Positions 1 to 64,000 of a DNA stretch of 64,000 nucleotides are shown here, one piece after another. Source of the DNA: Methylobacter tundripaludum SV96 (GTDB lineage: Bacteria; Pseudomonadota; Gammaproteobacteria; Methylococcales; Methylomonadaceae). How positions within the stretch are numbered: position 1 is the stretch's first letter; each line of letters begins with the position of its first letter. A program made the position numbers and the translations under genes. The notes below the pieces were generated by a model. It had not been told where the DNA came from. It did not search any database and saw only the letters and a list, made by a program, of their open reading frames with translations. The stretch is from the NCBI RefSeq assembly GCF_000190755.2, contig NZ_JH109153.1, positions 434,001 through 498,000 of the forward strand, in the 5' to 3' direction.

Positions 1-75
1 GTGATCGTGTTTGGGCTATTTTTGTCGGCTGCAATGGGTTTGCTATTTAAAAAACACGGTCATGACCAGGATTAA
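1..75 (+). CDS. C-terminal end of a membrane protein (cut by the window edge)
   Basis: The frame starting at base 1 is open for 24 codons and ends at TAA (73-75). The peptide has a hydrophobic stretch (VIVFGLFLSAAMGLLF) followed by a short charged tail (KKHGHDQD), as at the cytoplasmic end of an inner-membrane protein. Its TAA shares one base with the ATG of the next gene (TAATG), so the two are probably translationally coupled. The family cannot be named from so little sequence. A spurious frame remains possible, but the stop/start overlap favours a real gene. Confidence 0.5.
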   Translation: MIVFGLFLSAAMGLLFKKHGHDQD

Positions 76-1274
76 TGTTGGCTGTTAATACGCTGATGAA
101 AAAACGGGTTTTAATTATGTCGGCGGGTGCGGGAACCGGCCACATCAGAGCGGCCGAAGCGTTGGAGCTGTCCTTTGCCGCCGACGGCCGGGTTGCCGAA
201 GTCGTCAATAACGATGCGCTGCAATACACCAACAAGCTGTTCCGGGATTTCTATTCCAGCTTTTATACCTCGCTGGTGCGATCTGCGCCGAATTTCCTCG
301 GCTGGTGGTATAAAACCAGCGACGAACCCTGGCACACGGACAGAATGCGGCACATGATAGACCGGCTCAATACCAAGCCGCTGGTGCGATTTATCCGGGA
401 ATTCGACCCGGACATCACCGTCTGCACCCACTTCATGCCCGCCGGAATCATTTCCCACCTGATTGCAACCCAACAGTTGCAAGCGCGCCTGTCCATTGTG
501 GTCACGGATTTCGATTTTCATGCGATGTGGTTGTCGCGCTCATTTCATCGCTATTTTGTTGCTATCGATGAAACCAAAGCGCATCTTGAAATGCTCGGCA
601 TTCCCAACGAAAGAATCACCGTGTCCGGCATACCCATCGACCCCGTATTCCAACAACCCGTCAACCGCGTAGAAGAACGGCTTCGACTGGGACTAAATCC
701 TGAAAATCCGGTTTTGCTGCTGTCGGCCGGAGCTTTTGGCGTAGGCCCCACCGAGTACATGGTGGAGCGAATACTCAACCTGAATAGCGACGCGCAGACC
801 GTGGTTGTCTGCGGACGCAACGACGAACTGAAACAGCGCATCGTGCAATTGGTCGATAATCGAAGCGCCCGGTTTAAGGTTCTGGGTTATACCGACGAAA
901 TGCACAAGCTGATGAAAATGGCCGATATTTTCATCGGCAAGCCCGGCGGCATCACGACCTCCGAGGCTATCGCCTGCGGACTGCCGATGTGCGTGGTGTC
1001 CCCGATTCCCGGCCAAGAGGAAAGAAACAGCGATCATCTTTTGGAAGAAGGCATCGCGGTCAAATGCAACGACTTGACCACCCTCCCCTTCAAACTGGAG
1101 CGCTTGCTGGAAGACCCTGACAGGTTGGCTCGAATGAAACTCAATGCCTTGCGTTTTGCCAAACCCGATGCATCGGCAACCATCGTCGATACCCTGCTCG
1201 AAGATCGTCTTCCGCCGCTATCCTTCACCAAAGATCAACGGGCGGCGATTGCCCTGGCAGCGGGTCCGGAATAA
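75..1274 (+). CDS. MGDG synthase/MurG-like glycosyltransferase
   Basis: A GT-B glycosyltransferase of 399 residues, related to monogalactosyldiacylglycerol synthases and processive diacylglycerol glucosyltransferases (GT28). The N-terminal half has the nucleotide-loop signature SAGAGTGHIRAAEAL (about residues 16-30) and the family-typical segment around DITVCTHFMPAG. The C-terminal half carries the sugar-nucleotide motif GKPGGITTSEAIACGLP. It would transfer a sugar from a UDP-sugar to diacylglycerol at the inner face of the membrane; the actual sugar cannot be read from sequence. The ATG at 75 has CCAGGA four bases upstream and overlaps the preceding stop. A second in-frame ATG at 96 would begin directly with MKKRVLIMSAG and is a fair alternative. 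Full length for the family. Confidence 0.85.
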   Translation: MLAVNTLMKKRVLIMSAGAGTGHIRAAEALELSFAADGRVAEVVNNDALQYTNKLFRDFYSSFYTSLVRSAPNFLGWWYKTSDEPWHTDRMRHMIDRLNTKPLVRFIREFDPDITVCTHFMPAGIISHLIATQQLQARLSIVVTDFDFHAMWLSRSFHRYFVAIDETKAHLEMLGIPNERITVSGIPIDPVFQQPVNRVEERLRLGLNPENPVLLLSAGAFGVGPTEYMVERILNLNSDAQTVVVCGRNDELKQRIVQLVDNRSARFKVLGYTDEMHKLMKMADIFIGKPGGITTSEAIACGLPMCVVSPIPGQEERNSDHLLEEGIAVKCNDLTTLPFKLERLLEDPDRLARMKLNALRFAKPDASATIVDTLLEDRLPPLSFTKDQRAAIALAAGPE

Positions 1275-1300
1275 GCGGGTAGCGCGTATGAAATACATCG

Positions 1301-2422
1301 CTACATTCCCGTATTTATAATAAAAAAATAAACACTCGCCGCACACAATAGAATAGAGGCGATAAGCTGCACTATGGGATGGTCTGAAAACCTACCGAGG
1401 GTCTTATCGAACAACACGTTCACGATCGTAAATACCGACCAGTGGGAAACATCCCGCTGCGCATCCACCGGCCGTTTTTTGTCAACGGGGCGCGCGGACT
1501 CTGTTCTTTTTGGAGCGGACGACATAGCCGGACTGGGAGGGGCTTTAATAGATGAAGCTTCCGACTCAGCAATCTTTGCCGCTTTCTTATCCCGATTCGT
1601 CAGCCATAAAAAAACCTCGGTCCCCAGCCCTATATCATCGGCCGCCCGTCTCACACTGACTAGATCAACGATAGTTTTGTTGGCTTCATAGCTAACGCGT
1701 AGCGCCCTGTCGCAAAACGCATTGACCAAGCGAGGCGTACCGCGCGTAGCGATTATGATAGCTTCCATCGCATCGTCAGTAAAAATTCTCGACTGACTCC
1801 CCGCGATTTTCAACCGATGCGTTATATATTCATGCGTTTGCAAAGGCGTCATTTTGCCGATGGTCTCCATCCAGGCGATGCGCTGTTTAAACGACTCCAG
1901 TTCAGGCCGGGACAATGTAACGAGAAATTCCTCCTGCCCCAGTAAGAGCATTTGGATCAGCTTAATGCTGCCTTGTTCAAGATTATTCAAAAGCCGAATG
2001 CACTCCAGCACATCGTCGGATATTTTATGCACCTCATCCATAATCAACAGGCAGCTGTTGCCCGCGTCGTGGAGTTTTATCAAATGCTCCTTAATATCCC
2101 TTAAAACAAAAATCCTGCTGGGCGATCCGGGGCTGATATGAAATTCCTGCGTGAGGAAAAGCAACAGATCTTCGCTGGTATCCGGCGGCTCGCCCAACCA
2201 GATGATTCGGGTTCTCTCGGAAACGGACGCCATCAGTTTCTGACACAGGGTGGTTTTCCCTGTGCCGATGGGTCCCGCCACCACCATCAAGCCCCTTCCC
2301 GCCCACAAACTATCGATCATGCGACTGAACACGCGGCTATAATCGCCTTGGTCGAAAAAATATGCCGGATCGGGAACGTTTTCAAACGGCAGACTTTGCA
2401 ATGAAAAATGATGTGTATACAT
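1301..2422 (-). CDS. ExeA/GspA-like AAA ATPase with C-terminal membrane anchor
   Basis: A 373-residue protein of the ExeA family: AAA+ ATPases that in type II secretion help assemble the secretin through the peptidoglycan, and that also occur alone. The N-terminus (HHFSLQSLPFENVPDP) is typical. Walker A is GPIGTGKT (residues 50-57) and Walker B is CLLIMDEVH (124-132). The AAA core reaches about residue 270. A Pro/Ser/Lys-rich linker follows, then one hydrophobic segment near the end (about 350-371). It lacks the periplasmic peptidoglycan-binding domain of true ExeA. No other gsp gene is nearby. Downstream on the same strand nothing follows, while upstream lie a decayed partial copy and an OmpA-domain protein, a likely envelope-linked partner. 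Confidence 0.85.
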   Translation of the reverse strand: MYTHHFSLQSLPFENVPDPAYFFDQGDYSRVFSRMIDSLWAGRGLMVVAGPIGTGKTTLCQKLMASVSERTRIIWLGEPPDTSEDLLLFLTQEFHISPGSPSRIFVLRDIKEHLIKLHDAGNSCLLIMDEVHKISDDVLECIRLLNNLEQGSIKLIQMLLLGQEEFLVTLSRPELESFKQRIAWMETIGKMTPLQTHEYITHRLKIAGSQSRIFTDDAMEAIIIATRGTPRLVNAFCDRALRVSYEANKTIVDLVSVRRAADDIGLGTEVFLWLTNRDKKAAKIAESEASSIKAPPSPAMSSAPKRTESARPVDKKRPVDAQRDVSHWSVFTIVNVLFDKTLGRFSDHPIVQLIASILLCAASVYFFIINTGM

Positions 2423-2431
2423 ACTACCTTG

Positions 2432-2760
2432 CTCTAGCTAGATTGTTCAAAAGCCGGATGCACTCCAGCACATCGTCGGATAGTTTAATCACCCAACAGC
2501 GATTGCCCTCGTTGCGGACTTTAAGCAAATACTCCTATCCCTTAAGACGAAATGATTCAGGGCTGATACGCAGCAATTCTTGTATGGGAGAAAGCAACAA
2601 CTCGTCACCGATCAGTCCCTCCACTACCGTCAAACGTCTTTCCGCCCATAGACCATCGATCATTCAACCAAACGTCTATAGCAGGCTGGATCGAAAAAGT
2701 ATTTTTAATCAATAACGTTTTCAAACGACAGGGTTCTAACAACAAATAATTTCCAAGCAA
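2432..2760 (-). pseudogene. Decayed, internally deleted copy of the ExeA-like ATPase gene
   Basis: Bases 2437-2540 closely repeat 1975-2090 of the intact gene (shared run TCAAAAGCCG, then GCACTCCAGCACATCGTCGG). Bases 2560-2760 repeat in order the parts that encode the N-terminus (compare CCGCCCATAGACCATCGATC with CCGCCCACAAACTATCGATC at 2299). The Walker A segment between them is missing and no frame stays open. It therefore looks like a tandem duplicate that lost its middle and decayed. It lies between the intact copy and the OmpA-like gene. Confidence 0.75.
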
Positions 2761-2778
2761 CGTGAAACTTAACTATTA

Positions 2779-3747
2779 CTATTGAGCGGGCAAAAGCTTA
2801 ATCTCCACTCGGCGATTCTTCATTCGCCCATCATAAGTAAGGTTGGAAGCAAGCGGAACAGTGTCACCAAGACCATGAACAATGATTCTGTCACTGGCGA
2901 TGCCCTTTTTCTTCAACACCTGGGCGATTGCATTTGCACGCCGCAATGAGATGTTTTCATTCAATTTTGAGACCTGCGCAGGGCTTGCGCCGAACGGCAC
3001 CCATTTGTCCGCATGTCCCTCAACAACGACGTTATCCAGAGGTCGCGTTTGGATGAGCGGGATAATATTATCGATCGCGTCTTGTATGTTTGCACGGGGC
3101 GTTATCTGCCCCGACGAAAAGAAACCTCCGCCAAGAACGAGTAGACTCACTGGCTCGTGCTGGGAAGATCGTTTTCCTTCAGCTGCCGGTGTTGGAAAGC
3201 CGGAATCGCCTGCCGGTTGAGCGGATTCGGTTAATCCCTTCGCCTGGTCTGGCGTAACCTCGCCTTGCGGCTGCGTTATGGCCGACTGCGATCCCTCATC
3301 TATAGGACTTTGCGTAGGTTCCAATTCCAATCCCTTGTTTTGAGTGGATTCGGTTAATCCCTTCGCCAGGTCCGGCGTAACCTCGCCTTGCGGCTGCGTT
3401 ATGGGTGGCTGCGATCCCTCATCTACAGGACTTTGCGTAGGTTCCAATTCCAATCCCTTGTTTTGAGCGGATTCGGTTAATCCCTTCGCTTGGTTTTGCG
3501 TAACCTCGCCTTGAAGCTGCGTTATCGGCGGTTGCAATCCATCATCTACCGCAGGACTTTGCGTGTGTTTCAGTTCCAATCCCTCGTTAGTTTTCTTGGG
3601 TGCGTTAGCCGACTCATGCACCACTGAGTCGCCCTGTTCTGCCGGTGAAGGCGCCCCTCTCAGTAACGGTATTAATAACGCTAAAATAAAAATTAAAATT
3701 GATAACCCGAACAATTTGGATGAAATTTCGGTTATGACACTGCGCAT
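2779..3747 (-). CDS. OmpA-domain envelope protein with three 41-residue tandem repeats
   Basis: A 322-residue protein with one N-terminal membrane anchor (ISSKLFGLSILIFILALLIPLL), a long periplasmic linker and a C-terminal OmpA-like peptidoglycan-binding domain (NVVVEGHADKW ... SLRRANAIAQVL ... NRRVEIKLLP). The linker holds three tandem repeats of about 41 residues, each opening with GLELxxTQSP and ending with AKGLTES. The frame extends upstream to 3861, but the ATG at 3747 is preceded by AGGAGT at seven bases, so I start there. It could tie a membrane complex to the cell wall. Its neighbour is the ExeA-like ATPase, whose family also deals with peptidoglycan, so the pair may act together; that is inference. 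Confidence 0.85.
   Translation of the reverse strand: MRSVITEISSKLFGLSILIFILALLIPLLRGAPSPAEQGDSVVHESANAPKKTNEGLELKHTQSPAVDDGLQPPITQLQGEVTQNQAKGLTESAQNKGLELEPTQSPVDEGSQPPITQPQGEVTPDLAKGLTESTQNKGLELEPTQSPIDEGSQSAITQPQGEVTPDQAKGLTESAQPAGDSGFPTPAAEGKRSSQHEPVSLLVLGGGFFSSGQITPRANIQDAIDNIIPLIQTRPLDNVVVEGHADKWVPFGASPAQVSKLNENISLRRANAIAQVLKKKGIASDRIIVHGLGDTVPLASNLTYDGRMKNRRVEIKLLPAQ
3218..3590 (-). repeat. Three tandem 123-nt repeats inside the OmpA-like gene
   Basis: Three successive 123-nt units encode the GLELxPTQSPxDEGSQxxITQPQGEVTPDxAKGL type peptide. The two downstream units (nearer the OmpA domain) are nearly identical; the first has diverged. Because the unit is a multiple of three, copy number could vary by slippage or recombination without breaking the frame. 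Confidence 0.85.
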
Positions 3748-3861
3748 TAAGAATACTCCTGATGTGGCTAGCCTAATTAAAACCTGCTCCCTAATAGGGG
3801 ATGAATCTTGGCGCAATACAAAGCCTTCCTTTCTGCAATCTAAGTTCCCTCGTTGAAACAA

Positions 3862-4221
3862 GAAAAGCGCCCCAGTAAGCTATACGCAACAAATCGGCAT
3901 ACCTCATAAACAGAGTCAGTATGTAGATTTGAAGCATCCAAGAGTTACTCGTGTATTTCCCGCCACAACTTAAAAATACAACATTTTGAACTTAAAATGC
4001 TATACGCATGAGTACCTAAGGAAATAGTGACCGTCCATTGTAGCGAGGGAAACCAGCCTTTTGGCTCCGGCAGAATGACCGCATCGACACCGTGGACGAC
4101 TCTAACGACGGCGGCGTGGTTCCTCCCCTATTTTCGTAACACGCTTCGTTTACGCTGAACATGTCGAAGCACGATATTTTCAGCGGCTTCCTTAATTACA
4201 CAATCAATGCGCGTTTTATTG
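3862..4221. other. Intergenic region without a recognisable gene
   Basis: About 360 bases. I find no open frame with a ribosome-binding site and no clear RNA gene. The segment is moderately AT-rich next to the OmpA-like gene, where its promoter should lie. Confidence 0.4.
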
Positions 4222-4565
4222 CTTAACTGATATTACGCACGGATGGTATTTCTCCCGTTTGCCGCGCCGAGCACCGGAGCTTTTATCGAGAACAGCCCGT
4301 TAGGGGCGCGGCAGGGATGCCGCACGTCAGCAGAGGGGCAGGAGCCCCTTCTGCTGACCCTCGATAAAAGCGAGGAGCACAGGAAATAAGCGGCAACCGG
4401 GTCGCCTTTTCTTTGGTTACTTTCTTTTGGCGAAGCAAAAGAAAGTAACTCGCCTTCGGGTGCGACAACCCGATTCAATCAAGTGTCGCGCTAGCGACTC
4501 CTTAACGTTAAAGCGGTCGAAATTCGACTAAGTAGTAATGCGAAAGTTATTAGGAAGTAAATTTA

Positions 4566-5039
4566 TTGTGTCAAACTGGAAACGATTGCAATAACAGACA
4601 AAAATTAGGAGTCCACCTGAAATTCATCGCCAAACTGACCCCGGAAGAGGAAGTAACGTTAACCGAAGCCTATCGTAACCACCCATTATTCCGGGTTAGA
4701 CAACGGGCACATGCTATCTTATTGAATAATAGAAGGTATGTAATTGCACGGCTGAGCGAATTGTTTGAGTCCCAGCATGAGACTGTCAGCTCATGGTTAG
4801 ACAAATGGGAAACAGAGGGATTAATAGGGCTTTACGATTGTCCACGAAGCGGTAGGCCTGTGCGCTTCACGGTTGAGGAACAAGCCGTTTTTCTGGGCTA
4901 TATTGACAAAAACCCACACCAGCCCAAGGCCGCCGCAGCACGATTGCTGGAGGAGACGGGCAAGGAAGCCAGCCTTGACACCTTTAAACGAATTTTAAAA
5001 AAAGTGCCTATGCCTGGAAACGTTGTCGGCAATCAGTGA
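4566..5039 (+). CDS. IS630 transposase, N-terminal part (orfA)
   Basis: A 157-residue DNA-binding half of an IS630-type transposase, with helix-turn-helix segments (about residues 45-100: RLSELFESQHETVSSWLDKW). No ATG opens the frame. TTG at 4566 gives the longest reading, but CTG at 4617 has AGGAG five bases upstream and begins with KFIAKLT, the usual family start, so the original ATG may have mutated. At 4997-5003 seven A residues read A-AAA-AAA in this frame. A -1 slip there joins orfB without a stop, giving KKSAYAWKRCRQSVKGK. Without the slip, translation ends at TGA 5037-5039. Confidence 0.85.
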   Translation: MCQTGNDCNNRQKLGVHLKFIAKLTPEEEVTLTEAYRNHPLFRVRQRAHAILLNNRRYVIARLSELFESQHETVSSWLDKWETEGLIGLYDCPRSGRPVRFTVEEQAVFLGYIDKNPHQPKAAAARLLEETGKEASLDTFKRILKKVPMPGNVVGNQ

Positions 5040-5635
5040 AGGGAAAGCGTAATGAAGCAGATTTCCAACGTGATAAGGCATATCTGAAGGCCTTGAAACA
5101 GCAAGAGGATGATGGGGAATTGAAGCTTTACTACTTTGACGAATCCGGATTTAGCACGACACCCTGTGTACCCTATGGATGGCAACGGATTGGCGAGACC
5201 CGACAAATACCCTGCTATCGTAGCAAGCGCATGAATGTGTTAGGTTTTTTGAGTCGCAGCAATGATCTGTTTTTCCACAGCTCCGAACAATCGGTGACAA
5301 CGGATACGGTTGTCAATGCCTTTGATGCGTTTGTCGAAACGTATGCAGGCAAGTACGAAGAAACTAAAGTGCCGTGCTGTGTGGTGTTGGATAATGCTTC
5401 CATTCATCGTAGCGGCGTATTCAAAGAAAAGCTGGCGGGCTGGCAACAACGTGGTGTGTGCTTACATTTTCTTCCGCCTTACAGCCCGGAGCTGAACCTG
5501 ATCGAAATACTCTGGCGTAAAGTTAAGTACGAATGGTTGCCGCTTGATGCCTATCAAAGTTACGGACACTTGAAAAAGTGGGTGTTGGAAATCCTGAGTG
5601 ACATCGGTAAAAAATTCCAAATAACTTTTGCGTAA
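5036..5635 (+). CDS. IS630 transposase, catalytic part (orfB)
   Basis: This is the DDE catalytic half of the transposase, 199 residues if begun at the GTG 5036 that overlaps the orfA stop. The three acidic residues are visible: D35 in YYFDESGF, D119 in VVLDNASIHR and E157 in PYSPELNLIEILW. It is probably made as an orfA-orfB fusion by -1 frameshifting at 4997-5003 rather than from its own start. Its stop lies five bases before the right end of the element. Both halves look intact, so the copy may be active if the frameshift works and the start codon is used. Confidence 0.85.
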   Translation: MKGKRNEADFQRDKAYLKALKQQEDDGELKLYYFDESGFSTTPCVPYGWQRIGETRQIPCYRSKRMNVLGFLSRSNDLFFHSSEQSVTTDTVVNAFDAFVETYAGKYEETKVPCCVVLDNASIHRSGVFKEKLAGWQQRGVCLHFLPPYSPELNLIEILWRKVKYEWLPLDAYQSYGHLKKWVLEILSDIGKKFQITFA

Positions 5636-5662
5636 CTACTTAACTGCGTAACATCAGTTGCT

Positions 5663-6006
5663 TAAGTAATAAGTCTAATAAGTCGTATAAATGCGATTTT
5701 TTAATGCTTATTTAATATTTAATCTATTGAAATTTAAGGCGAAACTAACGAAACTAAAACTGACTGATACCTATCCGCATAAAAAAGACGGAACACCAAA
5801 CCTACCGTGGGACGCCAAGCGGCTTTCAATTTTTCCCACTATTCATCGCCGTTTTTCCAGCCGGGAAAAACAACTTTTAAAAGGTTAGCGAGATGGAAGA
5901 TGCGACTGAGTAGACATCCGGCCTTTGCCCTGTAAAAAGGATAAACGAAGGTGAAGGATACTTAAGGAAACTGAGTTTTTCATCCATCAAAACAAAGGAG
6001 ACGCAA
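5663..6006. other. Upstream region of the peroxidase gene
   Basis: About 340 bases. A 65-codon frame (5691-5888) has no ribosome-binding site and an unremarkable composition, so I do not call it. The region should hold the promoter of the peroxidase; AAAGGAG at 5994-6000 is its ribosome-binding site. Confidence 0.4.
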
Positions 6007-7668
6007 ATGAATGAACTAGGTCATGGTAACGTTGGGAAACGCGAGCAAAACTTTACATCGCTACTGCCTCTACGTAAAAAAAGCTACCACCCGCGAGTCC
6101 TTGCCAAGCTTGCCGAAGACATGAAAGGCGAAGTCGATACCGTTAAAGACGGCCCTGATCCCGAAGAAAACCTGCTGGTGCCCGCGGGCTACACCTATCT
6201 TGGCCAGTTCATCGATCACGATCTGACCTTTGACAGCAGCTCTTCGCTTGATCCAACGAACCCGGCAATCCCGACAAATCTGCGCACACCGAGATTCGAT
6301 CTGGACTGCCTGTATGGAGACGGACCGGCCGCACAGCCCTTCATGTATGATGGCGACAAACTATTATTCAAAAATGATCCTCAATCGCCAGAGCCGAACG
6401 ATCCTGCCGGACAAGACCTGTTGCGCAATCCATTGGGACGGGCGATTATCGGTGATAAACGCAACGATGAAAATTCCATCGTCAGTCAAATCCAGCTGGC
6501 TTTCGTCAAGTATCACAATGCGGTGATTGACGAACTGAATCAGCAAGACCCGGAGAACTGGAACACCCCGAATAAACTGTTCGAGTCGGCGCGAAATGAA
6601 GTGCGCTGGGCCTATCAAAAAATCATCGTAAAGGATTTTTTGCCTCGGATAATCGCTGCGGAAGTGTTGGAGGACCTGCAATGCTGCGATCCTGAAGAGC
6701 GCAAAGACAGGTATCTGCTCTACACGGAAGATAAGCGCGGCAGTTTGCCGCGAGAATTTGTCGCCGCCGCCTACCGTTTTGGCCATTCGATGGTCAGAAC
6801 CGGCTATCGCTTGAATTCGGGGCTTGAGAACAGGTTCAATATTTTTCCTTCTAGCGATGACAATACAACACTCGCCGGTGCGGGTAGCCTGCTGGGTTTT
6901 GATCCGGTAACCAATAATCAGGTGGTCGATACCTGGGGGCGGTTTTTCCCTGAAACCTTGCCCGGAGAATTTCCGTTAGAGTCTCGCGAGGAAGCGGCCG
7001 ATGAAACCCCAAATGGCCGGGAGCGCTTGCAATTTGCCTACAAAATTGACACAACGCTGGTTGATCCCTTAGCCGTTCTACCGAGAGAAGAGGTGGCCGG
7101 CGAGGAAACGACGCAACAAGCGATTGCCCAGATTGGCGCGCTTCCCGATACGGTGGGAGAGCCGCCCCGCCCTTCTTTGGCCCTGCTCAATCTGCTGCGC
7201 GGCAATACCTATAAAATCCAAAGCGGCCAGATATTTGCCGCGCTGCTTAAAAACAGCGGCTTTAACTTCACTCCGATCGAAAAGCAGCACTTGGTAACGC
7301 GTCAGGCATTCGACCGGGATGGCGAGACGTTTTTTAAATTTGTCCCGATTCCCGATGAACTTCTGGACGACACGCCGCTATGGTTCTATATCCTGGCCGA
7401 AGCGCAAGCGCCGTTGGTGGATGAGATTGCAAGCCGGAATCAACTGGACGAATTTCCAGAGAGTTTTCTATTGAACGATCCTAAAGGGGTCGGTACGCAA
7501 CTGCGCGGGGTTGGCGGGCGTATCGTCGCCGAAGTGTTTTACGGCTTGCTGGACTCCGATGATGAATCTTATGTCAATGCGGCTCCCATTAGCTGGAAGC
7601 CCATATTGAGCGGCTGCCATGCCCTCTTCAGAAACCTGCTGAAGTTCGCTGATCCCCAAAACGCTTGA
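6007..7668 (+). CDS. Animal-type haem peroxidase (peroxidase-cyclooxygenase superfamily)
   Basis: A 553-residue haem peroxidase. Key residues of the family are visible: GQFIDHDLTFD (residues 67-77) with the haem-linked Asp and distal His (D71, H72 or one less), GDKRNDEN near 150 with the catalytic Arg, and the proximal His in AAYRFGHSMVR (about 260). Such enzymes use hydrogen peroxide to oxidise halides, phenols or fatty acids; the substrate here is unknown. There is no signal peptide, so it is cytoplasmic or leaves by another route. AAAGGAG lies seven bases before the ATG. The next gene, 85 bases on, encodes a secreted quinoprotein-like protein and may be cotranscribed. Confidence 0.88.
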   Translation: MNELGHGNVGKREQNFTSLLPLRKKSYHPRVLAKLAEDMKGEVDTVKDGPDPEENLLVPAGYTYLGQFIDHDLTFDSSSSLDPTNPAIPTNLRTPRFDLDCLYGDGPAAQPFMYDGDKLLFKNDPQSPEPNDPAGQDLLRNPLGRAIIGDKRNDENSIVSQIQLAFVKYHNAVIDELNQQDPENWNTPNKLFESARNEVRWAYQKIIVKDFLPRIIAAEVLEDLQCCDPEERKDRYLLYTEDKRGSLPREFVAAAYRFGHSMVRTGYRLNSGLENRFNIFPSSDDNTTLAGAGSLLGFDPVTNNQVVDTWGRFFPETLPGEFPLESREEAADETPNGRERLQFAYKIDTTLVDPLAVLPREEVAGEETTQQAIAQIGALPDTVGEPPRPSLALLNLLRGNTYKIQSGQIFAALLKNSGFNFTPIEKQHLVTRQAFDRDGETFFKFVPIPDELLDDTPLWFYILAEAQAPLVDEIASRNQLDEFPESFLLNDPKGVGTQLRGVGGRIVAEVFYGLLDSDDESYVNAAPISWKPILSGCHALFRNLLKFADPQNA

Positions 7669-7753
7669 GCGAATAGCGTTGGGCCCGTTAATTTATCGCG
7701 GTTAAGCCAAACCCCGGCTTGGCCGCTGATTTTCCTCCCTTTGGATACACGCT

Positions 7754-9754
7754 ATGAAATTTGCAACGGCCGGTTACTTAAGCGCGGTGTTTTTCTTTCT
7801 TCTCGCTCCGCCGGCTAGCCAGGCGGTCAGCATCAACGAAAGGGCCGGGAATCACTTTAGAACCGCATCCAACAATCAAGAATTCATTCTGAATAAATCT
7901 AACGTCAATAATGCGCAATTTGGCCTGCTTAACACTTTCAATTTCGACGCTAAAGTGGAAACTCAACCCCTTGTGCTCGAAAAGGGGATCAATGGAAATG
8001 ATTTGGTGATTGTCACGACGATGAAAAATAAGGTAATCGGCATTAATGCGAAGACCAATAACAAGGTTTATGAGAAAGAGCTCGGCCCACCCATTAATAC
8101 CGTAACCAGGAAGGATGGAAAGGAAACGCAAGATATGGACATGTGGGGGCATACGCCCGATTGGGGAATTTCGGCAACCCCGATCATTGATCCCTCCACT
8201 AACACCCTGTTCGTCGCAGCATGGGTGCAAAAAAATAAAGGTGACGACCGTTATCGCGACTATAAGGTGTTTATCCTCGACGCCAAAACCGGCGACAAAA
8301 AAGCCGAGCCGGTGCGTATCTTCGGTCAATCCCAGGAAGGTAACAACTGCGGGTTCAATGATGCCAATGCCGTCGACGGGCAAGGCAAACAATACACTTA
8401 CCCGAAACTGCGCGCCGGTCTGGCGCTGACCGGCAACAAGGGCCTGGTACTCGCCTTTGCGGCAAATGGGGAGCACCCTAACGACGATAAGCGCGATAAT
8501 CCGCACGGTTTTGTGATCGCTTACGATACCCGCGCCCTGCTCAATCAACAAGGCTTCTCCCGTGATCCGGCGATTTTTTGTACCACAGCGTTTAATTCCT
8601 GGGGAGGCGGTATCTGGCAAGCGGGTGGCGCACCGGTGACGGAAGGCGACATGATCTACGTCGCTACGTCGAATGGCACATCCAATAACGGCGGCGACGA
8701 CCTTACCGAGAGCATGATCAAGTTGCGCTACCTGCCCAGTCTGTCCGGCAAGCGCCCCGAACTGCAAAAAACGGACTGGTATAAAGCCTTTCTCGATGAG
8801 CGGACTTCCGGCGCAGGCTGTCTTTGGCAAGATAACACCAGCGAAGTTTCCTGCGGACGTGCAGTCCCGCCGCCTCGTGGACCGGATGGCGAATTTAGGT
8901 TACGAGCAGGGACCGATTGGGATTTCGGTTCTGCCGGACCCCTGCTGATTCCCGGATCGGATGTTTTGTTGCAGGGAACCAAAGACGGCATTATTTATGC
9001 GTTGGATAAAACCGATCTGGGGCATAACGACCGGTTCAATAAACTAATGTTTCGGCCGCCCCTGATAGGGTCCTATTTCAGCGGCGATAAGGACGGCGAG
9101 ACGCAACAAAGCTGGCTGCGGGCAAACGAACTGAATCGAAGCATTCCTTGCGTAGTTGACGATGATTGGTTTACGCCCTGCAAAATTGAAGGCGGTCCCG
9201 AAAACGGCAGGACCCATCACATCCACGCCCTCGCGTTGGCCCAGAAGGATGCTGGCGGCGGCATTGTGTATGTGTGGGGCGAGAATGCGTCCCTCAAGGC
9301 GTACGATTTCTCAACAACACGCGATCGGCGTCCGGTATTCCGTGCGGAAGGCGAGGAGCTGGCGTCCGCACGCATTGGTGCGCCAGGCGGGATGCCGGGC
9401 GGCTTGTTGATGGTTTCCGGCAAGCCATCCAAATTGCAAGGCGCTCCCGATACCGCCATCGACTTCGATACAGCCCTTGTTTGGGCCGTTTATGCAAAAT
9501 GCGGGGATGCCAATAAAGGATTTGCGGAGGGCGAATTGATTGCCTACGATGCGACGTCTATCCTACCCGGCAGCCGGAATATGAAGCGCCTGTTTTCAAC
9601 GGGAAATGTGGGTGGTTGCCACGGAGGGCTCGGCATGATGTCCCGTATGATCCCGCCGGTTGTTGCGAATGGCAAGGTGTATGTCATGATCTACCGGGTC
9701 GAGGGGTACGATAAAGTTATCGGTAGCCAGTTAAAAGCGTTTGGCTTGAAGTGA
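7754..9754 (+). CDS. Secreted quinoprotein-like (PQQ-repeat type) beta-propeller protein
   Basis: A 666-residue protein with a clear Sec signal peptide (cleavage near ASQA-VS, residue 24). The rest reads like a beta-propeller of the PQQ-like repeat class: repeated blades such as VIGINAKTNNKVYEKELG, VFILDAKTGDKKAE, IIYALDKTDLG and LKAYDFSTT, with acidic loops and several Cys. Members include periplasmic dehydrogenases and non-enzymatic scaffolds. I cannot see the cofactor ligands well enough to claim dehydrogenase activity. It follows the haem peroxidase on the same strand with no terminator seen between them, so joint oxidative work outside the cell is possible but unproven. Confidence 0.75.
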   Translation: MKFATAGYLSAVFFFLLAPPASQAVSINERAGNHFRTASNNQEFILNKSNVNNAQFGLLNTFNFDAKVETQPLVLEKGINGNDLVIVTTMKNKVIGINAKTNNKVYEKELGPPINTVTRKDGKETQDMDMWGHTPDWGISATPIIDPSTNTLFVAAWVQKNKGDDRYRDYKVFILDAKTGDKKAEPVRIFGQSQEGNNCGFNDANAVDGQGKQYTYPKLRAGLALTGNKGLVLAFAANGEHPNDDKRDNPHGFVIAYDTRALLNQQGFSRDPAIFCTTAFNSWGGGIWQAGGAPVTEGDMIYVATSNGTSNNGGDDLTESMIKLRYLPSLSGKRPELQKTDWYKAFLDERTSGAGCLWQDNTSEVSCGRAVPPPRGPDGEFRLRAGTDWDFGSAGPLLIPGSDVLLQGTKDGIIYALDKTDLGHNDRFNKLMFRPPLIGSYFSGDKDGETQQSWLRANELNRSIPCVVDDDWFTPCKIEGGPENGRTHHIHALALAQKDAGGGIVYVWGENASLKAYDFSTTRDRRPVFRAEGEELASARIGAPGGMPGGLLMVSGKPSKLQGAPDTAIDFDTALVWAVYAKCGDANKGFAEGELIAYDATSILPGSRNMKRLFSTGNVGGCHGGLGMMSRMIPPVVANGKVYVMIYRVEGYDKVIGSQLKAFGLK

Positions 9755-9766
9755 AAGGAAAATGCC

Positions 9767-9814
9767 ATGAGTACGCCAAAGGTTTGGGCGCCTAATGCTG
9801 TACCTGTGGAATGA
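9767..9814 (+). pseudogene. Possible remnant of a CBM48/trehalohydrolase-type gene start
   Basis: AAAGGAAAATGCC precedes an ATG that opens a 15-codon frame, MSTPKVWAPNAVPVE. The KVWAPNA motif is characteristic of the N-terminus of malto-oligosyltrehalose trehalohydrolases and branching enzymes. No continuation is found, so it would be a stump left after a deletion. Chance resemblance cannot be excluded with so few residues. Confidence 0.3.
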
Positions 9815-10052
9815 GTTAAAGGCGAAAATAAATCATCACTTATCCCGCCCATTAACTGGATTAAAACAACAAGCATGTTTCTATCGGCGGATATTGGGAT
9901 CTGCCATCGCGGATCGATTGAACAGGGTTATTGGTTAAGAATAGAGTGATGGAGGATTGTAGATTCGGGTGATAGCTGCGCTGAATTCAAATGAATGACC
10001 TCATTTGCTTTATACTTCATCAAATTAAGCCTCCGAAACCAGCCCAACCGCC
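9815..10052. other. Intergenic region before the pentapeptide-repeat gene
   Basis: About 240 bases with no convincing open frame. The promoter of the downstream membrane protein is expected here; no strong sigma-70 pair stands out by eye. Confidence 0.35.
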
Positions 10053-12239
10053 ATGTCCGATCCGCTACCGCAAAGCAACGACGAACTCTCATCGCATATC
10101 GAGAAACTTCTGGAAGCGGCCAACTCCGCATCTCAGACCGTGGCGGCGCTGCATGTCGCGTTTATGGCCTTCGTTACCTATCTCGGCGTCATCGTCTGGG
10201 GCACAACGCATGATGACCTGCTGCGCATCAGCCCGGTCAAACTGCCGATTCTGGATGTGGATCTGCCGCTGACCACTTTTTACGGCTTCGTGCCGTGGAT
10301 GGTAGTCCTGCTGCATTTTAACCTGCTCATGCAATTGGAATTGCTCTCTTGCAAGCTGTGGAATCTGGATCGCGACCTTCCCGATACGCCGACCGGGCAA
10401 CAGGTGCGCAACCGCTTGTTCATCTTCCCTTTCACTCATCTGATCGCAGGGCGTTCTGAAGTCTGGTTGATCCGCTGGCTGCTATCCTTGGTGGTCGGCA
10501 TTACCGTCATCGCTTTACCTTTATTAATGTTGCTGGCCGCACAAATCCGCTTCCTTCCGTTTCATGACGAAGCTATCACCTGGTCGCAGCGCCTCTCGGT
10601 TTGGGTCGATGCGGCCATGCTGATTACCTTGTGGCCGCTGATCGCCTCGCCTCAAGACCGGGCACAGGAATGGTGGCAGAACTTTAGCGCTCGCTTGCTG
10701 GGTTATTGGCCTGCTTGGCTCCGGTATTTGAGCGCCCTCGGATGGAACCGGCTAACGCGATTGATTCAGCGTCTCCGGCCGAATCTGCCCGCGCGTGAAA
10801 TTGCCCACCAGCCTATGCTGCCCCCTGAAACCGAACCGAAGGGCATGGTGTTCTTATTAGTCTCTGTGCCGGTGATTATTCTGCTCAGCATTATCGCGGT
10901 GATACCCGGCAGTATTACCGTACAGACTTATTACGCCTCGGGGCAAGACCAGCCTGAGAATGCGCCCCGCTACTTCGAGGATTGGTTGATCCGCAAAGTG
11001 CCTGAGTCATGGCTGAGTGTCGCCGCCCATAAATATGATGTTGTGTCCTGCACGACGCTGGCAATGGCTGAAAAATCAGAAGCATCCATTCTCCAGGTGA
11101 TGCTCGGTCCCTGCTCATGGTTCAATTTGGGTTTATTTCCACGCAACCTGAATCTCAGAGAAGCCAGGCTGGTACCCAAAGAAGTGTCCTTGTCGCTATT
11201 AACTCGGGCAATAGACCCTGATAAACAAGTCCGTGACGCGGCCTTTAAGGAATTCGACGGACTCAATTTACAAAATCGCGACCTGCGCTTTGCCAATTTT
11301 TTCGGTGCCGTATTACCCAAAGCCGATCTTCGCCATGTCCAGTTACAGGGCGCGATCCTGTTAAAAGCGAAGCTACAGGGCGTAATCGGTTGGGACAAAA
11401 CGCAATTGCAGGGTGCGATTTTGGGTGGGACTCAGCTACAGAGTGCGGGCCTGATCGAGGCTGATCTTCAGGGCGCGGATTTGCGCGGGGCGAATCTGCA
11501 AGGCGCAGCCCTGGGTTGGGCAAAACTTCAGAGCGCGGATCTGCGCGGGGCGGATTTGCAGGGTGCAAACCTGAACGGGGCGAAGCTTCAGGGCGCAGAC
11601 TTGCGCGGGGTAAAATTGCAGGGCGCTAACTTGCGCGAGACGAATTTTCAAGGTGCAAATCTGGTCTATGCGAAATTGCAGGGGACTGACTTGGCCTTGG
11701 CCGAACTACAGGGTGCGGAACTACGTGAAGCGGAACTGCTGGGGATTGACTGGTCACAAGCCAATCTCGATGGCGCATTCATTGCCGAAAGCTTGGTGTC
11801 GGATTGGAGCGAGCAGCAACAACGCAAGCTGGAATCAACGCTCAAGCCGATACTGGAGGGCGAACAATTCAGTGCCTTTCAGAATCGCATGAATTCCGCC
11901 GGTACGAAATTACCCTCGGGAAAACCGATCAGCCAAACAGGCTGCTACAGCGATAATCCAACCTTGCTGGAATGTGAATACCGTAACCCGTTGCAACTGG
12001 GCGTTTACCGTACTCAAGTGCTACAGCCGAAACTGATCGAACTGGCTTGTTCGGATGCGGCAATTGCTGCTGGCATTGCAAGACGCGGTTCCAATAAATC
12101 CACGAACAATGACCCCGATTTTGGCCTGGCAGCCGCCTTGCTTAAAACGCTCGATACCCCAAACCCCTGCGCAGGCTTGGCCGCACTGTTCGAACAAACT
12201 CGACAAAAATTACGGGAAACCGCAGAGCAACAGAAATAA
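10053..12239 (+). CDS. Membrane-anchored pentapeptide-repeat protein
   Basis: A 728-residue protein. The N-terminal 300 residues contain about five hydrophobic segments (near 35-55, 75-95, 140-165, 190-205 and 265-290). A soluble stretch follows, then a pentapeptide-repeat domain of roughly residues 404-580 with the A(D/N)LxG pattern (GADLRGANLQGAALGWAKLQ), which folds as a right-handed quadrilateral beta helix. The last 150 residues have a few Cys (TGCYSDNPTLLECEY) and no recognised fold. The DNA of the repeat shows the 15-bp periodicity of recent expansion. Proteins with this layout are common in bacteria but have no settled role. The beta-helix side could bind a protein partner. Confidence 0.8.
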   Translation: MSDPLPQSNDELSSHIEKLLEAANSASQTVAALHVAFMAFVTYLGVIVWGTTHDDLLRISPVKLPILDVDLPLTTFYGFVPWMVVLLHFNLLMQLELLSCKLWNLDRDLPDTPTGQQVRNRLFIFPFTHLIAGRSEVWLIRWLLSLVVGITVIALPLLMLLAAQIRFLPFHDEAITWSQRLSVWVDAAMLITLWPLIASPQDRAQEWWQNFSARLLGYWPAWLRYLSALGWNRLTRLIQRLRPNLPAREIAHQPMLPPETEPKGMVFLLVSVPVIILLSIIAVIPGSITVQTYYASGQDQPENAPRYFEDWLIRKVPESWLSVAAHKYDVVSCTTLAMAEKSEASILQVMLGPCSWFNLGLFPRNLNLREARLVPKEVSLSLLTRAIDPDKQVRDAAFKEFDGLNLQNRDLRFANFFGAVLPKADLRHVQLQGAILLKAKLQGVIGWDKTQLQGAILGGTQLQSAGLIEADLQGADLRGANLQGAALGWAKLQSADLRGADLQGANLNGAKLQGADLRGVKLQGANLRETNFQGANLVYAKLQGTDLALAELQGAELREAELLGIDWSQANLDGAFIAESLVSDWSEQQQRKLESTLKPILEGEQFSAFQNRMNSAGTKLPSGKPISQTGCYSDNPTLLECEYRNPLQLGVYRTQVLQPKLIELACSDAAIAAGIARRGSNKSTNNDPDFGLAAALLKTLDTPNPCAGLAALFEQTRQKLRETAEQQK

Positions 12240-12522
12240 CGCTTACGGGGCGAAAATAGCCGGTCAATATCACAGATTCAGCGCATCTGCTGAATACAAG
12301 GCGACTTACGAGCACCCAATCCCGCCATGCAAAGAGAGGCTCTACTATTTCAACACATCGAAATGTTAGAACCGGCCACTTATCCCTACCGCTTCAGTTT
12401 CTGTTCAGCGAGCAAAGCGCATGTTAGCCAAGAATTACAGAAATTATTTCCTCTCATGACAAGAAATGTATCTGTATGACACTTAATTTTGTGCATCAGT
12501 CAGTGAAATAGGAAGGTAACAA
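12240..12522. other. Intergenic region
   Basis: About 280 bases without a gene. The only notable signal is the strong ribosome-binding site (AGGAAGGT, 12510-12517) that belongs to the small gene downstream. Confidence 0.4.
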
Positions 12523-12699
12523 ATGGTTAACCAGAATTTCGATACGCATAGCGATATTGTCGCACCGATGAATCAGGCTTTTGATAATGGCAATTTTTAT
12601 GGGCTGGAATATATCCTTGACGAGTTGGTTAGCGAAAAGCCGACGCCTGTAAATCAAAACGCGGTAGATTGGTTTGGCGCTGCCGATTATTTTGCTTAA
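12523..12699 (+). CDS. Small acidic protein of 58 residues, unknown function
   Basis: The ATG at 12523 has GGAAGGT at five bases, one of the best ribosome-binding sites in the window. The 58-residue product is acidic and hydrophilic (FDNGNFYGLEYILDELVSE) and ends in an aromatic-rich tail (DWFGAADYFA). There is no signal peptide or membrane segment. I do not recognise the family. It is too short for most gene callers. It lies between the pentapeptide-repeat gene and eutB, with a separate dyad before eutB, so it is probably its own transcription unit. Confidence 0.5.
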   Translation: MVNQNFDTHSDIVAPMNQAFDNGNFYGLEYILDELVSEKPTPVNQNAVDWFGAADYFA

Positions 12700-12883
12700 A
12701 AAGCTTATGTTATGCATTGCCCATCACCGCCGCGAAAAAGACAGGCCACGAATGACACGGGAATATATCTTGTTTCCTGCGTAGGAACATCCTACTCACT
12801 ATCTCATCCATCACGGCCATTCAGTTAAGGCCCGTTCATCTATTTTCGCGGGCAATACGTAAGCTTATGTAACGCCGTTTTCA

Positions 12884-12901
12884 CAAGATAATGTTATCTT
12901 G
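12884..12901. promoter_or_regulatory. Operator-like dyad upstream of eutB
   Basis: CAAGATAA-TG-TTATCTTG is a perfect 8-bp inverted repeat, 31 bases before the eutB start. Its size and place suit a dimeric transcription factor. No regulator gene lies beside it, so the protein that binds is unknown. Confidence 0.4.
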
Positions 12902-12932
12902 AGCATCCCGAATATCTCTGGATAAGCCGCTC

Positions 12933-14321
12933 ATGTATAAGACCCACATAGCCGATCAGGCCTACGATTTTAAAACCCTGCGCAACCTGATGGCCAAGGC
13001 TACCCCGGCACGTTCGGGCGACTATCTGGCCGGTGTGGGCGCCGTCAATAACCTTGAGCGGGTCGCGGCGCAGTGGGTGCTGGCCGATGTGCCGCTAAAA
13101 CAATTCCTTAATGAAGCGCTGGTGCCTTATGAACAGGATGAAGTCACCCGCTTGATTATCGACGAGCATGATAGCGCCGCTTTTGCGGCCATCAGTCACC
13201 TGACGGTCGGCGACTTTCGTAACTGGTTGCTGTCCGAGCAGGCGACAACAGCAGCGCTGACCGCGATAGCCCCAGGCGTCACGCCGGAAATGGCGGCCGC
13301 TGTATCCAAAATCATGCGTATCCAGGATTTGATTTGGGTCGCTAAAAAATGCCGCGTGATCACCCGCTTTCGGAACACCATCGGCCTGGAAAACCGCTTA
13401 TCCACGCGTTTGCAACCGAATCATCCTACCGATAATCCGGCCGGTGTTGCCGCCAGCCTGCTGGACGGCTTGCTGTATGGCTGCGGCGATGCCGTTATCG
13501 GCATTAACCCGGCTTCCGACAATCTTGAGGCGACCTCGCGCTTGCTGCACATGCTGCATGATGTGATCGAGCGTTATCAAATACCGACGCAGTCTTGTGT
13601 GCTGGCGCATGTAACGACGACCTTGAAAGCCATCGAACAAGGCGCGCCGGTTGATTTGGTGTTTCAATCGATTGCCGGAACGCAAAAAGCCAACGACAGC
13701 TTCGGCATCAACCTGGATTTATTAAACGAAGCCCGGCTGGCCGCCCTTGAACTGGGCCGGGGCACCTTGGGCGATAACTGTATGTATTTTGAAACCGGGC
13801 AAGGCAGCGCGCTGTCCGCCAATGCCCATCAAGGATTGGACCAGCAAACCTGCGAAGCCAGGGCTTATGCGGTCGCGCGCAAATTCAAACCGCTGCTGGT
13901 CAATACGGTGGTCGGTTTTATCGGCCCGGAATATCTTTACGACGGCAAGCAGATCATCCGCGCCGGTCTGGAAGATCATTTCTGCGGCAAACTGCTGGGC
14001 CTGCCGATGGGCTGCGATGTCTGTTACACCAATCACGCCGAAGCCGACCAGGATGATATGGATATGCTGCTCACCCAATTGGCCGTTGCCGGCGGCACGT
14101 TTATTATGGGCGTTCCCGGCGCGGATGATGTGATGCTCAATTATCAATCCACGTCTTTCCACGATGCGCTTTATCTGCGCCAACTGCTGGACTTGCGGCC
14201 CGCGCCGGAGTTTGAGCAATGGCTGCAACAACACGGCATTTTTAATGCCGAAAATCAGTTGCTACAACGGCCTGATGTACCGGCATTATTTAAATCGTCT
14301 TTGCAAAACCTGAGCGAGTAA
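12933..14321 (+). CDS. eutB: Ethanolamine ammonia-lyase large subunit
   Basis: A 462-residue adenosylcobalamin-dependent lyase subunit that, with EutC, splits ethanolamine into acetaldehyde and ammonia. Family hallmarks are GVGAVNNLERVAAQWVLADVPLKQFL, the substrate-pocket region GCGDAVIGINPASDN and the C-terminal GLPMGCDVCYTNHAEADQDDMD with GVPGADDVMLNYQSTSFHD. The length matches the family (about 450). eutC follows four bases after the stop, so the two form an operon. No microcompartment shell, acetaldehyde dehydrogenase or EutA reactivase gene is nearby, so this is the simple form that probably uses ethanolamine as a nitrogen source. Confidence 0.95.
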   Translation: MYKTHIADQAYDFKTLRNLMAKATPARSGDYLAGVGAVNNLERVAAQWVLADVPLKQFLNEALVPYEQDEVTRLIIDEHDSAAFAAISHLTVGDFRNWLLSEQATTAALTAIAPGVTPEMAAAVSKIMRIQDLIWVAKKCRVITRFRNTIGLENRLSTRLQPNHPTDNPAGVAASLLDGLLYGCGDAVIGINPASDNLEATSRLLHMLHDVIERYQIPTQSCVLAHVTTTLKAIEQGAPVDLVFQSIAGTQKANDSFGINLDLLNEARLAALELGRGTLGDNCMYFETGQGSALSANAHQGLDQQTCEARAYAVARKFKPLLVNTVVGFIGPEYLYDGKQIIRAGLEDHFCGKLLGLPMGCDVCYTNHAEADQDDMDMLLTQLAVAGGTFIMGVPGADDVMLNYQSTSFHDALYLRQLLDLRPAPEFEQWLQQHGIFNAENQLLQRPDVPALFKSSLQNLSE

Positions 14322-14325
14322 GGCG

Positions 14326-15129
14326 ATGAGCGACGATAACGAACCGACGATTGCCCAAGATCCGTGGCATAGCCTGAAACAATTCACCCCGGCGCGCATC
14401 GCTTTGGGACGGGCGGGAATGAGCCTGCCGACCCGCGCCTGTCTGGATTTTCAGCTGGCGCATGCGTTGGCCCGCGATGCGGTCAACATCCCGCTGGATT
14501 TTGCAGGACTCGAACAGCGCTTGAATGTGCAGGGCTATCAAACGCTGACCTTGCAAACCCAGGCGGAAAATCAGTCTGTCTATTTGCAGCGCCCCGATCT
14601 CGGACGCTTGTTAAGCGCATCGGCTATGGCCTGTTTGCAGCACAGCGCGCCCATTCCGGTTGATGCGGTTGTCGTTGTTGCCGACGGATTATCGTCTACC
14701 GCCATTGAATATCACGCCGAACCGTTTTTGAGTTTATTGCTGCCCGAACTGCAACAAAAGGGCTACAGATTGCCTCCGCTGTGTTTGGTAAAACACGGGC
14801 GCGTAGCGATTGGCGATGCTATCGCGGAACACTATGCAGCCAGTCTGTGTATCGTATTAATCGGTGAAAGACCGGGCTTAAGCTCGCCAGACAGCATGGG
14901 TATTTACTTTACCTATCAGGCCAGATCGGGCATAAGCACCGATGCCGACCGCAATTGCATTTCCAATATCCATAACAACGGACTGAGTTATCAGCAGGCG
15001 TTAAAGAAATTACTGTTTTTGCTTAATGAGGCCGAAAAGTTACAGTTTTCAGGTGTGAATTTAAAAGATGAAACCACCGACGCTGAGCCGAATGATCGCC
15101 TGAAACAGGCTAATTTTTTGCTAGATTAA
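14326..15129 (+). CDS. eutC: Ethanolamine ammonia-lyase small subunit
   Basis: A 267-residue partner of EutB that contributes to the cobalamin site. Typical segments are PARIALGRAGMSLPTRACLDFQLAHALARDAV, PDLGRLLS, VVVADGLSSTAIEYHA and LIGERPGLSSPDSMGIYFTYQARSG, ending in the conserved ADRNCISNIHNNGLSY. The ATG lies four bases past the eutB stop, so translation is probably coupled. The C-terminal 25 residues (DETTDAEPNDRLKQANFLLD) are less conserved in style. Confidence 0.95.
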   Translation: MSDDNEPTIAQDPWHSLKQFTPARIALGRAGMSLPTRACLDFQLAHALARDAVNIPLDFAGLEQRLNVQGYQTLTLQTQAENQSVYLQRPDLGRLLSASAMACLQHSAPIPVDAVVVVADGLSSTAIEYHAEPFLSLLLPELQQKGYRLPPLCLVKHGRVAIGDAIAEHYAASLCIVLIGERPGLSSPDSMGIYFTYQARSGISTDADRNCISNIHNNGLSYQQALKKLLFLLNEAEKLQFSGVNLKDETTDAEPNDRLKQANFLLD

Positions 15130-15176
15130 TTCTGCCGTTTTCGTATCCGGCGATGTAGACGCTATCAAGGAGTCAA

Positions 15177-15284
15177 ATGACTACAAGTAAAGCCTTAAAA
15201 ACCACGCGAGAAAGCTTTATTACAGGGTGGATTTTGATGCTCTTTACCGGCAAATATTTAAGGTTGCGACAGCGAGCAGATTGA
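15177..15284 (+). CDS. Possible 35-residue peptide downstream of eutC
   Basis: CAAGGAGTC stands seven bases before an ATG that opens a 35-codon frame with a central hydrophobic run (FITGWILMLFTG) and basic ends (KYLRLRQRAD). It may be a small membrane peptide or the stump of a lost transporter gene of the eut operon. The main support is the strong ribosome-binding site. Confidence 0.35.
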   Translation: MTTSKALKTTRESFITGWILMLFTGKYLRLRQRAD

Positions 15285-15386
15285 AACCATCCGATTGGAC
15301 AGGATGATTAAGAAGCCTTGCTAATAACATTTAAAGTTAGTCGACTTTAATTTATGACAGGCTTTGATTGAATTTTTGAATATAAA

Positions 15387-15412
15387 CTGCGGCACGGGTA
15401 ATTGTGCCGCAG
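15387..15412 (-). terminator. Terminator hairpin downstream of the cold-shock gene
   Basis: CTGCGGCAC (15387-15395) pairs with GTGCCGCAG (15404-15412). Read on the minus strand the stem is followed by TTTATATTC, a short U-rich tract. It lies 16 bases past the stop codon of the cold-shock gene. Confidence 0.7.
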
Positions 15413-15427
15413 CATGTAACTTATAAC

Positions 15428-15643
15428 TTAGCTGATGACGCTTACATTTTCAGCTTGCGGGCCTTTTTGGCCTTGCGCTACGCTGAACTGTACTTTTTGG
15501 CCTTCATCCAGCGATTTGTAGCCACCAGAGTTATTGATTTGTTGAAAATGTACGAAAACATCGGGACCTGATTGCTGCTCGATAAAGCCGAAGCCTTTAT
15601 CAGAATTAAACCATTTAACGATGCCAGTAGTCATTGTAGACAT
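15428..15643 (-). CDS. Cold-shock protein of the CspA family
   Basis: A 71-residue single OB-fold protein that binds single-stranded nucleic acid and melts RNA structure. Both RNA-binding motifs are present: RNP1 KGFGFI (residues 16-21) and RNP2 VFVHF (29-33). The start ATG at 15643 is preceded by AGGAC. An untranslated AT-rich stretch lies upstream, as in cspA-type genes where a long leader controls expression. Which csp paralogue it is cannot be told. Confidence 0.95.
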
Positions 15644-16099
15644 AAAAAGTCCTATAAAATATTTGAATATAAAAAGCCTTAAAAAGGCGGGTCAAGCCGG
15701 TAAATTTGGAAGTTACAAAATGAAAAACAGGACGAGGAACTACAGAAGATACATCGAAATGGTAAGCAGAGGGTAAATCTTATTTTCAAGCTGGGTGCAG
15801 TATGATCTTCTCGACAGTATGCTGTCAAGGTATATTTTTTCAATACGTGTAATATTTACCACGATGGCATTTATGACTTGAATCCAGGGACATTAATACC
15901 GCTTAACATCAGGGCTATTAATATGTTTTCCTATGTTTCCCATAAATTAATTTTGAAAAGATTTAGTGTTATCATTCAACCGCTTCTTTGAAAGTTTTTC
16001 TCAAAGGATTTTTTTACATTTCAGAAAGTTAATTCCCTGAAAGCCTATCGTTTTTATCTGCACTGGATTTACGTTCCAGCCCGCAACAAGGAATAATTA
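15644..16099. other. AT-rich region between csp and trhO; csp leader and trhO promoter
   Basis: About 455 bases between divergent genes. The half next to csp is AT-rich and may be the long cold-shock leader, though I do not see a certain cold box. Next to trhO, CTTTGA and TCAAAG (about 15984-16006) form a weak hairpin followed by ATTTTTTT. AAGGAATAATTA precedes the trhO start. Confidence 0.4.
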
Positions 16100-17077
16100 A
16101 TGTCTCACATAGTAGTTTGTGCCCTGTACAAATTTGTCACCCTGGAAAATTACCAGGCTTTACGTCAACCCCTGCATGATGTCATGGAAGCCAACCACGT
16201 CCGCGGCACCTTGTTGCTGGCCGGCGAAGGCATCAACGGCACGATAGCCGGATCACGCCAAGCCATCGACACGGTGCTGGATTGGTTGCGCAGCGACCCG
16301 CGTCTGGCCGATATAGATCACAAAGAATCGCTGACCGACACACTACCTTTCAACCGCGCCAAAGTTAAACTCAAAAAAGAGATCGTGACGATGGGCGTGG
16401 AAGGTATCGACCCCAAGCGCGTGGTGGGCACTTATGTCAGCCCTAAAGATTGGAACAAACTGATCTCAGATCCTGATGTGATACTGGTGGACACCCGCAA
16501 CGACTACGAATTTAAAGTCGGCACTTTTAAAAACGCCATTAACCCGAATACCACAAGCTTTCGCGAATTTCCGGACTATGTTAAAGAAAATCTCGACCCC
16601 GGGAAACACAAAAAAGTGGCGATGTTCTGCACCGGCGGTATCCGCTGCGAAAAATCCACGGCTTTCTTAAAAGAACAGGGCTTTGACGAGGTTTATCATC
16701 TCAAAGGCGGCATATTAAAATACCTGGAAGAAGTCCCCGCCCAGGAAACGCTTTGGGAAGGCGAATGCTTTGTCTTTGACGAGCGGGTGACGGTTAATCT
16801 CCAGCTTGAAAAAGGCAACTACGACCAATGCAACGCCTGCCGCCTGCCGATCACCGAAGCCGACAAAGCCAGCGAACACTATCAGCAAGGCGTCAGCTGC
16901 CCCCATTGTTACGACAAAATCACCGCTGAGCGGAAAACCCGTTTCATGGAGCGTGAAAAACAAATGGAATTAGCCAAACAGCGCGGCGAAGCGCATATCG
17001 GTGCCGATGCAGCCAAGACCCTTGTGCAAAAACGGGTAGCCAAATTGCAGCGGCGGCAACGGGTATTGGAAGAGTAA
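16100..17077 (+). CDS. trhO: tRNA uridine(34) hydroxylase
   Basis: A 325-residue rhodanese-family protein (formerly YceA) that makes 5-hydroxyuridine at wobble position 34 of tRNA, an oxygen-dependent step. An N-terminal acylphosphatase-like domain ([17 protein letters not shown]) is followed by the rhodanese domain with the active Cys in [12 protein letters not shown] (C177). A C-terminal CxxC pair (C242/C245 with C265/C268) probably binds zinc. AAGGAATAATTA lies before the ATG. mnmH, 317 bases downstream on the same strand, also modifies U34, so wobble chemistry is clustered here. Confidence 0.93.
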
Positions 17078-17394
17078 ATAACCGCGCATAATTAGGTAGC
17101 GGATCAAATCCGCACCGTACTTTATTACTTTCATATCGTGAATAAGGGTGCGTTTAAGTTTAACGCACCCTACCAAGATTACCCGCCGCCCTACCTGGTT
17201 TTCCGTGTGAAGTCCATGGAAGCGGGCATGCCGGCCTGTCGACACATAAATACAGTCCATAGTTTGCATCTAAAAACGCCCATCTCACCGGACAAATCAA
17301 AAAATCAAATCAACGCCCTCTTCCTGGTGCAGCAAGAAGATCGCCAGCCGTTTCTGTTATATTAAGGCGAATTCTTGCTGACCATAATTTCAAT
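17078..17394. other. Intergenic region with a perfect-arm hairpin
   Basis: The 317 bases between trhO and mnmH contain AGGGTGCGTT and AACGCACCCT (17145-17171), a strong hairpin of the GGGTGCG repeat type often dispersed in genomes. It has no U-tract. Nothing else codes convincingly. Confidence 0.5.
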
Positions 17395-18504
17395 ATGAAC
17401 CATCACCCTACCCTTCCCGCTGCCGAGGCTTTTAGTCTGCTTAGCGCCAATAATCAAGTGGCCGTTATTGATGTAAGGTCGGAGGGGGAATATGAAAAGG
17501 CGCACTTCGAAAACACGCTAAACATCCCGATACTATCAGATGCCCATCGCCATGATGTGGGACTGACCTATAAGACCGAAGGTTCGGAAGCCGCCAAGGC
17601 GCTGGGACACAAACTGGTCAGCGGCGATTATAAGGAGAGGATGATTCAGCAATGGTGCGACTCGATTAAAAGCCATCCCCGGCAATCCGCTTTGATCTTT
17701 TGTTGGCGCGGCGGTCTGCGCTCCCGGTTAGCCCAGGATTGGGTCTATCAAAACGGACTTGAAGTTTTCCGGGTCGATTCCGGCTATAAAGGTTTAAGAC
17801 ATGAGGCGCTTAAGGTCATAGAGAATCCCTCCCCCTTTGTCGTCCTTTCCGGCATGACCGGATCGGGCAAAACCCGCTTAATCCATCGGCTCCGGCACTT
17901 TGTCGATCTTGAAGCGCTTGCCGATCATCGCGGCAGCGCTTTCGGAGCCCATATTGGCAAAAGCCAGCCCCAGCAAGCCACGTTTGAAAACAAGTTGGCG
18001 CAAGCGTTATATCAAGTTCCAGATAACTTTGTTCTGGAGGATGAAAGCCCTAATATCGGTCGATGCCACGTGCCTGATCAGTTTTATGCGCGAATGGTCC
18101 CTGCGCCGATGGTGATGATCGAAACACCGGCCCGGGTTCGGGCATTGGAAATTTTTAAGGAATATATCCAAGCGCCTTTTGTAGGCGGCATGGCGTTATA
18201 CGAACTGGAGGCCGGCTTTGCCAAAAATGTCGAACGGATCAGGAACAAGCTGGGCGGTCTGGAGTGCGATAACATTAAGACTATGCTGAGCCAATCCTTC
18301 CAATTCGATGCGCTGAATGAGGCTTACGCAGACGCTTATCTCGACTGGATTGAGCGCCTGCTGACGCATTATTACGACAAACTTTATATCCATTCGCTGT
18401 CATTAAAATCACGAAAGACCTTGTTTCAAGGCACTTGGCAGGACTGTCTGGATTTTTTAGTCGATTCTCAAAAAAGAACTTCCCATCAAGAGATCGATCT
18501 ATAA
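17395..18504 (+). CDS. mnmH: tRNA 2-selenouridine synthase
   Basis: A 369-residue SelU/MnmH, which replaces the sulfur of 2-thiouridine 34 in tRNA for Lys, Glu and Gln by selenium through a geranylated intermediate, with selenophosphate as donor. The rhodanese domain holds the active Cys in IFCWRGGLRS (C103), followed by a P-loop GMTGSGKT (153-160) and the conserved FVLEDESPNIGR. The selenophosphate source, an NDH-SelD fusion, is the next gene on the same strand. No selA, selB or Sec tRNA is seen in the window, so selenium may serve mainly this tRNA modification. Confidence 0.95.
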   Translation: MNHHPTLPAAEAFSLLSANNQVAVIDVRSEGEYEKAHFENTLNIPILSDAHRHDVGLTYKTEGSEAAKALGHKLVSGDYKERMIQQWCDSIKSHPRQSALIFCWRGGLRSRLAQDWVYQNGLEVFRVDSGYKGLRHEALKVIENPSPFVVLSGMTGSGKTRLIHRLRHFVDLEALADHRGSAFGAHIGKSQPQQATFENKLAQALYQVPDNFVLEDESPNIGRCHVPDQFYARMVPAPMVMIETPARVRALEIFKEYIQAPFVGGMALYELEAGFAKNVERIRNKLGGLECDNIKTMLSQSFQFDALNEAYADAYLDWIERLLTHYYDKLYIHSLSLKSRKTLFQGTWQDCLDFLVDSQKRTSHQEIDL

Positions 18505-18514
18505 AAAATAGGGG

Positions 18515-18706
18515 CCACGAAAATCACGAAAGACACGAAAAAAAACAGTCGAAAGAATCTTGTTGCAAGATTTTTCGTAACTATTCAGCGTATCTTGCGC
18601 TGGTTCCCAAGCCGAAGCTTGGGAACCAGCGAATCCGTGTTCTATTGGGCATACGCTGAATAGTTACGATTTTTCGTGCCTTTCGTGCCTTTCGTGCCTT
18701 TCGTGG
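18515..18706. repeat. Dispersed element with CCACGAAA-type terminal repeats, copy 1, carrying nested hairpins
   Basis: The left arm (18515-18543) has iterations of CACGAAA; the right arm (18670-18706) has four tandem copies of TTTCGTGcc ending in TTTCGTGG. Inside, AACTATTCAGCGTAT (18579-18593) is inverted at 18651-18665, and within that CGCTGGTTCCCAAGC (18598-18612) is inverted at 18617-18631. It therefore looks like one repeat inside another. A second copy of the outer element lies at 33586-33750. Confidence 0.7.
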
Positions 18707-18749
18707 ACAATGCTTTTTGCTAGATTCATTATCGGAAATCCTTTGCATT

Positions 18750-21020
18750 ATGAATAAAAATTCAACCCCGATAGTTTCAGACTTGGTTTTGCTCGGCGGC
18801 GGGCATGCCAACATCCAGGTCTTGAAAATGCTGGTTATGAATCCGATAGGCGGGCTTAGGATCACCCTGATATCCGACCAAACGCATTCGCCGTACTCCG
18901 GCATGATACCCGGCTATTTGGCGGGCTATTATTCCTATGAAGAATGCCATTTCGATTTAAGACGCATCTGCGAGGAACTCGGCCAGCGTTTTATCAAGGC
19001 CAAAATCATCGGCATCGATCCGCAACGGAAAAAAATCCAGCTGGAGAACAGGCCGGAAGTTAGTTACGACTGCGCGTCCATTAACGTCGGCATAGCGCCT
19101 CAAAGCCTAGAAAACTCATCGGCCGAGGCGGCGTTAAAGCTTATTCCGCTTAAACCGATTTCCAGGTTTATTGCACATTGGGAGCGATTGATCGTCGATC
19201 TGAAAGCTTATAAAGGCAGCGAATCCCTGCAAATTGCCGTGGTTGGCGCAGGCGCATCCGGCGTTGAAATCTCGATTATCCTGAAAATGTTGATCGACCA
19301 ACATAACTGGAATGCCGAAGTGAGCCTTATCCACCGGCATGAGTTCCTGGTTTCAGCCAAAGATATTTCAGCCCAAAGAAGACTGTCAAAAACGCTCGAA
19401 GAGCTGGACATAAAAGTCTTTAAAAACACCCAGGCGCTTAAAGAACAGGAAAACGGCCTGGTGCTTAAAGACGACAAAGGACTTGCCCAGACTAAAGATT
19501 TTTACCGGGTGCTGACGGCTACGCAAGCCGCCGCGCCGCAGTGGTTTACACACTCGGGGCTACCGGTGAGCCCGGACGGTTTTGTAAAGGTCAACAAAAA
19601 CCTGCTGGTTGAAAACGAACACGATCTGTTTGCCGCCGGTGATTGCATACACTTTTCGCCGTCCCCGCTGAAAAAAGCGGGCGTTTATGCGGTCCGGCAA
19701 GGCATGGTGCTTGAGCACAATATCCGCGCTTTTTTCACCGGAAAAACGGCGTTGAAAACCTTTCATCCCAAGAAAAACGTGCTGTCTTTAATCACCATCG
19801 GCGAGCGCAAAGCCTTGGTTCATCAGGATAGCGCATCAATCCTCAGATGGATGTGGCCTTCATTGTTGTGGACGGTTAAGGACGGCATCGACAGGCGTTT
19901 CATGAAGCGCTTTCAGGCCAAGACTTTCAGCGTAAAGCCCCGGCATTTCGATAACGCCATGCCGATGCCCAAGACCACGCTGGTCCCCGAAGATTGGGAA
20001 AGCAATACCTGCGGCGGCTGCGGCAGCAAACTTGCCGCTTCCACACTAACGCTGAGCTTGAACAAGCTGGACATCCCCACCGACGACGCCGTTTTGCTGG
20101 GCGTTAAGGATGGCGAAGACTGCGCGTTGACCCGGTTTTCCGAGCATACCCTGTGCCTGCAAAGCATCGACCAATTCCGCTCGTTTATTTCGGACCCTTA
20201 CATGCTGGGGCAAATCGCCACCCAACATGCGTTAAGCGACATCTATGCGATGGGCGGCGTTGCCAAGACCGCGCAAGTCGGCCTGACGCTCGGCGCTGCA
20301 AACAAGAAGATTCAGCAGGAAGATATTTTCCAAGTGATGTCGGGCGTGCTGGATATTCTGACCCAAAGCGCCGCCTCCCTGGTCGGCGGCCATACCGGCG
20401 AAGGCGCGGAGCTTGCCATATCACTCGCAGTCCAGGGCGAAGTCGCGCCGGAGCAGGTTTTAAGAAAACAGCTCACTCAACCCGGAAACCGGCTGATACT
20501 GACCAAACCCATCGGCACCGGCGCCATCTTCGCCGCCAATATGCTGGCCCAGGCCAACGGCAAATTGGTGGATCAAGCGCTTTCGAGCATGCTGCAATCC
20601 AACAAAACCGCGATGGAAATCATCAAATCCTTTAGCGTTTCCGGCTGCACGGATATTACCGGCTTCGGCCTGCTAGGCCATGCGTTTGAGATGATGGGGA
20701 AAAATACCGGTCAAGCTTTGGGCGTTAAAATCGACTACAAAGCGATCCCCTTATTCGACGGTGTTGACGAATTATTTGCCAAAGGCTATTACGCTTCTAT
20801 TGCCGAGGAAAACTATCGGTCTTTAAGTGCCGTATTGGATGCAGAGATAAGCAATCAAAAGTTCCCGGCGCTGTTCGATCCCCAAACCAGCGGCGGACTG
20901 TTGTTTTCAGTGCCGTCCGATCAGACGGAAGCGTGTTTAAAAGCCCTGCATCAAAACGGTGTAACCAAGGCCTGCGTGATAGGCGAAGTTATTGATCGGC
21001 GGGAAATAGTCGTGATTTGA
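18750..21020 (+). CDS. selD: NADH dehydrogenase-like/selenide water dikinase fusion
   Basis: A 756-residue fusion. Residues 1 to about 400 form a pyridine nucleotide-disulfide oxidoreductase of the NDH-2 type: FAD loop LLGGGHANIQVL, NAD loop VVGAGASGVEI and the FAD motif LFAAGDCIHF. Residues 410-756 are SelD, which makes selenophosphate from selenide and ATP. The catalytic pair is C424 and K427 in CGGCGSK; Cys, not selenocysteine, occupies the site. Such fusions occur in many bacteria, and the flavoprotein half is thought to supply reduced selenium, which is not settled. I prefer ATG 18750 to an upstream in-frame ATG at 18717, since the former leads straight into the domain. It follows mnmH, its likely consumer. 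Confidence 0.93.
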   Translation: MNKNSTPIVSDLVLLGGGHANIQVLKMLVMNPIGGLRITLISDQTHSPYSGMIPGYLAGYYSYEECHFDLRRICEELGQRFIKAKIIGIDPQRKKIQLENRPEVSYDCASINVGIAPQSLENSSAEAALKLIPLKPISRFIAHWERLIVDLKAYKGSESLQIAVVGAGASGVEISIILKMLIDQHNWNAEVSLIHRHEFLVSAKDISAQRRLSKTLEELDIKVFKNTQALKEQENGLVLKDDKGLAQTKDFYRVLTATQAAAPQWFTHSGLPVSPDGFVKVNKNLLVENEHDLFAAGDCIHFSPSPLKKAGVYAVRQGMVLEHNIRAFFTGKTALKTFHPKKNVLSLITIGERKALVHQDSASILRWMWPSLLWTVKDGIDRRFMKRFQAKTFSVKPRHFDNAMPMPKTTLVPEDWESNTCGGCGSKLAASTLTLSLNKLDIPTDDAVLLGVKDGEDCALTRFSEHTLCLQSIDQFRSFISDPYMLGQIATQHALSDIYAMGGVAKTAQVGLTLGAANKKIQQEDIFQVMSGVLDILTQSAASLVGGHTGEGAELAISLAVQGEVAPEQVLRKQLTQPGNRLILTKPIGTGAIFAANMLAQANGKLVDQALSSMLQSNKTAMEIIKSFSVSGCTDITGFGLLGHAFEMMGKNTGQALGVKIDYKAIPLFDGVDELFAKGYYASIAEENYRSLSAVLDAEISNQKFPALFDPQTSGGLLFSVPSDQTEACLKALHQNGVTKACVIGEVIDRREIVVI

Positions 21021-21051
21021 TTAGTCGGGGAGCATGCAAGCCTTGTAATCC

Positions 21052-22068
21052 TCACTCTTCATTCCTGGTTTGCAGCCAGATCCTGGCCTTTGCGGATAAA
21101 CGGTAGCGTTGCGTCGGGCTTCGAGGAGAACCGGGTTGGGTGCGGTCAAGCCAGCCGCCTTCCATGGCCGGGTTTAGGTAGTTTGCCCTGAAAGTCGGAC
21201 GGTGAGAAAAGCCCAATGCATTCATCAGCTCGGAACCGCTCAGTTCGCTGTTGCCAATGGCCTCAAGCAGCATTTTTACTTGATCGCTTACTTGGTCGCT
21301 TACTTGATCGGTATCGCCCGCCTCGCGCATAGCATCCCGCAGGGCTTGCAACATGAACTCGACAAACGGCGCGGCATCGGCGCGCTCATCCGCTTCGGCC
21401 AGCACTCGATCATATTCGTTCTGCCGTTCGCGAATGATAGTTTCTACCGGCAAATAACCCAGCAAGGGTTTCCACTGACGAAGAATCAGCGTTTGCCACA
21501 ATCGCCCCATGCGACCGTTGCCGTCGGCGAAAGGATGAATAAATTCCAGTTCGTAATGAAACAAACAACTGCTGATTAACGGATGCTCTTCGCTGCGTTT
21601 CAGCCAATCCAGCAAATCGACCATCAAATAAGGCACCCGGTCGGCGGGCGGCGCCATATGCACCAGATGCTCACCCCGAAATATGCCGACACCGCCGGAA
21701 CGAAATACTCCCGGCTGGTCAACCAACATCGACATCAGCAAACCATGCGCAACCAGCAAATCGGCTTCAGAAGCCGGATGCCAGTTATCCATCGCTTCAT
21801 AGGCGGCAAATGCGTTACGAACTTCCTGAATCTCGCGCGGCAGACCCAGCACGCGTTTGCCGTCAATCACCGCAGTCACTTGTTCCAAGGTCAGCGTGTT
21901 GTTTTCAATAGCCAGCGAAGCTTGAATCGTGCGAATCCGGTTTTCCCGGCGCAGCCGCGGCGTCAGGTTTTGCTCGGCCAAAATCGTATAGCGGCCGATC
22001 AGTTCACTGATTTCTGCGACCAAGTTCAGGATGGCTGGGGTGATGGTATAGGGCGGTTGGTAGTTCAT
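21052..22068 (-). CDS. Fic-family adenylyltransferase (class II, self-inhibited)
   Basis: A 338-residue Fic protein that would transfer AMP from ATP to a hydroxyl of a target protein. The catalytic motif HPFADGNGRMGR spans 178-189 (H178). The N-terminal inhibitory helix has SLAIEN (51-56), which fits (S/T)xxxE(G/N) and blocks ATP binding until released. A C-terminal winged-helix follows after a linker with repeated DQVS units (about 250-262). It converges on selD. Its 3' half is duplicated in part at 22944-23440. A truncated antitoxin gene lies just upstream. Confidence 0.92.
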   Translation of the reverse strand: MNYQPPYTITPAILNLVAEISELIGRYTILAEQNLTPRLRRENRIRTIQASLAIENNTLTLEQVTAVIDGKRVLGLPREIQEVRNAFAAYEAMDNWHPASEADLLVAHGLLMSMLVDQPGVFRSGGVGIFRGEHLVHMAPPADRVPYLMVDLLDWLKRSEEHPLISSCLFHYELEFIHPFADGNGRMGRLWQTLILRQWKPLLGYLPVETIIRERQNEYDRVLAEADERADAAPFVEFMLQALRDAMREAGDTDQVSDQVSDQVKMLLEAIGNSELSGSELMNALGFSHRPTFRANYLNPAMEGGWLDRTQPGSPRSPTQRYRLSAKARIWLQTRNEE

Positions 22069-22149
22069 GTGAGCCGGTTTAGTTTTTCAACCATAAAATA
22101 CAGGAAAATGGATTCTTTTATAAAAATCCAATTTATCAGCACCGTTCCA

Positions 22150-22214
22150 GTCTCGTAGGGTACGCTGCGCGTACCTTTCAATGTTCGATGGTACGCACAG
22201 CGTACCCTACATGG
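22150..22214. repeat. GTACGC palindromic repeat, copy 1
   Basis: GTAGGGTACGCTGCGCGTAC and its near inverse GTACGCACAGCGTACCCTAC flank a short AT-richer loop. The same element recurs at 22390-22424 and 23262-23326. This copy interrupts the antitoxin gene on the minus strand. Confidence 0.8.
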
Positions 22215-22361
22215 CTCCCGCAATGCCACCAATTCAGCGGCAGCTAATTCCGGCGCAGGCTTCATCTCAACGTCGTGAGTTCTCAACGTGCGCTTGCCTT
22301 GGCGCTGCTCCGCCAAAGCATCAAAACCTTCACTGAGTTCATCGAACAAATTTCTTTTCAT
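22215..22361 (-). pseudogene. Truncated HigA-type antitoxin/XRE regulator gene
   Basis: A GAGG-preceded ATG at 22361 opens MKRNLFDELSEGFDAL and continues with RQGKRTLRTHDVEMKPAPEL, the characteristic N-terminus of a family of helix-turn-helix antitoxins. After 49 codons the reading enters the GTACGC palindrome and then unrelated sequence, so the helix-turn-helix is missing. No toxin gene is seen next to it. The gene was probably cut by the repeat insertion or by the rearrangement at this locus. Confidence 0.65.
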
Positions 22362-22389
22362 CGTCTTGCCTCTTTAAACATAGCTTTCA

Positions 22390-22424
22390 GTCTCGTAGGA
22401 TACGCTGTGCGTACCCTACGAGAC
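22390..22424. repeat. GTACGC palindromic repeat, copy 2
   Basis: GTCTCGTAGGATACGC and GCGTACCCTACGAGAC form a nearly perfect 35-bp palindrome that abuts the exact left end of the duplicated selD segment. Confidence 0.8.
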
Positions 22425-22943
22425 TTCGGCCTGCTAGGCCATGCGTTTGAGATGATGGGGAAAAATACCGGTCAGGTGGGTGTTAAAATCGACTACAAGG
22501 CGATCCCCTTATTCGATGGTGTTGACGAATTATTCGCCAAAGGCTATTACGCGTCTATTGCTGAGGAAAATTATCGGTCTTTAAGCGCCGTGCTGAGTGC
22601 CGAGGTCAATGCTGTTGACTTAAGCTGCACAAAGCCCTCTCCAGAGGGAGAGGGTTGGGTGAGGGGAAATCAGAATAAGGAAGAAAGCTTATTTGCCCCC
22701 CCTCATCCCAACCTTCTCCCTGAGGGAGAAGGAGTCCGCACCCTTAAGTCAACAGCATTGAGTGCCGATGTGAGCCATCAAAAGTTCCCGGCGCTGTTCG
22801 ATCCTCAAACCAGCGGCGGGCTGTTGTTTTCAGTGCCATCCGATCAGGCGCAGGAATGTCTAAATGCCCTGCATCAAAATGGAGTAGCCAAGGCTTGTGT
22901 TATAGGCGAAGTGATTGATCAGCGGGAAATAGTTGTGATTTGA
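22424..22943 (+). pseudogene. Duplicated 3' end of selD carrying a MITE
   Basis: From CTTCGGCCTGCTAGGCC on, this repeats 20663-21020, the C-terminal third of SelD, to the same stop. It differs by scattered substitutions and by a 152-bp insertion (22608-22759) that keeps the frame open. The frame runs from 22275 through the palindrome into the selD copy, but lacks the ATP-binding and catalytic parts, so it cannot be an active enzyme. The similarity is high enough for a fairly recent duplication. Confidence 0.85.
22608..22759. mobile_element. 152-bp MITE with perfect 17-bp terminal inverted repeats
   Basis: AATGCTGTTGACTTAAG (22608-22624) is exactly inverted at 22743-22759. The nine bases GAGTGCCGA occur just outside each end (22595-22603 and 22760-22768), a possible target duplication. 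The centre holds CCCTCTCC/GGGAGAGG-type palindromes. The element is absent from the original selD copy, which proves that it inserted after the duplication. Confidence 0.8.
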
Positions 22944-23259
22944 TTAGTCGGCGAGGATGCAAGCCTTGTAATCCTCACGCTTCATTCCTGGTTTGCAGCC
23001 AGATCCTGGCCTTTTCGGATAAACGGTAGCGTTGCGTCGGGCTTCTAGGAGATCCGGGTTGGGTGCGGTCAAGCCAGCCGCTTTCCATGGCAGGGTTTAG
23101 GTAGTTTGCCCTGAAAGTCGGACGGTGAGAAAAGCCCAATGCATTCATCAGCTCGGAACCGCTCAGTTCGCTGTTGCCAATGGCTTCAAGCAGCATTTTT
23201 ACTTGGTCGCTTACTTGGTCGGTATCGCCCGCCTCGCGCATAGCATCCCGCAGGGCTTG
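22944..23259 (-). pseudogene. Duplicated 3' end of the fic gene
   Basis: This repeats 21021-21348 and encodes the C-terminal winged helix of the Fic protein (88 codons readable, 22975-23241) without the catalytic domain. One DQVS unit is missing compared with the intact gene. The copy ends abruptly at the third GTACGC palindrome. Confidence 0.85.
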
Positions 23260-23261
23260 TA

Positions 23262-23326
23262 GTCTCGTAGGGTACGCTGTGCGTACCTTTCAACATTCGA
23301 TGGTACGCACAGCGTACCCTACATGG
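23262..23326. repeat. GTACGC palindromic repeat, copy 3
   Basis: This is the same element as at 22150-22214, with nearly identical sequence including the loop (TTTCAAC-TTCGATGG), inserted within the second fic fragment. Confidence 0.8.
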
Positions 23327-23334
23327 CTTAGTCG

Positions 23335-23440
23335 GTAACTTGATCGCTTACTTGATCGGTATCACCCGCCTCGCGCATAGCATCCCGCAGGGCTTGCAAC
23401 ATGAACGTAACAAACGGCGAGGCATCGGTGAAGGGGAAAA
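23335..23440 (-). pseudogene. Third, short fic fragment
   Basis: Bases 23338-23440 repeat the fic segment around 21281-21385 (CGCATAGCATCCCGCAGGGC and flanks), including part already present in the fragment before the palindrome. The palindrome is therefore flanked by an overlap of fic sequence, not by a simple insertion. Confidence 0.7.
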
Positions 23441-23592
23441 TAAATCCAGTCATGTACGCTACGCGTACTGCATAGTGTATGTCTAGCACGGCAAACCGGA
23501 TATTTGAGATCATGATATGATACGTTAGGCTTTAAGGTATGCGCAGAGTATCTACTGGGCTTATATTTTTTCCTTATGTGGTGATTTAATAA
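23441..23592. other. Junction and promoter region of the candidate nuclease gene
   Basis: About 150 AT-rich bases between the fic fragment and the 790-residue gene. GTACGCTACGCGTAC (23454-23468) is a shortened relative of the GTACGC palindrome. No clear ribosome-binding site precedes the ATG at 23593. Confidence 0.4.
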
Positions 23593-25965
23593 ATGGCATC
23601 AGGCACGCTAACTATTCGCGCACGTCCGCTTCGCATCGCTTTCTTGGTAGATCCTAAGGATCGACACGCTCTTTTACGTGCTATCGAAGCCAGTACTTTT
23701 CTTTGGGGCGGCACATGTAACCCCATTATTCCCGTCTACACACGCACACCTAGAACTTGGGAGCCTCAGAGAATACGACGCTTACCTCAGCCTGAAGAAA
23801 TTATCACAGGCTATATCGACGCCTTTGACCCGGATTTGATCGTACCTGTTGGGCTCTGTGAAAGTAGAGAATTCCAGGTAGGGCATCGTGAAATAATCAA
23901 GATAAATGAATTAATCGGAGACATAGCTGAAACGCATACACCTCAATTTGGCTTAGGATTTTTAGAGGTACTTGCAGATTTTGTCGATAAGGAATTCAAG
24001 TTCAAACGAAATGATGACTTGACTCTCATGTTTCCAAAGTTACCGAAGACACACGGACTTTTCTTAGCCAGTGTTTTTGGGAAATTACCAGCGCAAGCTG
24101 AGCAAGTCATTGACAGGTATTACGGGAAACATCTTGAGGTCAAATTTCCCCAACCAACATTGGATAATTTTGTTGAGTTACTTGAGCCTCTTAATGTTTT
24201 CCCACGAAGACTTACGTCTTGGTCTTTGGAGCACCAACCTCTTCGTGAACCTCAGCTTTTCTTTTGTAATGCCAACAATCCTCTGGACATAATAGATTAT
24301 TGGAATCTGCGTGCGGCGGGATACTACGTTGTACCCATACCCATTCAAATTTCCGGTTTGGAAACAGTAAAGAAGTTTGCCCGCGATTTTATCGAAGAAA
24401 ACTATCGACCATACCGGCACAATCCAAACATGTTTAATCGGACAATAATTCAGAAATCACGAACGGTGTCTGAAGATGATGTGAAGACATTTTGCGACTC
24501 GCTAAATATCTCACTCGGCGAAAATAAACAAGAACCGAAGTACTCGTTAAGATGGTGGTATCCGAGACTTTGGGATGCATGGGCACGTGAAAACACTCAA
24601 GAAGGAGTGGAAAAACCTTATGCGCATAAAGTTGATATACAAATAGCTGATGATCAAGAGCGATTGGAGTTGCGTTCGTATGACCCCAAAATCAAATCAT
24701 TCCAAGAATATTCAGGCGAACCCCGATTCGCAAACGATTTTTCCTTCCGGTTCTATGATTCAAAAGAGCCTATGGCGGAAGTTTTCCCCGAGAGTAGTAG
24801 GGAGCTATCTTCGGCAATTGGTATCGGCTACCGCAATTGGCGATTTTCTAATTCAGGTCCAATATTCCTTGCTTACAATGAACAAGATTTGATCTTCTTA
24901 GAATTGCCTCGTGCTGAGTCTGTGATGATTGAGTGGCTAAGGGAGCTAGGTTGGAAGGTAAGCTTATCTCCATCTGGACGAATGGCTGCACAACTTGTCA
25001 AACAACTTGGAGGTATCTCGGGTATTTGGTGGTTAGGCCACAAAGGCTTGATTGAACTATTAGCTGAACTAGAGAAAGAAAGCGGGATGCCTCGACCAGC
25101 TGTTATAGGGCGACTCAATCAAATGAAAACGAAACATGGCCTTGATTTTGACAGCGAAATTATCCTAGAAAGGCTTATTAAAACAAGTGCCATGAAATTG
25201 GGCGCCAAAATTCAGTGCCCTGTTTGCACACGGCATAACTGGTACGAACTGGATGCATTGAATTACCAAACGGATTGCCGATTTTGCTTATCCAATTTTG
25301 ATGTCCCTGTACAATCACCAAAAAATATAGAGTGGACTTATCGCGCTCACGGACCTTTTGCCAGCTCCGTTTCGCAAGGAGCGTTTAGCGTTTTACTGGT
25401 TCTCAAATTTCTGAAAGGAAACTTCACATCGGACAATAAAGTTACACCTCTTTTTAGCTATACCGCCAAAAAAGATGAACATGAATTAGAGGCTGATCTT
25501 ACCTGTTTGTACAGTCCCTCAAATTGGCGAGTGTCCAGCCCACAGATTGTTCATGCCGAATGTAAAAGCTTTAATGGGTTTGAGATTGCCGACATTGATA
25601 GAATGGATTTTTTAGCGCGCGAGTTTCCGGGTTCAGTATTGATCTTCGCAACACTTAAGGAAACACTTTCTTCAGCAGAGATTATTTCGATCAAGAAAAT
25701 GGTCGAATCGCAACGATCCAAGCGCCTTCTCGGGCAAGTAAACAGCCCTGTCATTATACTTACGGGGACAGAACTATTTTCACCTCGTGGTGCGCCCGAA
25801 TGCTGGCAGGGAAAAGGTGGAGCTCTTAACAAATTCAGCGATAACCGAATCGGATGGGAAGATTTGTTTTCCATTGCAGATGCCACGCAGCAGCTATATC
25901 TTGGATTGCCAAGTTGGCATGAATTCACAGAAGCAGAATGGAATAAAAAGCGGGATACAAAATAA
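23593..25965 (+). CDS. Large unrecognised protein with zinc ribbon and PD-(D/E)XK-like nuclease motif
   Basis: A 790-residue protein that I cannot assign to a named family. The N-terminus (LRIAFLVDPKDRHALLRAIEASTFLWGG) looks like the first strand and helix of a Rossmann-like fold. Around residues 465-530 is a helical stretch (GISGIWWLGHKGLIELLAELE) that could be a winged helix. A zinc ribbon has C542/C545 and C562/C565. After it, ELEADLTCLYS (D635) and IVHAECKSFNGF (E656-C-K658) match the D...ExK core of PD-(D/E)XK nucleases, with a following helix (ADIDRMDFLAREF) as in that fold. The gene looks AT-richer than its neighbours and sits alone beside a rearranged repeat zone. A solitary defence nuclease is my best guess; a recombination or repair enzyme is possible. 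Confidence 0.7.
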   Translation: MASGTLTIRARPLRIAFLVDPKDRHALLRAIEASTFLWGGTCNPIIPVYTRTPRTWEPQRIRRLPQPEEIITGYIDAFDPDLIVPVGLCESREFQVGHREIIKINELIGDIAETHTPQFGLGFLEVLADFVDKEFKFKRNDDLTLMFPKLPKTHGLFLASVFGKLPAQAEQVIDRYYGKHLEVKFPQPTLDNFVELLEPLNVFPRRLTSWSLEHQPLREPQLFFCNANNPLDIIDYWNLRAAGYYVVPIPIQISGLETVKKFARDFIEENYRPYRHNPNMFNRTIIQKSRTVSEDDVKTFCDSLNISLGENKQEPKYSLRWWYPRLWDAWARENTQEGVEKPYAHKVDIQIADDQERLELRSYDPKIKSFQEYSGEPRFANDFSFRFYDSKEPMAEVFPESSRELSSAIGIGYRNWRFSNSGPIFLAYNEQDLIFLELPRAESVMIEWLRELGWKVSLSPSGRMAAQLVKQLGGISGIWWLGHKGLIELLAELEKESGMPRPAVIGRLNQMKTKHGLDFDSEIILERLIKTSAMKLGAKIQCPVCTRHNWYELDALNYQTDCRFCLSNFDVPVQSPKNIEWTYRAHGPFASSVSQGAFSVLLVLKFLKGNFTSDNKVTPLFSYTAKKDEHELEADLTCLYSPSNWRVSSPQIVHAECKSFNGFEIADIDRMDFLAREFPGSVLIFATLKETLSSAEIISIKKMVESQRSKRLLGQVNSPVIILTGTELFSPRGAPECWQGKGGALNKFSDNRIGWEDLFSIADATQQLYLGLPSWHEFTEAEWNKKRDTK

Positions 25966-26037
25966 TAAGCATCTAACAGCAGGAAAGGGATTTCTTCAAA
26001 TATTCAGCCCCGTAGATAGAGTGACAGCTTTTCGTTA

Positions 26038-26067
26038 CCCGACATTTTGATGTATGTAAATGTCGGG
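26038..26067. terminator. Hairpin between convergent genes
   Basis: CCCGACATTT pairs perfectly with AAATGTCGGG across a 10-base loop, between the stop of the candidate nuclease gene and the stop of the GH30 gene. It may terminate from both sides, but no long U-tract follows. Confidence 0.45.
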
Positions 26068-26091
26068 CATAAACGACTTCCCCAACCGTTA

Positions 26092-27441
26092 TTAAAAAAC
26101 AAAAGTCTTGATCCCCCGAGCCGGTATTGAGGCTTTAACCTGTAATCCCTGACTCTTTAGCAGCACGAAGTCAATTGCCTGCTCGGTGCGGTTCAAGGCC
26201 ACTACGGCCACGGTCCCATCAACATTCAAAAATGCGCTTGCTTCAAGACTGTCCAGGGTTTTGGCGCAGGCCACCCGGCGAGCCCCCGGCCGGATGAATC
26301 GGGAGAAATGACCGATGTAGTAATAAGAACTTTGATAGCGTATTTCTCCGGCTTGAGTATCGGCAATAATCGGCGCGCTACAGAAATTGCCGACATGGTT
26401 GGGGCCGCCCGTTTCATCGAGAACCATGTTCCAGTCCACCCATGCCTCTGTCCAGCGGTTAAGATCGTTTATCATCGAGTGGGCATAACGCTCTCCGGTA
26501 TCCCACGAACCGAGATGCGGCCCGCTTTCCTGGCAGCCCTCCGTGAAAATAAGGTGTTTATCGGGATAGGCGTCATGAGTCAGCTGCACGTTGTCGAAGT
26601 GATCCCCGCAATACCAGTGGAAACCGACGCCCCAGACATAGTGTGCTGCCTTCGGATCGTCCAGCACGACCTTGGCCCGCTCAAACATCCGGTCGCGATT
26701 GTGGTCCCAGACAATCACTTTAACATTGCCAAGCCCGGCATCATGGAGGGTTGGGCCAAGATGATCCCTGACAAAATCCCGCTCTTCTTCGCCGGTGTAA
26801 ATACAGGAGTCCCAGGTTTGCGTGGCTTCCGGCTCGTTCTGCACCGTCAGCCCCCAAATCGGTATGCCCTCCTGCCCGTATTCCTGAATGTAACGGACAT
26901 AGTAATCCGCCCAGGCTTGGCGATATTCCGGCTTAAGCTTGCCGCCGTTATTCATCATGCCGTTGGTTTTCATCCAGGCCGGAGGACTCCAGGGCGAAGC
27001 GAACAGCTTTAATTTACCGCCGGACAAATCGATGGCCTCGCGAATCATGGGAATCAGGGCTTGCCGGTCATGCTCGATGCTGAAATGTTTAAGATCGACA
27101 TCGCCGTCCACTTCCGTATAGGCATAATTTCCCAGCGAGAAGTCGCAGCTATTGATGTGGGTTCGGCATAAGCTATAGGCATTGCCGGTGTCTGGAGAGA
27201 AATAGGCTTCCAGAATTTCTTGCCGTAAGTGGCTTGGCATTTTGTCTAAGGTTACCGCTGCCGCTTCTGTGAAAGCTCCTCCGAAGCCCTGAATTTCTTG
27301 AAACTTAACGGTCGTGTCTATGAACACAGAGGGATCGGAAATATTCGTGCCGGGTTCGAACGCTATCGGCGCCAGTTTCGACAGTCGATAGGCGGTGTCA
27401 CGAGCGGTACAAAATTGCTTTACCAGCCGCTGTTTTGTCAT
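26092..27441 (-). CDS. GH30 glycoside hydrolase (glucosylceramidase-like)
   Basis: A 449-residue (beta/alpha)8 glycosidase of family GH30. The acid/base Glu is E203 in TVQNEPEATQTW and the nucleophile is E301 in IFTEGCQESG. The N-terminus has the typical EIQGFGGAFTEAAAVTL, and the C-terminal beta-domain ends GIKTFVF. GH30 enzymes cleave beta-glucosides, beta-1,6-glucans or xylans; the specificity is not fixed by these motifs. No signal peptide is present, so the enzyme is probably cytoplasmic, which is unusual for a polysaccharide-degrading GH30. It is a single-gene unit with no transporter next to it. Confidence 0.92.
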   Translation of the reverse strand: MTKQRLVKQFCTARDTAYRLSKLAPIAFEPGTNISDPSVFIDTTVKFQEIQGFGGAFTEAAAVTLDKMPSHLRQEILEAYFSPDTGNAYSLCRTHINSCDFSLGNYAYTEVDGDVDLKHFSIEHDRQALIPMIREAIDLSGGKLKLFASPWSPPAWMKTNGMMNNGGKLKPEYRQAWADYYVRYIQEYGQEGIPIWGLTVQNEPEATQTWDSCIYTGEEERDFVRDHLGPTLHDAGLGNVKVIVWDHNRDRMFERAKVVLDDPKAAHYVWGVGFHWYCGDHFDNVQLTHDAYPDKHLIFTEGCQESGPHLGSWDTGERYAHSMINDLNRWTEAWVDWNMVLDETGGPNHVGNFCSAPIIADTQAGEIRYQSSYYYIGHFSRFIRPGARRVACAKTLDSLEASAFLNVDGTVAVVALNRTEQAIDFVLLKSQGLQVKASIPARGIKTFVF

Positions 27442-27545
27442 TTTGCTAACTCCACTTGTTGAGTGTTACTGAAGACGATAATCGCCAGACCTAGCTATTG
27501 AGAATCATCTAATGGATTTTTTCTAAATTAGTCAGTGATCATTAC

Positions 27546-27780
27546 GCTGGTTCCCAAGCTCCAGCTTGGGAACCCAGTTAACGAAGCTCCAGCTTCGCGA
27601 GACGGGAAGCTGGAGCTTGGGAACTAGCGCTCACTAAAATCCTTAACTTAATGGCAGTGACGCGCCGCATGGGAATGCATTGCTGGACGCGCTACGTTCC
27701 GTATACGCAAGGTACTGTTCGTGACTCGCGGCGCAGCGCGCCTTGACTGCGTTCCCACGCAGCGCGTGGGAACGCGAATC
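27546..27780. repeat. Composite repeat island (GGTTCCCAAGCT type), copy A
   Basis: GGTTCCCAAGCT/AGCTTGGGAACC (27549-27574), then GAAGCTCCAGCTTC and AAGCTGGAGCTTGGGAACTAG, followed by a second family with GCGGCGCAGCGCGCC and TTCCCACGCAGCGCGTGGGAA (27719-27775). Related blocks occur at 35321-35610, 56089-56247 and 18598-18631. No gene lies in this 360-base gap. Confidence 0.8.
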
Positions 27781-27802
27781 GAAAACGCACCCTTAACAAA
27801 GC

Positions 27803-28816
27803 CTACCTCAACACCCCCGCAGGGCTGGAATAACTATCCAACACCTGCACATAATTGGCCCGTTCGTAAGCGCTGGGATCAATGGCGTGTTGCTGGCTGA
27901 CGCTGCCTTTTAGTTGATTGACCGACTCGTATTCATGCTCGGCCAGCCATTGTTCCATTTCAGCCAGGATTTCGCTTAAACGGCCTGTGCCGTGCTTTAG
28001 CAATACGCTGCACAGATGCACCACGTCGGCTCCGGCCAACAGCGCTTTCAATACATCCGGCGTCTGGTGAAAGCCGCCGGTTACCGCAAGCGACAGCTTG
28101 GTCCGTCCATACAGCAACGCTGTCCAGCGTATGCGCAACAACGCTTCCGCCGAGGATGACAGCTCCAGTTTCGGCACGACTTCCAGCGTTTCCAAATCAA
28201 TATCGGGTTGGTAAAAACGGTTGAATATCGCCAAGCCATCGGCTCCGGCGGCTTCCAGGCGCTTGGCAAAATGAATCGGCGAACTGAACTGCGAAGAAAG
28301 CTTCATCACAATCGGCACACTGACTTGGCCTTTCAATTCCTGCAATATGTCCAGATAGCGTTGTTCGACCGCGTCGCCGCTTTCATCGCTATTTGCGGCC
28401 AGATGATAGATATTCAGCTCCAGCGCGTCAGCGCCCGCCTGCTGCAATTGCTTGCCGTACTCGACCCAGCCGCTTAAGGAAGTGCCATTCAAACTGGCAA
28501 TAACCGGAATCGCCAGAGCGGACTTGAGTGTTTGCAAATGCTCCAGATACTGCTCCTGATAGGTTTGGATGTTATCCGGCATCGGATGAAACGAATCCGA
28601 CTCATTATGGCCTATCGATTGGTTATAAAAAAACCGCTCCATTTGATGTTCCTCGGCTTCGATTTTTTCTTCGAACAGCGAATACATCACCAGCGCCGAT
28701 GCGCCTGCGTCTTCCAGTCTGCGCGCGCTGTCAACGTCTCTACTTAACGGCGACGCCGACGGCACCAAGGGGTTAGCCAGCTTCAAGCCTAAATAATCAG
28801 TCGTTAAATCAACCAT
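27803..28816 (-). CDS. Dihydroorotate dehydrogenase-like flavoprotein
   Basis: A 337-residue TIM-barrel protein of the DHODH family: MVDLTTDYLGLKLANPLVPSASPLS at the start, IPVIASLNG, ALELNIYHLA, VPIVMKLS and the phosphate-binding AVTGGFHQTPDVLKALLAGADVV. It is the paralogue commonly found next to nifJ rather than the pyrimidine enzyme PyrD, and its substrate is not established. The start overlaps the nifJ stop region by eight bases, so the two are one operon with nifJ first. Confidence 0.85.
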   Translation of the reverse strand: MVDLTTDYLGLKLANPLVPSASPLSRDVDSARRLEDAGASALVMYSLFEEKIEAEEHQMERFFYNQSIGHNESDSFHPMPDNIQTYQEQYLEHLQTLKSALAIPVIASLNGTSLSGWVEYGKQLQQAGADALELNIYHLAANSDESGDAVEQRYLDILQELKGQVSVPIVMKLSSQFSSPIHFAKRLEAAGADGLAIFNRFYQPDIDLETLEVVPKLELSSSAEALLRIRWTALLYGRTKLSLAVTGGFHQTPDVLKALLAGADVVHLCSVLLKHGTGRLSEILAEMEQWLAEHEYESVNQLKGSVSQQHAIDPSAYERANYVQVLDSYSSPAGVLR

Positions 28817-31800
28817 TGTCGATCTCCTTGGCAGTTTCGCTTTTGAGTTGGGCTTTCACCGCTGAAACGCTGGTCGATTCGTTCCAGGCCAGCTCAGACA
28901 GTTGTTTGTAATAATGGTAGCGGTTTTTAACATCCTGCTGCGCTTGCTCCAGGAAGCGCTCCGCGTCTTCGGGATGCGTTTGCCACAACATGCTGAAACG
29001 GGTTTCGGTTTTGACGAAATCGCGGTAAGGAATGGACGGTTCCGCAGAATCCAGATGCATCGGGTTCTTGCCCTGTTTGATTTTGCCGGGGTCGAATCGG
29101 AACAACGGCCAATGCCCGCTTTTCACCGCCAGGTTTTGCTGCCGATGATTGTTCGATAGATCCACGCCGTGTGCGATACACGGTGCGTAAGCGATGATGA
29201 TGGACGGGCCGTCATGGGCTTCGGCTTCCAAAAACGCATTCAGGGTTTGGGTATCTTTACCTGCGTAAGCGACATGGGCGACATAGACATTGCTGTAATC
29301 CATCGCCAGCAATGCCAGGTCTTTTTTCGCCGTGGCTTTGCCGCCTGCGGAGAATTTCGCCACTGCGCCTAACGGTGTAGCTTTGGAAGTTTGCCCGCCG
29401 GTATTGGAATAGACCTCGGTATCCAGCACCAGAATATTGACATTGCGCCCGCTGGCCAGGACATGGTCGAGACCACCAAAACCAATATCGTAAGCCCAGC
29501 CATCGCCGCCGATAATCCAGACGCTTTTTTTGCACAAGCTGTCCGCTAACTGGAGCAGTGTTTGTGCGCCCTGCCCGGTCAAGGACGACAAATGTTGTTT
29601 AAGTGCGGCAACCCGCTCGCGCTGCTCGTAAATCCCCGCTTCATCAGACTGGTCGGCGTTCAGTATCGTATCGACCAATTCGCCGCCTAACGGTTCGCGC
29701 AACGAGGCCAGCAACTCCTTGGCGTACTCGTTTTGCTTGTCGAGCGCGATGCGCATGCCCAAGCCGAATTCCGCATTGTCTTCGAATAATGAATTGCTCC
29801 ACGCAGGCCCGCGGCCTTCGGCGTTTTTAGTCCACGGTGTGGTTGGCAGATTGCCGCCGTAAATTGAGGAACATCCGGTCGCATTGGCAACCACCATGCG
29901 GTCTCCAAACAATTGCGAAGCCAGTTTTATGTACGGCGTTTCGCCGCAGCCCACGCACGCGCCCGAAAATTCGAACAGCGGCTGCAATACCATCGAACCT
30001 TTGATGGTGTTGGTTTTCAAAAGCCTGCGATCGTATTCGGGTATAGACAAAAAGAAATCCCAATTGTCACGTTCTGTTTCGCGCAGCGGCGGCTGGGGCC
30101 GCATATTGATGGCTTTGCGGCTGGCGTTGGATTTATCCCGAATCGGGCAAATATCGACGCATAGCGTACAGCCGGTGCAATCTTCCGGCGCGACCTGATA
30201 GGTGATTTCCAAGCCGGCAGGAAAATCCTTGCCCAGCATCGGCGCATGTTTGAAAGTTTCGGGGGCTTTTGCCAAAACCTCAGTCGAATAAATTTTGCTG
30301 CGTATGACCGAATGAGGGCAAACCATTACGCATTTGCCGCATTGCGTACACAAATCGGTTTCCCAGACCGGAATTTCCAGGGCCAAATTGCGTTTCTCAT
30401 AAGCCGCCGTGCCGGTTGGAAACGTACCGTCAATCGGCATCGCACTGACCGGCAATGCATCGCCCCTGCCTGCAATAATTTCACCGGTTACCCGTTTAAC
30501 AAAATCGGGCGCTGCATCGCTGATCCTGGACTGAATCTCGAACTGACTGCTAACCTCTGTTGGCAGTGGTACTGCATGCAAACAAGCCAGCGTTTCGTCG
30601 ATGGCTTTGAAATTCAGCTCGACGATATGCTGGCCTTTTTTGCCGTAGGTCTTTTCGACCGCGTGTTTAATCGCAGTAATCGCCTGTTCCTCCGGCAACA
30701 CGCCGGATATCGCAAAGAAGCAGGTCTGCATGATGGTGTTGATGCGTTTGCCCATGCCGCTTTTTTCGGCCACTTCATAACCGTCGATCACATAAAAACG
30801 GATTTTTTTGGCTATCATTTGCCGCTGCATTTTAGCGGGCAGCGATGCCCAAGCCTGCTCCGCCGACTCCGGCGAGTTCAGTAAAAACACCGCGTTTTCC
30901 GCCGCATTGGCGAGCATGTCGTAGCGTTCAAGGAAAATCGTCTGATGGCAGCCGATAAAATTAGCGTCGTTTTCACCAATCAGGTAAGTCGAGCGTATCG
31001 GCTTGGGACCGAAGCGCAAATGCGAGACGGTAATCGCACCGGATTTTTTCGAGTCGTAAACGAAATAGCCCTGGGCGTTCAAATCGGTCGCTTCGCCGAT
31101 AATTTTAATGGTGTTTTTATTGGCGCTGACCGTGCCGTCGCTGCCCAGGCCGTAAAACATCGCCTGAAAAGTATCGGCGTGGGCGTCGGTGCGATAACTT
31201 GCATCCCAATCCAGGCTGGTGTGCGTGACATCGTCGTGGATGCCGATGGTGAAATTATTTTTCGGTTGCGCCTGTTTCAATTCGTCGAAAATCGCCTTGA
31301 TCATGCCGGGCGTGAATTCCTTTGAAGAAAGACCGTAACGGCCGCCGACCACTTTCGGCAGCACCGAAAACTTAGCCGCGCCGCCGATAAAATCCTGAGC
31401 GAGCGCGCCAAGCACGTCCTTATACAGCGGCTCGCCATCCGCGCCCGGCTCTTTGGTGCGGTCCAGCACCGCGATTTTGCGGCAGGTTGCCGGAAGCGCC
31501 GCTAACAGGCTGGCGGCATCGAAGGGTCGGTATAAACGCACTTTAAGCAGGCCGACCGATTCGCCCTGACGATTAAGATAATCCAGCGTCTCCGCGACGG
31601 CCTCCGCGCCTGAACCCATCATCACGATGACGCGCTCGGCGTCCGGCGAACCCAGATACTCAAACAAGCGATAAGAGCGGCCGGTCAGCTTGGCAAAGCG
31701 ATCCATTGCAGCCTGCACGATTCCCGGCATCGCCTGATAATAGGCATTGACCGATTCCCTGGCCTGAAAATACACATCGGGATTCTGGGCCGTGCCGCGC

Positions 31801-32447
31801 AGCACCGGGTTATCGGGCGATAAGGCCCGACTTCGGTGCGCCACGACCCACTCTTCGTTAATCATGGCCCGCATCACATCGTCATCCAGCAGACTAATCT
31901 TGGCGATTTCGTGCGAGGTCCTGAATCCGTCGAAAAAATGCATCAGCGGAATGCGGCCTTCCAGCGCTGCGGCATGGGCGATCAGCGCAAAGTCCATGAC
32001 TTCCTGCGGCGAGTTGGAACAGAGCATGCCGAAACCGGTCATACGCGCCGACATCACATCGCTATGGTCGCCGAAAATCGACAAGCCCTGACACGCCAGC
32101 GAACGGGCGGCGATATGGAATACCGTCGGCGTCAGCTCCCCGGCAATTTTGTACATATTGGGCAGCATCAGCAGCAAGCCCTGGGAGGCGGTAAACGTGG
32201 TCGCCATCGACCCGGCCTGCAACGCGCCGTGAATGGCCCCGGCTGCACCGGCCTCGCTTTGCATTTCGGTCACTTGCGGCACCGTCCCCCATAAATTGAC
32301 CTGTCCGCGAGACGACCATTCATCGGCCCATTCGCCCATATTCGACGACGGCGTTATGGGATAGATCGCGATGACTTCGTTGAGTTTGTGGGCTACCGTA
32401 GCGGCGGCCTGATTTCCATCGATCGTAAGTGTTTGCTGACTTTGCAT
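28809..32447 (-). CDS. nifJ: Pyruvate:ferredoxin (flavodoxin) oxidoreductase
   Basis: A 1212-residue single-chain PFOR that converts pyruvate and CoA to acetyl-CoA and CO2 and reduces ferredoxin or flavodoxin. The N-terminal thiamine-binding part begins TIDGNQAAATVAHKLNEVIAIYPITPSS. The iron-sulfur domain has CTQCGKCVMVCPHSV and CTGCTLCVDICP for two [4Fe-4S] clusters, and a further cluster uses CVGCGETPY. The C-terminal diphosphate site is IIGGDGWAYDIGFGGLDHVL. The length is normal. It implies low-oxygen or fermentative carbon flow, or electron supply for nitrogen fixation; no nif genes are in the window. The DHODH-like gene overlaps its 3' end. Confidence 0.96.
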   Translation of the reverse strand: MQSQQTLTIDGNQAAATVAHKLNEVIAIYPITPSSNMGEWADEWSSRGQVNLWGTVPQVTEMQSEAGAAGAIHGALQAGSMATTFTASQGLLLMLPNMYKIAGELTPTVFHIAARSLACQGLSIFGDHSDVMSARMTGFGMLCSNSPQEVMDFALIAHAAALEGRIPLMHFFDGFRTSHEIAKISLLDDDVMRAMINEEWVVAHRSRALSPDNPVLRGTAQNPDVYFQARESVNAYYQAMPGIVQAAMDRFAKLTGRSYRLFEYLGSPDAERVIVMMGSGAEAVAETLDYLNRQGESVGLLKVRLYRPFDAASLLAALPATCRKIAVLDRTKEPGADGEPLYKDVLGALAQDFIGGAAKFSVLPKVVGGRYGLSSKEFTPGMIKAIFDELKQAQPKNNFTIGIHDDVTHTSLDWDASYRTDAHADTFQAMFYGLGSDGTVSANKNTIKIIGEATDLNAQGYFVYDSKKSGAITVSHLRFGPKPIRSTYLIGENDANFIGCHQTIFLERYDMLANAAENAVFLLNSPESAEQAWASLPAKMQRQMIAKKIRFYVIDGYEVAEKSGMGKRINTIMQTCFFAISGVLPEEQAITAIKHAVEKTYGKKGQHIVELNFKAIDETLACLHAVPLPTEVSSQFEIQSRISDAAPDFVKRVTGEIIAGRGDALPVSAMPIDGTFPTGTAAYEKRNLALEIPVWETDLCTQCGKCVMVCPHSVIRSKIYSTEVLAKAPETFKHAPMLGKDFPAGLEITYQVAPEDCTGCTLCVDICPIRDKSNASRKAINMRPQPPLRETERDNWDFFLSIPEYDRRLLKTNTIKGSMVLQPLFEFSGACVGCGETPYIKLASQLFGDRMVVANATGCSSIYGGNLPTTPWTKNAEGRGPAWSNSLFEDNAEFGLGMRIALDKQNEYAKELLASLREPLGGELVDTILNADQSDEAGIYEQRERVAALKQHLSSLTGQGAQTLLQLADSLCKKSVWIIGGDGWAYDIGFGGLDHVLASGRNVNILVLDTEVYSNTGGQTSKATPLGAVAKFSAGGKATAKKDLALLAMDYSNVYVAHVAYAGKDTQTLNAFLEAEAHDGPSIIIAYAPCIAHGVDLSNNHRQQNLAVKSGHWPLFRFDPGKIKQGKNPMHLDSAEPSIPYRDFVKTETRFSMLWQTHPEDAERFLEQAQQDVKNRYHYYKQLSELAWNESTSVSAVKAQLKSETAKEIDNG

Positions 32448-32889
32448 TAGAAACCCTCATGGAACAAAAAAAGTGTAACCACCCTCTTTTATAATAGTTT
32501 TAAAGGCTTGGAAGTTACGCATTAACTGACAGTACAGAATATGGATATTGAAAACAACCATAACCAACCGTGATAAAAAACAAGCCGTCCGTTCGACGAC
32601 AGAGTACCGCTTGCCGATGTATTTTTATTGAGCAAACGCCCATCCGTCAATTATTGTCGGTGAGCGGAAGTTATCACTATTTCATCCGGCAGCCTAAGTA
32701 TGCCAGAGTTTTTCCGGGTTCTGTCGCAAATATTCAAAGGCCCCAAAACCGGGCATGACTGTCTTTTTCTCAGTATGACCGCCATTACGGACTTTTGTGT
32801 CAGCATACTGGACATAAAAACCGGCGGAGAGAATAATCTCTTTCAAGTAACGAGAATCTTTGCAACCCTTTCACATTGAGATATAAGCC
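32448..32889. other. Intergenic region between nifJ and rpiA, possible IS3 stump
   Basis: About 440 bases between divergent genes. A short frame (32570-32758) contains TPIRQLLSVSGSYHYFIRQP, which faintly recalls the N-terminus of IS3-type orfB transposases. The match is too weak to call an element. Promoters for both genes should lie here. Confidence 0.3.
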
Positions 32890-33576
32890 ATGAATGATAA
32901 AGAACGTATTGCCCAACATGCCGCCAATCAAGTGGCGGACGGGATGCTGGTAGGACTTGGCACCGGCTCGACTGCAAATTGTTTTATCGAGGAACTGGCG
33001 CAGCGTAGCCGCGAACAGGGGCTTAAAGTGACCACTGTCTCCAGCTCAATTGCGAGTGCGATTAAGGCGCAACAACTCGGCTTACCGGTGCTGGGTTTCG
33101 ATCAGGTCAGTCATGTTGATCTTTATGTCGATGGCGCCGATGAGGTGTCGCCGGAATTAACCTTGCTCAAAGGCCAAGGGGCTGACTTGGTACGCGAAAA
33201 ACTATTGGCAACCGCCAGTAAGCAATTTTTAGTATTGGTTGAATCCAACAAGCTGGTCGAGCGCATCGGCCAGCATTTTGCGATCCCCATCGAAGTGATG
33301 CCTTTTGCCTGGCAACTGGTTAAAAAGCAGCTGGAAGCGATCGGCGGCCAAGGCGATTTACGCCAAAACGCCAATAAAAACGGTTATGCGATAAGCTCGC
33401 ATGGCAGTCTAATATTGGATATGCGCTTTGCCGAGCATATCGATGCTGAAGCACTCAACGACATTTTAAACAGTATCCCCGGCATCGTTGAGCATGGTAT
33501 TTTTTACGCGCTGGCAACGACGGTTTTAATCGGCGTTAACGGTCAAGTACAAGAGCGGCAGGCTGCTAATCTTTAA
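32890..33576 (+). CDS. rpiA: Ribose-5-phosphate isomerase A
   Basis: A 228-residue RpiA that interconverts ribose 5-phosphate and ribulose 5-phosphate in the pentose phosphate pathway. Conserved blocks are present: GLGTGSTANCFIEEL, DLYVDGADEVSPELTLLKGQGADLVREKLLA, and the C-terminal GIVEHGIFYALATTVLIG. The length is as expected (about 220). It stands alone, followed by a dispersed repeat. Confidence 0.96.
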   Translation: MNDKERIAQHAANQVADGMLVGLGTGSTANCFIEELAQRSREQGLKVTTVSSSIASAIKAQQLGLPVLGFDQVSHVDLYVDGADEVSPELTLLKGQGADLVREKLLATASKQFLVLVESNKLVERIGQHFAIPIEVMPFAWQLVKKQLEAIGGQGDLRQNANKNGYAISSHGSLILDMRFAEHIDAEALNDILNSIPGIVEHGIFYALATTVLIGVNGQVQERQAANL

Positions 33577-33585
33577 CTGCACTGT

Positions 33586-33750
33586 CCACGAAAAACACAA
33601 AAGGCACGAAAAGTTTTATAACTCAATCTGCTTGACTGTTGCATTCAGAGAGAATTCCTCATTCGGCCCATTTATCCATGTACGTCAAATACAGCACTTT
33701 ATTCCTGATAACATTAAAGTTTTCCCAGCCATTTTTCGTGCTTTTCGTGG
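33586..33750. repeat. Dispersed element with CCACGAAA-type terminal repeats, copy 2
   Basis: The left arm (CCACGAAAAACAC, then GGCACGAAAAG) is inverted at the right end (CTTTTCGTGG, 33741-33750). The arms match those of 18515-18706, while the interiors differ. It fills the gap between rpiA and the convergent AIM24-like gene. Confidence 0.65.
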
Positions 33751-33784
33751 ATAATAACTTTCTTGGATTTGCTCTACGGCCCGA

Positions 33785-34891
33785 TCAATCACCGCCTAGC
33801 AAATTACCCAAACCGCCCAGAATTGAACCTTCATCTTGCTGCCTGCCGCCGCCTTGCGGCGCTGCTGAAAACATTCGGCCTGCCAAACGAGAAAACGGCA
33901 GGCTTTGCAGCCAAACCGTGCCGGGGCCGGTCAATTTGGCAAAAAACAAGCCCTCGCCGCCAAACAACATGGTTTTAATGCCGCTTGCCTGTTGAATGTC
34001 AAAATCAACGCTGCTGGTCATAGCCGCCAAACAGCCGGTATCGACATGCAGCGTTTCACCAGCGCTAAGTTCTATTCTTTGCAGGCAGCCACCGGCATGG
34101 ACAAATACCCAGCCATCGCCTTCCAGCTTTTGCATGATGAAACCTTCGCCGCCAAACAACCCGGTTAAAATACGGCGTTGAAAATGAATACCGATTTGCA
34201 CACCTTTGGCGGCCGCCAAAAAACTGTCTTTTTGGCAAATCAGTTTTCTATCGTAGTCTTTCAAATTTAAGGCCAGAATGGTGCCCGGAAAAGGCGCCGC
34301 GAATGCCACCTTGCCTTTACACTGCGCGGTTTGCGTAAACACGGTAATAAACAGGCTTTCGTTAGTCAGCAAGCGTTTACCCGCGCCCAGTAATAATCCC
34401 ATAATACCGGCTTGTTGCGATGCGGAGCCGTCGCCGAAAACGGTTTCCATTTTGACATCCGCGCTTTTGTACATCATCGCCCCCGCTTCTGCGACCGCAC
34501 TCTCGCCTGGATCCAGTTCGATTTCCACAAACTGCATTTCATGGCCGACTATTTTAAAATCAATGCCTTCGGTGACCGAATCCCGGCCAAAACCGCTGGA
34601 AGACTGGGCAACGATGCTCGACGCCTGCGCATCGACCGGATTAGCAAGCGGGGTGACGACCGGCAAGGTGGTCGGCTTGGGTGACATCATAGCGGCGGGC
34701 GTCGGCGGAAAAGGCGTGACCCCGTCTTTTTTCATCGGCCTGATTTCAGTCGCGTCATAGACGGGAATCCAGTCGGGTAAACCCTGACGCCAACAATAAG
34801 CGCCCTGATGTTCACGGGCAAACGTTTTTGCATAATCCAGCGCGTAGGGTCCGCCGGTTACATTTTCAAAAGAAAAAAACCATTCGTTCAT
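33785..34891 (-). CDS. GYF_2-AIM24 (TIGR00266-type) protein
   Basis: A 368-residue protein. The N-terminus (EWFFSFENVTGGPYALDYAKTFAREHQGAYCWRQGLPDW) is a GYF_2-like domain, which in other proteins binds proline-rich peptides. A Pro/Ala-rich linker follows, then an AIM24-type double beta-roll (about residues 135-330: FKIVGHEMQFVEIELDPGESAVAEAGAMMY) with repeated GLFGGEG motifs, and a Gly-rich tail. The role of bacterial AIM24 proteins is unknown. The frame reaches 34960, but the ATG at 34891 begins the domain directly, so I prefer it. Confidence 0.8.
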   Translation of the reverse strand: MNEWFFSFENVTGGPYALDYAKTFAREHQGAYCWRQGLPDWIPVYDATEIRPMKKDGVTPFPPTPAAMMSPKPTTLPVVTPLANPVDAQASSIVAQSSSGFGRDSVTEGIDFKIVGHEMQFVEIELDPGESAVAEAGAMMYKSADVKMETVFGDGSASQQAGIMGLLLGAGKRLLTNESLFITVFTQTAQCKGKVAFAAPFPGTILALNLKDYDRKLICQKDSFLAAAKGVQIGIHFQRRILTGLFGGEGFIMQKLEGDGWVFVHAGGCLQRIELSAGETLHVDTGCLAAMTSSVDFDIQQASGIKTMLFGGEGLFFAKLTGPGTVWLQSLPFSRLAGRMFSAAPQGGGRQQDEGSILGGLGNLLGGD

Positions 34892-35025
34892 AGGGTTGGC
34901 CTTGGTCGTTATGGGCTGTAAAAGTGATGCGGGAAAGTATAAACCACTGGAGTTATGCACATGAAATATTCAACTTGGGGCTTGGTCGATAATAACTTCC
35001 CGAAACCTGAGCTTATCAATCGCAC

Positions 35026-35311
35026 TGAAAGTGCCGCTATTTTTGCGAAAGCTTGTTTTGGGCATCCCAGCCCAAGCAAGCGGCAAAAATTACGCGGCAG
35101 CCAATGCCTCCGGCGGCCCCAGCCGTCCTGCTTCATTCGTTGGATACCCAGCAAGGGGTATCCAACATCATTCTCGCAATGACTCGACGCGATGTCGGAA
35201 AGCCTGCATTTTCACTACGCAAAAAGCGCTTCGTGAAAACACATGCGCTATCGCTTCTGCGGACTAAAAATCTTCGCTACGCGGTGCTCCGCTTCCAAGA
35301 TTTTCAGCGAT
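35026..35311. repeat. 286-bp dispersed repeat, copy 1
   Basis: By eye this is identical along its full length to 41941-42226. It contains the palindrome TTGGATACCC/GGGTATCCAA (35142-35167) and a hairpin-prone right end (AAATCTTCG ... CCAAGATTTT). Unrelated sequence borders both copies at the same points. Confidence 0.9.
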
Positions 35312-35320
35312 GGAGCGCTG

Positions 35321-35795
35321 ATCGTAACTCGCGGCGCAGCGCGCCTTGACTGCATTCCCACGCAGCGCGTCACTGCCATTAAGTTAAGAGACACGCTGGT
35401 TCCCAAGCTCCCGCTTGGGAACCCAGTGAGCAAAGCTCCAGCTTTGCGAGCCGGGAAGCTAGAGCTTCCCGTACTGAATTCCCAAGCAGGAGCTTGGGAA
35501 CTAGCGCAAGGGGCGCGCTGCACCGCGAGTCATGAGCAACGTCTGAATATACGGGACGCAGCGCGTCCAGCACTGCATTCCCACGTAGCATGTGGGAACG
35601 AGGTGTACTTGAGCATTTGTATATAACGATGAGCGCAGCGCGTGGGAACGAGAGCGAAACCTCCCCGCGCAAAAGCTGTCCAGGCGCCGGCTGATAGCCG
35701 GATTGCAGGCTTCGCCTGCAATCGCAAGCGAACGTCCCACCTGTTCAGAACGTTGCAAGTCAGACCTTCCAGGTTTTTAAAACCTGGAAGGTCTG
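35321..35795. repeat. Composite repeat island, copy B, with a perfect 17-bp hairpin
   Basis: GGCGCAGCGCGCC, GGTTCCCAAGCTC/GCTTGGGAACC, GCAAAGCTCCAGCTTTGC, AAGCTAGAGCTT, AAGCAGGAGCTTGGGAACTAG and CACGTAGCATGTG follow one another, matching the families at 27546-27780 and 56089-56247. At 35761-35795 CAGACCTTCCAGGTTTT is perfectly inverted. The 1-kb gap between the AIM24 and MgtC genes therefore consists almost wholly of repeats. Confidence 0.8.
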
Positions 35796-35926
35796 CATAT
35801 CAGCATGTTTCTCACCTAACGCCAGATAAGGAACTGTCGGAATGACGCCAGCTGGTGTATAACAAAAAAAGCGGCCAATATCATTGGCTGATACAGGATT
35901 ATTACCGATGTCTGGGGTTTACACAC

Positions 35927-37180
35927 ATGATTGATCTGGAAAACTTCAAGTTTCTGGGTATTGCACTGGCAATAGGTTTACTCATCGGCCTGGAACGCGG
36001 CTGGCGTACCCGCGACCTGAATGAGGGCATGCGGGTTGCCGGGCTGCGCACCTACGGGATGATTAGCTTGCTGGGCGGCTTGTCGGGCATCCTGGCTCAA
36101 CAAGTGGACACTTATTTGATGGGCTTTGTTTTTCTGGGCCTGACCTCAGTCTTGCTGCTTGCTTACAGTAAAAGTCTCGACAAATTTAAAGACTACAGCA
36201 TCACCGGCACCATCGCATCGCTGACTACCTTTACGTTGGGTGCGTTAACTGTTTTCGGTCATATTACCCTTGCTGCGGCAAGTGCCGTGGTCATTACCTC
36301 ACTGCTCGGCTTTAAGCCCTTGCTCCATGGTTGGATGAAAAAACTGGAGCAGCACGAATTGCATGCCACGCTGAAATTGCTGTTGATCTCGGTCGTTATA
36401 CTGCCGATCCTGCCGGACCAGGACTATGGCCCCTGGGCCGCCTTTAATCCCTATCATATTTGGTGGATGGTGGTACTGATTGCGGGCATTTCCTATCTGG
36501 GCTATTTTGCCGTCAAGATTGTCGGCAATCAGCATGGACCGGTTTTGACCGGAGCGCTGGGAGGATTAGTCTCTTCTACAGCCGTTACGCTTAATCTGTC
36601 CAAATTATCAACGCAATATCCGGATATGGGCAAGGTGCTGGCCGCGGGCATTTTAACGGCCTGCGCCACCATGTTTGCCCGCACGCTGCTGCTAACCTCG
36701 GTGATGAATCCGGCCTTGTTCCTGGTGTTGTTCCCTGCCCTGCTGGTCATGTCCATATTTACATACCTGGTTGCTTTTCTATTATGGCGAAGCGACCGAG
36801 GCTTCCAAACCATTGAAGAAATAAAACTGGAAAATCCTTTTCAATTAGGAATGGCGTTGAAGTTCGGTGCATTTTTAGTCATCATCATGTTGCTGTCCAA
36901 ACTGCTAAAAGTTTATTTCGGTGATATGGGCACTTATTTTCTAGCCGCGACGTCCGGTTTGGCGGATGTTGATCCGATTACTCTTTCGATGTCCAAAATG
37001 AGCAATGACGGACTGAACGTCAGCGTCGCCGCCAACGCAATTCTTATTGCGGTATTCGTTAATTCAGGCATTAAAGGTATTTTTTCATGGGTCATTGGCG
37101 GTCGAGCTTTGGCTATCAGAGTCGGAGGCACTTTAGTGGGTGCCGTTGTCTCAGGCTTATTGATGGAGATGTCCTATTAA
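35927..37180 (+). CDS. MgtC/SapB-family membrane protein with DUF4010
   Basis: A 417-residue inner-membrane protein. The N-terminal third is MgtC-like (LGIALAIGLLIGLERGWRTR, then VAGLRTYGMISLLGGLSG) and the rest is a DUF4010-type bundle with about nine further hydrophobic segments. MgtC proteins are linked to growth at low magnesium and to control of ATP synthase, but for the DUF4010 type no function is settled. I start at ATG 35927 (MIDLENFKFLG); the frame runs 24 codons further upstream through unlikely sequence. Confidence 0.85.
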   Translation: MIDLENFKFLGIALAIGLLIGLERGWRTRDLNEGMRVAGLRTYGMISLLGGLSGILAQQVDTYLMGFVFLGLTSVLLLAYSKSLDKFKDYSITGTIASLTTFTLGALTVFGHITLAAASAVVITSLLGFKPLLHGWMKKLEQHELHATLKLLLISVVILPILPDQDYGPWAAFNPYHIWWMVVLIAGISYLGYFAVKIVGNQHGPVLTGALGGLVSSTAVTLNLSKLSTQYPDMGKVLAAGILTACATMFARTLLLTSVMNPALFLVLFPALLVMSIFTYLVAFLLWRSDRGFQTIEEIKLENPFQLGMALKFGAFLVIIMLLSKLLKVYFGDMGTYFLAATSGLADVDPITLSMSKMSNDGLNVSVAANAILIAVFVNSGIKGIFSWVIGGRALAIRVGGTLVGAVVSGLLMEMSY

Positions 37181-37400
37181 CTATCGAGCGACGCATTTCG
37201 ATTTGGCACGCAAACGGGATACCACGGCGGCCATACGGACTATGTTTTATTCAATATCCAAGGAACATGAAACTTGTGATTAACGCTTTTCCGGCGCAAC
37301 ATCTTTCATTTTGGATGCCTCGCTCTCGTTCCAGCGTTAACCGGCATGTTCCATGACGCTATGAGAAGATGCCATCAAAATCCATGAGACGTATCATTTT

Positions 37401-38750
37401 GTGAAAAAACCATACCTTACCGCTCCCGTCCATTCCGCTGAAATACCCGCAGGTATTCCTTTTATCATCGGCAACGAACTCGCCGAACGCTTCAGCTATT
37501 ACGGCATGCGGGCAATTCTGGTGGTGTTCATGACGCAATACCTGATGGATGCCGACGGCAAGCTTGCGCCTATGACGTCAAACGAGGCCACGGCGTATTT
37601 CCATCTATTCGTATCCATTACTTATTTCACGCCATTTTTAGGCGCGTTGCTGGCCGATGGTTTATTGGGCAAGTACCGTACCATCATCTCGTTGTCGATC
37701 GTCTATTGCCTCGGCCATTTTTGCCTGGCGCTGGACGACACGCGAACCGGTTTGCTGGTCGGGCAATCCTTGATCGCATTGGGCGCAGGCGGCATTAAGC
37801 CCTGCGTGTCCGCGCATCTCGGCGACCAGTTCGGCACCGGTAATCAGCATTGGCTTGGCAAGGTATTCAGCTGGTTTTATTTGACGATTAACGTAGGCGC
37901 TTTTGTCGCCATGTTGCTGGTGCCTTGGCTGCTCAAAACCTACGGCGCATCGATCGCATTTCTGCTGCCCGGCGTGTTGATGCTGTTGGCGACGGTGATA
38001 TTCCGGTCGGGACGATACCGGTTTGTGCACATACCTGCCGCCGGTATGGGCTTTGTGCGCGAGGCCTTGAGCGGCGAAGGTTTGCGTTGTCTGGGCCGGT
38101 TAAGCGGAATTTATTTGTTCATTGCGGTGTTTTGGGCCTTGTTCGACCAAAACGGTTCATCCTGGGTCTTGCAGGCGCAACACATGGATAGGCGGGTATT
38201 CGGCATCGAGATTTTGCCCTCGCAGATTCAAGCCGCCAATCCGTTGCTGATCGTCCTGCTCACGCCATTGTTTTACCGGCGGCTATATCCGGCGCTGGGC
38301 CGGTATTTGCACTTGGGCTATCTGAACAAAATCGCCATCGGTTTGTTTGTCGCGGTATTATCGTTTGTACTGATCGCCGGTATTCAGATGCGCATAGACG
38401 CAGGATTGCAACCTAACATCTGCTGGCAGTTGCCGGCCTATCTATTGCTGACTTCCGCCGAGGTGATGGTGTCGATCACCTGCCTGGAGTTTTCCTATAC
38501 TCAAGCGCCAAGGACCATGAAATCCCTGGTGATGTCGCTTTATATGGCGGCAGTTGCGCTCGGGAACCTGTTCACCAGCGCGGTGAATTTTTTCATTGAA
38601 AACCCGGACGGTTCCAGCCGTCTTGCCGGGGCCGGTTATTTTTGGTTTTTTGCCGCCTTGATGCTGGTCACCGCCGTGGGATTTGTCTGGCATAGTCGGC
38701 GTTACCAGGAGCGGACTTATCTGCAAGAAGAGGCGCAGGACATAAGGTAA
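37401..38750 (+). CDS. POT/PTR-family proton-coupled oligopeptide transporter
   Basis: A 449-residue major-facilitator transporter. The family motif ExxERFxYYG is present as ELAERFSYYGMR (residues 26-37), with its proton-binding E26/E29/R30. GAGGIKPCVSAHLGDQF corresponds to the second POT motif, and FSYTQAPRTMKSLVMSLY to the C-terminal one. It probably imports di- and tripeptides with protons. The start is GTG at 37401. It lies between an MgtC-type protein and a CNNM/CBS protein, with no sign of one operon. Confidence 0.9.
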   Translation: MKKPYLTAPVHSAEIPAGIPFIIGNELAERFSYYGMRAILVVFMTQYLMDADGKLAPMTSNEATAYFHLFVSITYFTPFLGALLADGLLGKYRTIISLSIVYCLGHFCLALDDTRTGLLVGQSLIALGAGGIKPCVSAHLGDQFGTGNQHWLGKVFSWFYLTINVGAFVAMLLVPWLLKTYGASIAFLLPGVLMLLATVIFRSGRYRFVHIPAAGMGFVREALSGEGLRCLGRLSGIYLFIAVFWALFDQNGSSWVLQAQHMDRRVFGIEILPSQIQAANPLLIVLLTPLFYRRLYPALGRYLHLGYLNKIAIGLFVAVLSFVLIAGIQMRIDAGLQPNICWQLPAYLLLTSAEVMVSITCLEFSYTQAPRTMKSLVMSLYMAAVALGNLFTSAVNFFIENPDGSSRLAGAGYFWFFAALMLVTAVGFVWHSRRYQERTYLQEEAQDIR

Positions 38751-38882
38751 CTGACTGGAAGGCTTTTAAAACACCTCCTTAGAGAGTACAGTTAAGCCCC
38801 TGTATTCCGTTTTTTGTATGGATTTTGCATACTGCCCTTAATAATCCCTACGCTTGATCGACGACCTCAATAATCCTTATAT

Positions 38883-40214
38883 ATGAATAATGTTTTTCCG
38901 ATAATTGCCGCTTTGTTGCTGGTTGCACTCAACGGCTTTTTTGTGGCCGCAGAGTTCGGCCTCGTCAAACTGCGACAAACGCGCATCCGTTCGATTATTA
39001 AAACACACGGGTGGCGTGGGCGTATTTTAGGAAAGGTACATGCCAAACTCGACGCCTATTTATCGGCTTGCCAGTTGGGCATCACGCTCGCTTCGCTCGG
39101 CTTGGGCTGGATTGGCGAACCCGCGTTCGCCAGCCTGCTGGAACCTTTATTCGACAAAATAAAGGTCACGTCGCCGGAAATGATACACGGCATCTCCTTC
39201 GCTTTCGCCTTTTCCATGATCTCGTTTCTGCACATTGTCGTTGGCGAGCTTGCGCCAAAATCGATGGCGATTCGTAACCCTGAAAAGATCGGCTTATGGA
39301 GCGCCGTGCCGCTCTACGGATTTTATTGGCTGATGTATCCTGCGATTTGGCTGCTGAATTCCAGCGCCAATCTAGTGCTGCGCCTGTTAGGTTTGGGTGA
39401 TGTTCACCGGCACGACGCGCACTACTCGGCAGACGAGCTTAAACTGATTTTGCGCAGCAACTGTCCGGACGACCGGTTTACCCGCGACGAATGGAATATT
39501 CTGGCGAAAACGCTCGATTTCAGCGAACTTGAGGTGTCCGACCTGATGCGTCCTATCCATGAAATCGCCGCATTGCACCGTAGCGCGTCAATGCAAAAAA
39601 ACCTGCAAACCATGTCTCAAAAGCGCTTCAGTCGCTATCCCTATTTCGATACGAATGGTATTGACGTGTTAGGGGTGATTCATTTGAAAGATTTGTTTTT
39701 CGCTCAGCAGGAAGGCAAGACGATTGAGGATTTGAGTCATTACTTGCGGCCCATTCAATACATCTCGCCGCACGCACCCGCGCTGGAGCTATTCCGTCAA
39801 TTCCGCATGGGCACCTCACATTTTGCAGTCATTGGTCAAAAAGGACAAAAGCCGGATGGCTTCATCACGCTGGATAATTTGTTAAGTGCGATGGTCGGCG
39901 AGATACGCGACGAATTCCGCCCAAACAACAATGATTGGACGCGGCTCGATGACGGCACACTGATCGGTAAAGGCAGCTTGCCGATATTTTCGCTGGAACG
40001 GATCATGGGCATTGATGTCGAGAACGAAGAACTTGAGTTGGAAGACGAGGTCTCGATCGGCGGACTCATCATGGCCAAACTGCGCGATATTCCGGTAGAA
40101 GGCCAAAGAATTGAATTTAATCAATTCGATGTTGTGGTCAGGAAAATGAATGAATCGCGCATCGTCTTTGTCCAGATTTATCCCAATGAAATATCCGATA
40201 TGGACAACCAATAG
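38883..40214 (+). CDS. CNNM-CBS-CorC_HlyC membrane protein (hemolysin family)
   Basis: A 443-residue protein with an N-terminal CNNM (DUF21) membrane domain of about three to four helices (LLLVALNGFFVAAEFGLVKLRQTRI; LDAYLSACQLGITLASLGLGWIGEP), two CBS domains (about 210-330, DLMRPIHEIAALH) and a C-terminal CorC_HlyC domain (350-435). Members take part in magnesium or cobalt export; the name hemolysin is historical. The ATG follows a short AT-rich gap. Single gene. Confidence 0.92.
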   Translation: MNNVFPIIAALLLVALNGFFVAAEFGLVKLRQTRIRSIIKTHGWRGRILGKVHAKLDAYLSACQLGITLASLGLGWIGEPAFASLLEPLFDKIKVTSPEMIHGISFAFAFSMISFLHIVVGELAPKSMAIRNPEKIGLWSAVPLYGFYWLMYPAIWLLNSSANLVLRLLGLGDVHRHDAHYSADELKLILRSNCPDDRFTRDEWNILAKTLDFSELEVSDLMRPIHEIAALHRSASMQKNLQTMSQKRFSRYPYFDTNGIDVLGVIHLKDLFFAQQEGKTIEDLSHYLRPIQYISPHAPALELFRQFRMGTSHFAVIGQKGQKPDGFITLDNLLSAMVGEIRDEFRPNNNDWTRLDDGTLIGKGSLPIFSLERIMGIDVENEELELEDEVSIGGLIMAKLRDIPVEGQRIEFNQFDVVVRKMNESRIVFVQIYPNEISDMDNQ

Positions 40215-40631
40215 GCATACTTCGAACATGCACGTCGCATGGGGCGGCGTTATAAACACTCTTAGCAGCAAACACCTGACTTTCTTCTGCAACGATCATT
40301 TCAGGTATCGATTCGATACCAATCAACACATTTCCGGTCATTTCACGTTCAATATCGGACGGCCACGCGCCGAGCCAAACCGGTGTTTAAATGACCGGAA
40401 TTATCCGTAGCACACTCCCGATTACTCTTCTATACGCATTTACCACAACTTGACGCTTCGACGACACTACACGCATCATGTTAAACATTGAGACCGTATG
40501 GAAAGCGACTTTCAACTACCGACCTACCCAGGCAATTGTTTTTTCAGTAGCGTCGAACTGACCGGAAAAATCATAATCACATTACCTGTCACCCGGCAAA
40601 AACGCTTGTCTTGAAATAAGGAGAGCACTCC
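40215..40631. other. Intergenic region with two dyads
   Basis: About 417 bases. GGTATCGATTCGATACC (40303-40319) is a perfect palindrome, and TTCCGGTCATTT (40332-40343) is inverted at 40389-40400. A 38-codon frame from 40498 has no good ribosome-binding site and is not called. AAGGAGAG stands before the nitroreductase start. Confidence 0.5.
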
Positions 40632-41285
40632 ATGAAAAAATCAATGATGCAATGGTTATGGGTAGTGGGACTGATGTTTATCGCTACTCACTCTTTCGCG
40701 CAGGAAAACCGTCCCATGAAACTTCCACAGCTCCAGCTAGAAACAGGAATGCCGCTGATGCAAGCTCTGCGCGCACGCAAATCCGTGAGAGAGTTCAGCG
40801 CGGAAAAACTGCCTAATCAGGTGCTTTCTGAATTACTTTGGGCTGCATTCGGTATCAATCGTCCGGAAACAGGAGGCCGTACCGCCCCTTCTACGCATAA
40901 TTGGCAAGACATCGACATCTATGTGGCAAGCGCAGACGGCCTTTACCTGTTTGACGCAAAGAGCCATACGTTGAAAATGATTCAAGCCAAAGACATTCGG
41001 GCGCTGACAGGCACACAGGATTTTGTTGGGCATGCACCGGTCAATTTGATTTACGTTTCGGACTTCACCCGCATGGATTCAGACACCAGCCAGGAAGACA
41101 AAAAAATCGCGGCGGCAATCGACACCGGCTTTATCGGTCAGAATGTCTATCTGTATTGTGCCGCCGCAAATCTGGCGACCGTTGTTCGAGGCTCGATTGA
41201 TAAGGAAGCCTTGGCGAAAGCCATGAAGCTCAATCCAACGCAATGGATTGTTGCAGCGCAGAGCGTCGGTTATCCGAAAAAGTGA
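40632..41285 (+). CDS. Exported nitroreductase-family protein
   Basis: A 217-residue protein with a signal peptide (MQWLWVVGLMFIATHSFA-QE, cleavage near residue 24), then a nitroreductase fold: MQALRARKSVREFSAEKLP, LSELLWAAFGINRPETGGRTAPSTHNWQDIDIYVA, and AAIDTGFIGQNVYLYCAAANLATVVRGSID. These FMN enzymes reduce nitro or quinone compounds with NAD(P)H; SagB-type members oxidise peptides. Export of such an enzyme is unusual, since the flavin must be bound before or after translocation. AAGGAGAG lies nine bases before the ATG. Confidence 0.9.
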   Translation: MKKSMMQWLWVVGLMFIATHSFAQENRPMKLPQLQLETGMPLMQALRARKSVREFSAEKLPNQVLSELLWAAFGINRPETGGRTAPSTHNWQDIDIYVASADGLYLFDAKSHTLKMIQAKDIRALTGTQDFVGHAPVNLIYVSDFTRMDSDTSQEDKKIAAAIDTGFIGQNVYLYCAAANLATVVRGSIDKEALAKAMKLNPTQWIVAAQSVGYPKK

Positions 41286-41415
41286 AAACGTATTAGTTCA
41301 GAATACCTCCTTAAACATATCGAGCGAAGCGCAGCCGGTTGTATTCACCCTGGTTCCAAATCCAACCGGCTTTAACTTTCCATTGACCGCTTCAGCATGT
41401 TTCAAAAATGTCTGT

Positions 41416-41514
41416 TTATGAGTTTAATTCGCCAGTCATTATTTTTTTGATAAAAACATGAGCGTAAAAAACAGCTATACAAAAAACACCTGCAAGTACA
41501 ATATCGAATATCAT
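41416..41514 (-). CDS. Small single-pass membrane peptide, 32 residues
   Basis: GGGGTGGA stands about five bases before an ATG that opens a 32-codon frame with one hydrophobic helix (VLAGVFCIAVFYAHVF) followed by KKIMTGELNS, a positive cytoplasmic end. The layout resembles small accessory subunits of membrane complexes such as KdpF or CydX, but I see no sequence match. No larger membrane complex is encoded next to it. Confidence 0.4.
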   Translation of the reverse strand: MIFDIVLAGVFCIAVFYAHVFIKKIMTGELNS

Positions 41515-41705
41515 GGTAATCCACCCCTATCAATGTAAGTTAAATATTTATTCTACGCATTCATGTCAACATGAAAACGTTTAACAACAACTTACAAATT
41601 ATTAAGCCATTTCCATGCCATAAATTGCCGACTCGAATAACATGAGTAAAATCAAGGCTAATCGCTGAACAAGAATAGATTGAAACGGATGGGGAAGAGA
41701 TTAAT

Positions 41706-41743
41706 GGTTGAAAAAAACCGCAGTAAAACGGTTTTTTTCAACC
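41706..41743. terminator. Strong hairpin, possible bidirectional terminator
   Basis: GGTTGAAAAAAACCG pairs perfectly with CGGTTTTTTTCAACC over an 8-base loop. The stem itself contains A and T runs. It lies in a 780-base gap that otherwise holds only the 286-bp repeat. Confidence 0.5.
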
Positions 41744-41940
41744 ACCATGAATCGGTGACAGCTTGATACAGGTAAACCGCAACAATACGTTTACGGTTTT
41801 TAGCGCCCATGATTAAGGACGATGAATAGCGGACGGGGTGTAGCATGATCGACTTTAACGCCCACTGTTTCCAAGAATTTCAAGGTCGGAGAGGAGACAA
41901 CGTAATGGAAAGTGGGCGCTTTTAAAACTGATCGTGGGAT

Positions 41941-42226
41941 TGAAAGTGCCGCTATTTTTGCGAAAGCTTGTTTTGGGCATCCCAGCCCAAGCAAGCGGCA
42001 AAAATTACGCGGCAGCCAATGCCTCCGGCGGCCCCAGCCGTCCTGCTTCATTCGTTGGATACCCAGCAAGGGGTATCCAACATCATTCTCGCAATGACTC
42101 GACGCGATGTCGGAAAGCCTGCATTTTCACTACGCAAAAAGCGCTTCGTGAAAACACATGCGCTATCGCTTCTGCGGACTAAAAATCTTCGCTACGCGGT
42201 GCTCCGCTTCCAAGATTTTCAGCGAT
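41941..42226. repeat. 286-bp dispersed repeat, copy 2
   Basis: Same orientation and, as far as I can compare by eye, the same 286 bases as 35026-35311, 6915 bases apart. Two such identical direct copies could recombine and delete the four genes between them. Confidence 0.9.
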
Positions 42227-42298
42227 TGCGATTGAAAAAAATAAATTATCTCCCGGTTTGACACATTTTGCGTCAAACCCCAGTGATTCCAGGGCAGA

Positions 42299-42598
42299 TT
42301 ATTTTTTTATGTTTTTATAACTTTCCTCACTTTCGAGCTTCGCTTTTTCGCCTTCTTCAATCAGTCGGTTACCTTCAGCAATTTTATTTTGGCCTTCGCG
42401 AACCAACACATTACCGCGCTCAACCAACTGCTTACCTTTTTTCCATCTATCGCCCAAATTTGCTATACCTTGGCTTTCGCTCAGCATTTGCTCGCCGGAA
42501 AGAATGGGTGCAGGCGCAGGATCGGACGCGCAACCGCCGAGTAGTAAAGCCAAGCAAGTGATAATTAGATTCGGTCGGATAGTGAAATTATTTTGCAT
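42299..42598 (-). CDS. Small lipoprotein with a coiled-coil-like charged domain
   Basis: A 99-residue protein with a lipoprotein signal (LIITCLALLLGGC, lipobox Cys at about residue 23) and a mature part made of heptad-like charged repeats (KKGKQLVERGNVLVREGQNKIAEGNRLIEEGEKAKLESEE), probably a helical rod. Asp at the second position after the Cys is absent (CASD), so it is probably sorted to the outer membrane. Function unknown; it could be a Lpp-like spacer. Confidence 0.75.
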   Translation of the reverse strand: MQNNFTIRPNLIITCLALLLGGCASDPAPAPILSGEQMLSESQGIANLGDRWKKGKQLVERGNVLVREGQNKIAEGNRLIEEGEKAKLESEESYKNIKK

Positions 42599-42701
42599 AA
42601 TCAGTTACTCTTAAAATTTGGGATTGATAAAAAGTCGGGTAATTTTACAAAACGTTATGCAGGTTGCAATAAATTTCTTATTGTCATTATGATCGTAAAC
42701 A

Positions 42702-42735
42702 AGCGCCATTGGGGCAATTATCGGATCATGGCGCT
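42702..42735 (-). terminator. Hairpin downstream of the secreted 127-residue protein gene
   Basis: AGCGCCAT (42702-42709) pairs with ATGGCGCT (42728-42735), seven bases past the stop on the minus strand. TGTTTACG follows, so the U-tract is weak. Confidence 0.45.
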
Positions 42736-42742
42736 TTAAGAA

Positions 42743-43126
42743 TTATTCGGCAATTTTCACCAACCAGCCGCCATCGCCCTTGCAATTATTTTGTCCATCG
42801 GCAGTGATAGCAATTCTGGCGTAAACCCCTTTTAACGACGCCGGTATTGTCCCACTTACCTGAAAACCGCCTTCAGTTCTGGGCGTGACGTTGAGGGTAG
42901 CCGGGAGCCCTTTGACTGCAACCTTGATCGTATTGGAGTAAGTGTTTGCAGACGCGGTGAAAGAAAAAGCTGATCCCGCTGCAACTTCGGTGTTTTCAGC
43001 GGGCGTAAAATGGGTAAACTCGGGTTTGGCACAGGCTTTTGAACTACTGCCGCTACCGTAAGCCCATGAAGCGCCGGTAACCATCATTAACATCAAAAAC
43101 CACAAGCAATTATATTGTTTCATCAT
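42743..43126 (-). CDS. Secreted small protein, unknown function
   Basis: A 127-residue protein with a signal peptide (WFLMLMMVTGASWA-YG). The mature part is Ser/Thr-rich and beta-like, with two Cys (KACAKPEF and NNCKGDGGW) that may form a disulfide, as in a single Ig-like domain (AAGSAFSFTASANTYSNTIKVAVKGLPATLNV resembles the cadherin/putative-Ig type GLPATL motif). It lies in a minus-strand run with two lipoproteins. Not recognised further. Confidence 0.7.
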   Translation of the reverse strand: MMKQYNCLWFLMLMMVTGASWAYGSGSSSKACAKPEFTHFTPAENTEVAAGSAFSFTASANTYSNTIKVAVKGLPATLNVTPRTEGGFQVSGTIPASLKGVYARIAITADGQNNCKGDGGWLVKIAE

Positions 43127-43177
43127 CGTGCCTCTTTGCGTTGTTATAGTGATTTATTTTCAAGCCGGTAGAAAAAA

Positions 43178-43288
43178 TTACTGCAATGAAGTGGGTTGTT
43201 GCGCTACTTTCCTGTCCATTTTCATGCCCTCGCCGTCACATCCTGAAATAACTAAAGCCAAAATCCAGATATACATCATTATTTTCAT
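43178..43288 (-). CDS. Tiny lipoprotein of 36 residues
   Basis: GAGGACTAATTT precedes an ATG that opens MKIMMYIWILALVISGC, a complete lipoprotein signal with lipobox VISGC, followed by only 19 residues (DGEGMKMDRKVAQQPTSLQ). Asp right after the Cys suggests retention in the inner membrane. It is too short for usual gene callers. It belongs with the secreted and lipoprotein genes downstream; entericidin-like peptides are a possible comparison in size only. Confidence 0.55.
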   Translation of the reverse strand: MKIMMYIWILALVISGCDGEGMKMDRKVAQQPTSLQ

Positions 43289-43323
43289 AAATTAGTCCTC
43301 TATTTAATTAATTCGTAACCCTC

Positions 43324-44460
43324 TCATAGCGACTGCTTAAACGGCAGATAAGAGGCGGCATCCTGTTTATAAAGCCGTGTGGCTTGCTGCTCCCTGACTA
43401 AAAAATGATCGATCGCTTTGGCAAACCGGGCATCCTTGATCCAGTGCGCGGAATACGTAGTGATCGGCTCAAATCCGCGCGAAATCTTGTGTTCGCCTTG
43501 GGCGCCTGAATCAAACCGCTTTAAGCTATGCTCAATACAATAGTCCAGTCCCTGATAATAACAGACTTCAAAATGCAGGCTATTGTATTCTTCGTGACAG
43601 CCCCAATAGCGGCCGTACAAGGTATCCGCACCAACAAAACTTAATGCGGCGGCAATGTAGTTATCATCTTTAACCGCCAACACCAGCAATAATTGTTCAC
43701 CCATGGTTGCGGCTATTTGCTGAAAAAACGCCGGATTCAAATAAGGTTGCGAGCCTCTTTTTAAATAGGTCATTGTGTAAAACTGAAAAAACGCCCGCCA
43801 TTGCACTTCACTGACATCCGGCCCGGCAATACGCAACAAACTGACGCCCTGTTCGCTGACCCGGCGGCGTTCGCGCTTGAGCATTTTGCGTTTACCGGCA
43901 TTCAAGGTTTGCAGGAAATCGTTAAAGTCACCATAACCCCGGTTAAACCAGTGGAACTGTACGCCCTCGCGAATACTCAAGCCCAATGACCGTAACAGCT
44001 CTGCCTGTTGCTCGACAGGAAACAAGCAATGCCATGAAGAAATGCCCAGCTTATCTGACAGCTGTTTTATAAAATCCAGTAGTAATTGCATGACCTCAAC
44101 CGGATTGACAGCCTCTGCAAAAACAATACGCTCGCCCTGGCAAGGCGTCAGCGGGATGGCGGTCAGCCATTTTGGATAATAATCGATGCCCTGCTGCTGA
44201 TAAGCTTGGGCCCACTGATGGTCAAACACATATTCGCCCCAGGAATGCCGCTTAAGGTACAAGGGCATAAAAGCAACCAGTTCATCTGCCTCCGTAACCA
44301 GTAAATGCGCAGCCTCCCAACCCGTTTGCTCAGAGACCGAACCGCTTTGCTCCAGCGCCGACAAAAACTCATGCCGTAAAAACGGATAGGCGTCGCCCGC
44401 AAGTCGATTCCAGACCGTGCAATCAACTTGCGCCATACTATGGATTTGTTTTACTTCCAT
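43324..44460 (-). CDS. FemAB-like acyltransferase (DUF482/PF04339 type)
   Basis: A 378-residue protein of the family often annotated as GNAT N-acetyltransferase or peptidogalycan biosynthesis protein. Family segments are ADAYPFLRHEFLSALEQSGSV-like start, GWEAAHLLV, PLYLKRHSWGEYVFDHQWAQAY, SSWHCLFP, GVQFHWFNRGYGDFNDFL with KRKMLKRERRR, and the end FDSGAQGEHKISRGFEPITTYSAHW. The molecular substrate is not known; transfer of an amino acid or acyl group is inferred from the fold. The ATG faces the DUF938 gene 52 bases away, so the two share a promoter region. Confidence 0.88.
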   Translation of the reverse strand: MEVKQIHSMAQVDCTVWNRLAGDAYPFLRHEFLSALEQSGSVSEQTGWEAAHLLVTEADELVAFMPLYLKRHSWGEYVFDHQWAQAYQQQGIDYYPKWLTAIPLTPCQGERIVFAEAVNPVEVMQLLLDFIKQLSDKLGISSWHCLFPVEQQAELLRSLGLSIREGVQFHWFNRGYGDFNDFLQTLNAGKRKMLKRERRRVSEQGVSLLRIAGPDVSEVQWRAFFQFYTMTYLKRGSQPYLNPAFFQQIAATMGEQLLLVLAVKDDNYIAAALSFVGADTLYGRYWGCHEEYNSLHFEVCYYQGLDYCIEHSLKRFDSGAQGEHKISRGFEPITTYSAHWIKDARFAKAIDHFLVREQQATRLYKQDAASYLPFKQSL

Positions 44461-44512
44461 TTTTAAAAACAGTACAGTTAAAACAGCAGAATAACATCAA
44501 TCCCTCAAACTC

Positions 44513-45109
44513 ATGCCCCATAAACCTTTTTCTCAGGCCTGTGAAAACAATAAAGATCCCATTTTGCAGGTTATCAGAACGACTTTTTGCCGGCCGACAA
44601 CCGTTTGGGAAATCGGCAGCGGCACCGGTCAACACGCCTGTTATTTTTCCGCGCATCTCCCGCATCTTGAATGGCAGCCTACCGATAGAAGCGAAAATAT
44701 TCCCGGCATCCGTTTATGGCAGGAACAAGCAAAATTAGCCAATTTGAAACCGCCATTATCGCTGGATGTCACCGATGCGGTGTGGCCATGCAGCGCTATC
44801 GACGCATTATTTACCGCCAATACGCTGCACATCATGAGCTGGGATGAGCTACAAATATTCTTTGATCGTCTGACTAAACACCTGAGTCCCAAAGCGTTTA
44901 TTTGTATTTACGGTCCGTTCAACTATAACGGCGCTTATACCAGCGACAGCAATGCCTCTTTCGATCAATGGCTTAAAAGCCGAAATAGCTCAAGCGGCAT
45001 TAGAAACTTTGAAGACATCATGGCTTTATCGACATCCAGGGGCTTTAGCTTATTAAACGATATGGCCATGCCCGCCAACAATCGTTTGCTTGTGCTGCAA
45101 AACAGCTGA
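44513..45109 (+). CDS. DUF938 SAM-dependent methyltransferase
   Basis: A 198-residue protein of the DUF938 family. The S-adenosylmethionine loop is VWEIGSGTGQHACYF (about residues 31-45), followed by WQPTDRSE and the typical LFTANTLHIMSWDEL and FICIYGPFNYNGAYTSDSNASFDQWLK. It is common in proteobacteria, but the substrate is unknown. Divergent from the FemAB-like gene; 39 bases before a small membrane protein gene on the same strand. Confidence 0.88.
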   Translation: MPHKPFSQACENNKDPILQVIRTTFCRPTTVWEIGSGTGQHACYFSAHLPHLEWQPTDRSENIPGIRLWQEQAKLANLKPPLSLDVTDAVWPCSAIDALFTANTLHIMSWDELQIFFDRLTKHLSPKAFICIYGPFNYNGAYTSDSNASFDQWLKSRNSSSGIRNFEDIMALSTSRGFSLLNDMAMPANNRLLVLQNS

Positions 45110-45148
45110 AAGCATTGATCCGTTATTTTCTTCAACAGGCAGGCCCAC

Positions 45149-45652
45149 ATGTTCATTTATTCGTTACCGTTATTTTTCACTCATATTGGTCTGGCAAGTC
45201 CGCTGGATTTGCTGATTATTTTTATGGCCTTGTTTATCGTTCTGTTTGTAAGTTCGCTGTTTGGCGGGGAAAGTTTGCAGAAGCAATCCTCGGACAACTA
45301 TCTGTTTGCCGCATGGAACGGCAGTGCGCCCCTAAAGTGGGCGTTCTGGCCTTTTTTTCTAATCCTGAACGCTTGTTTGTATACAGCGGATACGCTGGCA
45401 AAAGCCGGACTATTTACCGTATCCAGCTGGGATGACGTGCATTTGATGCTATTGCTGCCGATTGTCTGGTGGACAACGGCTGTTTGGCGATGTTCGCCAA
45501 ACAGCCGTTTAAGCGTTTGGGCAGCATGCGCCCGCTTGCTGACAATCAGTGTATTTTTTGAATACAGCTTGAAGCTATTGATACGCATAGACTATCCAAG
45601 AATATTCTTTGGATGCGATGAGTTGTTATTGGATTATGGCAGCTGCTTTTAA
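45149..45652 (+). CDS. Small inner-membrane protein, unknown
   Basis: A 167-residue hydrophobic protein with about four predicted helices (SPLDLLIIFMALFIVLFVSSLF; LKWAFWPFFLILNACLY; LMLLLPIVWWTTAVW; LLTISVFFEYSLKLLI). The family is not recognised. A perfect 15-bp inverted repeat, AACGGCTGTTTGGCG with its inverse (45475-45509), lies inside the frame at the third-to-fourth helix junction. The C-terminal part may therefore have been altered by a small palindrome. Downstream of the DUF938 gene, probably cotranscribed. Confidence 0.6.
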   Translation: MFIYSLPLFFTHIGLASPLDLLIIFMALFIVLFVSSLFGGESLQKQSSDNYLFAAWNGSAPLKWAFWPFFLILNACLYTADTLAKAGLFTVSSWDDVHLMLLLPIVWWTTAVWRCSPNSRLSVWAACARLLTISVFFEYSLKLLIRIDYPRIFFGCDELLLDYGSCF

Positions 45653-45691
45653 AAGAAACTGCCCAATCCACTGATGAAGCACTCAGAACGT

Positions 45692-45997
45692 TTAGTTCGA
45701 GCTTGGCCCCTTTAATTCCGCTGTGGATTGCGCCTGACCGAGCACTTTCAGCAATTGCGACATATCATCAGAGGTTTCCGCCACTTGCGGCTGCGGCCCC
45801 TCTATTTTTTCCTGGGTCCAGTCCACCATCTCTCCCGATCCCCACGACACCAAGGAGGCAAGCGAAAACACCAGCATGCCGCGGGTCATGCCCTTGGGTA
45901 TGCCCTGCACCTCAAGATAACGGTGGAGATACCGGGCGGCGATGAAGAACACAAGGGTGGATATAACCAGGTTCCATGTGGAAGGTAAGGTGAACAT
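45692..45997 (-). CDS. Small membrane protein, unknown
   Basis: A 101-residue protein with two hydrophobic segments (WNLVISTLVFFIAARYL and GMLVFSLASLVSWGSG) and a charged cytoplasmic tail (DWTQEKIEGPQPQVAETSDDMSQLLKVLGQA). Not recognised. It is convergent with the previous gene and lies 83 bases downstream of the ParB-like gene on the same strand. Confidence 0.6.
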   Translation of the reverse strand: MFTLPSTWNLVISTLVFFIAARYLHRYLEVQGIPKGMTRGMLVFSLASLVSWGSGEMVDWTQEKIEGPQPQVAETSDDMSQLLKVLGQAQSTAELKGPSSN

Positions 45998-46080
45998 TAT
46001 TGGCGGTTCTCTTGAGTTGGAAGGTTATCAATCATGATTTTTCATGCACTTGTTTGCGAGACGCGATGACCCGGCCGCAA

Positions 46081-46938
46081 TCAAATATTTTGTAATTCCT
46101 TAAGCTCGGCTTCAAGTTTCAAGAACTGATCTTTCCAGTGTTCAGCGGTCTTAACCGCTTCATTCTTTTCATCCATCAAAGCATTGATGCGCTCGTTTAA
46201 AACCCGGTTCAGTTCGGTTAATTTCTTAACTTCTTCGATCGAAGCCAAAACCCTATCGTCCGACTCAAACACTTTCAGCATGACATCGTTATCAGCTTCC
46301 AACGCTTTTATCGCACCTTGTTGTTCGTCAATAATGCCGCTCAACTGAGCTTCGTGGTCTTCCTCAGCTTCCTGCTCGACAGCCTGAACCGGTTCAGGCT
46401 TTGGGACTACAAACTTTGGCGGCGTGATCTCTTTAATGGCTTTATTCAGGCTTTTTTTGCCGTCTATGACTTCCTTTACCAACTCTGCCGGTGCTTCCTT
46501 AACCAGTTTATCCGCTAACTGCTGGGTGCGGTGCCCTACTCCGGATTGCTTAGCCCTGGCGGTGGCGGTGTCTAATTGAGCAGCATCGCGTAACTGGGGA
46601 TTACCCGCTGCCTGAGCATTTACCCAACTTTGAGAGGCCGAAACGATAGCCGCAGACTGGCCTTGCGTTAAGTGCCGACGATGTAAATTCGACGACAAGA
46701 TAAATTGCGTCGGGTTAGAGCCGGTGTACTCAATAATGACCGGGGCAATACCCAGCTCACATAGCGCACGATAGCGATTGCCACCATCCAGAATCATGCC
46801 GTCAAGGGAATAAATAGGGTGTGTTTGTCCGTTATTCAGCAGATTATCTTTAAGCGAATCGAACTCGGCATCGGACATCCGTGGGAAGTAAGTGCAAAGC
46901 GGGTGTAGTTCCATGGTTTGATTATTTTTCTCAGTCAT
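46081..46938 (-). CDS. ParB/Srx-domain protein with coiled coil
   Basis: A 285-residue protein. Residues 10-75 carry the ParB-like nuclease/CTPase fold (LHPLCTYFPRMSDAEFDSLKDNLLNNGQTHPIYSLDGMILDGGNRYRALCELG), followed by SSNLHRRHLTQGQSAAIV, a typical ParB continuation. The middle resembles a KorB/HTH-like segment (GHRTQQLADKLVKEAP). The C-terminal third is acidic and coiled-coil-like. No parA or replication gene is nearby, so this is an orphan, often plasmid- or island-derived. It could be a regulator rather than a segregation protein. Confidence 0.82.
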   Translation of the reverse strand: MTEKNNQTMELHPLCTYFPRMSDAEFDSLKDNLLNNGQTHPIYSLDGMILDGGNRYRALCELGIAPVIIEYTGSNPTQFILSSNLHRRHLTQGQSAAIVSASQSWVNAQAAGNPQLRDAAQLDTATARAKQSGVGHRTQQLADKLVKEAPAELVKEVIDGKKSLNKAIKEITPPKFVVPKPEPVQAVEQEAEEDHEAQLSGIIDEQQGAIKALEADNDVMLKVFESDDRVLASIEEVKKLTELNRVLNERINALMDEKNEAVKTAEHWKDQFLKLEAELKELQNI

Positions 46939-47054
46939 TGATCGGCCTTAATTTAGGCCGGCCATTATATCATGGCTACACGCAATAGTTTTTAGCGGGC
47001 ATGCTGACATGCTGACATGCTCATGGTGTTTTAAAGTTGCGCCTTAAAATCCGA

Positions 47055-47582
47055 TCAATTCGCCGACAAGACTTTTTCCAATATATCCAAGCGCAAATCC
47101 GCAACTTTAGGCGTCCACAACTCAGGATTGACCGGAAACGCCTTGCTTACCCCGGTGCGCCGGTAACCGCGCCGTTGATAAAATGCGATCAGCTCATTCC
47201 TGCATGCAATGACGGTCATAACCGATTTACTGACACCCCAGCTTTCCAGCGCGGCCAGCTCTGCTGCAAGCAGCAATTGCTTGCCTACGCCCCTTCCCTG
47301 TAACGACGGACGCACTGCCAGCATACCGAGGAAAACCATATCGGCCTGTTTCTGCAAATGCACCGAACCGACCAGTTCCGCTCCGTCTTTACACAGCAGA
47401 AACATCGAATCGTCAGTTGCGATTAAGCGCAGGATTTCTTCGGTCTCGGTTCTGCGCCCGGCCAGCAAATCGGCTTCCGTGGTCCAACCTTGTTGACTGG
47501 ATTCGCCGCGATAAGCCGAGTTAACCAGAGCCGCAATCTGCTCGGCATCCTGATTGTCGGCCTTGGAAATCGATAGCGCCAT
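47055..47582 (-). CDS. GNAT-family N-acetyltransferase
   Basis: A 175-residue acetyltransferase. The acetyl-CoA motif is VRPSLQGRGVGKQLL (motif A), with FLGMLAV before it and ELIAFYQRRGYRRTG after it. The substrate is unknown; the pattern suits small-molecule or amino-group acetylation. The ATG at 47582 shares one base with the stop of the aldo/keto reductase gene (TGATG), so translation is coupled and the longer TTG start at 47588 is less likely. Confidence 0.88.
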   Translation of the reverse strand: MALSISKADNQDAEQIAALVNSAYRGESSQQGWTTEADLLAGRRTETEEILRLIATDDSMFLLCKDGAELVGSVHLQKQADMVFLGMLAVRPSLQGRGVGKQLLLAAELAALESWGVSKSVMTVIACRNELIAFYQRRGYRRTGVSKAFPVNPELWTPKVADLRLDILEKVLSAN

Positions 47583-48430
47583 CACCAAAGCAACGCCTCA
47601 ACCGCATCGCACTCGTCGACGGTCAGTTCAAAATCGAAGATCGCCAAGTCTTCCCGCATGTGGCTTTCCGATGTAGTCCCGGTTAACGGAATAATGTCGA
47701 TTTGACTCAAGTAACGGAAAAATATTTGCGCGGCATGACAGCGGTATTTCGCCGCCGGCGCTTGCAGTGTCGGATGCGCCAAGACATTGGGATTGGCGCT
47801 CAGCGTCCAGAAGCTTTGATAAATTATCCGATGTTCCCGGCAAAAATCGCGGATGGCTCGGTCGTACCCGGTCTCGGCATAAAACCGGTTCTGGATAACC
47901 GCCGGTTTGATCGTGGCATCTCGATACAAAAGCTCAAACTGTTGGATATCGTAACAATTGCTGATCCCCAGCTGTTTGACGCCGCCGTCGTGAAAGATCC
48001 GCTCCATTGCCTGCCACACTTCCATGGTATGCAGCCGGTTTGCCAGCGGCGAATGCAGCACCAGACAATCCAGGTAAGTGGTTTGCAGATTTTTCAGCGA
48101 GGCCTGGAATGATTGCGCGACCTGCTCGCTGAGGCCGGCGTTGGGATCATAAGGCACTCGCGCCGGGTCCTGACCGCTCATCGACGTGAACTTGCTTTGC
48201 AGATAAAGCTCACTGCGATCTATCCCGCGATGCAGACAGGCGGCCACGCCGTCGCCGACACCCGCTTCATTGTAATGCTTGGGCTGGCAGGCGGTATCAA
48301 TGCCGCGAAAACCCAGCCCGATGGCCTGTTCTACCAGCGCCGCCGTGCGCTCTTTCTTCCAGGCCGTACCGTAAATAATCCGGGGCATCCGTACCCCGCA
48401 AGCGGAAATCAAAAAGTCGTTAGCGTTCAT
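47582..48430 (-). CDS. Aldo/keto reductase
   Basis: A 282-residue (beta/alpha)8 NAD(P)H-dependent reductase. The catalytic tetrad is visible: D45 in GIDTACQ, Y53 in KHYNEAGVG, K80 in YLQSKFT and H126 in LVLHSP. GISNCYDIQQFELL and PLTGTTSESHMREDL follow as in the family. GGAG stands five bases before the ATG at 48430, which I prefer to a GTG six bases upstream. Closest in style to AKR proteins of plant-like 2,5-diketogluconate reductase type; the substrate is open. First gene of a two-gene operon with the GNAT gene. Confidence 0.9.
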   Translation of the reverse strand: MNANDFLISACGVRMPRIIYGTAWKKERTAALVEQAIGLGFRGIDTACQPKHYNEAGVGDGVAACLHRGIDRSELYLQSKFTSMSGQDPARVPYDPNAGLSEQVAQSFQASLKNLQTTYLDCLVLHSPLANRLHTMEVWQAMERIFHDGGVKQLGISNCYDIQQFELLYRDATIKPAVIQNRFYAETGYDRAIRDFCREHRIIYQSFWTLSANPNVLAHPTLQAPAAKYRCHAAQIFFRYLSQIDIIPLTGTTSESHMREDLAIFDFELTVDECDAVEALLW

Positions 48431-48460
48431 AAGCACTCCATGAAAAATATTGGACTTCGA

Positions 48461-48796
48461 TTATCCTCGCACATTAACTGATTTCGGGCTACCGGCTATC
48501 GAGCCGCATAGCGATTTTCCGGCTTTTCCGCAACCGGCGTCAAACTGAACCGACTGTATTAAATCTTCCTCAAATTGCAAAAAGCATTTTGCCTGTTTTA
48601 GCACAACCTTAACGCTGATCATCACACCGGTACTGACGCTATCCAAGCCGATTCCGATGCGCAAAGTTTCATCGGCAATGTGCGGATACTCATACACCGG
48701 ACCTGGGCCGTTATTAGCCTTACCCGCGCCATCAATACGCGCAACAGCCCGATAACATTGATTAAGCAGCTTTTGATCGTGGAATTCTTGAAGACA
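48461..48796 (-). pseudogene. Open continuation of the PAS-protein frame after its stop
   Basis: Directly after the TAA of the PAS gene (48797-48799) the same frame stays open for 111 codons. The peptide looks protein-like (LLNQCYRAVARIDGAGK; ADETLRIGIGLDSVSTGVMISVKVVLKQAKCFLQFEEDL). It has no ATG; a GTG at 48697 lacks a ribosome-binding site. It may be the eroded end of a longer gene or a separate remnant. I do not recognise the peptide. Confidence 0.35.
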
Positions 48797-49270
48797 TTAA
48801 ATTTCCACAAAAAAAGTTGCTTTTACGACTTTGCCATCCCGGATTTCCAGATTGTCCGCATTGCCTTCGCGGAATCGTTTGTAGGCGGCGCTTGCCGCTT
48901 GGATTTGCTCATAAACGGGTTTACTGCGCACCGACATATAGCCGATCAGATGATTGTTTTCGTAAATGGGCGCGGCATTGGCAACAGCCCAATAATAGCC
49001 GCCGTTTTTGCAGCGGTTTTTAACTATTCCCCTCCACGGGCGACCTGCTTTTAGCGATTGCCACATATCCTCGAACGCTTCAGGCGGCATGTCGGGGTGG
49101 CGCACTATATTGTGCGGCTTGCCGATCAGTTCTTGCTTGGAAAACCCGCTAACCCTGAGAAAATCTTCATTAATGTAGGTAATCATTCCCCTTAGATCGG
49201 TCTTGGAAACAAGAGAATCATGCTCTGCGAGGTTATACGCCACATCGGTTACAGGAATATTGATTTTCAT
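48797..49270 (-). CDS. Aer-like single PAS-domain protein
   Basis: A 157-residue protein that matches the sensory N-terminus of Aer-type aerotaxis receptors: VSKTDLRGMITYINEDFLRVSGFSKQELIGKPHNIVRHPDMPPEAFEDMWQSLKAGRPWRGIVKNRCKNGGYYWAVANAAPI. Such PAS domains bind FAD and sense redox state. The membrane, HAMP and signalling domains of a full receptor are missing, so it is either a stand-alone sensor module or a truncated receptor. The frame stays open after its stop (see the adjacent entry). Confidence 0.85.
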   Translation of the reverse strand: MKINIPVTDVAYNLAEHDSLVSKTDLRGMITYINEDFLRVSGFSKQELIGKPHNIVRHPDMPPEAFEDMWQSLKAGRPWRGIVKNRCKNGGYYWAVANAAPIYENNHLIGYMSVRSKPVYEQIQAASAAYKRFREGNADNLEIRDGKVVKATFFVEI

Positions 49271-49923
49271 AATGGATTTCTTTTTTGGTAAGAATTAATC
49301 GATAAACTTTCAATCAAACTGACATAGAGAATGAGTGATTTTTTAATATATCTTGCGTCGGTGCCCCGGCTAGTCAATGGACTGTGCCTCAATGCGGAAA
49401 TGAACGTAGCGTGCGGCAAATAAATCCAACGGGATTTCAGCACCTTACGGGACCAGACAAAATAAGCGAATGCGAAAGAAATGAAGCAATAGGCCGACGT
49501 GATCGGCGCAACGGCAAGAACGGAGACAGGAACGGCTTCGGCGTCCAGTTGATACTGAAGCCTGCTGCGGCATTTATTTCCGCCGGGGAACTTGAGGACT
49601 TGTTTAATCATGCCTTCTGCCTCAGCGGGATGCAGATGACGCCGAACAATAGGCGCAGAGTCGCTGCAATCAAGCGGTAAAACGCCAGATAGTCAAACAG
49701 AGAGGGGGAATTTTGACCTGTAAAGCGAATTGCAAGCTGCCTGAACACGCGCGTCTCCTGCCTTTTGGGCATTTTTCGTCAATTCCCGCTTATGAAAAAA
49801 TCTACGGGTAGCTTAACGAGGCGTGTTCTGGGCCTCAAATATTCGGCGCCGGGGGCAGAGGCAAACCGAAATAATTATGTAAGTTATAACCTACATACAG
49901 TCTAAAATCAAAAGGAATTTAAC
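49271..49923. other. Intergenic region with no supportable gene
   Basis: About 650 bases. A 114-codon minus-strand frame (49267-49611) and a 98-codon plus-strand frame (49384-49680) overlap each other; neither has a ribosome-binding site or a recognisable product. The minus-strand one has a hydrophobic stretch (VLAVAPITSAYCFISFAFAYFVW) and could be a decayed membrane protein. Confidence 0.35.
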
Positions 49924-50529
49924 CTACCTGCCAAGATTCAGGGCTTCGCTCGCCTTGATAACGTCTATCGCCAGTTCCGCCAGTCTTCGGCTCTGGCTGC
50001 GTGCGGTTTTGCGCAACAGCTCAAAGGCCGCCTTGCGGCCGAGCCGGTATTGCACCATGGTGATACCGACGGCAATACTGATTTCACGCTCGCCATCAAG
50101 GGCGTTTTGCAACTGCTGTCCGGTCATCCGCAAGCTGCGAAGCTCTGCGGCACGGGCCAGGGCAGCTTCAATAGCCGGCACCAGCTGTCTTGTATCGACC
50201 GGTTTCACCAGATAGCCCAGCGCACCGCATGCGGCGGCCTGCTCAACGATCGCCTGATCGCTGTAAGCGGTCAACAGCAGGAAGGGGATATGGTCGAATG
50301 AATGCAGCCGCTCCGCCAGTTCCAGTCCGCTCCTGCCCGGCATGCTGACATCGAGAATAACCAGGTCCGGCCTCTCTCCACTCGCCAGTAAGGCTTCAGC
50401 CTCGTCCACGGATTCTGCGGTGCTGACGGCATAACCGGCCTTGGACAGGCCTTGGGCCAGCGTTGCCAACACCAGGCGTTCGTCGTCGACCAGTAAAAGA
50501 GTATGTTTGCTGTTGATAGTAGAGTTCAT
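49924..50529 (-). CDS. Response regulator with ANTAR RNA-binding output domain
   Basis: A 201-residue regulator. The receiver has the acidic pocket VDDE, phosphoacceptor D60 in LVILDVSMPG and K109 in YLVKPVD. The C-terminal ANTAR domain (about residues 130-195: QLQNALDGEREISIAVGITMVQYRLGRKAAFELLRKTARSQSRRLAELAIDVI) binds paired RNA hairpins and prevents termination. It overlaps the kinase gene by four bases (ATGA), so kinase and regulator are made together. Targets would be transcripts with a two-hairpin leader. Confidence 0.93.
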   Translation of the reverse strand: MNSTINSKHTLLLVDDERLVLATLAQGLSKAGYAVSTAESVDEAEALLASGERPDLVILDVSMPGRSGLELAERLHSFDHIPFLLLTAYSDQAIVEQAAACGALGYLVKPVDTRQLVPAIEAALARAAELRSLRMTGQQLQNALDGEREISIAVGITMVQYRLGRKAAFELLRKTARSQSRRLAELAIDVIKASEALNLGR

Positions 50530-53500
50530 GTGAGCGATTCCGGTTGAATAACGGGCTCATCCAAGCCCAGCGTGGTGACGACAATGTCGCCTTGTTGTGC
50601 CCAAGCCAGTCGGGCGCCTGCTCGCGGCAATAACGATGCGACCAGCTGTAATCCGGTGCCGAAGGCGGTTGTATCCTCCAACCCGAACCCGACCGGGATC
50701 AGGCCGGTATTGCGGATCGTCAATCGAATCGAGTCCGGGTGCGGCTCATGACTGACCCTGATGCTGACCTGCCCTTCCACCCCGCCATGCTTGATCGCAT
50801 TCCAAATCAGCTCATTCAATACCAGCGCCAAAGGTACCGCTTCCGCTTCGGAAACGATATAACGCGCCCAAACATCCGGAATTTCGACGGTAACCGGCTT
50901 TTGCCATATCGATTCAATTCCTGCGGCTATAGCGGCAGTCAGTTCGCAGACCCGCACCAACGATGTGACGGCACGGCCTTGTAATCCGTGAATGACCGAG
51001 ATGCTCTGCACTTGGCAGATAGCCTGATTGATGGGGTCGCTCATCTCGGGGTGTGTCTGGGCAAATTGGCTCAGTATGCCGGTAATGCCTTGCAGATTAT
51101 TCTTGATGCGGTGATGCACTTCCCGCACCAGTATGTTGCGGTGCGCGGCCTCGTTGAGCAGACGCTGCTGCTCATGCAACTTGCTGTTGGTGGCATCGGT
51201 GATATTGCCTACGTAATGAGTGACCTGCCCGGCCTCATCCCTGACCGCCGTAATCATCACCTGCGCCGGGTAATCCTCGCCTTTTTTATGGCGCTGCCAC
51301 GATTCGCCTTGCCATATCCCCGTGCTCCTGACTTCACTCCAGACCGTGTCATAAAAGGAAGCCGGGGGCCTGTCCGATCTGAAAGTCGCGGTTGTTTTGC
51401 CCTGAACCTCCTGTTGCGAGTAGCCTGTAATCTGGGTGAAAGCCCGATTGACCCGCAAAACTTTCAGATTTGCATCCATCACCACGATGCCTTCCCGGCA
51501 TTCGAATGCGATCGCGGCAATGCGCAACTGCTCCTCCGCCTGCTTACGGACGGTGATATTCATGTGCGTGATCACCGCACTACCCTGCGCCGTATCTCCC
51601 ATAGGCGTGACGCTCATACTGAACCAGCGTTGTTGCTGCGGCGAATGGCATGGGTATTCCAGACTGAAGCTGGGCAAGCGGCCGTCCAGCACCGCCCGAA
51701 TGCCGTGGTAGGCTTCCAGGGCGCCATCCGCCGAAGAATCGCTACCCGGCATCTCGCAGACCGTTAGGTAATTGGCGCCGACGTCAGCGTTCGATGCCCG
51801 CATGCCGGAGGACTCGATACCATTTTCCAACGCAAAACGCCGCCAGGGTTCGTTGACCGCCAGGATAACGCCATCGTGGTCCAGCACGGCTATTTCGGCA
51901 TCGACGGAATTCAGGATGGCTTGCTTGAAGACCTCGTTTTCCTTCAGCGTCGCTTCCGCCAGCTTACGACGGTCAATATTCTCGATAACCGCAACAAAGT
52001 AACCCGGTGAGCCATCAGGATGACGGATCAGCTTCGCCGATAAATTGCCCCAGACGAATCCGCCGTCCTTGCGCACATATTTTTTCTCCACATTGAATCC
52101 GGAAATTTCACCCGCCAGGGTTTGCCGTATCTTATCGGCATCGTGCCGGCGATAATCGGGATGCGTCAATTGCATGAAGGTCATGGTCAGAAGCTCATTA
52201 CGGCTGTAACCGACCAGATCGCAGAACCCTTGATTAACGGCTAAAAAGCGACCCTCCAGCGATACATTAACGACACCGACCGGAGCATCCTCGAAAGTAG
52301 AACGAAAACGTTCCTCGCTTTGCGCCAACGCAGCCGTGCGTTCATCTACCAACTGCCGGAGCACGCTGCCGCGACCGGAAAATACCATCGCAAATGCGCT
52401 ACCCATGCTGGTCAGTAACAGGCCGACCGACAAAATCAGCCATGCGTTATTCGAGCGATGATAGGCAAAATAATCCTGTGTAGGAACGACCTCAAACCGC
52501 CATGATCGACCTCCGACCGGCATGACTAAACGGCTCACAAGAGAAAAGTGTGTTCCGAAAAGTCCGTTTTCTTGCAGGACCAGCGGCTTTAGTTGTTTCC
52601 GATCGCTGGAAAAAATCAACTGCTCTCCAGCCGGAGCTCCCTCGTCAATAAGCCGGTAGGACAGTCTTTCCCGATTCAGGTCTTTGAGCGCCGCAGTCAC
52701 AATGTCCCCGCCCCTGAATACCGCCACCATATAACCTGCAATATTATTGCGCCGCTCTTCCAAAGTCTGATGCGGAAAGCCTTTGCGGTAAAGAGGCATA
52801 AACGCGATAAGCCCATACTGATTGCCGCGTTCCTGAACTAATTTAACCCTGGCAGTCGTGGCGATTTCTCCGGTATCTCTCGCCCGATCGGCGGCCTCGC
52901 GCCGCGACTCATCGGAATACACGTCGTAACCTAACGCGACTTCGTTTTCCTTGTAGGGTTCGACAAAACCGACCGGGGCATATTCGGGGCGATTCCCCGC
53001 GCGCACCAGCTGTTCATCGACATCCCACTCGGTGATCCGGAAATTTGGGTAGCCTTCGCGCCTTACGCTATGCTCGAATGCATCCCGTTCGGATGACAGA
53101 ATGACGGGATTCCATCCCAGCGCCTGAATCCCCTGAAAATTATCTAACGAATGAGCAACGAAGGTTCGGAATTCGTCCCTATCCACCGTTGTCGAAGCCG
53201 AGTAGAAACTTCCGAGCGAACGAAGTACGTTTAAGTGCGTCAAAATCGACTTTTCCAATGCGACGCTCAGCTCCGCAGCCTGTTGATCGAACTCAAACTT
53301 TAGCCGCTCATTGTTATTTTTTGCCTCATAAAAAACGGCGACCGTTGTCAACACAAACATTGCGATAATTGGAACGGTTATCGCCATGCGTCTGTTACGC
53401 CAAAGTTCGCCAGGATGTTGCGCCCAGACCAAAACAAGCGGGGTAAAGATAAATATCCCCAAGGCATCCCCCATCCACCAAGTTCCCCAATTAGCCTGGA

Positions 53501-54017
53501 AATTTGCCGCCGGAATCCGCCCGGTAGCCACTAGCGTCGAGACTGCGATCGTCGAATTGACCAGAGCGCTTAAGAGTCCGCCAAAAAGCAAGAACAAAAA
53601 GACTTCTTTTTCTCGGGTCAGCGAGTTGGGAAAACCGGCAAAGCGCCTGACTAAATAAGCGCCTACGACGGCTTGCAAGCTTGCACCGCCGCCGATAGCC
53701 AGGGTAGTAACGACTGAAGTGAGCGTTTCCGAAGGAGAACCGTTAATTAATGTGGCCGAGAGGTTAACCAGAAAAGACCCTAGCAGGATACCCGGCCAGG
53801 CGCGGTATCCGTAGATCAGAATGCCCGCCAAGGCGATGCCTGAAGGCGGCCAGATGGCCGTTGCATATCCTGGAGGAATCGCTAAAAAAGTACCGAGTTT
53901 GCCGGTGACAAAGTAGGCGGCAGCCACTCCCACAATTTGAAGCAGCCAAGCATAAGATCGAACCGATGGGTTCGCAGCTGAAAATGAAGAACCCGGCTTG
54001 CGGTTATCTTTAGGCAT
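50526..54017 (-). CDS. MASE1-CHASE-PAS sensor histidine kinase (HisKA_2 type)
   Basis: A 1163-residue membrane kinase. It begins with a MASE1 domain of about eight helices (residues 20-220), then a CHASE periplasmic sensor flanked by helices (NNERLKFEFDQQAAEL to SNNAWLILSVGLLLTSMG). Three PAS domains follow (starting near RSTFEDAPVGVVNVSLEG, QAILNSVDAEIAVLDHDG and IAFECREGIVVMDANLKV). The HisKA_2 motif LVREVHHRIKNNLQG has the phospho-His near residue 967, and the ATPase N-box is NELIWNAIKHG. The final Gly-loop is GFGLEDTTAFGTGLQLV. The partner is the ANTAR regulator overlapping its 3' end. The stimulus is unknown. Divergent from the RND operon. Confidence 0.92.
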   Translation of the reverse strand: MPKDNRKPGSSFSAANPSVRSYAWLLQIVGVAAAYFVTGKLGTFLAIPPGYATAIWPPSGIALAGILIYGYRAWPGILLGSFLVNLSATLINGSPSETLTSVVTTLAIGGGASLQAVVGAYLVRRFAGFPNSLTREKEVFLFLLFGGLLSALVNSTIAVSTLVATGRIPAANFQANWGTWWMGDALGIFIFTPLVLVWAQHPGELWRNRRMAITVPIIAMFVLTTVAVFYEAKNNNERLKFEFDQQAAELSVALEKSILTHLNVLRSLGSFYSASTTVDRDEFRTFVAHSLDNFQGIQALGWNPVILSSERDAFEHSVRREGYPNFRITEWDVDEQLVRAGNRPEYAPVGFVEPYKENEVALGYDVYSDESRREAADRARDTGEIATTARVKLVQERGNQYGLIAFMPLYRKGFPHQTLEERRNNIAGYMVAVFRGGDIVTAALKDLNRERLSYRLIDEGAPAGEQLIFSSDRKQLKPLVLQENGLFGTHFSLVSRLVMPVGGRSWRFEVVPTQDYFAYHRSNNAWLILSVGLLLTSMGSAFAMVFSGRGSVLRQLVDERTAALAQSEERFRSTFEDAPVGVVNVSLEGRFLAVNQGFCDLVGYSRNELLTMTFMQLTHPDYRRHDADKIRQTLAGEISGFNVEKKYVRKDGGFVWGNLSAKLIRHPDGSPGYFVAVIENIDRRKLAEATLKENEVFKQAILNSVDAEIAVLDHDGVILAVNEPWRRFALENGIESSGMRASNADVGANYLTVCEMPGSDSSADGALEAYHGIRAVLDGRLPSFSLEYPCHSPQQQRWFSMSVTPMGDTAQGSAVITHMNITVRKQAEEQLRIAAIAFECREGIVVMDANLKVLRVNRAFTQITGYSQQEVQGKTTATFRSDRPPASFYDTVWSEVRSTGIWQGESWQRHKKGEDYPAQVMITAVRDEAGQVTHYVGNITDATNSKLHEQQRLLNEAAHRNILVREVHHRIKNNLQGITGILSQFAQTHPEMSDPINQAICQVQSISVIHGLQGRAVTSLVRVCELTAAIAAGIESIWQKPVTVEIPDVWARYIVSEAEAVPLALVLNELIWNAIKHGGVEGQVSIRVSHEPHPDSIRLTIRNTGLIPVGFGLEDTTAFGTGLQLVASLLPRAGARLAWAQQGDIVVTTLGLDEPVIQPESLT

Positions 54018-54454
54018 ATGAATTTAACTTTGATTTTTGCTCATTATACTCACATCATTTCAAAGTTCGGCAATCCAGCATTTTCATTGATCTGAAAAGA
54101 AGTCAAACAGGGTCGTCCCGCTTCGGTAACACCTCAAATTGCTCAATCGGTATCGGCAATCGGGTTTCAGCGACCGCCGGAGTCGTCTACTCGTAAACTA
54201 CTTGTAAAAACTATGGTTTGTAAGTAGTTATGCGGATTTATCAGGGTTCGCAAACAAGAGATACTCCATTATGGATGTTTATAAGTTCTCTTGAGTCGCA
54301 ATACGAAAAGGCCAGCAAATACTGCGAGGACGCAGATACGCCACTGGGCAGCGTGATTCGATAGGTTGTGTTAACACGCCAGACGCAAGCAAAACAAAAT
54401 CCATTGCGACTGGAATCCCGAACTGCGAGCGCGAACCGACACGCTTAGGAGTTA
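54018..54454. other. Divergent promoter region between the kinase and RND operons
   Basis: The 437 bases hold an imperfect inverted repeat, AACTACTTGTAAAAAC with GTTTGTAAGTAGTT (about 54195-54229), and no gene. A leader of this length could carry ANTAR-responsive hairpins for the efflux operon; I cannot confirm the hexaloop pair by eye. GGAGTTA precedes the outer-membrane gene start. Confidence 0.4.
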
Positions 54455-56038
54455 ATGATGCAATGGGCCGTTAAACTCTCTGGGTTTTACCCGGTTTGGT
54501 CATTGGCTTTTCTGTTGCTCTCCAGCTGTATGGTCGGGCCCGACTATGTTCGTCCTGCTACCGAAACGGCTACTCAATGGCTGGAAGCCGAGGACCGGCG
54601 GCTTAATACGACTTCCGCCAACGATCAAACTTGGTGGAAATCATTCAACGACCCGGTTCTGAATCAGCTAATCGATCGCGCCTACCTCGAAAATCTCAAC
54701 ATACGCATAGCCGGAGTGCGGGTTCTCGAAGCCCGCGCCCAGCTGGGAATCGCCATCGGTAATATCTATCCGCAAAATCAGCAATTAACCGGTTCGCTGA
54801 GCAAAGTACACCTCAGTGAGCGTGCCTCGCAGGCGGCTTTTTCCAAGATATTCGATTACGCCCAGACGCAGCTGGGATTGACCGCCAGTTGGGAAATCGA
54901 TTTCTGGGGCAAGTTCCGCCGCGCCATCGAATCGGCGGACGCCGGATTTCAGGCTGCGGTGGCCGATTACAACAACGCGCTGGTCAGTCTCACCGCCGAC
55001 GTGGCGCATGCGTATATCACTATCCGAACGCTGGAAAAACGCTTGAGCATTGCGCGGCAGAATGTCGATACCCAAAAGGAAAGCCTGAACATTGCGAAAA
55101 TCCGCTATAACGGAGGCACAACCTCCGAGCGGGATGTCGAACAGGCCAGGACCGTGCTGGCTAATACGCAGGCCTCTATCCCGACACTGGAGATCGGGCT
55201 GCGGCAGCAACAGAATGCTCTCAGCGTTCTGCTGGGTGCGGCTCCCGGCCGGATCAGCGGTTTATTGGCTGGAACCGCGCAGATCCCCGCGCCGCCCGTG
55301 CAGGTAGCCGTAGGCATACCCGCCGAACTGCTGCGGCGTCGGCCCGACGTCCGCCATGCCGAATGGCAGGCAGCCGCCCAATCCGCCAGCATCGGCGTGA
55401 CCAAGGCCGCTCTGTATCCCGCTCTCTCGCTCACCGGCACTTTTGGCTTGCTGTCCAGCGATGTCGGCTCGTTTGCTCTGGGCGATGTTTTTCTCTGGAA
55501 AAGCCGAACCGCCAACTTTGGTCCGGCGCTGCAATGGAACATCTTCAACTACGGACAAATCACCAACCAGGTGCGGGTGCAGGACGCACGGCTACAGGGC
55601 TTATTAATCAGTTATCAAAACACTGTGCTCAGCGCTCAGCGGGAAGTGGAAGACAACCTGGTGGCATTTCTACGTTCCCAGGAACGCGCCCAATCGTTGG
55701 GAGAAAGCACCGCAGCGGCCCAGCGCTCGCTCGATCTGGCGACATTGCAGTACCGGCAGGGGATCACCGATTTCACCACCGTGCTGACGGCTCAGCAGGC
55801 GCTGTTAAGCGAACAAGATAGCCTAGCCAATACCTTGGGGGATATTTCCAACAATCTGGTCGGTGTGTATCGCGCCTTGGGCGGCGGGTGGCAGGTTCGA
55901 GATAGTAAGGACGTCGTGCCTGATTCGGTCAAGGAACAGATGGCAAAACGTACCGATTGGGGCGGCTTATTGACGCCTGCCGCCCAGCCATCGCCGGATG
56001 CCGAGACACCATCGGGCGTCAGTTGGCCGCGATGGTGA
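54455..56038 (+). CDS. RND efflux outer-membrane lipoprotein, NodT/OprM family
   Basis: A 527-residue TolC-like channel protein. The signal peptide ends in the lipobox LLSSC (Cys near residue 25), then MVGPDYVRPATET, the typical start of OprM-type lipoproteins. Two OEP repeats follow (LNQLIDRAYLENLNIRIAGVRVLEARAQLG; YQNTVLSAQREVEDNLVAFLRSQERAQSLGES), with the conserved GIPAELLRRRPDVRHAEWQAAAQSASIGVTKAALYPALSLTGTFG. It opens the tripartite pump operon with the adaptor and permease genes. Confidence 0.95.
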   Translation: MMQWAVKLSGFYPVWSLAFLLLSSCMVGPDYVRPATETATQWLEAEDRRLNTTSANDQTWWKSFNDPVLNQLIDRAYLENLNIRIAGVRVLEARAQLGIAIGNIYPQNQQLTGSLSKVHLSERASQAAFSKIFDYAQTQLGLTASWEIDFWGKFRRAIESADAGFQAAVADYNNALVSLTADVAHAYITIRTLEKRLSIARQNVDTQKESLNIAKIRYNGGTTSERDVEQARTVLANTQASIPTLEIGLRQQQNALSVLLGAAPGRISGLLAGTAQIPAPPVQVAVGIPAELLRRRPDVRHAEWQAAAQSASIGVTKAALYPALSLTGTFGLLSSDVGSFALGDVFLWKSRTANFGPALQWNIFNYGQITNQVRVQDARLQGLLISYQNTVLSAQREVEDNLVAFLRSQERAQSLGESTAAAQRSLDLATLQYRQGITDFTTVLTAQQALLSEQDSLANTLGDISNNLVGVYRALGGGWQVRDSKDVVPDSVKEQMAKRTDWGGLLTPAAQPSPDAETPSGVSWPRW

Positions 56039-56054
56039 GGATGGAGCGAAAGCT

Positions 56055-57428
56055 ATGATCAGGCACGACATTGTGAAGTCTGCTAATTTGCTAGTTCCCA
56101 AGCTCCAGCTTGGGAATTCGGTGCTGGAAGCTCTAGCTTCCCGTCTCGCGAAGCTACGACTTGCATGGATGCAGGAGGTAGAGCAACGCAGGAGCGGTTG
56201 CCGAGAGCTTCGCCCCCTGGGTTCCCAAGCTGGAGCTTGGGAACCAGCCCGGCACATTGCGAAGTTGCTGTGGATGGCAATGATCATTGGCGCCGGTTGC
56301 GAAGACAAGAATACCTACGTACCGCCCCCTCCCCCACAGGTCACGGTTAGCCGGCCCGTTCATCAGCGGGTTAGCGAATACCTGGAATTTACCGGAAACA
56401 CCCAGGCTTTCAATTCAGTCCAGCTCGTCGCACGCGTGCAAGGCTATCTGGAAAAGGTTTTCTTTCACGACGGCGATAGCGTAAAGAAAGGCCAGCCGCT
56501 GTTCCTGATTCAACAGGACACTTATCTGGCCCGATTGAAACAGGCTAAGGCTCAAGTGCTTCAGCAACAGGCCAGCCTCAACCACGCGCAAACCGAATTG
56601 GACCGGTTCGGCGGCTTGGTGCGGCAACATGCGGCGGCCCAGACGGATGTGGACAATTGGCGGTTCGAGCGCGATAACGCGAGGGCCGCAGTGGTGGCCG
56701 CCGAGGCGAATCGCGATCTGGCTAAATTGGATCTGGACTACACCAAGGTTGTCGCGCCTTTTGACGGACGTATTGACCGTCGGCTCAAGGACCCCGGCAA
56801 CCTCGTGGGTGCCGGTGAATTTACCCCGTTGGCCCAGATCAACCAGATAGATCCCATCTACGTCTACTTCACCATCAACGAGACGGAGCTGCTGAGAGTT
56901 ATCAAACAGACCAACGTCGGACCGGGCGAGGCCGAACAAATGAAAATACCGGCTTCGCTCGCGCTGTCCGGCGAAAAAGGCTATCCCCATCAGGGATACC
57001 TCGATTTCACGGCGATTTCCATAACACCGACGACCGGCACATTGCTGTTGCGCGCCAGTTATCCCAATGCCGACGGCAGGATCTTGCCGGGGCTGTTCGC
57101 TCGGGTGCGGGTGCTCGTGGTCAACTCGGAAAAAATGGCGTTACTGATACCGGAAGCGGCCATTGGCTATGACCAGCTGGGCTCATACCTGCTGGTAGTG
57201 GACGACAACAACGTCGTTGAGCGTCGCCCGGTCAAGCTTGGCATCCAGGCTGACGATGGGAGGGTGATCGAAGAAGGACTCGGCGCTCAAGACTGGGTCA
57301 TTGTGACGGGTCTCCTGCGCGCAATTCCGGGAAATACGGTGAAGCCGATACGAAAACCCCTGACTAAGACCGAGAGCAACGGGGACGTTTCTTCCGCTCC
57401 GGCCGAGTTGGAGAAGCAAACGCCATGA
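56055..57428 (+). CDS. RND efflux periplasmic adaptor (MFP), signal peptide interrupted by a repeat
   Basis: A 457-residue membrane-fusion protein. The adaptor part is complete: biotinyl-lipoyl-like halves VARVQGYLEKVFFHDGDSVKKGQPLFLIQ and LDYTKVVAPFDGRIDRR, a helical hairpin between them, and the beta-barrel with RILPGLFARVRV. GGAG lies eight bases before ATG 56055. Between codon 3 and the hydrophobic IAKLLWMAMIIGAGC lipobox segment lie 63 extra codons of the GGTTCCCAAGCT repeat. Removing them gives MIRHIAKLLWMAMIIGAGC, a normal lipoprotein signal. The insertion is exactly in frame but should weaken export unless an internal start is used. The stop overlaps the permease ATG (ATGA). Confidence 0.9.
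   Translation: MIRHDIVKSANLLVPKLQLGNSVLEALASRLAKLRLAWMQEVEQRRSGCRELRPLGSQAGAWEPARHIAKLLWMAMIIGAGCEDKNTYVPPPPPQVTVSRPVHQRVSEYLEFTGNTQAFNSVQLVARVQGYLEKVFFHDGDSVKKGQPLFLIQQDTYLARLKQAKAQVLQQQASLNHAQTELDRFGGLVRQHAAAQTDVDNWRFERDNARAAVVAAEANRDLAKLDLDYTKVVAPFDGRIDRRLKDPGNLVGAGEFTPLAQINQIDPIYVYFTINETELLRVIKQTNVGPGEAEQMKIPASLALSGEKGYPHQGYLDFTAISITPTTGTLLLRASYPNADGRILPGLFARVRVLVVNSEKMALLIPEAAIGYDQLGSYLLVVDDNNVVERRPVKLGIQADDGRVIEEGLGAQDWVIVTGLLRAIPGNTVKPIRKPLTKTESNGDVSSAPAELEKQTP
56062..56250. repeat. In-frame 189-nt composite repeat inside the RND adaptor gene
   Basis: GTTCCCAAGCTCCAGCTTGG (56096-56115) and GGTTCCCAAGCTGGAGCTTGG near 56220-56240 form the outer inverted arms, with GAAGCTCTAGCTTC between. 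GGCAC-ATTG-GAAGT occurs imperfectly at both borders (56062-56079 and 56251-56265), as a direct repeat left by insertion or recombination. The length is 63 codons without a stop in the coding frame. Confidence 0.8.
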
Positions 57429-60400
57429 TCTCCCAATATTTCATTGAAAGACCGATTTTCGCCAACGTCATCGCGATTATCACCGTCATTCTGGGCCTGG
57501 TTTGTTTTATGAACCTGCCCGTGGCGCAATATCCGCCCATTGTGCCGCCGACCATTCAGGTGACTGCACGCTATCCGGGGGCCAGCGCCGAAGTGGTTGC
57601 GAATACGGTGGGCATCCCCATCGAGCAGGCGGTCAACGGCGTGGAGAATTCTCTGTATATGCTGTCGACCAGCGCCAGCGACGGCAGTTACACCTTAACG
57701 ATCACCTTTAACGTGGGAACCGATCTTAATACCTCCACGGCGCTGGTGCAGAACCTGGTCAACAGCGCTTTGCCGCAACTTCCCGATTCGGTTCAACCCC
57801 AGGGCGTCAATGTAAAAAAGGTTTCCACGGACATCTTGTTGGTGGTAGGGCTGTATTCGGAAGACGACCGGTTTGACGACACATTTCTTTCCAACTACGC
57901 CGTGATCAATTTGCAGAACCCGCTGGCGCGCTTGCCCGGTGTGGGCCAAATCGCGGTGCGCGGGGCCGGGCCTTACAGCATGAGGGTCTGGTTGAATCCG
58001 GAAAAGCTTCGTTATTTAAACTTAACGACGCAGGATGTGGTCAACGCCATCCAGAGTCAAAACCTGCAAGTGGTCGCAGGGCAATTGGGCGGCCCTCCGA
58101 TCCCTGCGAACCAGACCTTTCAATTCACCGTCAACGCGATGGGCCGCTTGGCTGATGTGGGGCAATTCGAGAATATCGTTATCAAAAGCACCCGCAGCGA
58201 GTCGGCGCAAATCGTGCGGATTCGCGATGTCGCCCGCGTCGAGCTTAGCCGCCAAAGCTACAGCAACTTTTCCGAGTCGAGCGGCCACAAGGCGACGGTG
58301 ATGCCGGTGTTTACCTTGCCCGGCGCCAACGCGCTTAGCGTAGCGGAAGAGGTTAAAAAGGCCATGGCGACCATGAGCAAGGATTTTCCGCCCGGCCTGA
58401 AATACGAAATTCACTACGACACCACGAAGTTTGTCCGTAGCGCGATACACGATGTTTACATTACGCTGTTCGAGGCCGGCCTACTGGTGCTCATCGTCGT
58501 CGTGGTCTTTTTACAGAATTGGCGGGCTACGCTGGTACCGGCGACGACCATCCCGGTCACCCTGATCGGTTCCTTTGCGGCGATGTCCATGCTTGGCTTC
58601 GGCATCAACCTGTTGACCCTGTTCGCGCTGATTCTGGCGATCGGTATTGTCGTGGACGATGCCATTGTTATCGTCGAAAACGCCTCGTATCATATCGAGC
58701 AAGGCCTGGCCCCCAAAGAAGCAACAATCAAAGCGATGCAGGAAATCACCGGGCCGATCATGGGTATTACTTTGGTGTTGACTTCGGTGTTTCTACCGGC
58801 CGCCTTTCTTCCGGGGATCACCGGGCAGCTGTTCCGCCAGTTCGCTTTGGTCATTGCGTCCACGGCCATCATCAGCGCGATCAATGCGCTGACACTTAAG
58901 CCGACCCAGTGTGCTCTGTGGCTGCGCCCGGTTCAAGACAAGCAAGTCAATTGGTTCTTCCGCGGCTTTAACAAGGCTTATGGTTTCCTCGAACGTGCTT
59001 ACGTGCGCTTGGTTACCTGGATGGTACAACGGGCCGTTGCGATGGTTTTGCTGTACATGCTGATAATCGTCCTCAGCGCGTGGAGGTTTGCCTATCATCC
59101 CACGGGATTCTTACCCACCGAAGACCAGGGCTATGCGATGGTGATCACCCAACTTCCGGACGCGTCCTCGCAGCCGCGCGTGACCGCCGTGACCCAATCA
59201 CTGAATGAGATTCTTCATAAAACCCAAGGCGTGGAAGCTTGGGTGACCATCGGCGGATTGTCTATACTGGACGGCGCGAACGTCTCCAACATCGTCACCA
59301 CCTTTATTGTTTTTGACGATTGGAGCAAGCGGGGAGCGGATCTGAGCCAGGACGCGATTACCGCCAACCTGCGCCGCGATCTAACGCCTTTGGAGGAATC
59401 CGGGTCCCTTGTGCTGGTCCCCCCTCCGATTCGCGGACTGGGCCAAGGCGGCGGTTTCCAGTTGATGGTCGAGGATCGTCAAAGTCTGGGCCTTGCCGAG
59501 TTGCAAAAAGCAGTCAACGAAGTCATCCGCGCGGGCAACTCCCAGTCCGGCTTGCAGAATTTAATCTCGACTTTCAATGCGCGCAGCCCGCAGCTTTTCC
59601 TGGATATTGACAGAACCAAGGTGGAGTCGCTAAATATTCCCTTAAACAACGTGTTTTCCACGTTGCAGACCTATCTGGGCTCGTCCTTTGTCAATCTGTT
59701 TAACAAGTTCAACCAGGTCTTCCAGGTTTATGTTCAGGCCGATGCGCCCTTCCGTTTACAGCCGGAAGACATCAAGAACCTTTATGTGCGAAATGAGCAG
59801 GGCGAAATGGTGCCGTTAGGTACCTTGTTGCAGGTGAAGCGCACTGTCGGCCCCGAGCTGGTGATGCGTTACAACCTTTACCCTGCGGCGCAAATATACG
59901 GCGCTGCCGCTCCGGGATTCAGCTCCGGACAAGCCCTGAATCTGATGGAACAATTAGCCAATAATGTCCTGCCCAAGGGGATGAGCTTCGACTGGACGGC
60001 AACGTCCTTCCAGGAAAAGCAGGTGGGTAACCAAGCCTACTTCATTTACGCTCTTTCGATCACCTTGGTATTCATGGTACTGGCGGCTTTGTACGAAAGC
60101 TGGACCAGTCCCCTGGCCGTGGTGCTGGTCGTTCCGATGGCCCTGGTGGGCGTCCTGCTGGCCCTGATGATGCGGGGATTCGACAATAATCTTTATACGC
60201 AGGTCGGACTGATCCTGATGATCGGCCTGGCTTGCAAGAATGCCATTCTTATCGTCGAATTCGCCCGGCAACTGCAAGCCGAAGGGATGTCCGTGACGGA
60301 AGCTGCGGTGGAGGCCACCCGGCGGCGATTCCGGCCCATCGTCATGACCTCGTTCGCTTTCATTCTGGGCGTCGTGCCTTTGCTCGGCGCCTCGGGAGCG

Positions 60401-60544
60401 GGCGCGGCCAGCCAACAGGCTATCGGTACGGTGGTTTTCGGCGGCATGCTGTCTTCGACGCTGTTGGCAATACCGTTCGTACCGGTGCTTTACGTCATGA
60501 CGCAGCGGCTGGCGACTTGGGCAACCGACCGTAGTAAGCTATAA
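57425..60544 (+). CDS. RND multidrug efflux permease, HAE1 family
   Basis: A 1039-residue inner-membrane proton/drug antiporter. The start MISQYFIERPIFANVIAIITVILGL is typical. The proton-relay Asp pair is in GIVVDDAIVIVEN of helix 4. The porter and docking repeats, VAQYPPIVPPTIQVTARYPGASAEVV, and the C-terminal GLACKNAILIVEFARQLQAEG are all present. The length is normal. The ATG overlaps the adaptor stop by four bases. Substrates cannot be predicted from sequence alone. Confidence 0.96.
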   Translation: MISQYFIERPIFANVIAIITVILGLVCFMNLPVAQYPPIVPPTIQVTARYPGASAEVVANTVGIPIEQAVNGVENSLYMLSTSASDGSYTLTITFNVGTDLNTSTALVQNLVNSALPQLPDSVQPQGVNVKKVSTDILLVVGLYSEDDRFDDTFLSNYAVINLQNPLARLPGVGQIAVRGAGPYSMRVWLNPEKLRYLNLTTQDVVNAIQSQNLQVVAGQLGGPPIPANQTFQFTVNAMGRLADVGQFENIVIKSTRSESAQIVRIRDVARVELSRQSYSNFSESSGHKATVMPVFTLPGANALSVAEEVKKAMATMSKDFPPGLKYEIHYDTTKFVRSAIHDVYITLFEAGLLVLIVVVVFLQNWRATLVPATTIPVTLIGSFAAMSMLGFGINLLTLFALILAIGIVVDDAIVIVENASYHIEQGLAPKEATIKAMQEITGPIMGITLVLTSVFLPAAFLPGITGQLFRQFALVIASTAIISAINALTLKPTQCALWLRPVQDKQVNWFFRGFNKAYGFLERAYVRLVTWMVQRAVAMVLLYMLIIVLSAWRFAYHPTGFLPTEDQGYAMVITQLPDASSQPRVTAVTQSLNEILHKTQGVEAWVTIGGLSILDGANVSNIVTTFIVFDDWSKRGADLSQDAITANLRRDLTPLEESGSLVLVPPPIRGLGQGGGFQLMVEDRQSLGLAELQKAVNEVIRAGNSQSGLQNLISTFNARSPQLFLDIDRTKVESLNIPLNNVFSTLQTYLGSSFVNLFNKFNQVFQVYVQADAPFRLQPEDIKNLYVRNEQGEMVPLGTLLQVKRTVGPELVMRYNLYPAAQIYGAAAPGFSSGQALNLMEQLANNVLPKGMSFDWTATSFQEKQVGNQAYFIYALSITLVFMVLAALYESWTSPLAVVLVVPMALVGVLLALMMRGFDNNLYTQVGLILMIGLACKNAILIVEFARQLQAEGMSVTEAAVEATRRRFRPIVMTSFAFILGVVPLLGASGAGAASQQAIGTVVFGGMLSSTLLAIPFVPVLYVMTQRLATWATDRSKL

Positions 60545-60784
60545 ATCAACGCCGCCCGCTTTTCATTGATCAAAAATCCCCGAATAAACAAATATAGCCG
60601 ACCAAAGGAACACGCGCTATGAACGCCAAATCCCCTTAACTATATGTCCGAAAAAATATTAACAGATCGGTTTCTTGGCTATTCAAGACAGGGATTGCAC
60701 AGATTTTAATAAAGCGTATGTTGGCAAGAGCGAGCCACTAGCAGTCATCATGAGCGGATAGCGCCGTATGTTTGTTTGACACAC
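60545..60784. other. Intergenic region after the RND operon
   Basis: About 240 bases. AAAGGAACACGCGCT precedes an ATG with only six codons (MNAKSP) before a stop at 60637-60639, perhaps the stump of a fourth gene. No convincing terminator hairpin with a U-tract is visible after the permease. Confidence 0.35.
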
Positions 60785-61060
60785 TTACGAATGCTTCCCC
60801 CGCTCATCGACAAGAACGCCCCCTCGCCGCCGCATGTATCTTTTATGGGCTCGAATTGCAAGTCGACAGAGACGTTCCTTAAAGTTTATGCAGCTGTATA
60901 GCTTATTTCCCTCATCCATAATCTTGTCGTTAATCTTGTCGTATAACTTACAAGCCTCTTTAATCAATTTTCTTTTCATCCCATTTATTTGTTCGCTCGA
61001 ATGTTTGTTAGTATTTGAGCCGCTAATACCACAAGAAACGGCTTTAGCGCCCCACTTCAT
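60785..61060 (-). CDS. Small basic protein, paralogue of the downstream-strand neighbour
   Basis: The frame has 91 codons; an internal ATG at 60979 begins MKRKLIKEACKLYDKI and gives 64 residues. The core (RKLIKEACKLYDKI ... RLCRLAIRAHKRYMRRRGG) is basic and probably all helical. It matches in pattern the 52-residue product at 61110-61268: (R)-x-L-x-K-x-A-x-(R/K)-L-Y-D-(K/N)-I, then RLxxLxxxAxxRYxRR. Neither start has a strong ribosome-binding site, so the N-terminus is uncertain. Function unknown; nucleic-acid binding is plausible from the charge. Confidence 0.5.
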   Translation of the reverse strand: MKWGAKAVSCGISGSNTNKHSSEQINGMKRKLIKEACKLYDKINDKIMDEGNKLYSCINFKERLCRLAIRAHKRYMRRRGGVLVDERGKHS

Positions 61061-61109
61061 TATTGAAATTTAATCTAATAAACCTATGACTGAGCATCCG
61101 TTCATCGCC

Positions 61110-61268
61110 TTATTCGGCTTTCAGACGACGTTTATATCTGTAAAAAGCTTTACGTCCCAGGAAATATAACCGCACCCCATCCTCTGAACATGCTGATGCT
61201 CTATAACTTTGAGCTCTAATGTTGTCGTAAAGCCTGAAGGCTTGCTTGGTCAGTTCTCTAGTTGCCAT
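61110..61268 (-). CDS. Small basic protein of 52 residues, unknown function
   Basis: A perfect GGAGGT stands nine bases before the ATG at 61268. The 52-residue product (TRELTKQAFRLYDNIRAQ ... LYFLGRKAFYRYKRRLKAE) is basic and helical in appearance. It is a diverged paralogue of the gene 50 bases downstream on the same strand, so the two look like a tandem duplication of a very small gene. Not recognised. Confidence 0.6.
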   Translation of the reverse strand: MATRELTKQAFRLYDNIRAQSYRASACSEDGVRLYFLGRKAFYRYKRRLKAE

Positions 61269-61534
61269 AGTGTCAACACCTCCCGTCTGGCGAAAATATC
61301 AGGATTACACACTAAGTCAAATAATGAGCGATTGGTATATCGTAAAATACCTAGGGAAGCGCTGATTAAATCATTTTTCGCCAGTGCCGGGATATTTATA
61401 CTCATAGCGGAGGCAAGACGCGACCCGCCCCATCTCCGCTAAAAACAGCTCACGCCGGGTTTGGCGTTTTTTGCAAGGTCTCCAAAACCGAAATTAAGTG
61501 AGGAAGACTGGGATTGATTATAAATGGCCGATAG
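61269..61534. other. Intergenic region with a plus-strand terminator-like hairpin
   Basis: ACGCC (61452-61456) pairs with GGCGT (61463-61467), followed by six T. No plus-strand gene ends nearby, so its use is unclear. AGCGGAG and CTCCGCT (61408-61440) form another inverted pair. Confidence 0.4.
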
Positions 61535-62548
61535 TTAAGCGGTTTTCGTTCCGGCGAATCCGGACGCGTGGTTGTATTCCCATTGCCAAGCGTGCTCGAC
61601 TATGGCATCCAGGCTCGCATAAGCGGGCTCCCAGCCCAATTGCTGCTTTATTTTATCGGCATTGGCCACTAGACGGGCGGGGTCGCCTTCGCGGCGTTGG
61701 CCTTCCTGCACAGTGATGGTCTTGCCGGTGACCCGCTTGGCCGCCTGAATAACGCTCTCGACCGAATAGCCGTTGCCGTTGCCCAGGTTGAATGCGGCGG
61801 ATTCTCCTGCCGACTGCAAATGTTGCAGAGCCAGCCAGTGCGCCTCGGCCAAGTCGAGGATATGGATGTAATCGCGGATGCAGGTGCCGTCCGGGGTATC
61901 GTAATCGCGTCCGAAAACGGTAATGTGCGGGCGGCGGCCGGAGGCGGCTTGCAGCACCAGCGGGATCAGGTGGGTTTCGGGGTCGTGCCGCTCGCCCAGC
62001 AAGCCGTCGGGATGCGCCCCGGCGGCATTGAAGTAGCGCAGGCAAACCGATTTGAGGCCGTAAGCGCGATCGTAATCGGCTAAGGCCTGCTCAACCATCA
62101 GTTTGCTCCAGCCGTAGGGATTAATAGGCTGCTTGGGATGCGCTTCATCGATAGGCGTGTATTCCGGCTCGCCGAAGATGGCGGCGGTCGATGAGAAAAT
62201 GAATTTATCGACGCCATGACTGCGCATCGCGTTGAGCAGGTTGAGGGTGTTGACGACGTTGTTCTGGTAATACTTGGCGGGATCTTGCATCGATTCGCCC
62301 ACCTGGATGAACGACGCAAAGTGCATGACGGCATCGAACTTGTGCTCCCGAAACACTTTGTCGAGTATCAGCCGATCGGCAATATCGCCATGGACGAATT
62401 GACCATGCAGCACCGCGTCGCGGTGTCCGCTGGAAAGATTGTCGAGCGTAACCACATCGACGCCTTTCCGGCCGAGCAGCCAGACCATATGGGAGCCGAT
62501 ATAACCGGCGCCGCCGACCACAAGAACAGTTTTAATAGGTTTCGTCAT
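61535..62548 (-). CDS. galE: UDP-glucose 4-epimerase
   Basis: A 337-residue short-chain dehydrogenase-type epimerase that interconverts UDP-glucose and UDP-galactose. The NAD loop is VGGAGYIGSH (11-20). The active-site residues lie in FIFSSTAAIFGEP (S120/T121) and PYGWSKLMVE (Y145, K149). LRYFNAAGAHPDGLLGERHDPETHLIPLVLQ is typical of GalE. The length is normal. It is followed in this direction by no gene and preceded by glycosyltransferases, so it probably supplies sugar nucleotides for a surface polysaccharide. Confidence 0.95.
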   Translation of the reverse strand: MTKPIKTVLVVGGAGYIGSHMVWLLGRKGVDVVTLDNLSSGHRDAVLHGQFVHGDIADRLILDKVFREHKFDAVMHFASFIQVGESMQDPAKYYQNNVVNTLNLLNAMRSHGVDKFIFSSTAAIFGEPEYTPIDEAHPKQPINPYGWSKLMVEQALADYDRAYGLKSVCLRYFNAAGAHPDGLLGERHDPETHLIPLVLQAASGRRPHITVFGRDYDTPDGTCIRDYIHILDLAEAHWLALQHLQSAGESAAFNLGNGNGYSVESVIQAAKRVTGKTITVQEGQRREGDPARLVANADKIKQQLGWEPAYASLDAIVEHAWQWEYNHASGFAGTKTA

Positions 62549-62631
62549 ACGAATTAATCCATTATGTATTAAATTTGAATTTCACAGATTGTAACACCTA
62601 AATTCTGCAAAAATTGAGTAACCGGAGAGGT

Positions 62632-63555
62632 TTACGGCAAAGCGCGAAGCCAGTAGGTTTTATGCAGGCTAAAGCGTCTGAGCATAGCTTGCGGCAATCC
62701 CCTATGTAATGCGCCCAGCTTGAATCCGAGCCATTTCAAGCCGGTCCGCAACCCTGCGGAGGGAATCAGCCAGGGGGCGTGTTTCATCAGGTAGCGCATT
62801 TCCGAAATAACAAAGCGTAAGCCCTCGCCGGACGCGCCGCCGAATGTCTGTTGCAGCCACGCAGTATGCGTATGGAAAACGCCGATGTCGAAGTAGCGCT
62901 TAAATTCGTCCAGGAAACCGTAGTCATGCGAATGGAACACTTGGGCATCGGCGCAGTAAGCGATTTTCCAGCCGGATGCCAGCATCTTTCCGGCCACATA
63001 GGTGTCCTCGTTCATGATGGTATCGACGGGGAAGCCGCTTACCTGCATCAGTGCATTCCGCCGATAGGCGGCAAAAGAATTGGATATGAACACCGTTTTG
63101 ATGCCGAAGCGCGCTCGATCTTCCATGCCGCGCAACTGGCTTTCGGCCGGATAATTGAATAGCCGGGCGTGGGCGGCAATCGGCCCGGCGTTCCGATGCG
63201 GAAGCTGGCGTCCATAAGCAGCACCGACCCGCTCATCATCAAACTCCGCCAACAACCGTTCGATGGCATCGGCTTTGGCCAATAAGGCATCCTGCGTCAG
63301 GAACACGATAATATCCGCCGAAGGCAGCCTGTTCACGCCGGACTGGCGAGTGCCGCCGTGATTAAACTCCGACTTGGAAATCACCTGCACCTCAAAGCCG
63401 TGGGCGCGCGCCAAGGCGACGGTGTCGTCGCTGGACGAAGAGTCGATCACCAACAGGTAATCCGGTTTCCGGGTCTGTTGTTCGAAGGCTTTGAGCCACG
63501 ACTCCCACAGGCTACCGGCGTTTAGCGTGGGTACGATAAGGCCGACCTTAGTCAT
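62632..63555 (-). CDS. Rhamnosyltransferase-like family 2 glycosyltransferase
   Basis: A 307-residue GT-A enzyme. It begins KVGLIVPTLNAGSLWESWL, has LLVIDSSSSDDTVALARAHG, the rhamnosyltransferase-like KSEFNHGGTRQSGV, and FLTQDALLAKADAI in place of a classic DXD. Later NEDTYVAGKMLASGWKIAYCADAQVFHSHDYG matches the ED-Y and HSH features of rhamnosyltransferases. It would add a deoxysugar to a lipid-linked glycan at the cytoplasmic membrane face. Its start overlaps the stop of the upstream glycosyltransferase by eight bases, so they are cotranscribed. Confidence 0.9.
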   Translation of the reverse strand: MTKVGLIVPTLNAGSLWESWLKAFEQQTRKPDYLLVIDSSSSDDTVALARAHGFEVQVISKSEFNHGGTRQSGVNRLPSADIIVFLTQDALLAKADAIERLLAEFDDERVGAAYGRQLPHRNAGPIAAHARLFNYPAESQLRGMEDRARFGIKTVFISNSFAAYRRNALMQVSGFPVDTIMNEDTYVAGKMLASGWKIAYCADAQVFHSHDYGFLDEFKRYFDIGVFHTHTAWLQQTFGGASGEGLRFVISEMRYLMKHAPWLIPSAGLRTGLKWLGFKLGALHRGLPQAMLRRFSLHKTYWLRALP

Positions 63556-64000
63556 GCGAGGCTCCCCCGACCAGCGGTTGCGGCAGCTTGGCTTGATCAG
63601 GCCTTTTCAACACCTGCCAGACTCGCTCCCCCAGTTTAATGGGATCGAGCTGTTGTTCGACATATTCTCGGCCATACCACGACATCTGTTCCCAGTCCAA
63701 ACACTCCAGAGATTGCGCTTTACGCAGCACGTCGCACACCGAAGCCTCGGTTCTATCGAAAACGAAACCGGCCCCGAACGATTCCAGATGATCCCATGCC
63801 AAGCCTTTGGCGACCATCACCGGGCGTCCTGCGGCCATGGCTTCGGCCACCACATTGCCGAAGTTCTCGCGCATGCCGCCCGCTTCTTCCAGCCCTGAAG
63901 GCAACACCAAAAAATGGCTGGAGGCTAACAAGTCCATGACTTCGCCGCGTTCCAGGTAACCGCTGTAACTGATAGCCCCTTGGGCCTGTTCGACCAGCGC
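63548..64000 (-). CDS. Family 4-type glycosyltransferase, C-terminal part (cut by window edge)
   Basis: The frame is open to the window edge, so the start lies beyond base 64000. The 150 visible residues are the nucleotide-sugar-binding half of a GT-B enzyme: GYLERGEVMDLLASSHFLVLPSGLEEAGGMRENFGNVVAEAMAAGRPVMVAKG, with the conserved Glu motif ExFGNVVAEAMA. An ATG at 63937 is internal and not the start. It is part of the same polysaccharide cluster as the rhamnosyltransferase and galE. Confidence 0.9.
   Translation of the reverse strand, partial: ALVEQAQGAISYSGYLERGEVMDLLASSHFLVLPSGLEEAGGMRENFGNVVAEAMAAGRPVMVAKGLAWDHLESFGAGFVFDRTEASVCDVLRKAQSLECLDWEQMSWYGREYVEQQLDPIKLGERVWQVLKRPDQAKLPQPLVGGASHD

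Follow-up and report, generated by a model that had tools for sequence, protein, structure and literature searches.

Defence nucleases with a PD-(D/E)XK core and varied extra domains are already known and common, since PD-(D/E)XK domains occur in 13 of the 31 additional validated systems of DefensePredictor, in which the parts outside the core vary extensively (PMC13092281). These systems share the core with the protein described here; the likeness is drawn from their description, and their sequences may overlap with our family. The closest working model is Shedu (SduA), which on paper is built like our protein, with an N-terminal part and a PD-(D/E)XK nuclease. A review describes the N-terminal domains of Shedu as diverse, with a clamp at the N-terminus binding DNA ends and the PD-(D/E)XK domain introducing nicks at a fixed distance (PMC12904381). 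CARF-PD-(D/E)XK nucleases (Cdn1 and its kin) have a similar layout of sensor plus nuclease, and Cdn1 bound to cA4 was the second fold match of our C-terminal model. MspJI-type restriction enzymes, which we take to be modification-dependent, have the PD-(D/E)XK core in common with our protein and gave its best PDB fold match, although this match is weak (E 0.02), the family has no sequence match to them in the libraries and their domains come in a different order.

The gene lies in the window, by which we mean the whole 64,000-nucleotide stretch of DNA that was analysed, where it starts with ATG and runs as one open frame of 790 residues (Table 1). We consider it likely that its product alone makes up an anti-phage (or anti-plasmid) system, with a C-terminal DNase that the N-terminal half would probably hold inactive until a cue is received. 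A predicted DNA-cutting module, together with frequent sites in prophages, on plasmids and beside defence genes, makes the protein probably a one-gene weapon against phages. No Shedu or DUF4263 match was found in Pfam or PADLOC, either for the window protein at E 10 or for 13 members of its family at E 0.1. No library match speaks for placing the family in Shedu, and neither a zinc ribbon nor a WGG/WNLR module is known to us from that system. Nor did the window protein match anything significantly in Pfam, PADLOC, NCBIfam or PHROGs, its single library match, in Pfam, being a cysteine-rich model that covers residues 540-573 at E 0.38. When 13 members (P0015 and P0016 left out) were scanned against Pfam, PADLOC and NCBIfam nothing below E 0.01 was seen, and the best matches, each confined to one member, had E 0.012 (PADLOC), 0.023 (Pfam) and 0.063 (NCBIfam). 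The preliminary description, made from the sequence of the window, had known no named family with this order of parts, and these libraries, with PHROGs for the window protein only, indeed name none. No description of the family or of its N-terminal module was found in the open-access literature searched either. Within these libraries and papers the family is undescribed, and we read its members as defence nucleases that work as single genes.

Table 1. Coordinates of the gene, its predicted parts and its flanks in the window.
Feature	Position	Strand	Basis
Left flank: selD (+), Fic gene 21052-22068 (-), short ORF 22065-22361 (-)	18747..22361		ORFs, PADLOC, congener comparison
Duplicated selD and Fic 3'-end parts, broken by palindromic repeats	22424..23428		Sequence comparison
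Stretch without counterpart in congener regions, only the 790-aa gene inside	23429..26005		blastn of 18000-27500 against 7 congener regions
Predicted defence nuclease gene, 790 aa	23593..25965	+	ORF and homologues
N-terminal module, residues 11-90	23623..23862	+	Invariant R11-P12, D23, W38-G39-G40, N43-P44, D81, G87 (11 sequences)
Second N-terminal motif, D232-x4-W237-N238-L239-R240	24286..24312	+	L239 not fully invariant
Mainly helical region, residues 440-530	24910..25182	+	Conserved S459, G462, Q467; mostly G473-G474
Zinc ribbon, C542-x2-C545 ... C562-x2-C565	25216..25287	+	15/15 full-length members; C-terminal model
Predicted PD-(D/E)XK core, residues 597-687 (helix, strands, helix, strand)	25381..25653	+	AlphaFold2 model m63bee13ad064; weak Foldseek E-values
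E633-x-D635, presumed metal-binding acidic residues	25489..25497	+	15/15 full-length members
E656-x-K658, presumed catalytic pair	25558..25566	+	E 15/15, K 14/15 full-length members
Right flank: 449-aa gene	26092..27441	-	Matched in 11/23 same-genus genomes, own included

Seven residues had been named beforehand, the four cysteines of a zinc ribbon (C542/C545, C562/C565) and D635 and E656-x-K658 of a nuclease. In an alignment of 11 sequences (A3), where the relatives are 19-61% identical to the window protein and two of the sequences are about 90% alike, all seven fall within the set of 43 positions, out of 790, that are invariant (hypergeometric p ~9e-10, in a count that ignores relatedness). 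K658 is the sole invariant lysine of 46, and of 11 cysteines none but the four of the ribbon is invariant; E633 and D667 are likewise invariant, and R290 is present in 10 of the 11 sequences. With the four distant members included, the cysteines, D635 and E656 are kept in every one of the 15 full-length members and K658 in all except P0013, which has E-A-T instead. Within the distant clade itself the cysteines, E633, D635 and E656 were found in 4/4 and K658 in 3/4. Both the zinc ribbon and the nuclease motif were thus confirmed at the residues proposed, the latter also in distant homologues.

The C-terminal half is predicted to have the topology of a PD-(D/E)XK nuclease. In the AlphaFold model of residues 440-790 (pLDDT 82.9, pTM 0.82, 8 sequences) helix 597-608 is followed by strands 623-627, 630-633, 636-640 and 651-658, helix 665-677 and strand 682-687, and the alpha-beta-beta-beta-alpha-beta core of the superfamily is present. 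D635 is placed in the hairpin and E656/K658 on the next strand, before the second core helix, which is where PD-(D/E)XK enzymes have their D (hairpin) and their E-x-K (following strand). The best rows of a Foldseek search against the PDB were MspJI (E 0.02), Cdn1 (0.046), SfsA (0.05 and 0.09), a second chain of MspJI (0.14) and EndoMS (0.14), with TM-scores of 0.18-0.33 by query length. We take all six, SfsA being represented by two entries, to be PD-(D/E)XK proteins. HamA and Mus81 followed further down, mixed with many unrelated chains (ClpP, ATPase and others), and the best 50 of the 999 rows held no PDB match at E <0.001. Two viral predicted structures, listed with no described function, matched the model at E 6e-4 and 9e-4, and sequence searches of the PDB gave nothing useful (best E 0.69 and 0.78). 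The topology of the C-terminal model agrees with the fold that had been proposed, although it has no significant PDB match.

The N-terminal 440 residues contain two conserved motifs, WGG-x2-NP and D-x4-WNLR, and are unlike any domain in the libraries searched. By hhalign the module at residues 11-90 is homologous to that of the distant clade, where the D and the WN of the second motif are kept too. A Rossmann-like N-terminus, as claimed in the preliminary description, is at most compatible with the full-length AlphaFold model, which is of low confidence (mean pLDDT 41, 4 sequences) and is the only place where residues 11-90 have a beta-alpha-beta-alpha-beta pattern. In the mechanism that we propose, the C-terminal half would be a metal-dependent PD-(D/E)XK DNase cutting invader DNA, and the adjoining zinc ribbon and helical region probably help to hold the DNA. 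The N-terminal 440 residues probably keep the nuclease off and release it on binding to a feature of the invading DNA or of the infection, and protection from phage would be the outcome of cleavage upon activation. Since no second gene is present in the stretch without counterpart in congeners, we favour direct attack on invader DNA and not a signalling scheme.

Full-length relatives were found in L001, L002 and L003 (61%, 57% and 37% identical, respectively), in genome G243, on a Photobacterium and a Bradyrhizobium plasmid and on four IMG/VR contigs, on each of which the phage genes were checked. The distant clade comes from G265, G467, a Burkholderia glumae plasmid and a Piscirickettsia plasmid, and hhalign joined these four sequences to the 11-sequence family over 641 columns, N-terminus included (99.7%). 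Partial or split copies lie at contig ends in G196 and G152, and the copy on a Sphingomonas plasmid spans two short annotated genes. A match in G181 (E 7e-4) was dropped as unrelated because it is limited to the zinc ribbon of a protein that is radical-SAM-like by reading.

The distribution of the gene is rare and patchy. Among 61 relatives it occurs in the source genome only, and matches, each time including this genome, were seen in 6 of 398 genomes of the phylum (one judged spurious), in 2 of 321 of the class (the other being a decayed copy in G688) and in 2 of 237 of the taxonomic family (the other being the distant G467). In the class of G243 the only match among 289 genomes was G243 itself. 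Each query matched 1-4 of 72,556 plasmid records, two members searched against 50,697 phage records gave no match, and further scans of viral contigs returned only contigs already found, or no relative. In the tree, which the program flags for long branches in the distant rows, the window protein groups with proteins from a Gammaproteobacteria MAG and from Syntrophobacteraceae (100/100), then with Chloroflexi (98/98), and G243, whose class differs from that of the window's genome, stands beside the Photobacterium plasmid and a viral contig. This grouping suggests horizontal transfer of the family. The source genus is probably one of methanotrophs, and two AMO/pMMO matches were found in the window's genome.

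In the chromosome the gene occupies a variable slot that bears defence genes in congeners. On the left stands a gene that we take to be selD, and the right-flank gene is presumably glucosylceramidase-like. The latter was matched by DNA in 11 of the 23 same-genus genomes, own included, while the selD protein had some match in all 23, many of them weak paralogues only. Seven of the ten congener regions with a right-flank match were compared (G006, G010 and G021 were left out). Homology ended on the left at 23221-23428 and restarted on the right at 26006-26094, so that the stretch without counterpart holds the 790-aa gene only. Four congeners (G012, G008, G011 and G001) had both flanks on one contig, and G019, G007 and G013 had the right flank only in the stretch compared. 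The cargo of the slot was unlike in all four contigs with both flanks. G012 carries a nucleotidyltransferase (PDC-S09, E 1e-31) and a candidate-defence ATPase pair (PDC-M31A, E 1e-71; PDC-M31B, E 2e-8). In G008 the slot is filled by a type II-like restriction system made up of a C5 methylase, a protein containing HNH, and Vsr. The cargo of G011 includes a 785-aa protein (L062 3335-5692) with no Pfam or PADLOC match, beside a gene whose RelE match is below the Pfam cut-off. In G001 the slot holds a 555-aa protein that has a NucS_C domain (E 8e-7) and matches PDC-S11 weakly.

The left flank of the gene is duplicated and broken by repeats, as the preliminary description had it: 3'-end parts of selD and of the Fic gene recur, those of the latter within 22975-23428, and a palindromic repeat, probably a REP or MITE-like element, is found at 22149-22216, 22383-22425 and 23261-23328. 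At up to 2 mismatches, the 21-base arm of this repeat is matched 41 times in the whole genome, and its reversed control not at all. The duplicated selD fragment also contains an insert of about 156 bases (22606-22761) with perfect 19-nt inverted ends, MITE-like in kind. The Fic gene, which matches PADLOC SoFic at E 4e-42, is itself a candidate defence gene. The short ORF next to it had been labelled a truncated antitoxin, and this label is unconfirmed because the ORF has no Pfam match. The claim that the gene is AT-richer than its neighbours was correct, with a GC content of 43.4% (GC3 39%) compared to 49-55% in nine neighbouring genes, and GC was as low in 6 of 617 segments of the same length (100-base steps, segments overlapping the gene counted in). 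The promoter/terminator scan found fewer promoter-like sites (two) than shuffles did (5.4), and it found no terminator on the + strand.

We examined the surroundings of the family in 18 loci: the window; L001, L002, L003; L005, L006; L021-L024; L015, L016, L017/L018 (one genome on two contigs, counted as one locus), L019, L020; and L033, L034, L035. A second B. glumae plasmid (H7) and the surroundings of G688 were left out. A sign of defence or mobility (plasmid or viral contig, variable defence slot, or restriction, defence, toxin-antitoxin or integrase neighbours) was present in 16 of the 18 loci. Nine loci come from plasmid or viral collections, so the mobile location is partly a product of sampling; among the nine from elsewhere seven carry such a sign, namely the window, L001, L002, L015, L016, L019 and L020. 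On the viral contigs the member lies between transposition genes and an endolysin gene, with a PDC-S31 match adjoining (L021), near the contig end and some 6 kb beyond a tail gene (L022), between Rz-like spanin and baseplate genes (L023), or beside a portal gene and adjoining a SIR2-STAND gene (L024). An AriA-like ATPase (E 3e-30) adjoins the member in L002. Consistent housekeeping neighbours, which would have refuted the preliminary description, were not seen: two loci have no clear sign, and in L016 the sign is a toxin-antitoxin pair only, among neighbours that are otherwise housekeeping by reading. The gene had also been called solitary, which is true of the window, where it is the single gene in the stretch without counterpart, and not of the family in general, since in several genomes the member directly follows restriction or toxin-antitoxin genes.

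These surroundings are also in line with an abortive-infection nuclease, whose autoinhibition would be relieved by infection and whose indiscriminate cutting of the cell's DNA or RNA would stop the host before phage release. The large N-terminal module fused to the nuclease, the viral-contig and restriction-cluster contexts and the toxin-antitoxin pairs that adjoin members in three loci agree with this. The pairs are HigB with an HTH gene directly upstream in L016, a convergent pair downstream in L034 and PrlF-YhaV in L006, where the plasmid region also has an abortive-infection family gene. Nothing that we found separates indiscriminate from invader-directed cutting, and we rate this possibility as rather unlikely. 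Unlikely, too, is a type IV-like restriction enzyme, a sub-case of the one-protein system, in which the N-terminal half or the zinc ribbon would read modified bases and the PD-(D/E)XK domain would cut invader DNA that carries them, with no methylase needed. The single gene, the lack of a methylase in the stretch without counterpart and the MspJI match point to it, but at E 0.02 and TM 0.20 this match indicates at most a shared nuclease core, and PADLOC mREase_IV was matched neither by the 13 members (E 0.1) nor by the window protein.

Tight junctions in some loci raise the question whether the protein is an accessory part of the adjoining type I restriction or toxin-antitoxin systems, with no system of its own. 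In L001 the member lies in a type I restriction cluster, 3' of a REase_I gene, and overlaps an hsdS-like gene by 1 nt (read by eye). In L006 it begins 3 nt after YhaV and in L016 66 nt after the HTH antitoxin gene, and in L020 type I restriction genes stand upstream on the same strand by reading. However, the partners vary from locus to locus, no partner is present in the window or at several other loci, and one gene only fills the window's stretch without counterpart, which leaves this explanation improbable. Hardly more can be said for a nuclease working on behalf of the mobile element, in recombination, repair or the upkeep of a plasmid or prophage, instead of defence. Members do occur on plasmids and viral contigs, and tyrosine recombinases are found nearby in L015, L019 and L033 (three upstream in the last), but the slot in the window is chromosomal, no integrase or transposase was recognised on reading the ORFs listed for 15000-36000, a tRNA is absent from 15000-35000, and the family is rare among the plasmid records. 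In L019, a 1226-aa protein (3530-7210) with no Pfam or PADLOC match lies directly upstream of P0013. Very improbable is a CRISPR ancillary nuclease with a CARF-type N-terminus switched on by cyclic oligoadenylate: cA4-bound Cdn1 is the second PDB row and a strong Cas10-palm match in the window's own genome (E 1e-34, G000 C1:482516-482923) suggests a type III CRISPR system there, but member genomes have no consistent Cas10 (cut-off passed in 3 of 9, barely in one, with a control that gives a signal in E. coli as well; G243, G265, G467 and G196 had no match), the family has no CARF match at E 0.001 (PADLOC CARF_PDDEXK matches 1 of 13 members, E 0.026), and no cas genes were recognised on reading the gene lists of the loci, without a dedicated search.

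Some observations weigh against a role in defence. By reading, L003 (Chloroflexi) has ordinary neighbours with no clear sign of defence or mobility; the same applies to G152, where an upstream DUF2130 gene (L018 1506-2789, -) overlaps the start of the member by 4 nt and the neighbours are otherwise housekeeping. Three of the five plasmids opened were typed non-mobilizable, and P0013 lacks the catalytic lysine. Taken together, our results nevertheless support the one-gene defence nuclease of the preliminary description, as none of the findings on fold, motif conservation or housekeeping neighbours refuted it. More tentatively, and with less than even confidence, the WGG-x2-NP/WNLR module might be a new sensor of phage infection or of a foreign-DNA state, which in one chain with a PD-(D/E)XK nuclease would form a separate defence system that prophages, plasmids and defence slots would have carried through Pseudomonadota, Syntrophobacteraceae and Chloroflexi.

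Defence nucleases encoded by a single gene are compact systems, and it is an open question how they avoid cutting host DNA. The family offers a small testable case of a nuclease telling self from invader, because its N-terminal half is recognised by no library searched, and, within one genus, the slot adjoining selD and the Fic gene is a place to seek further systems.
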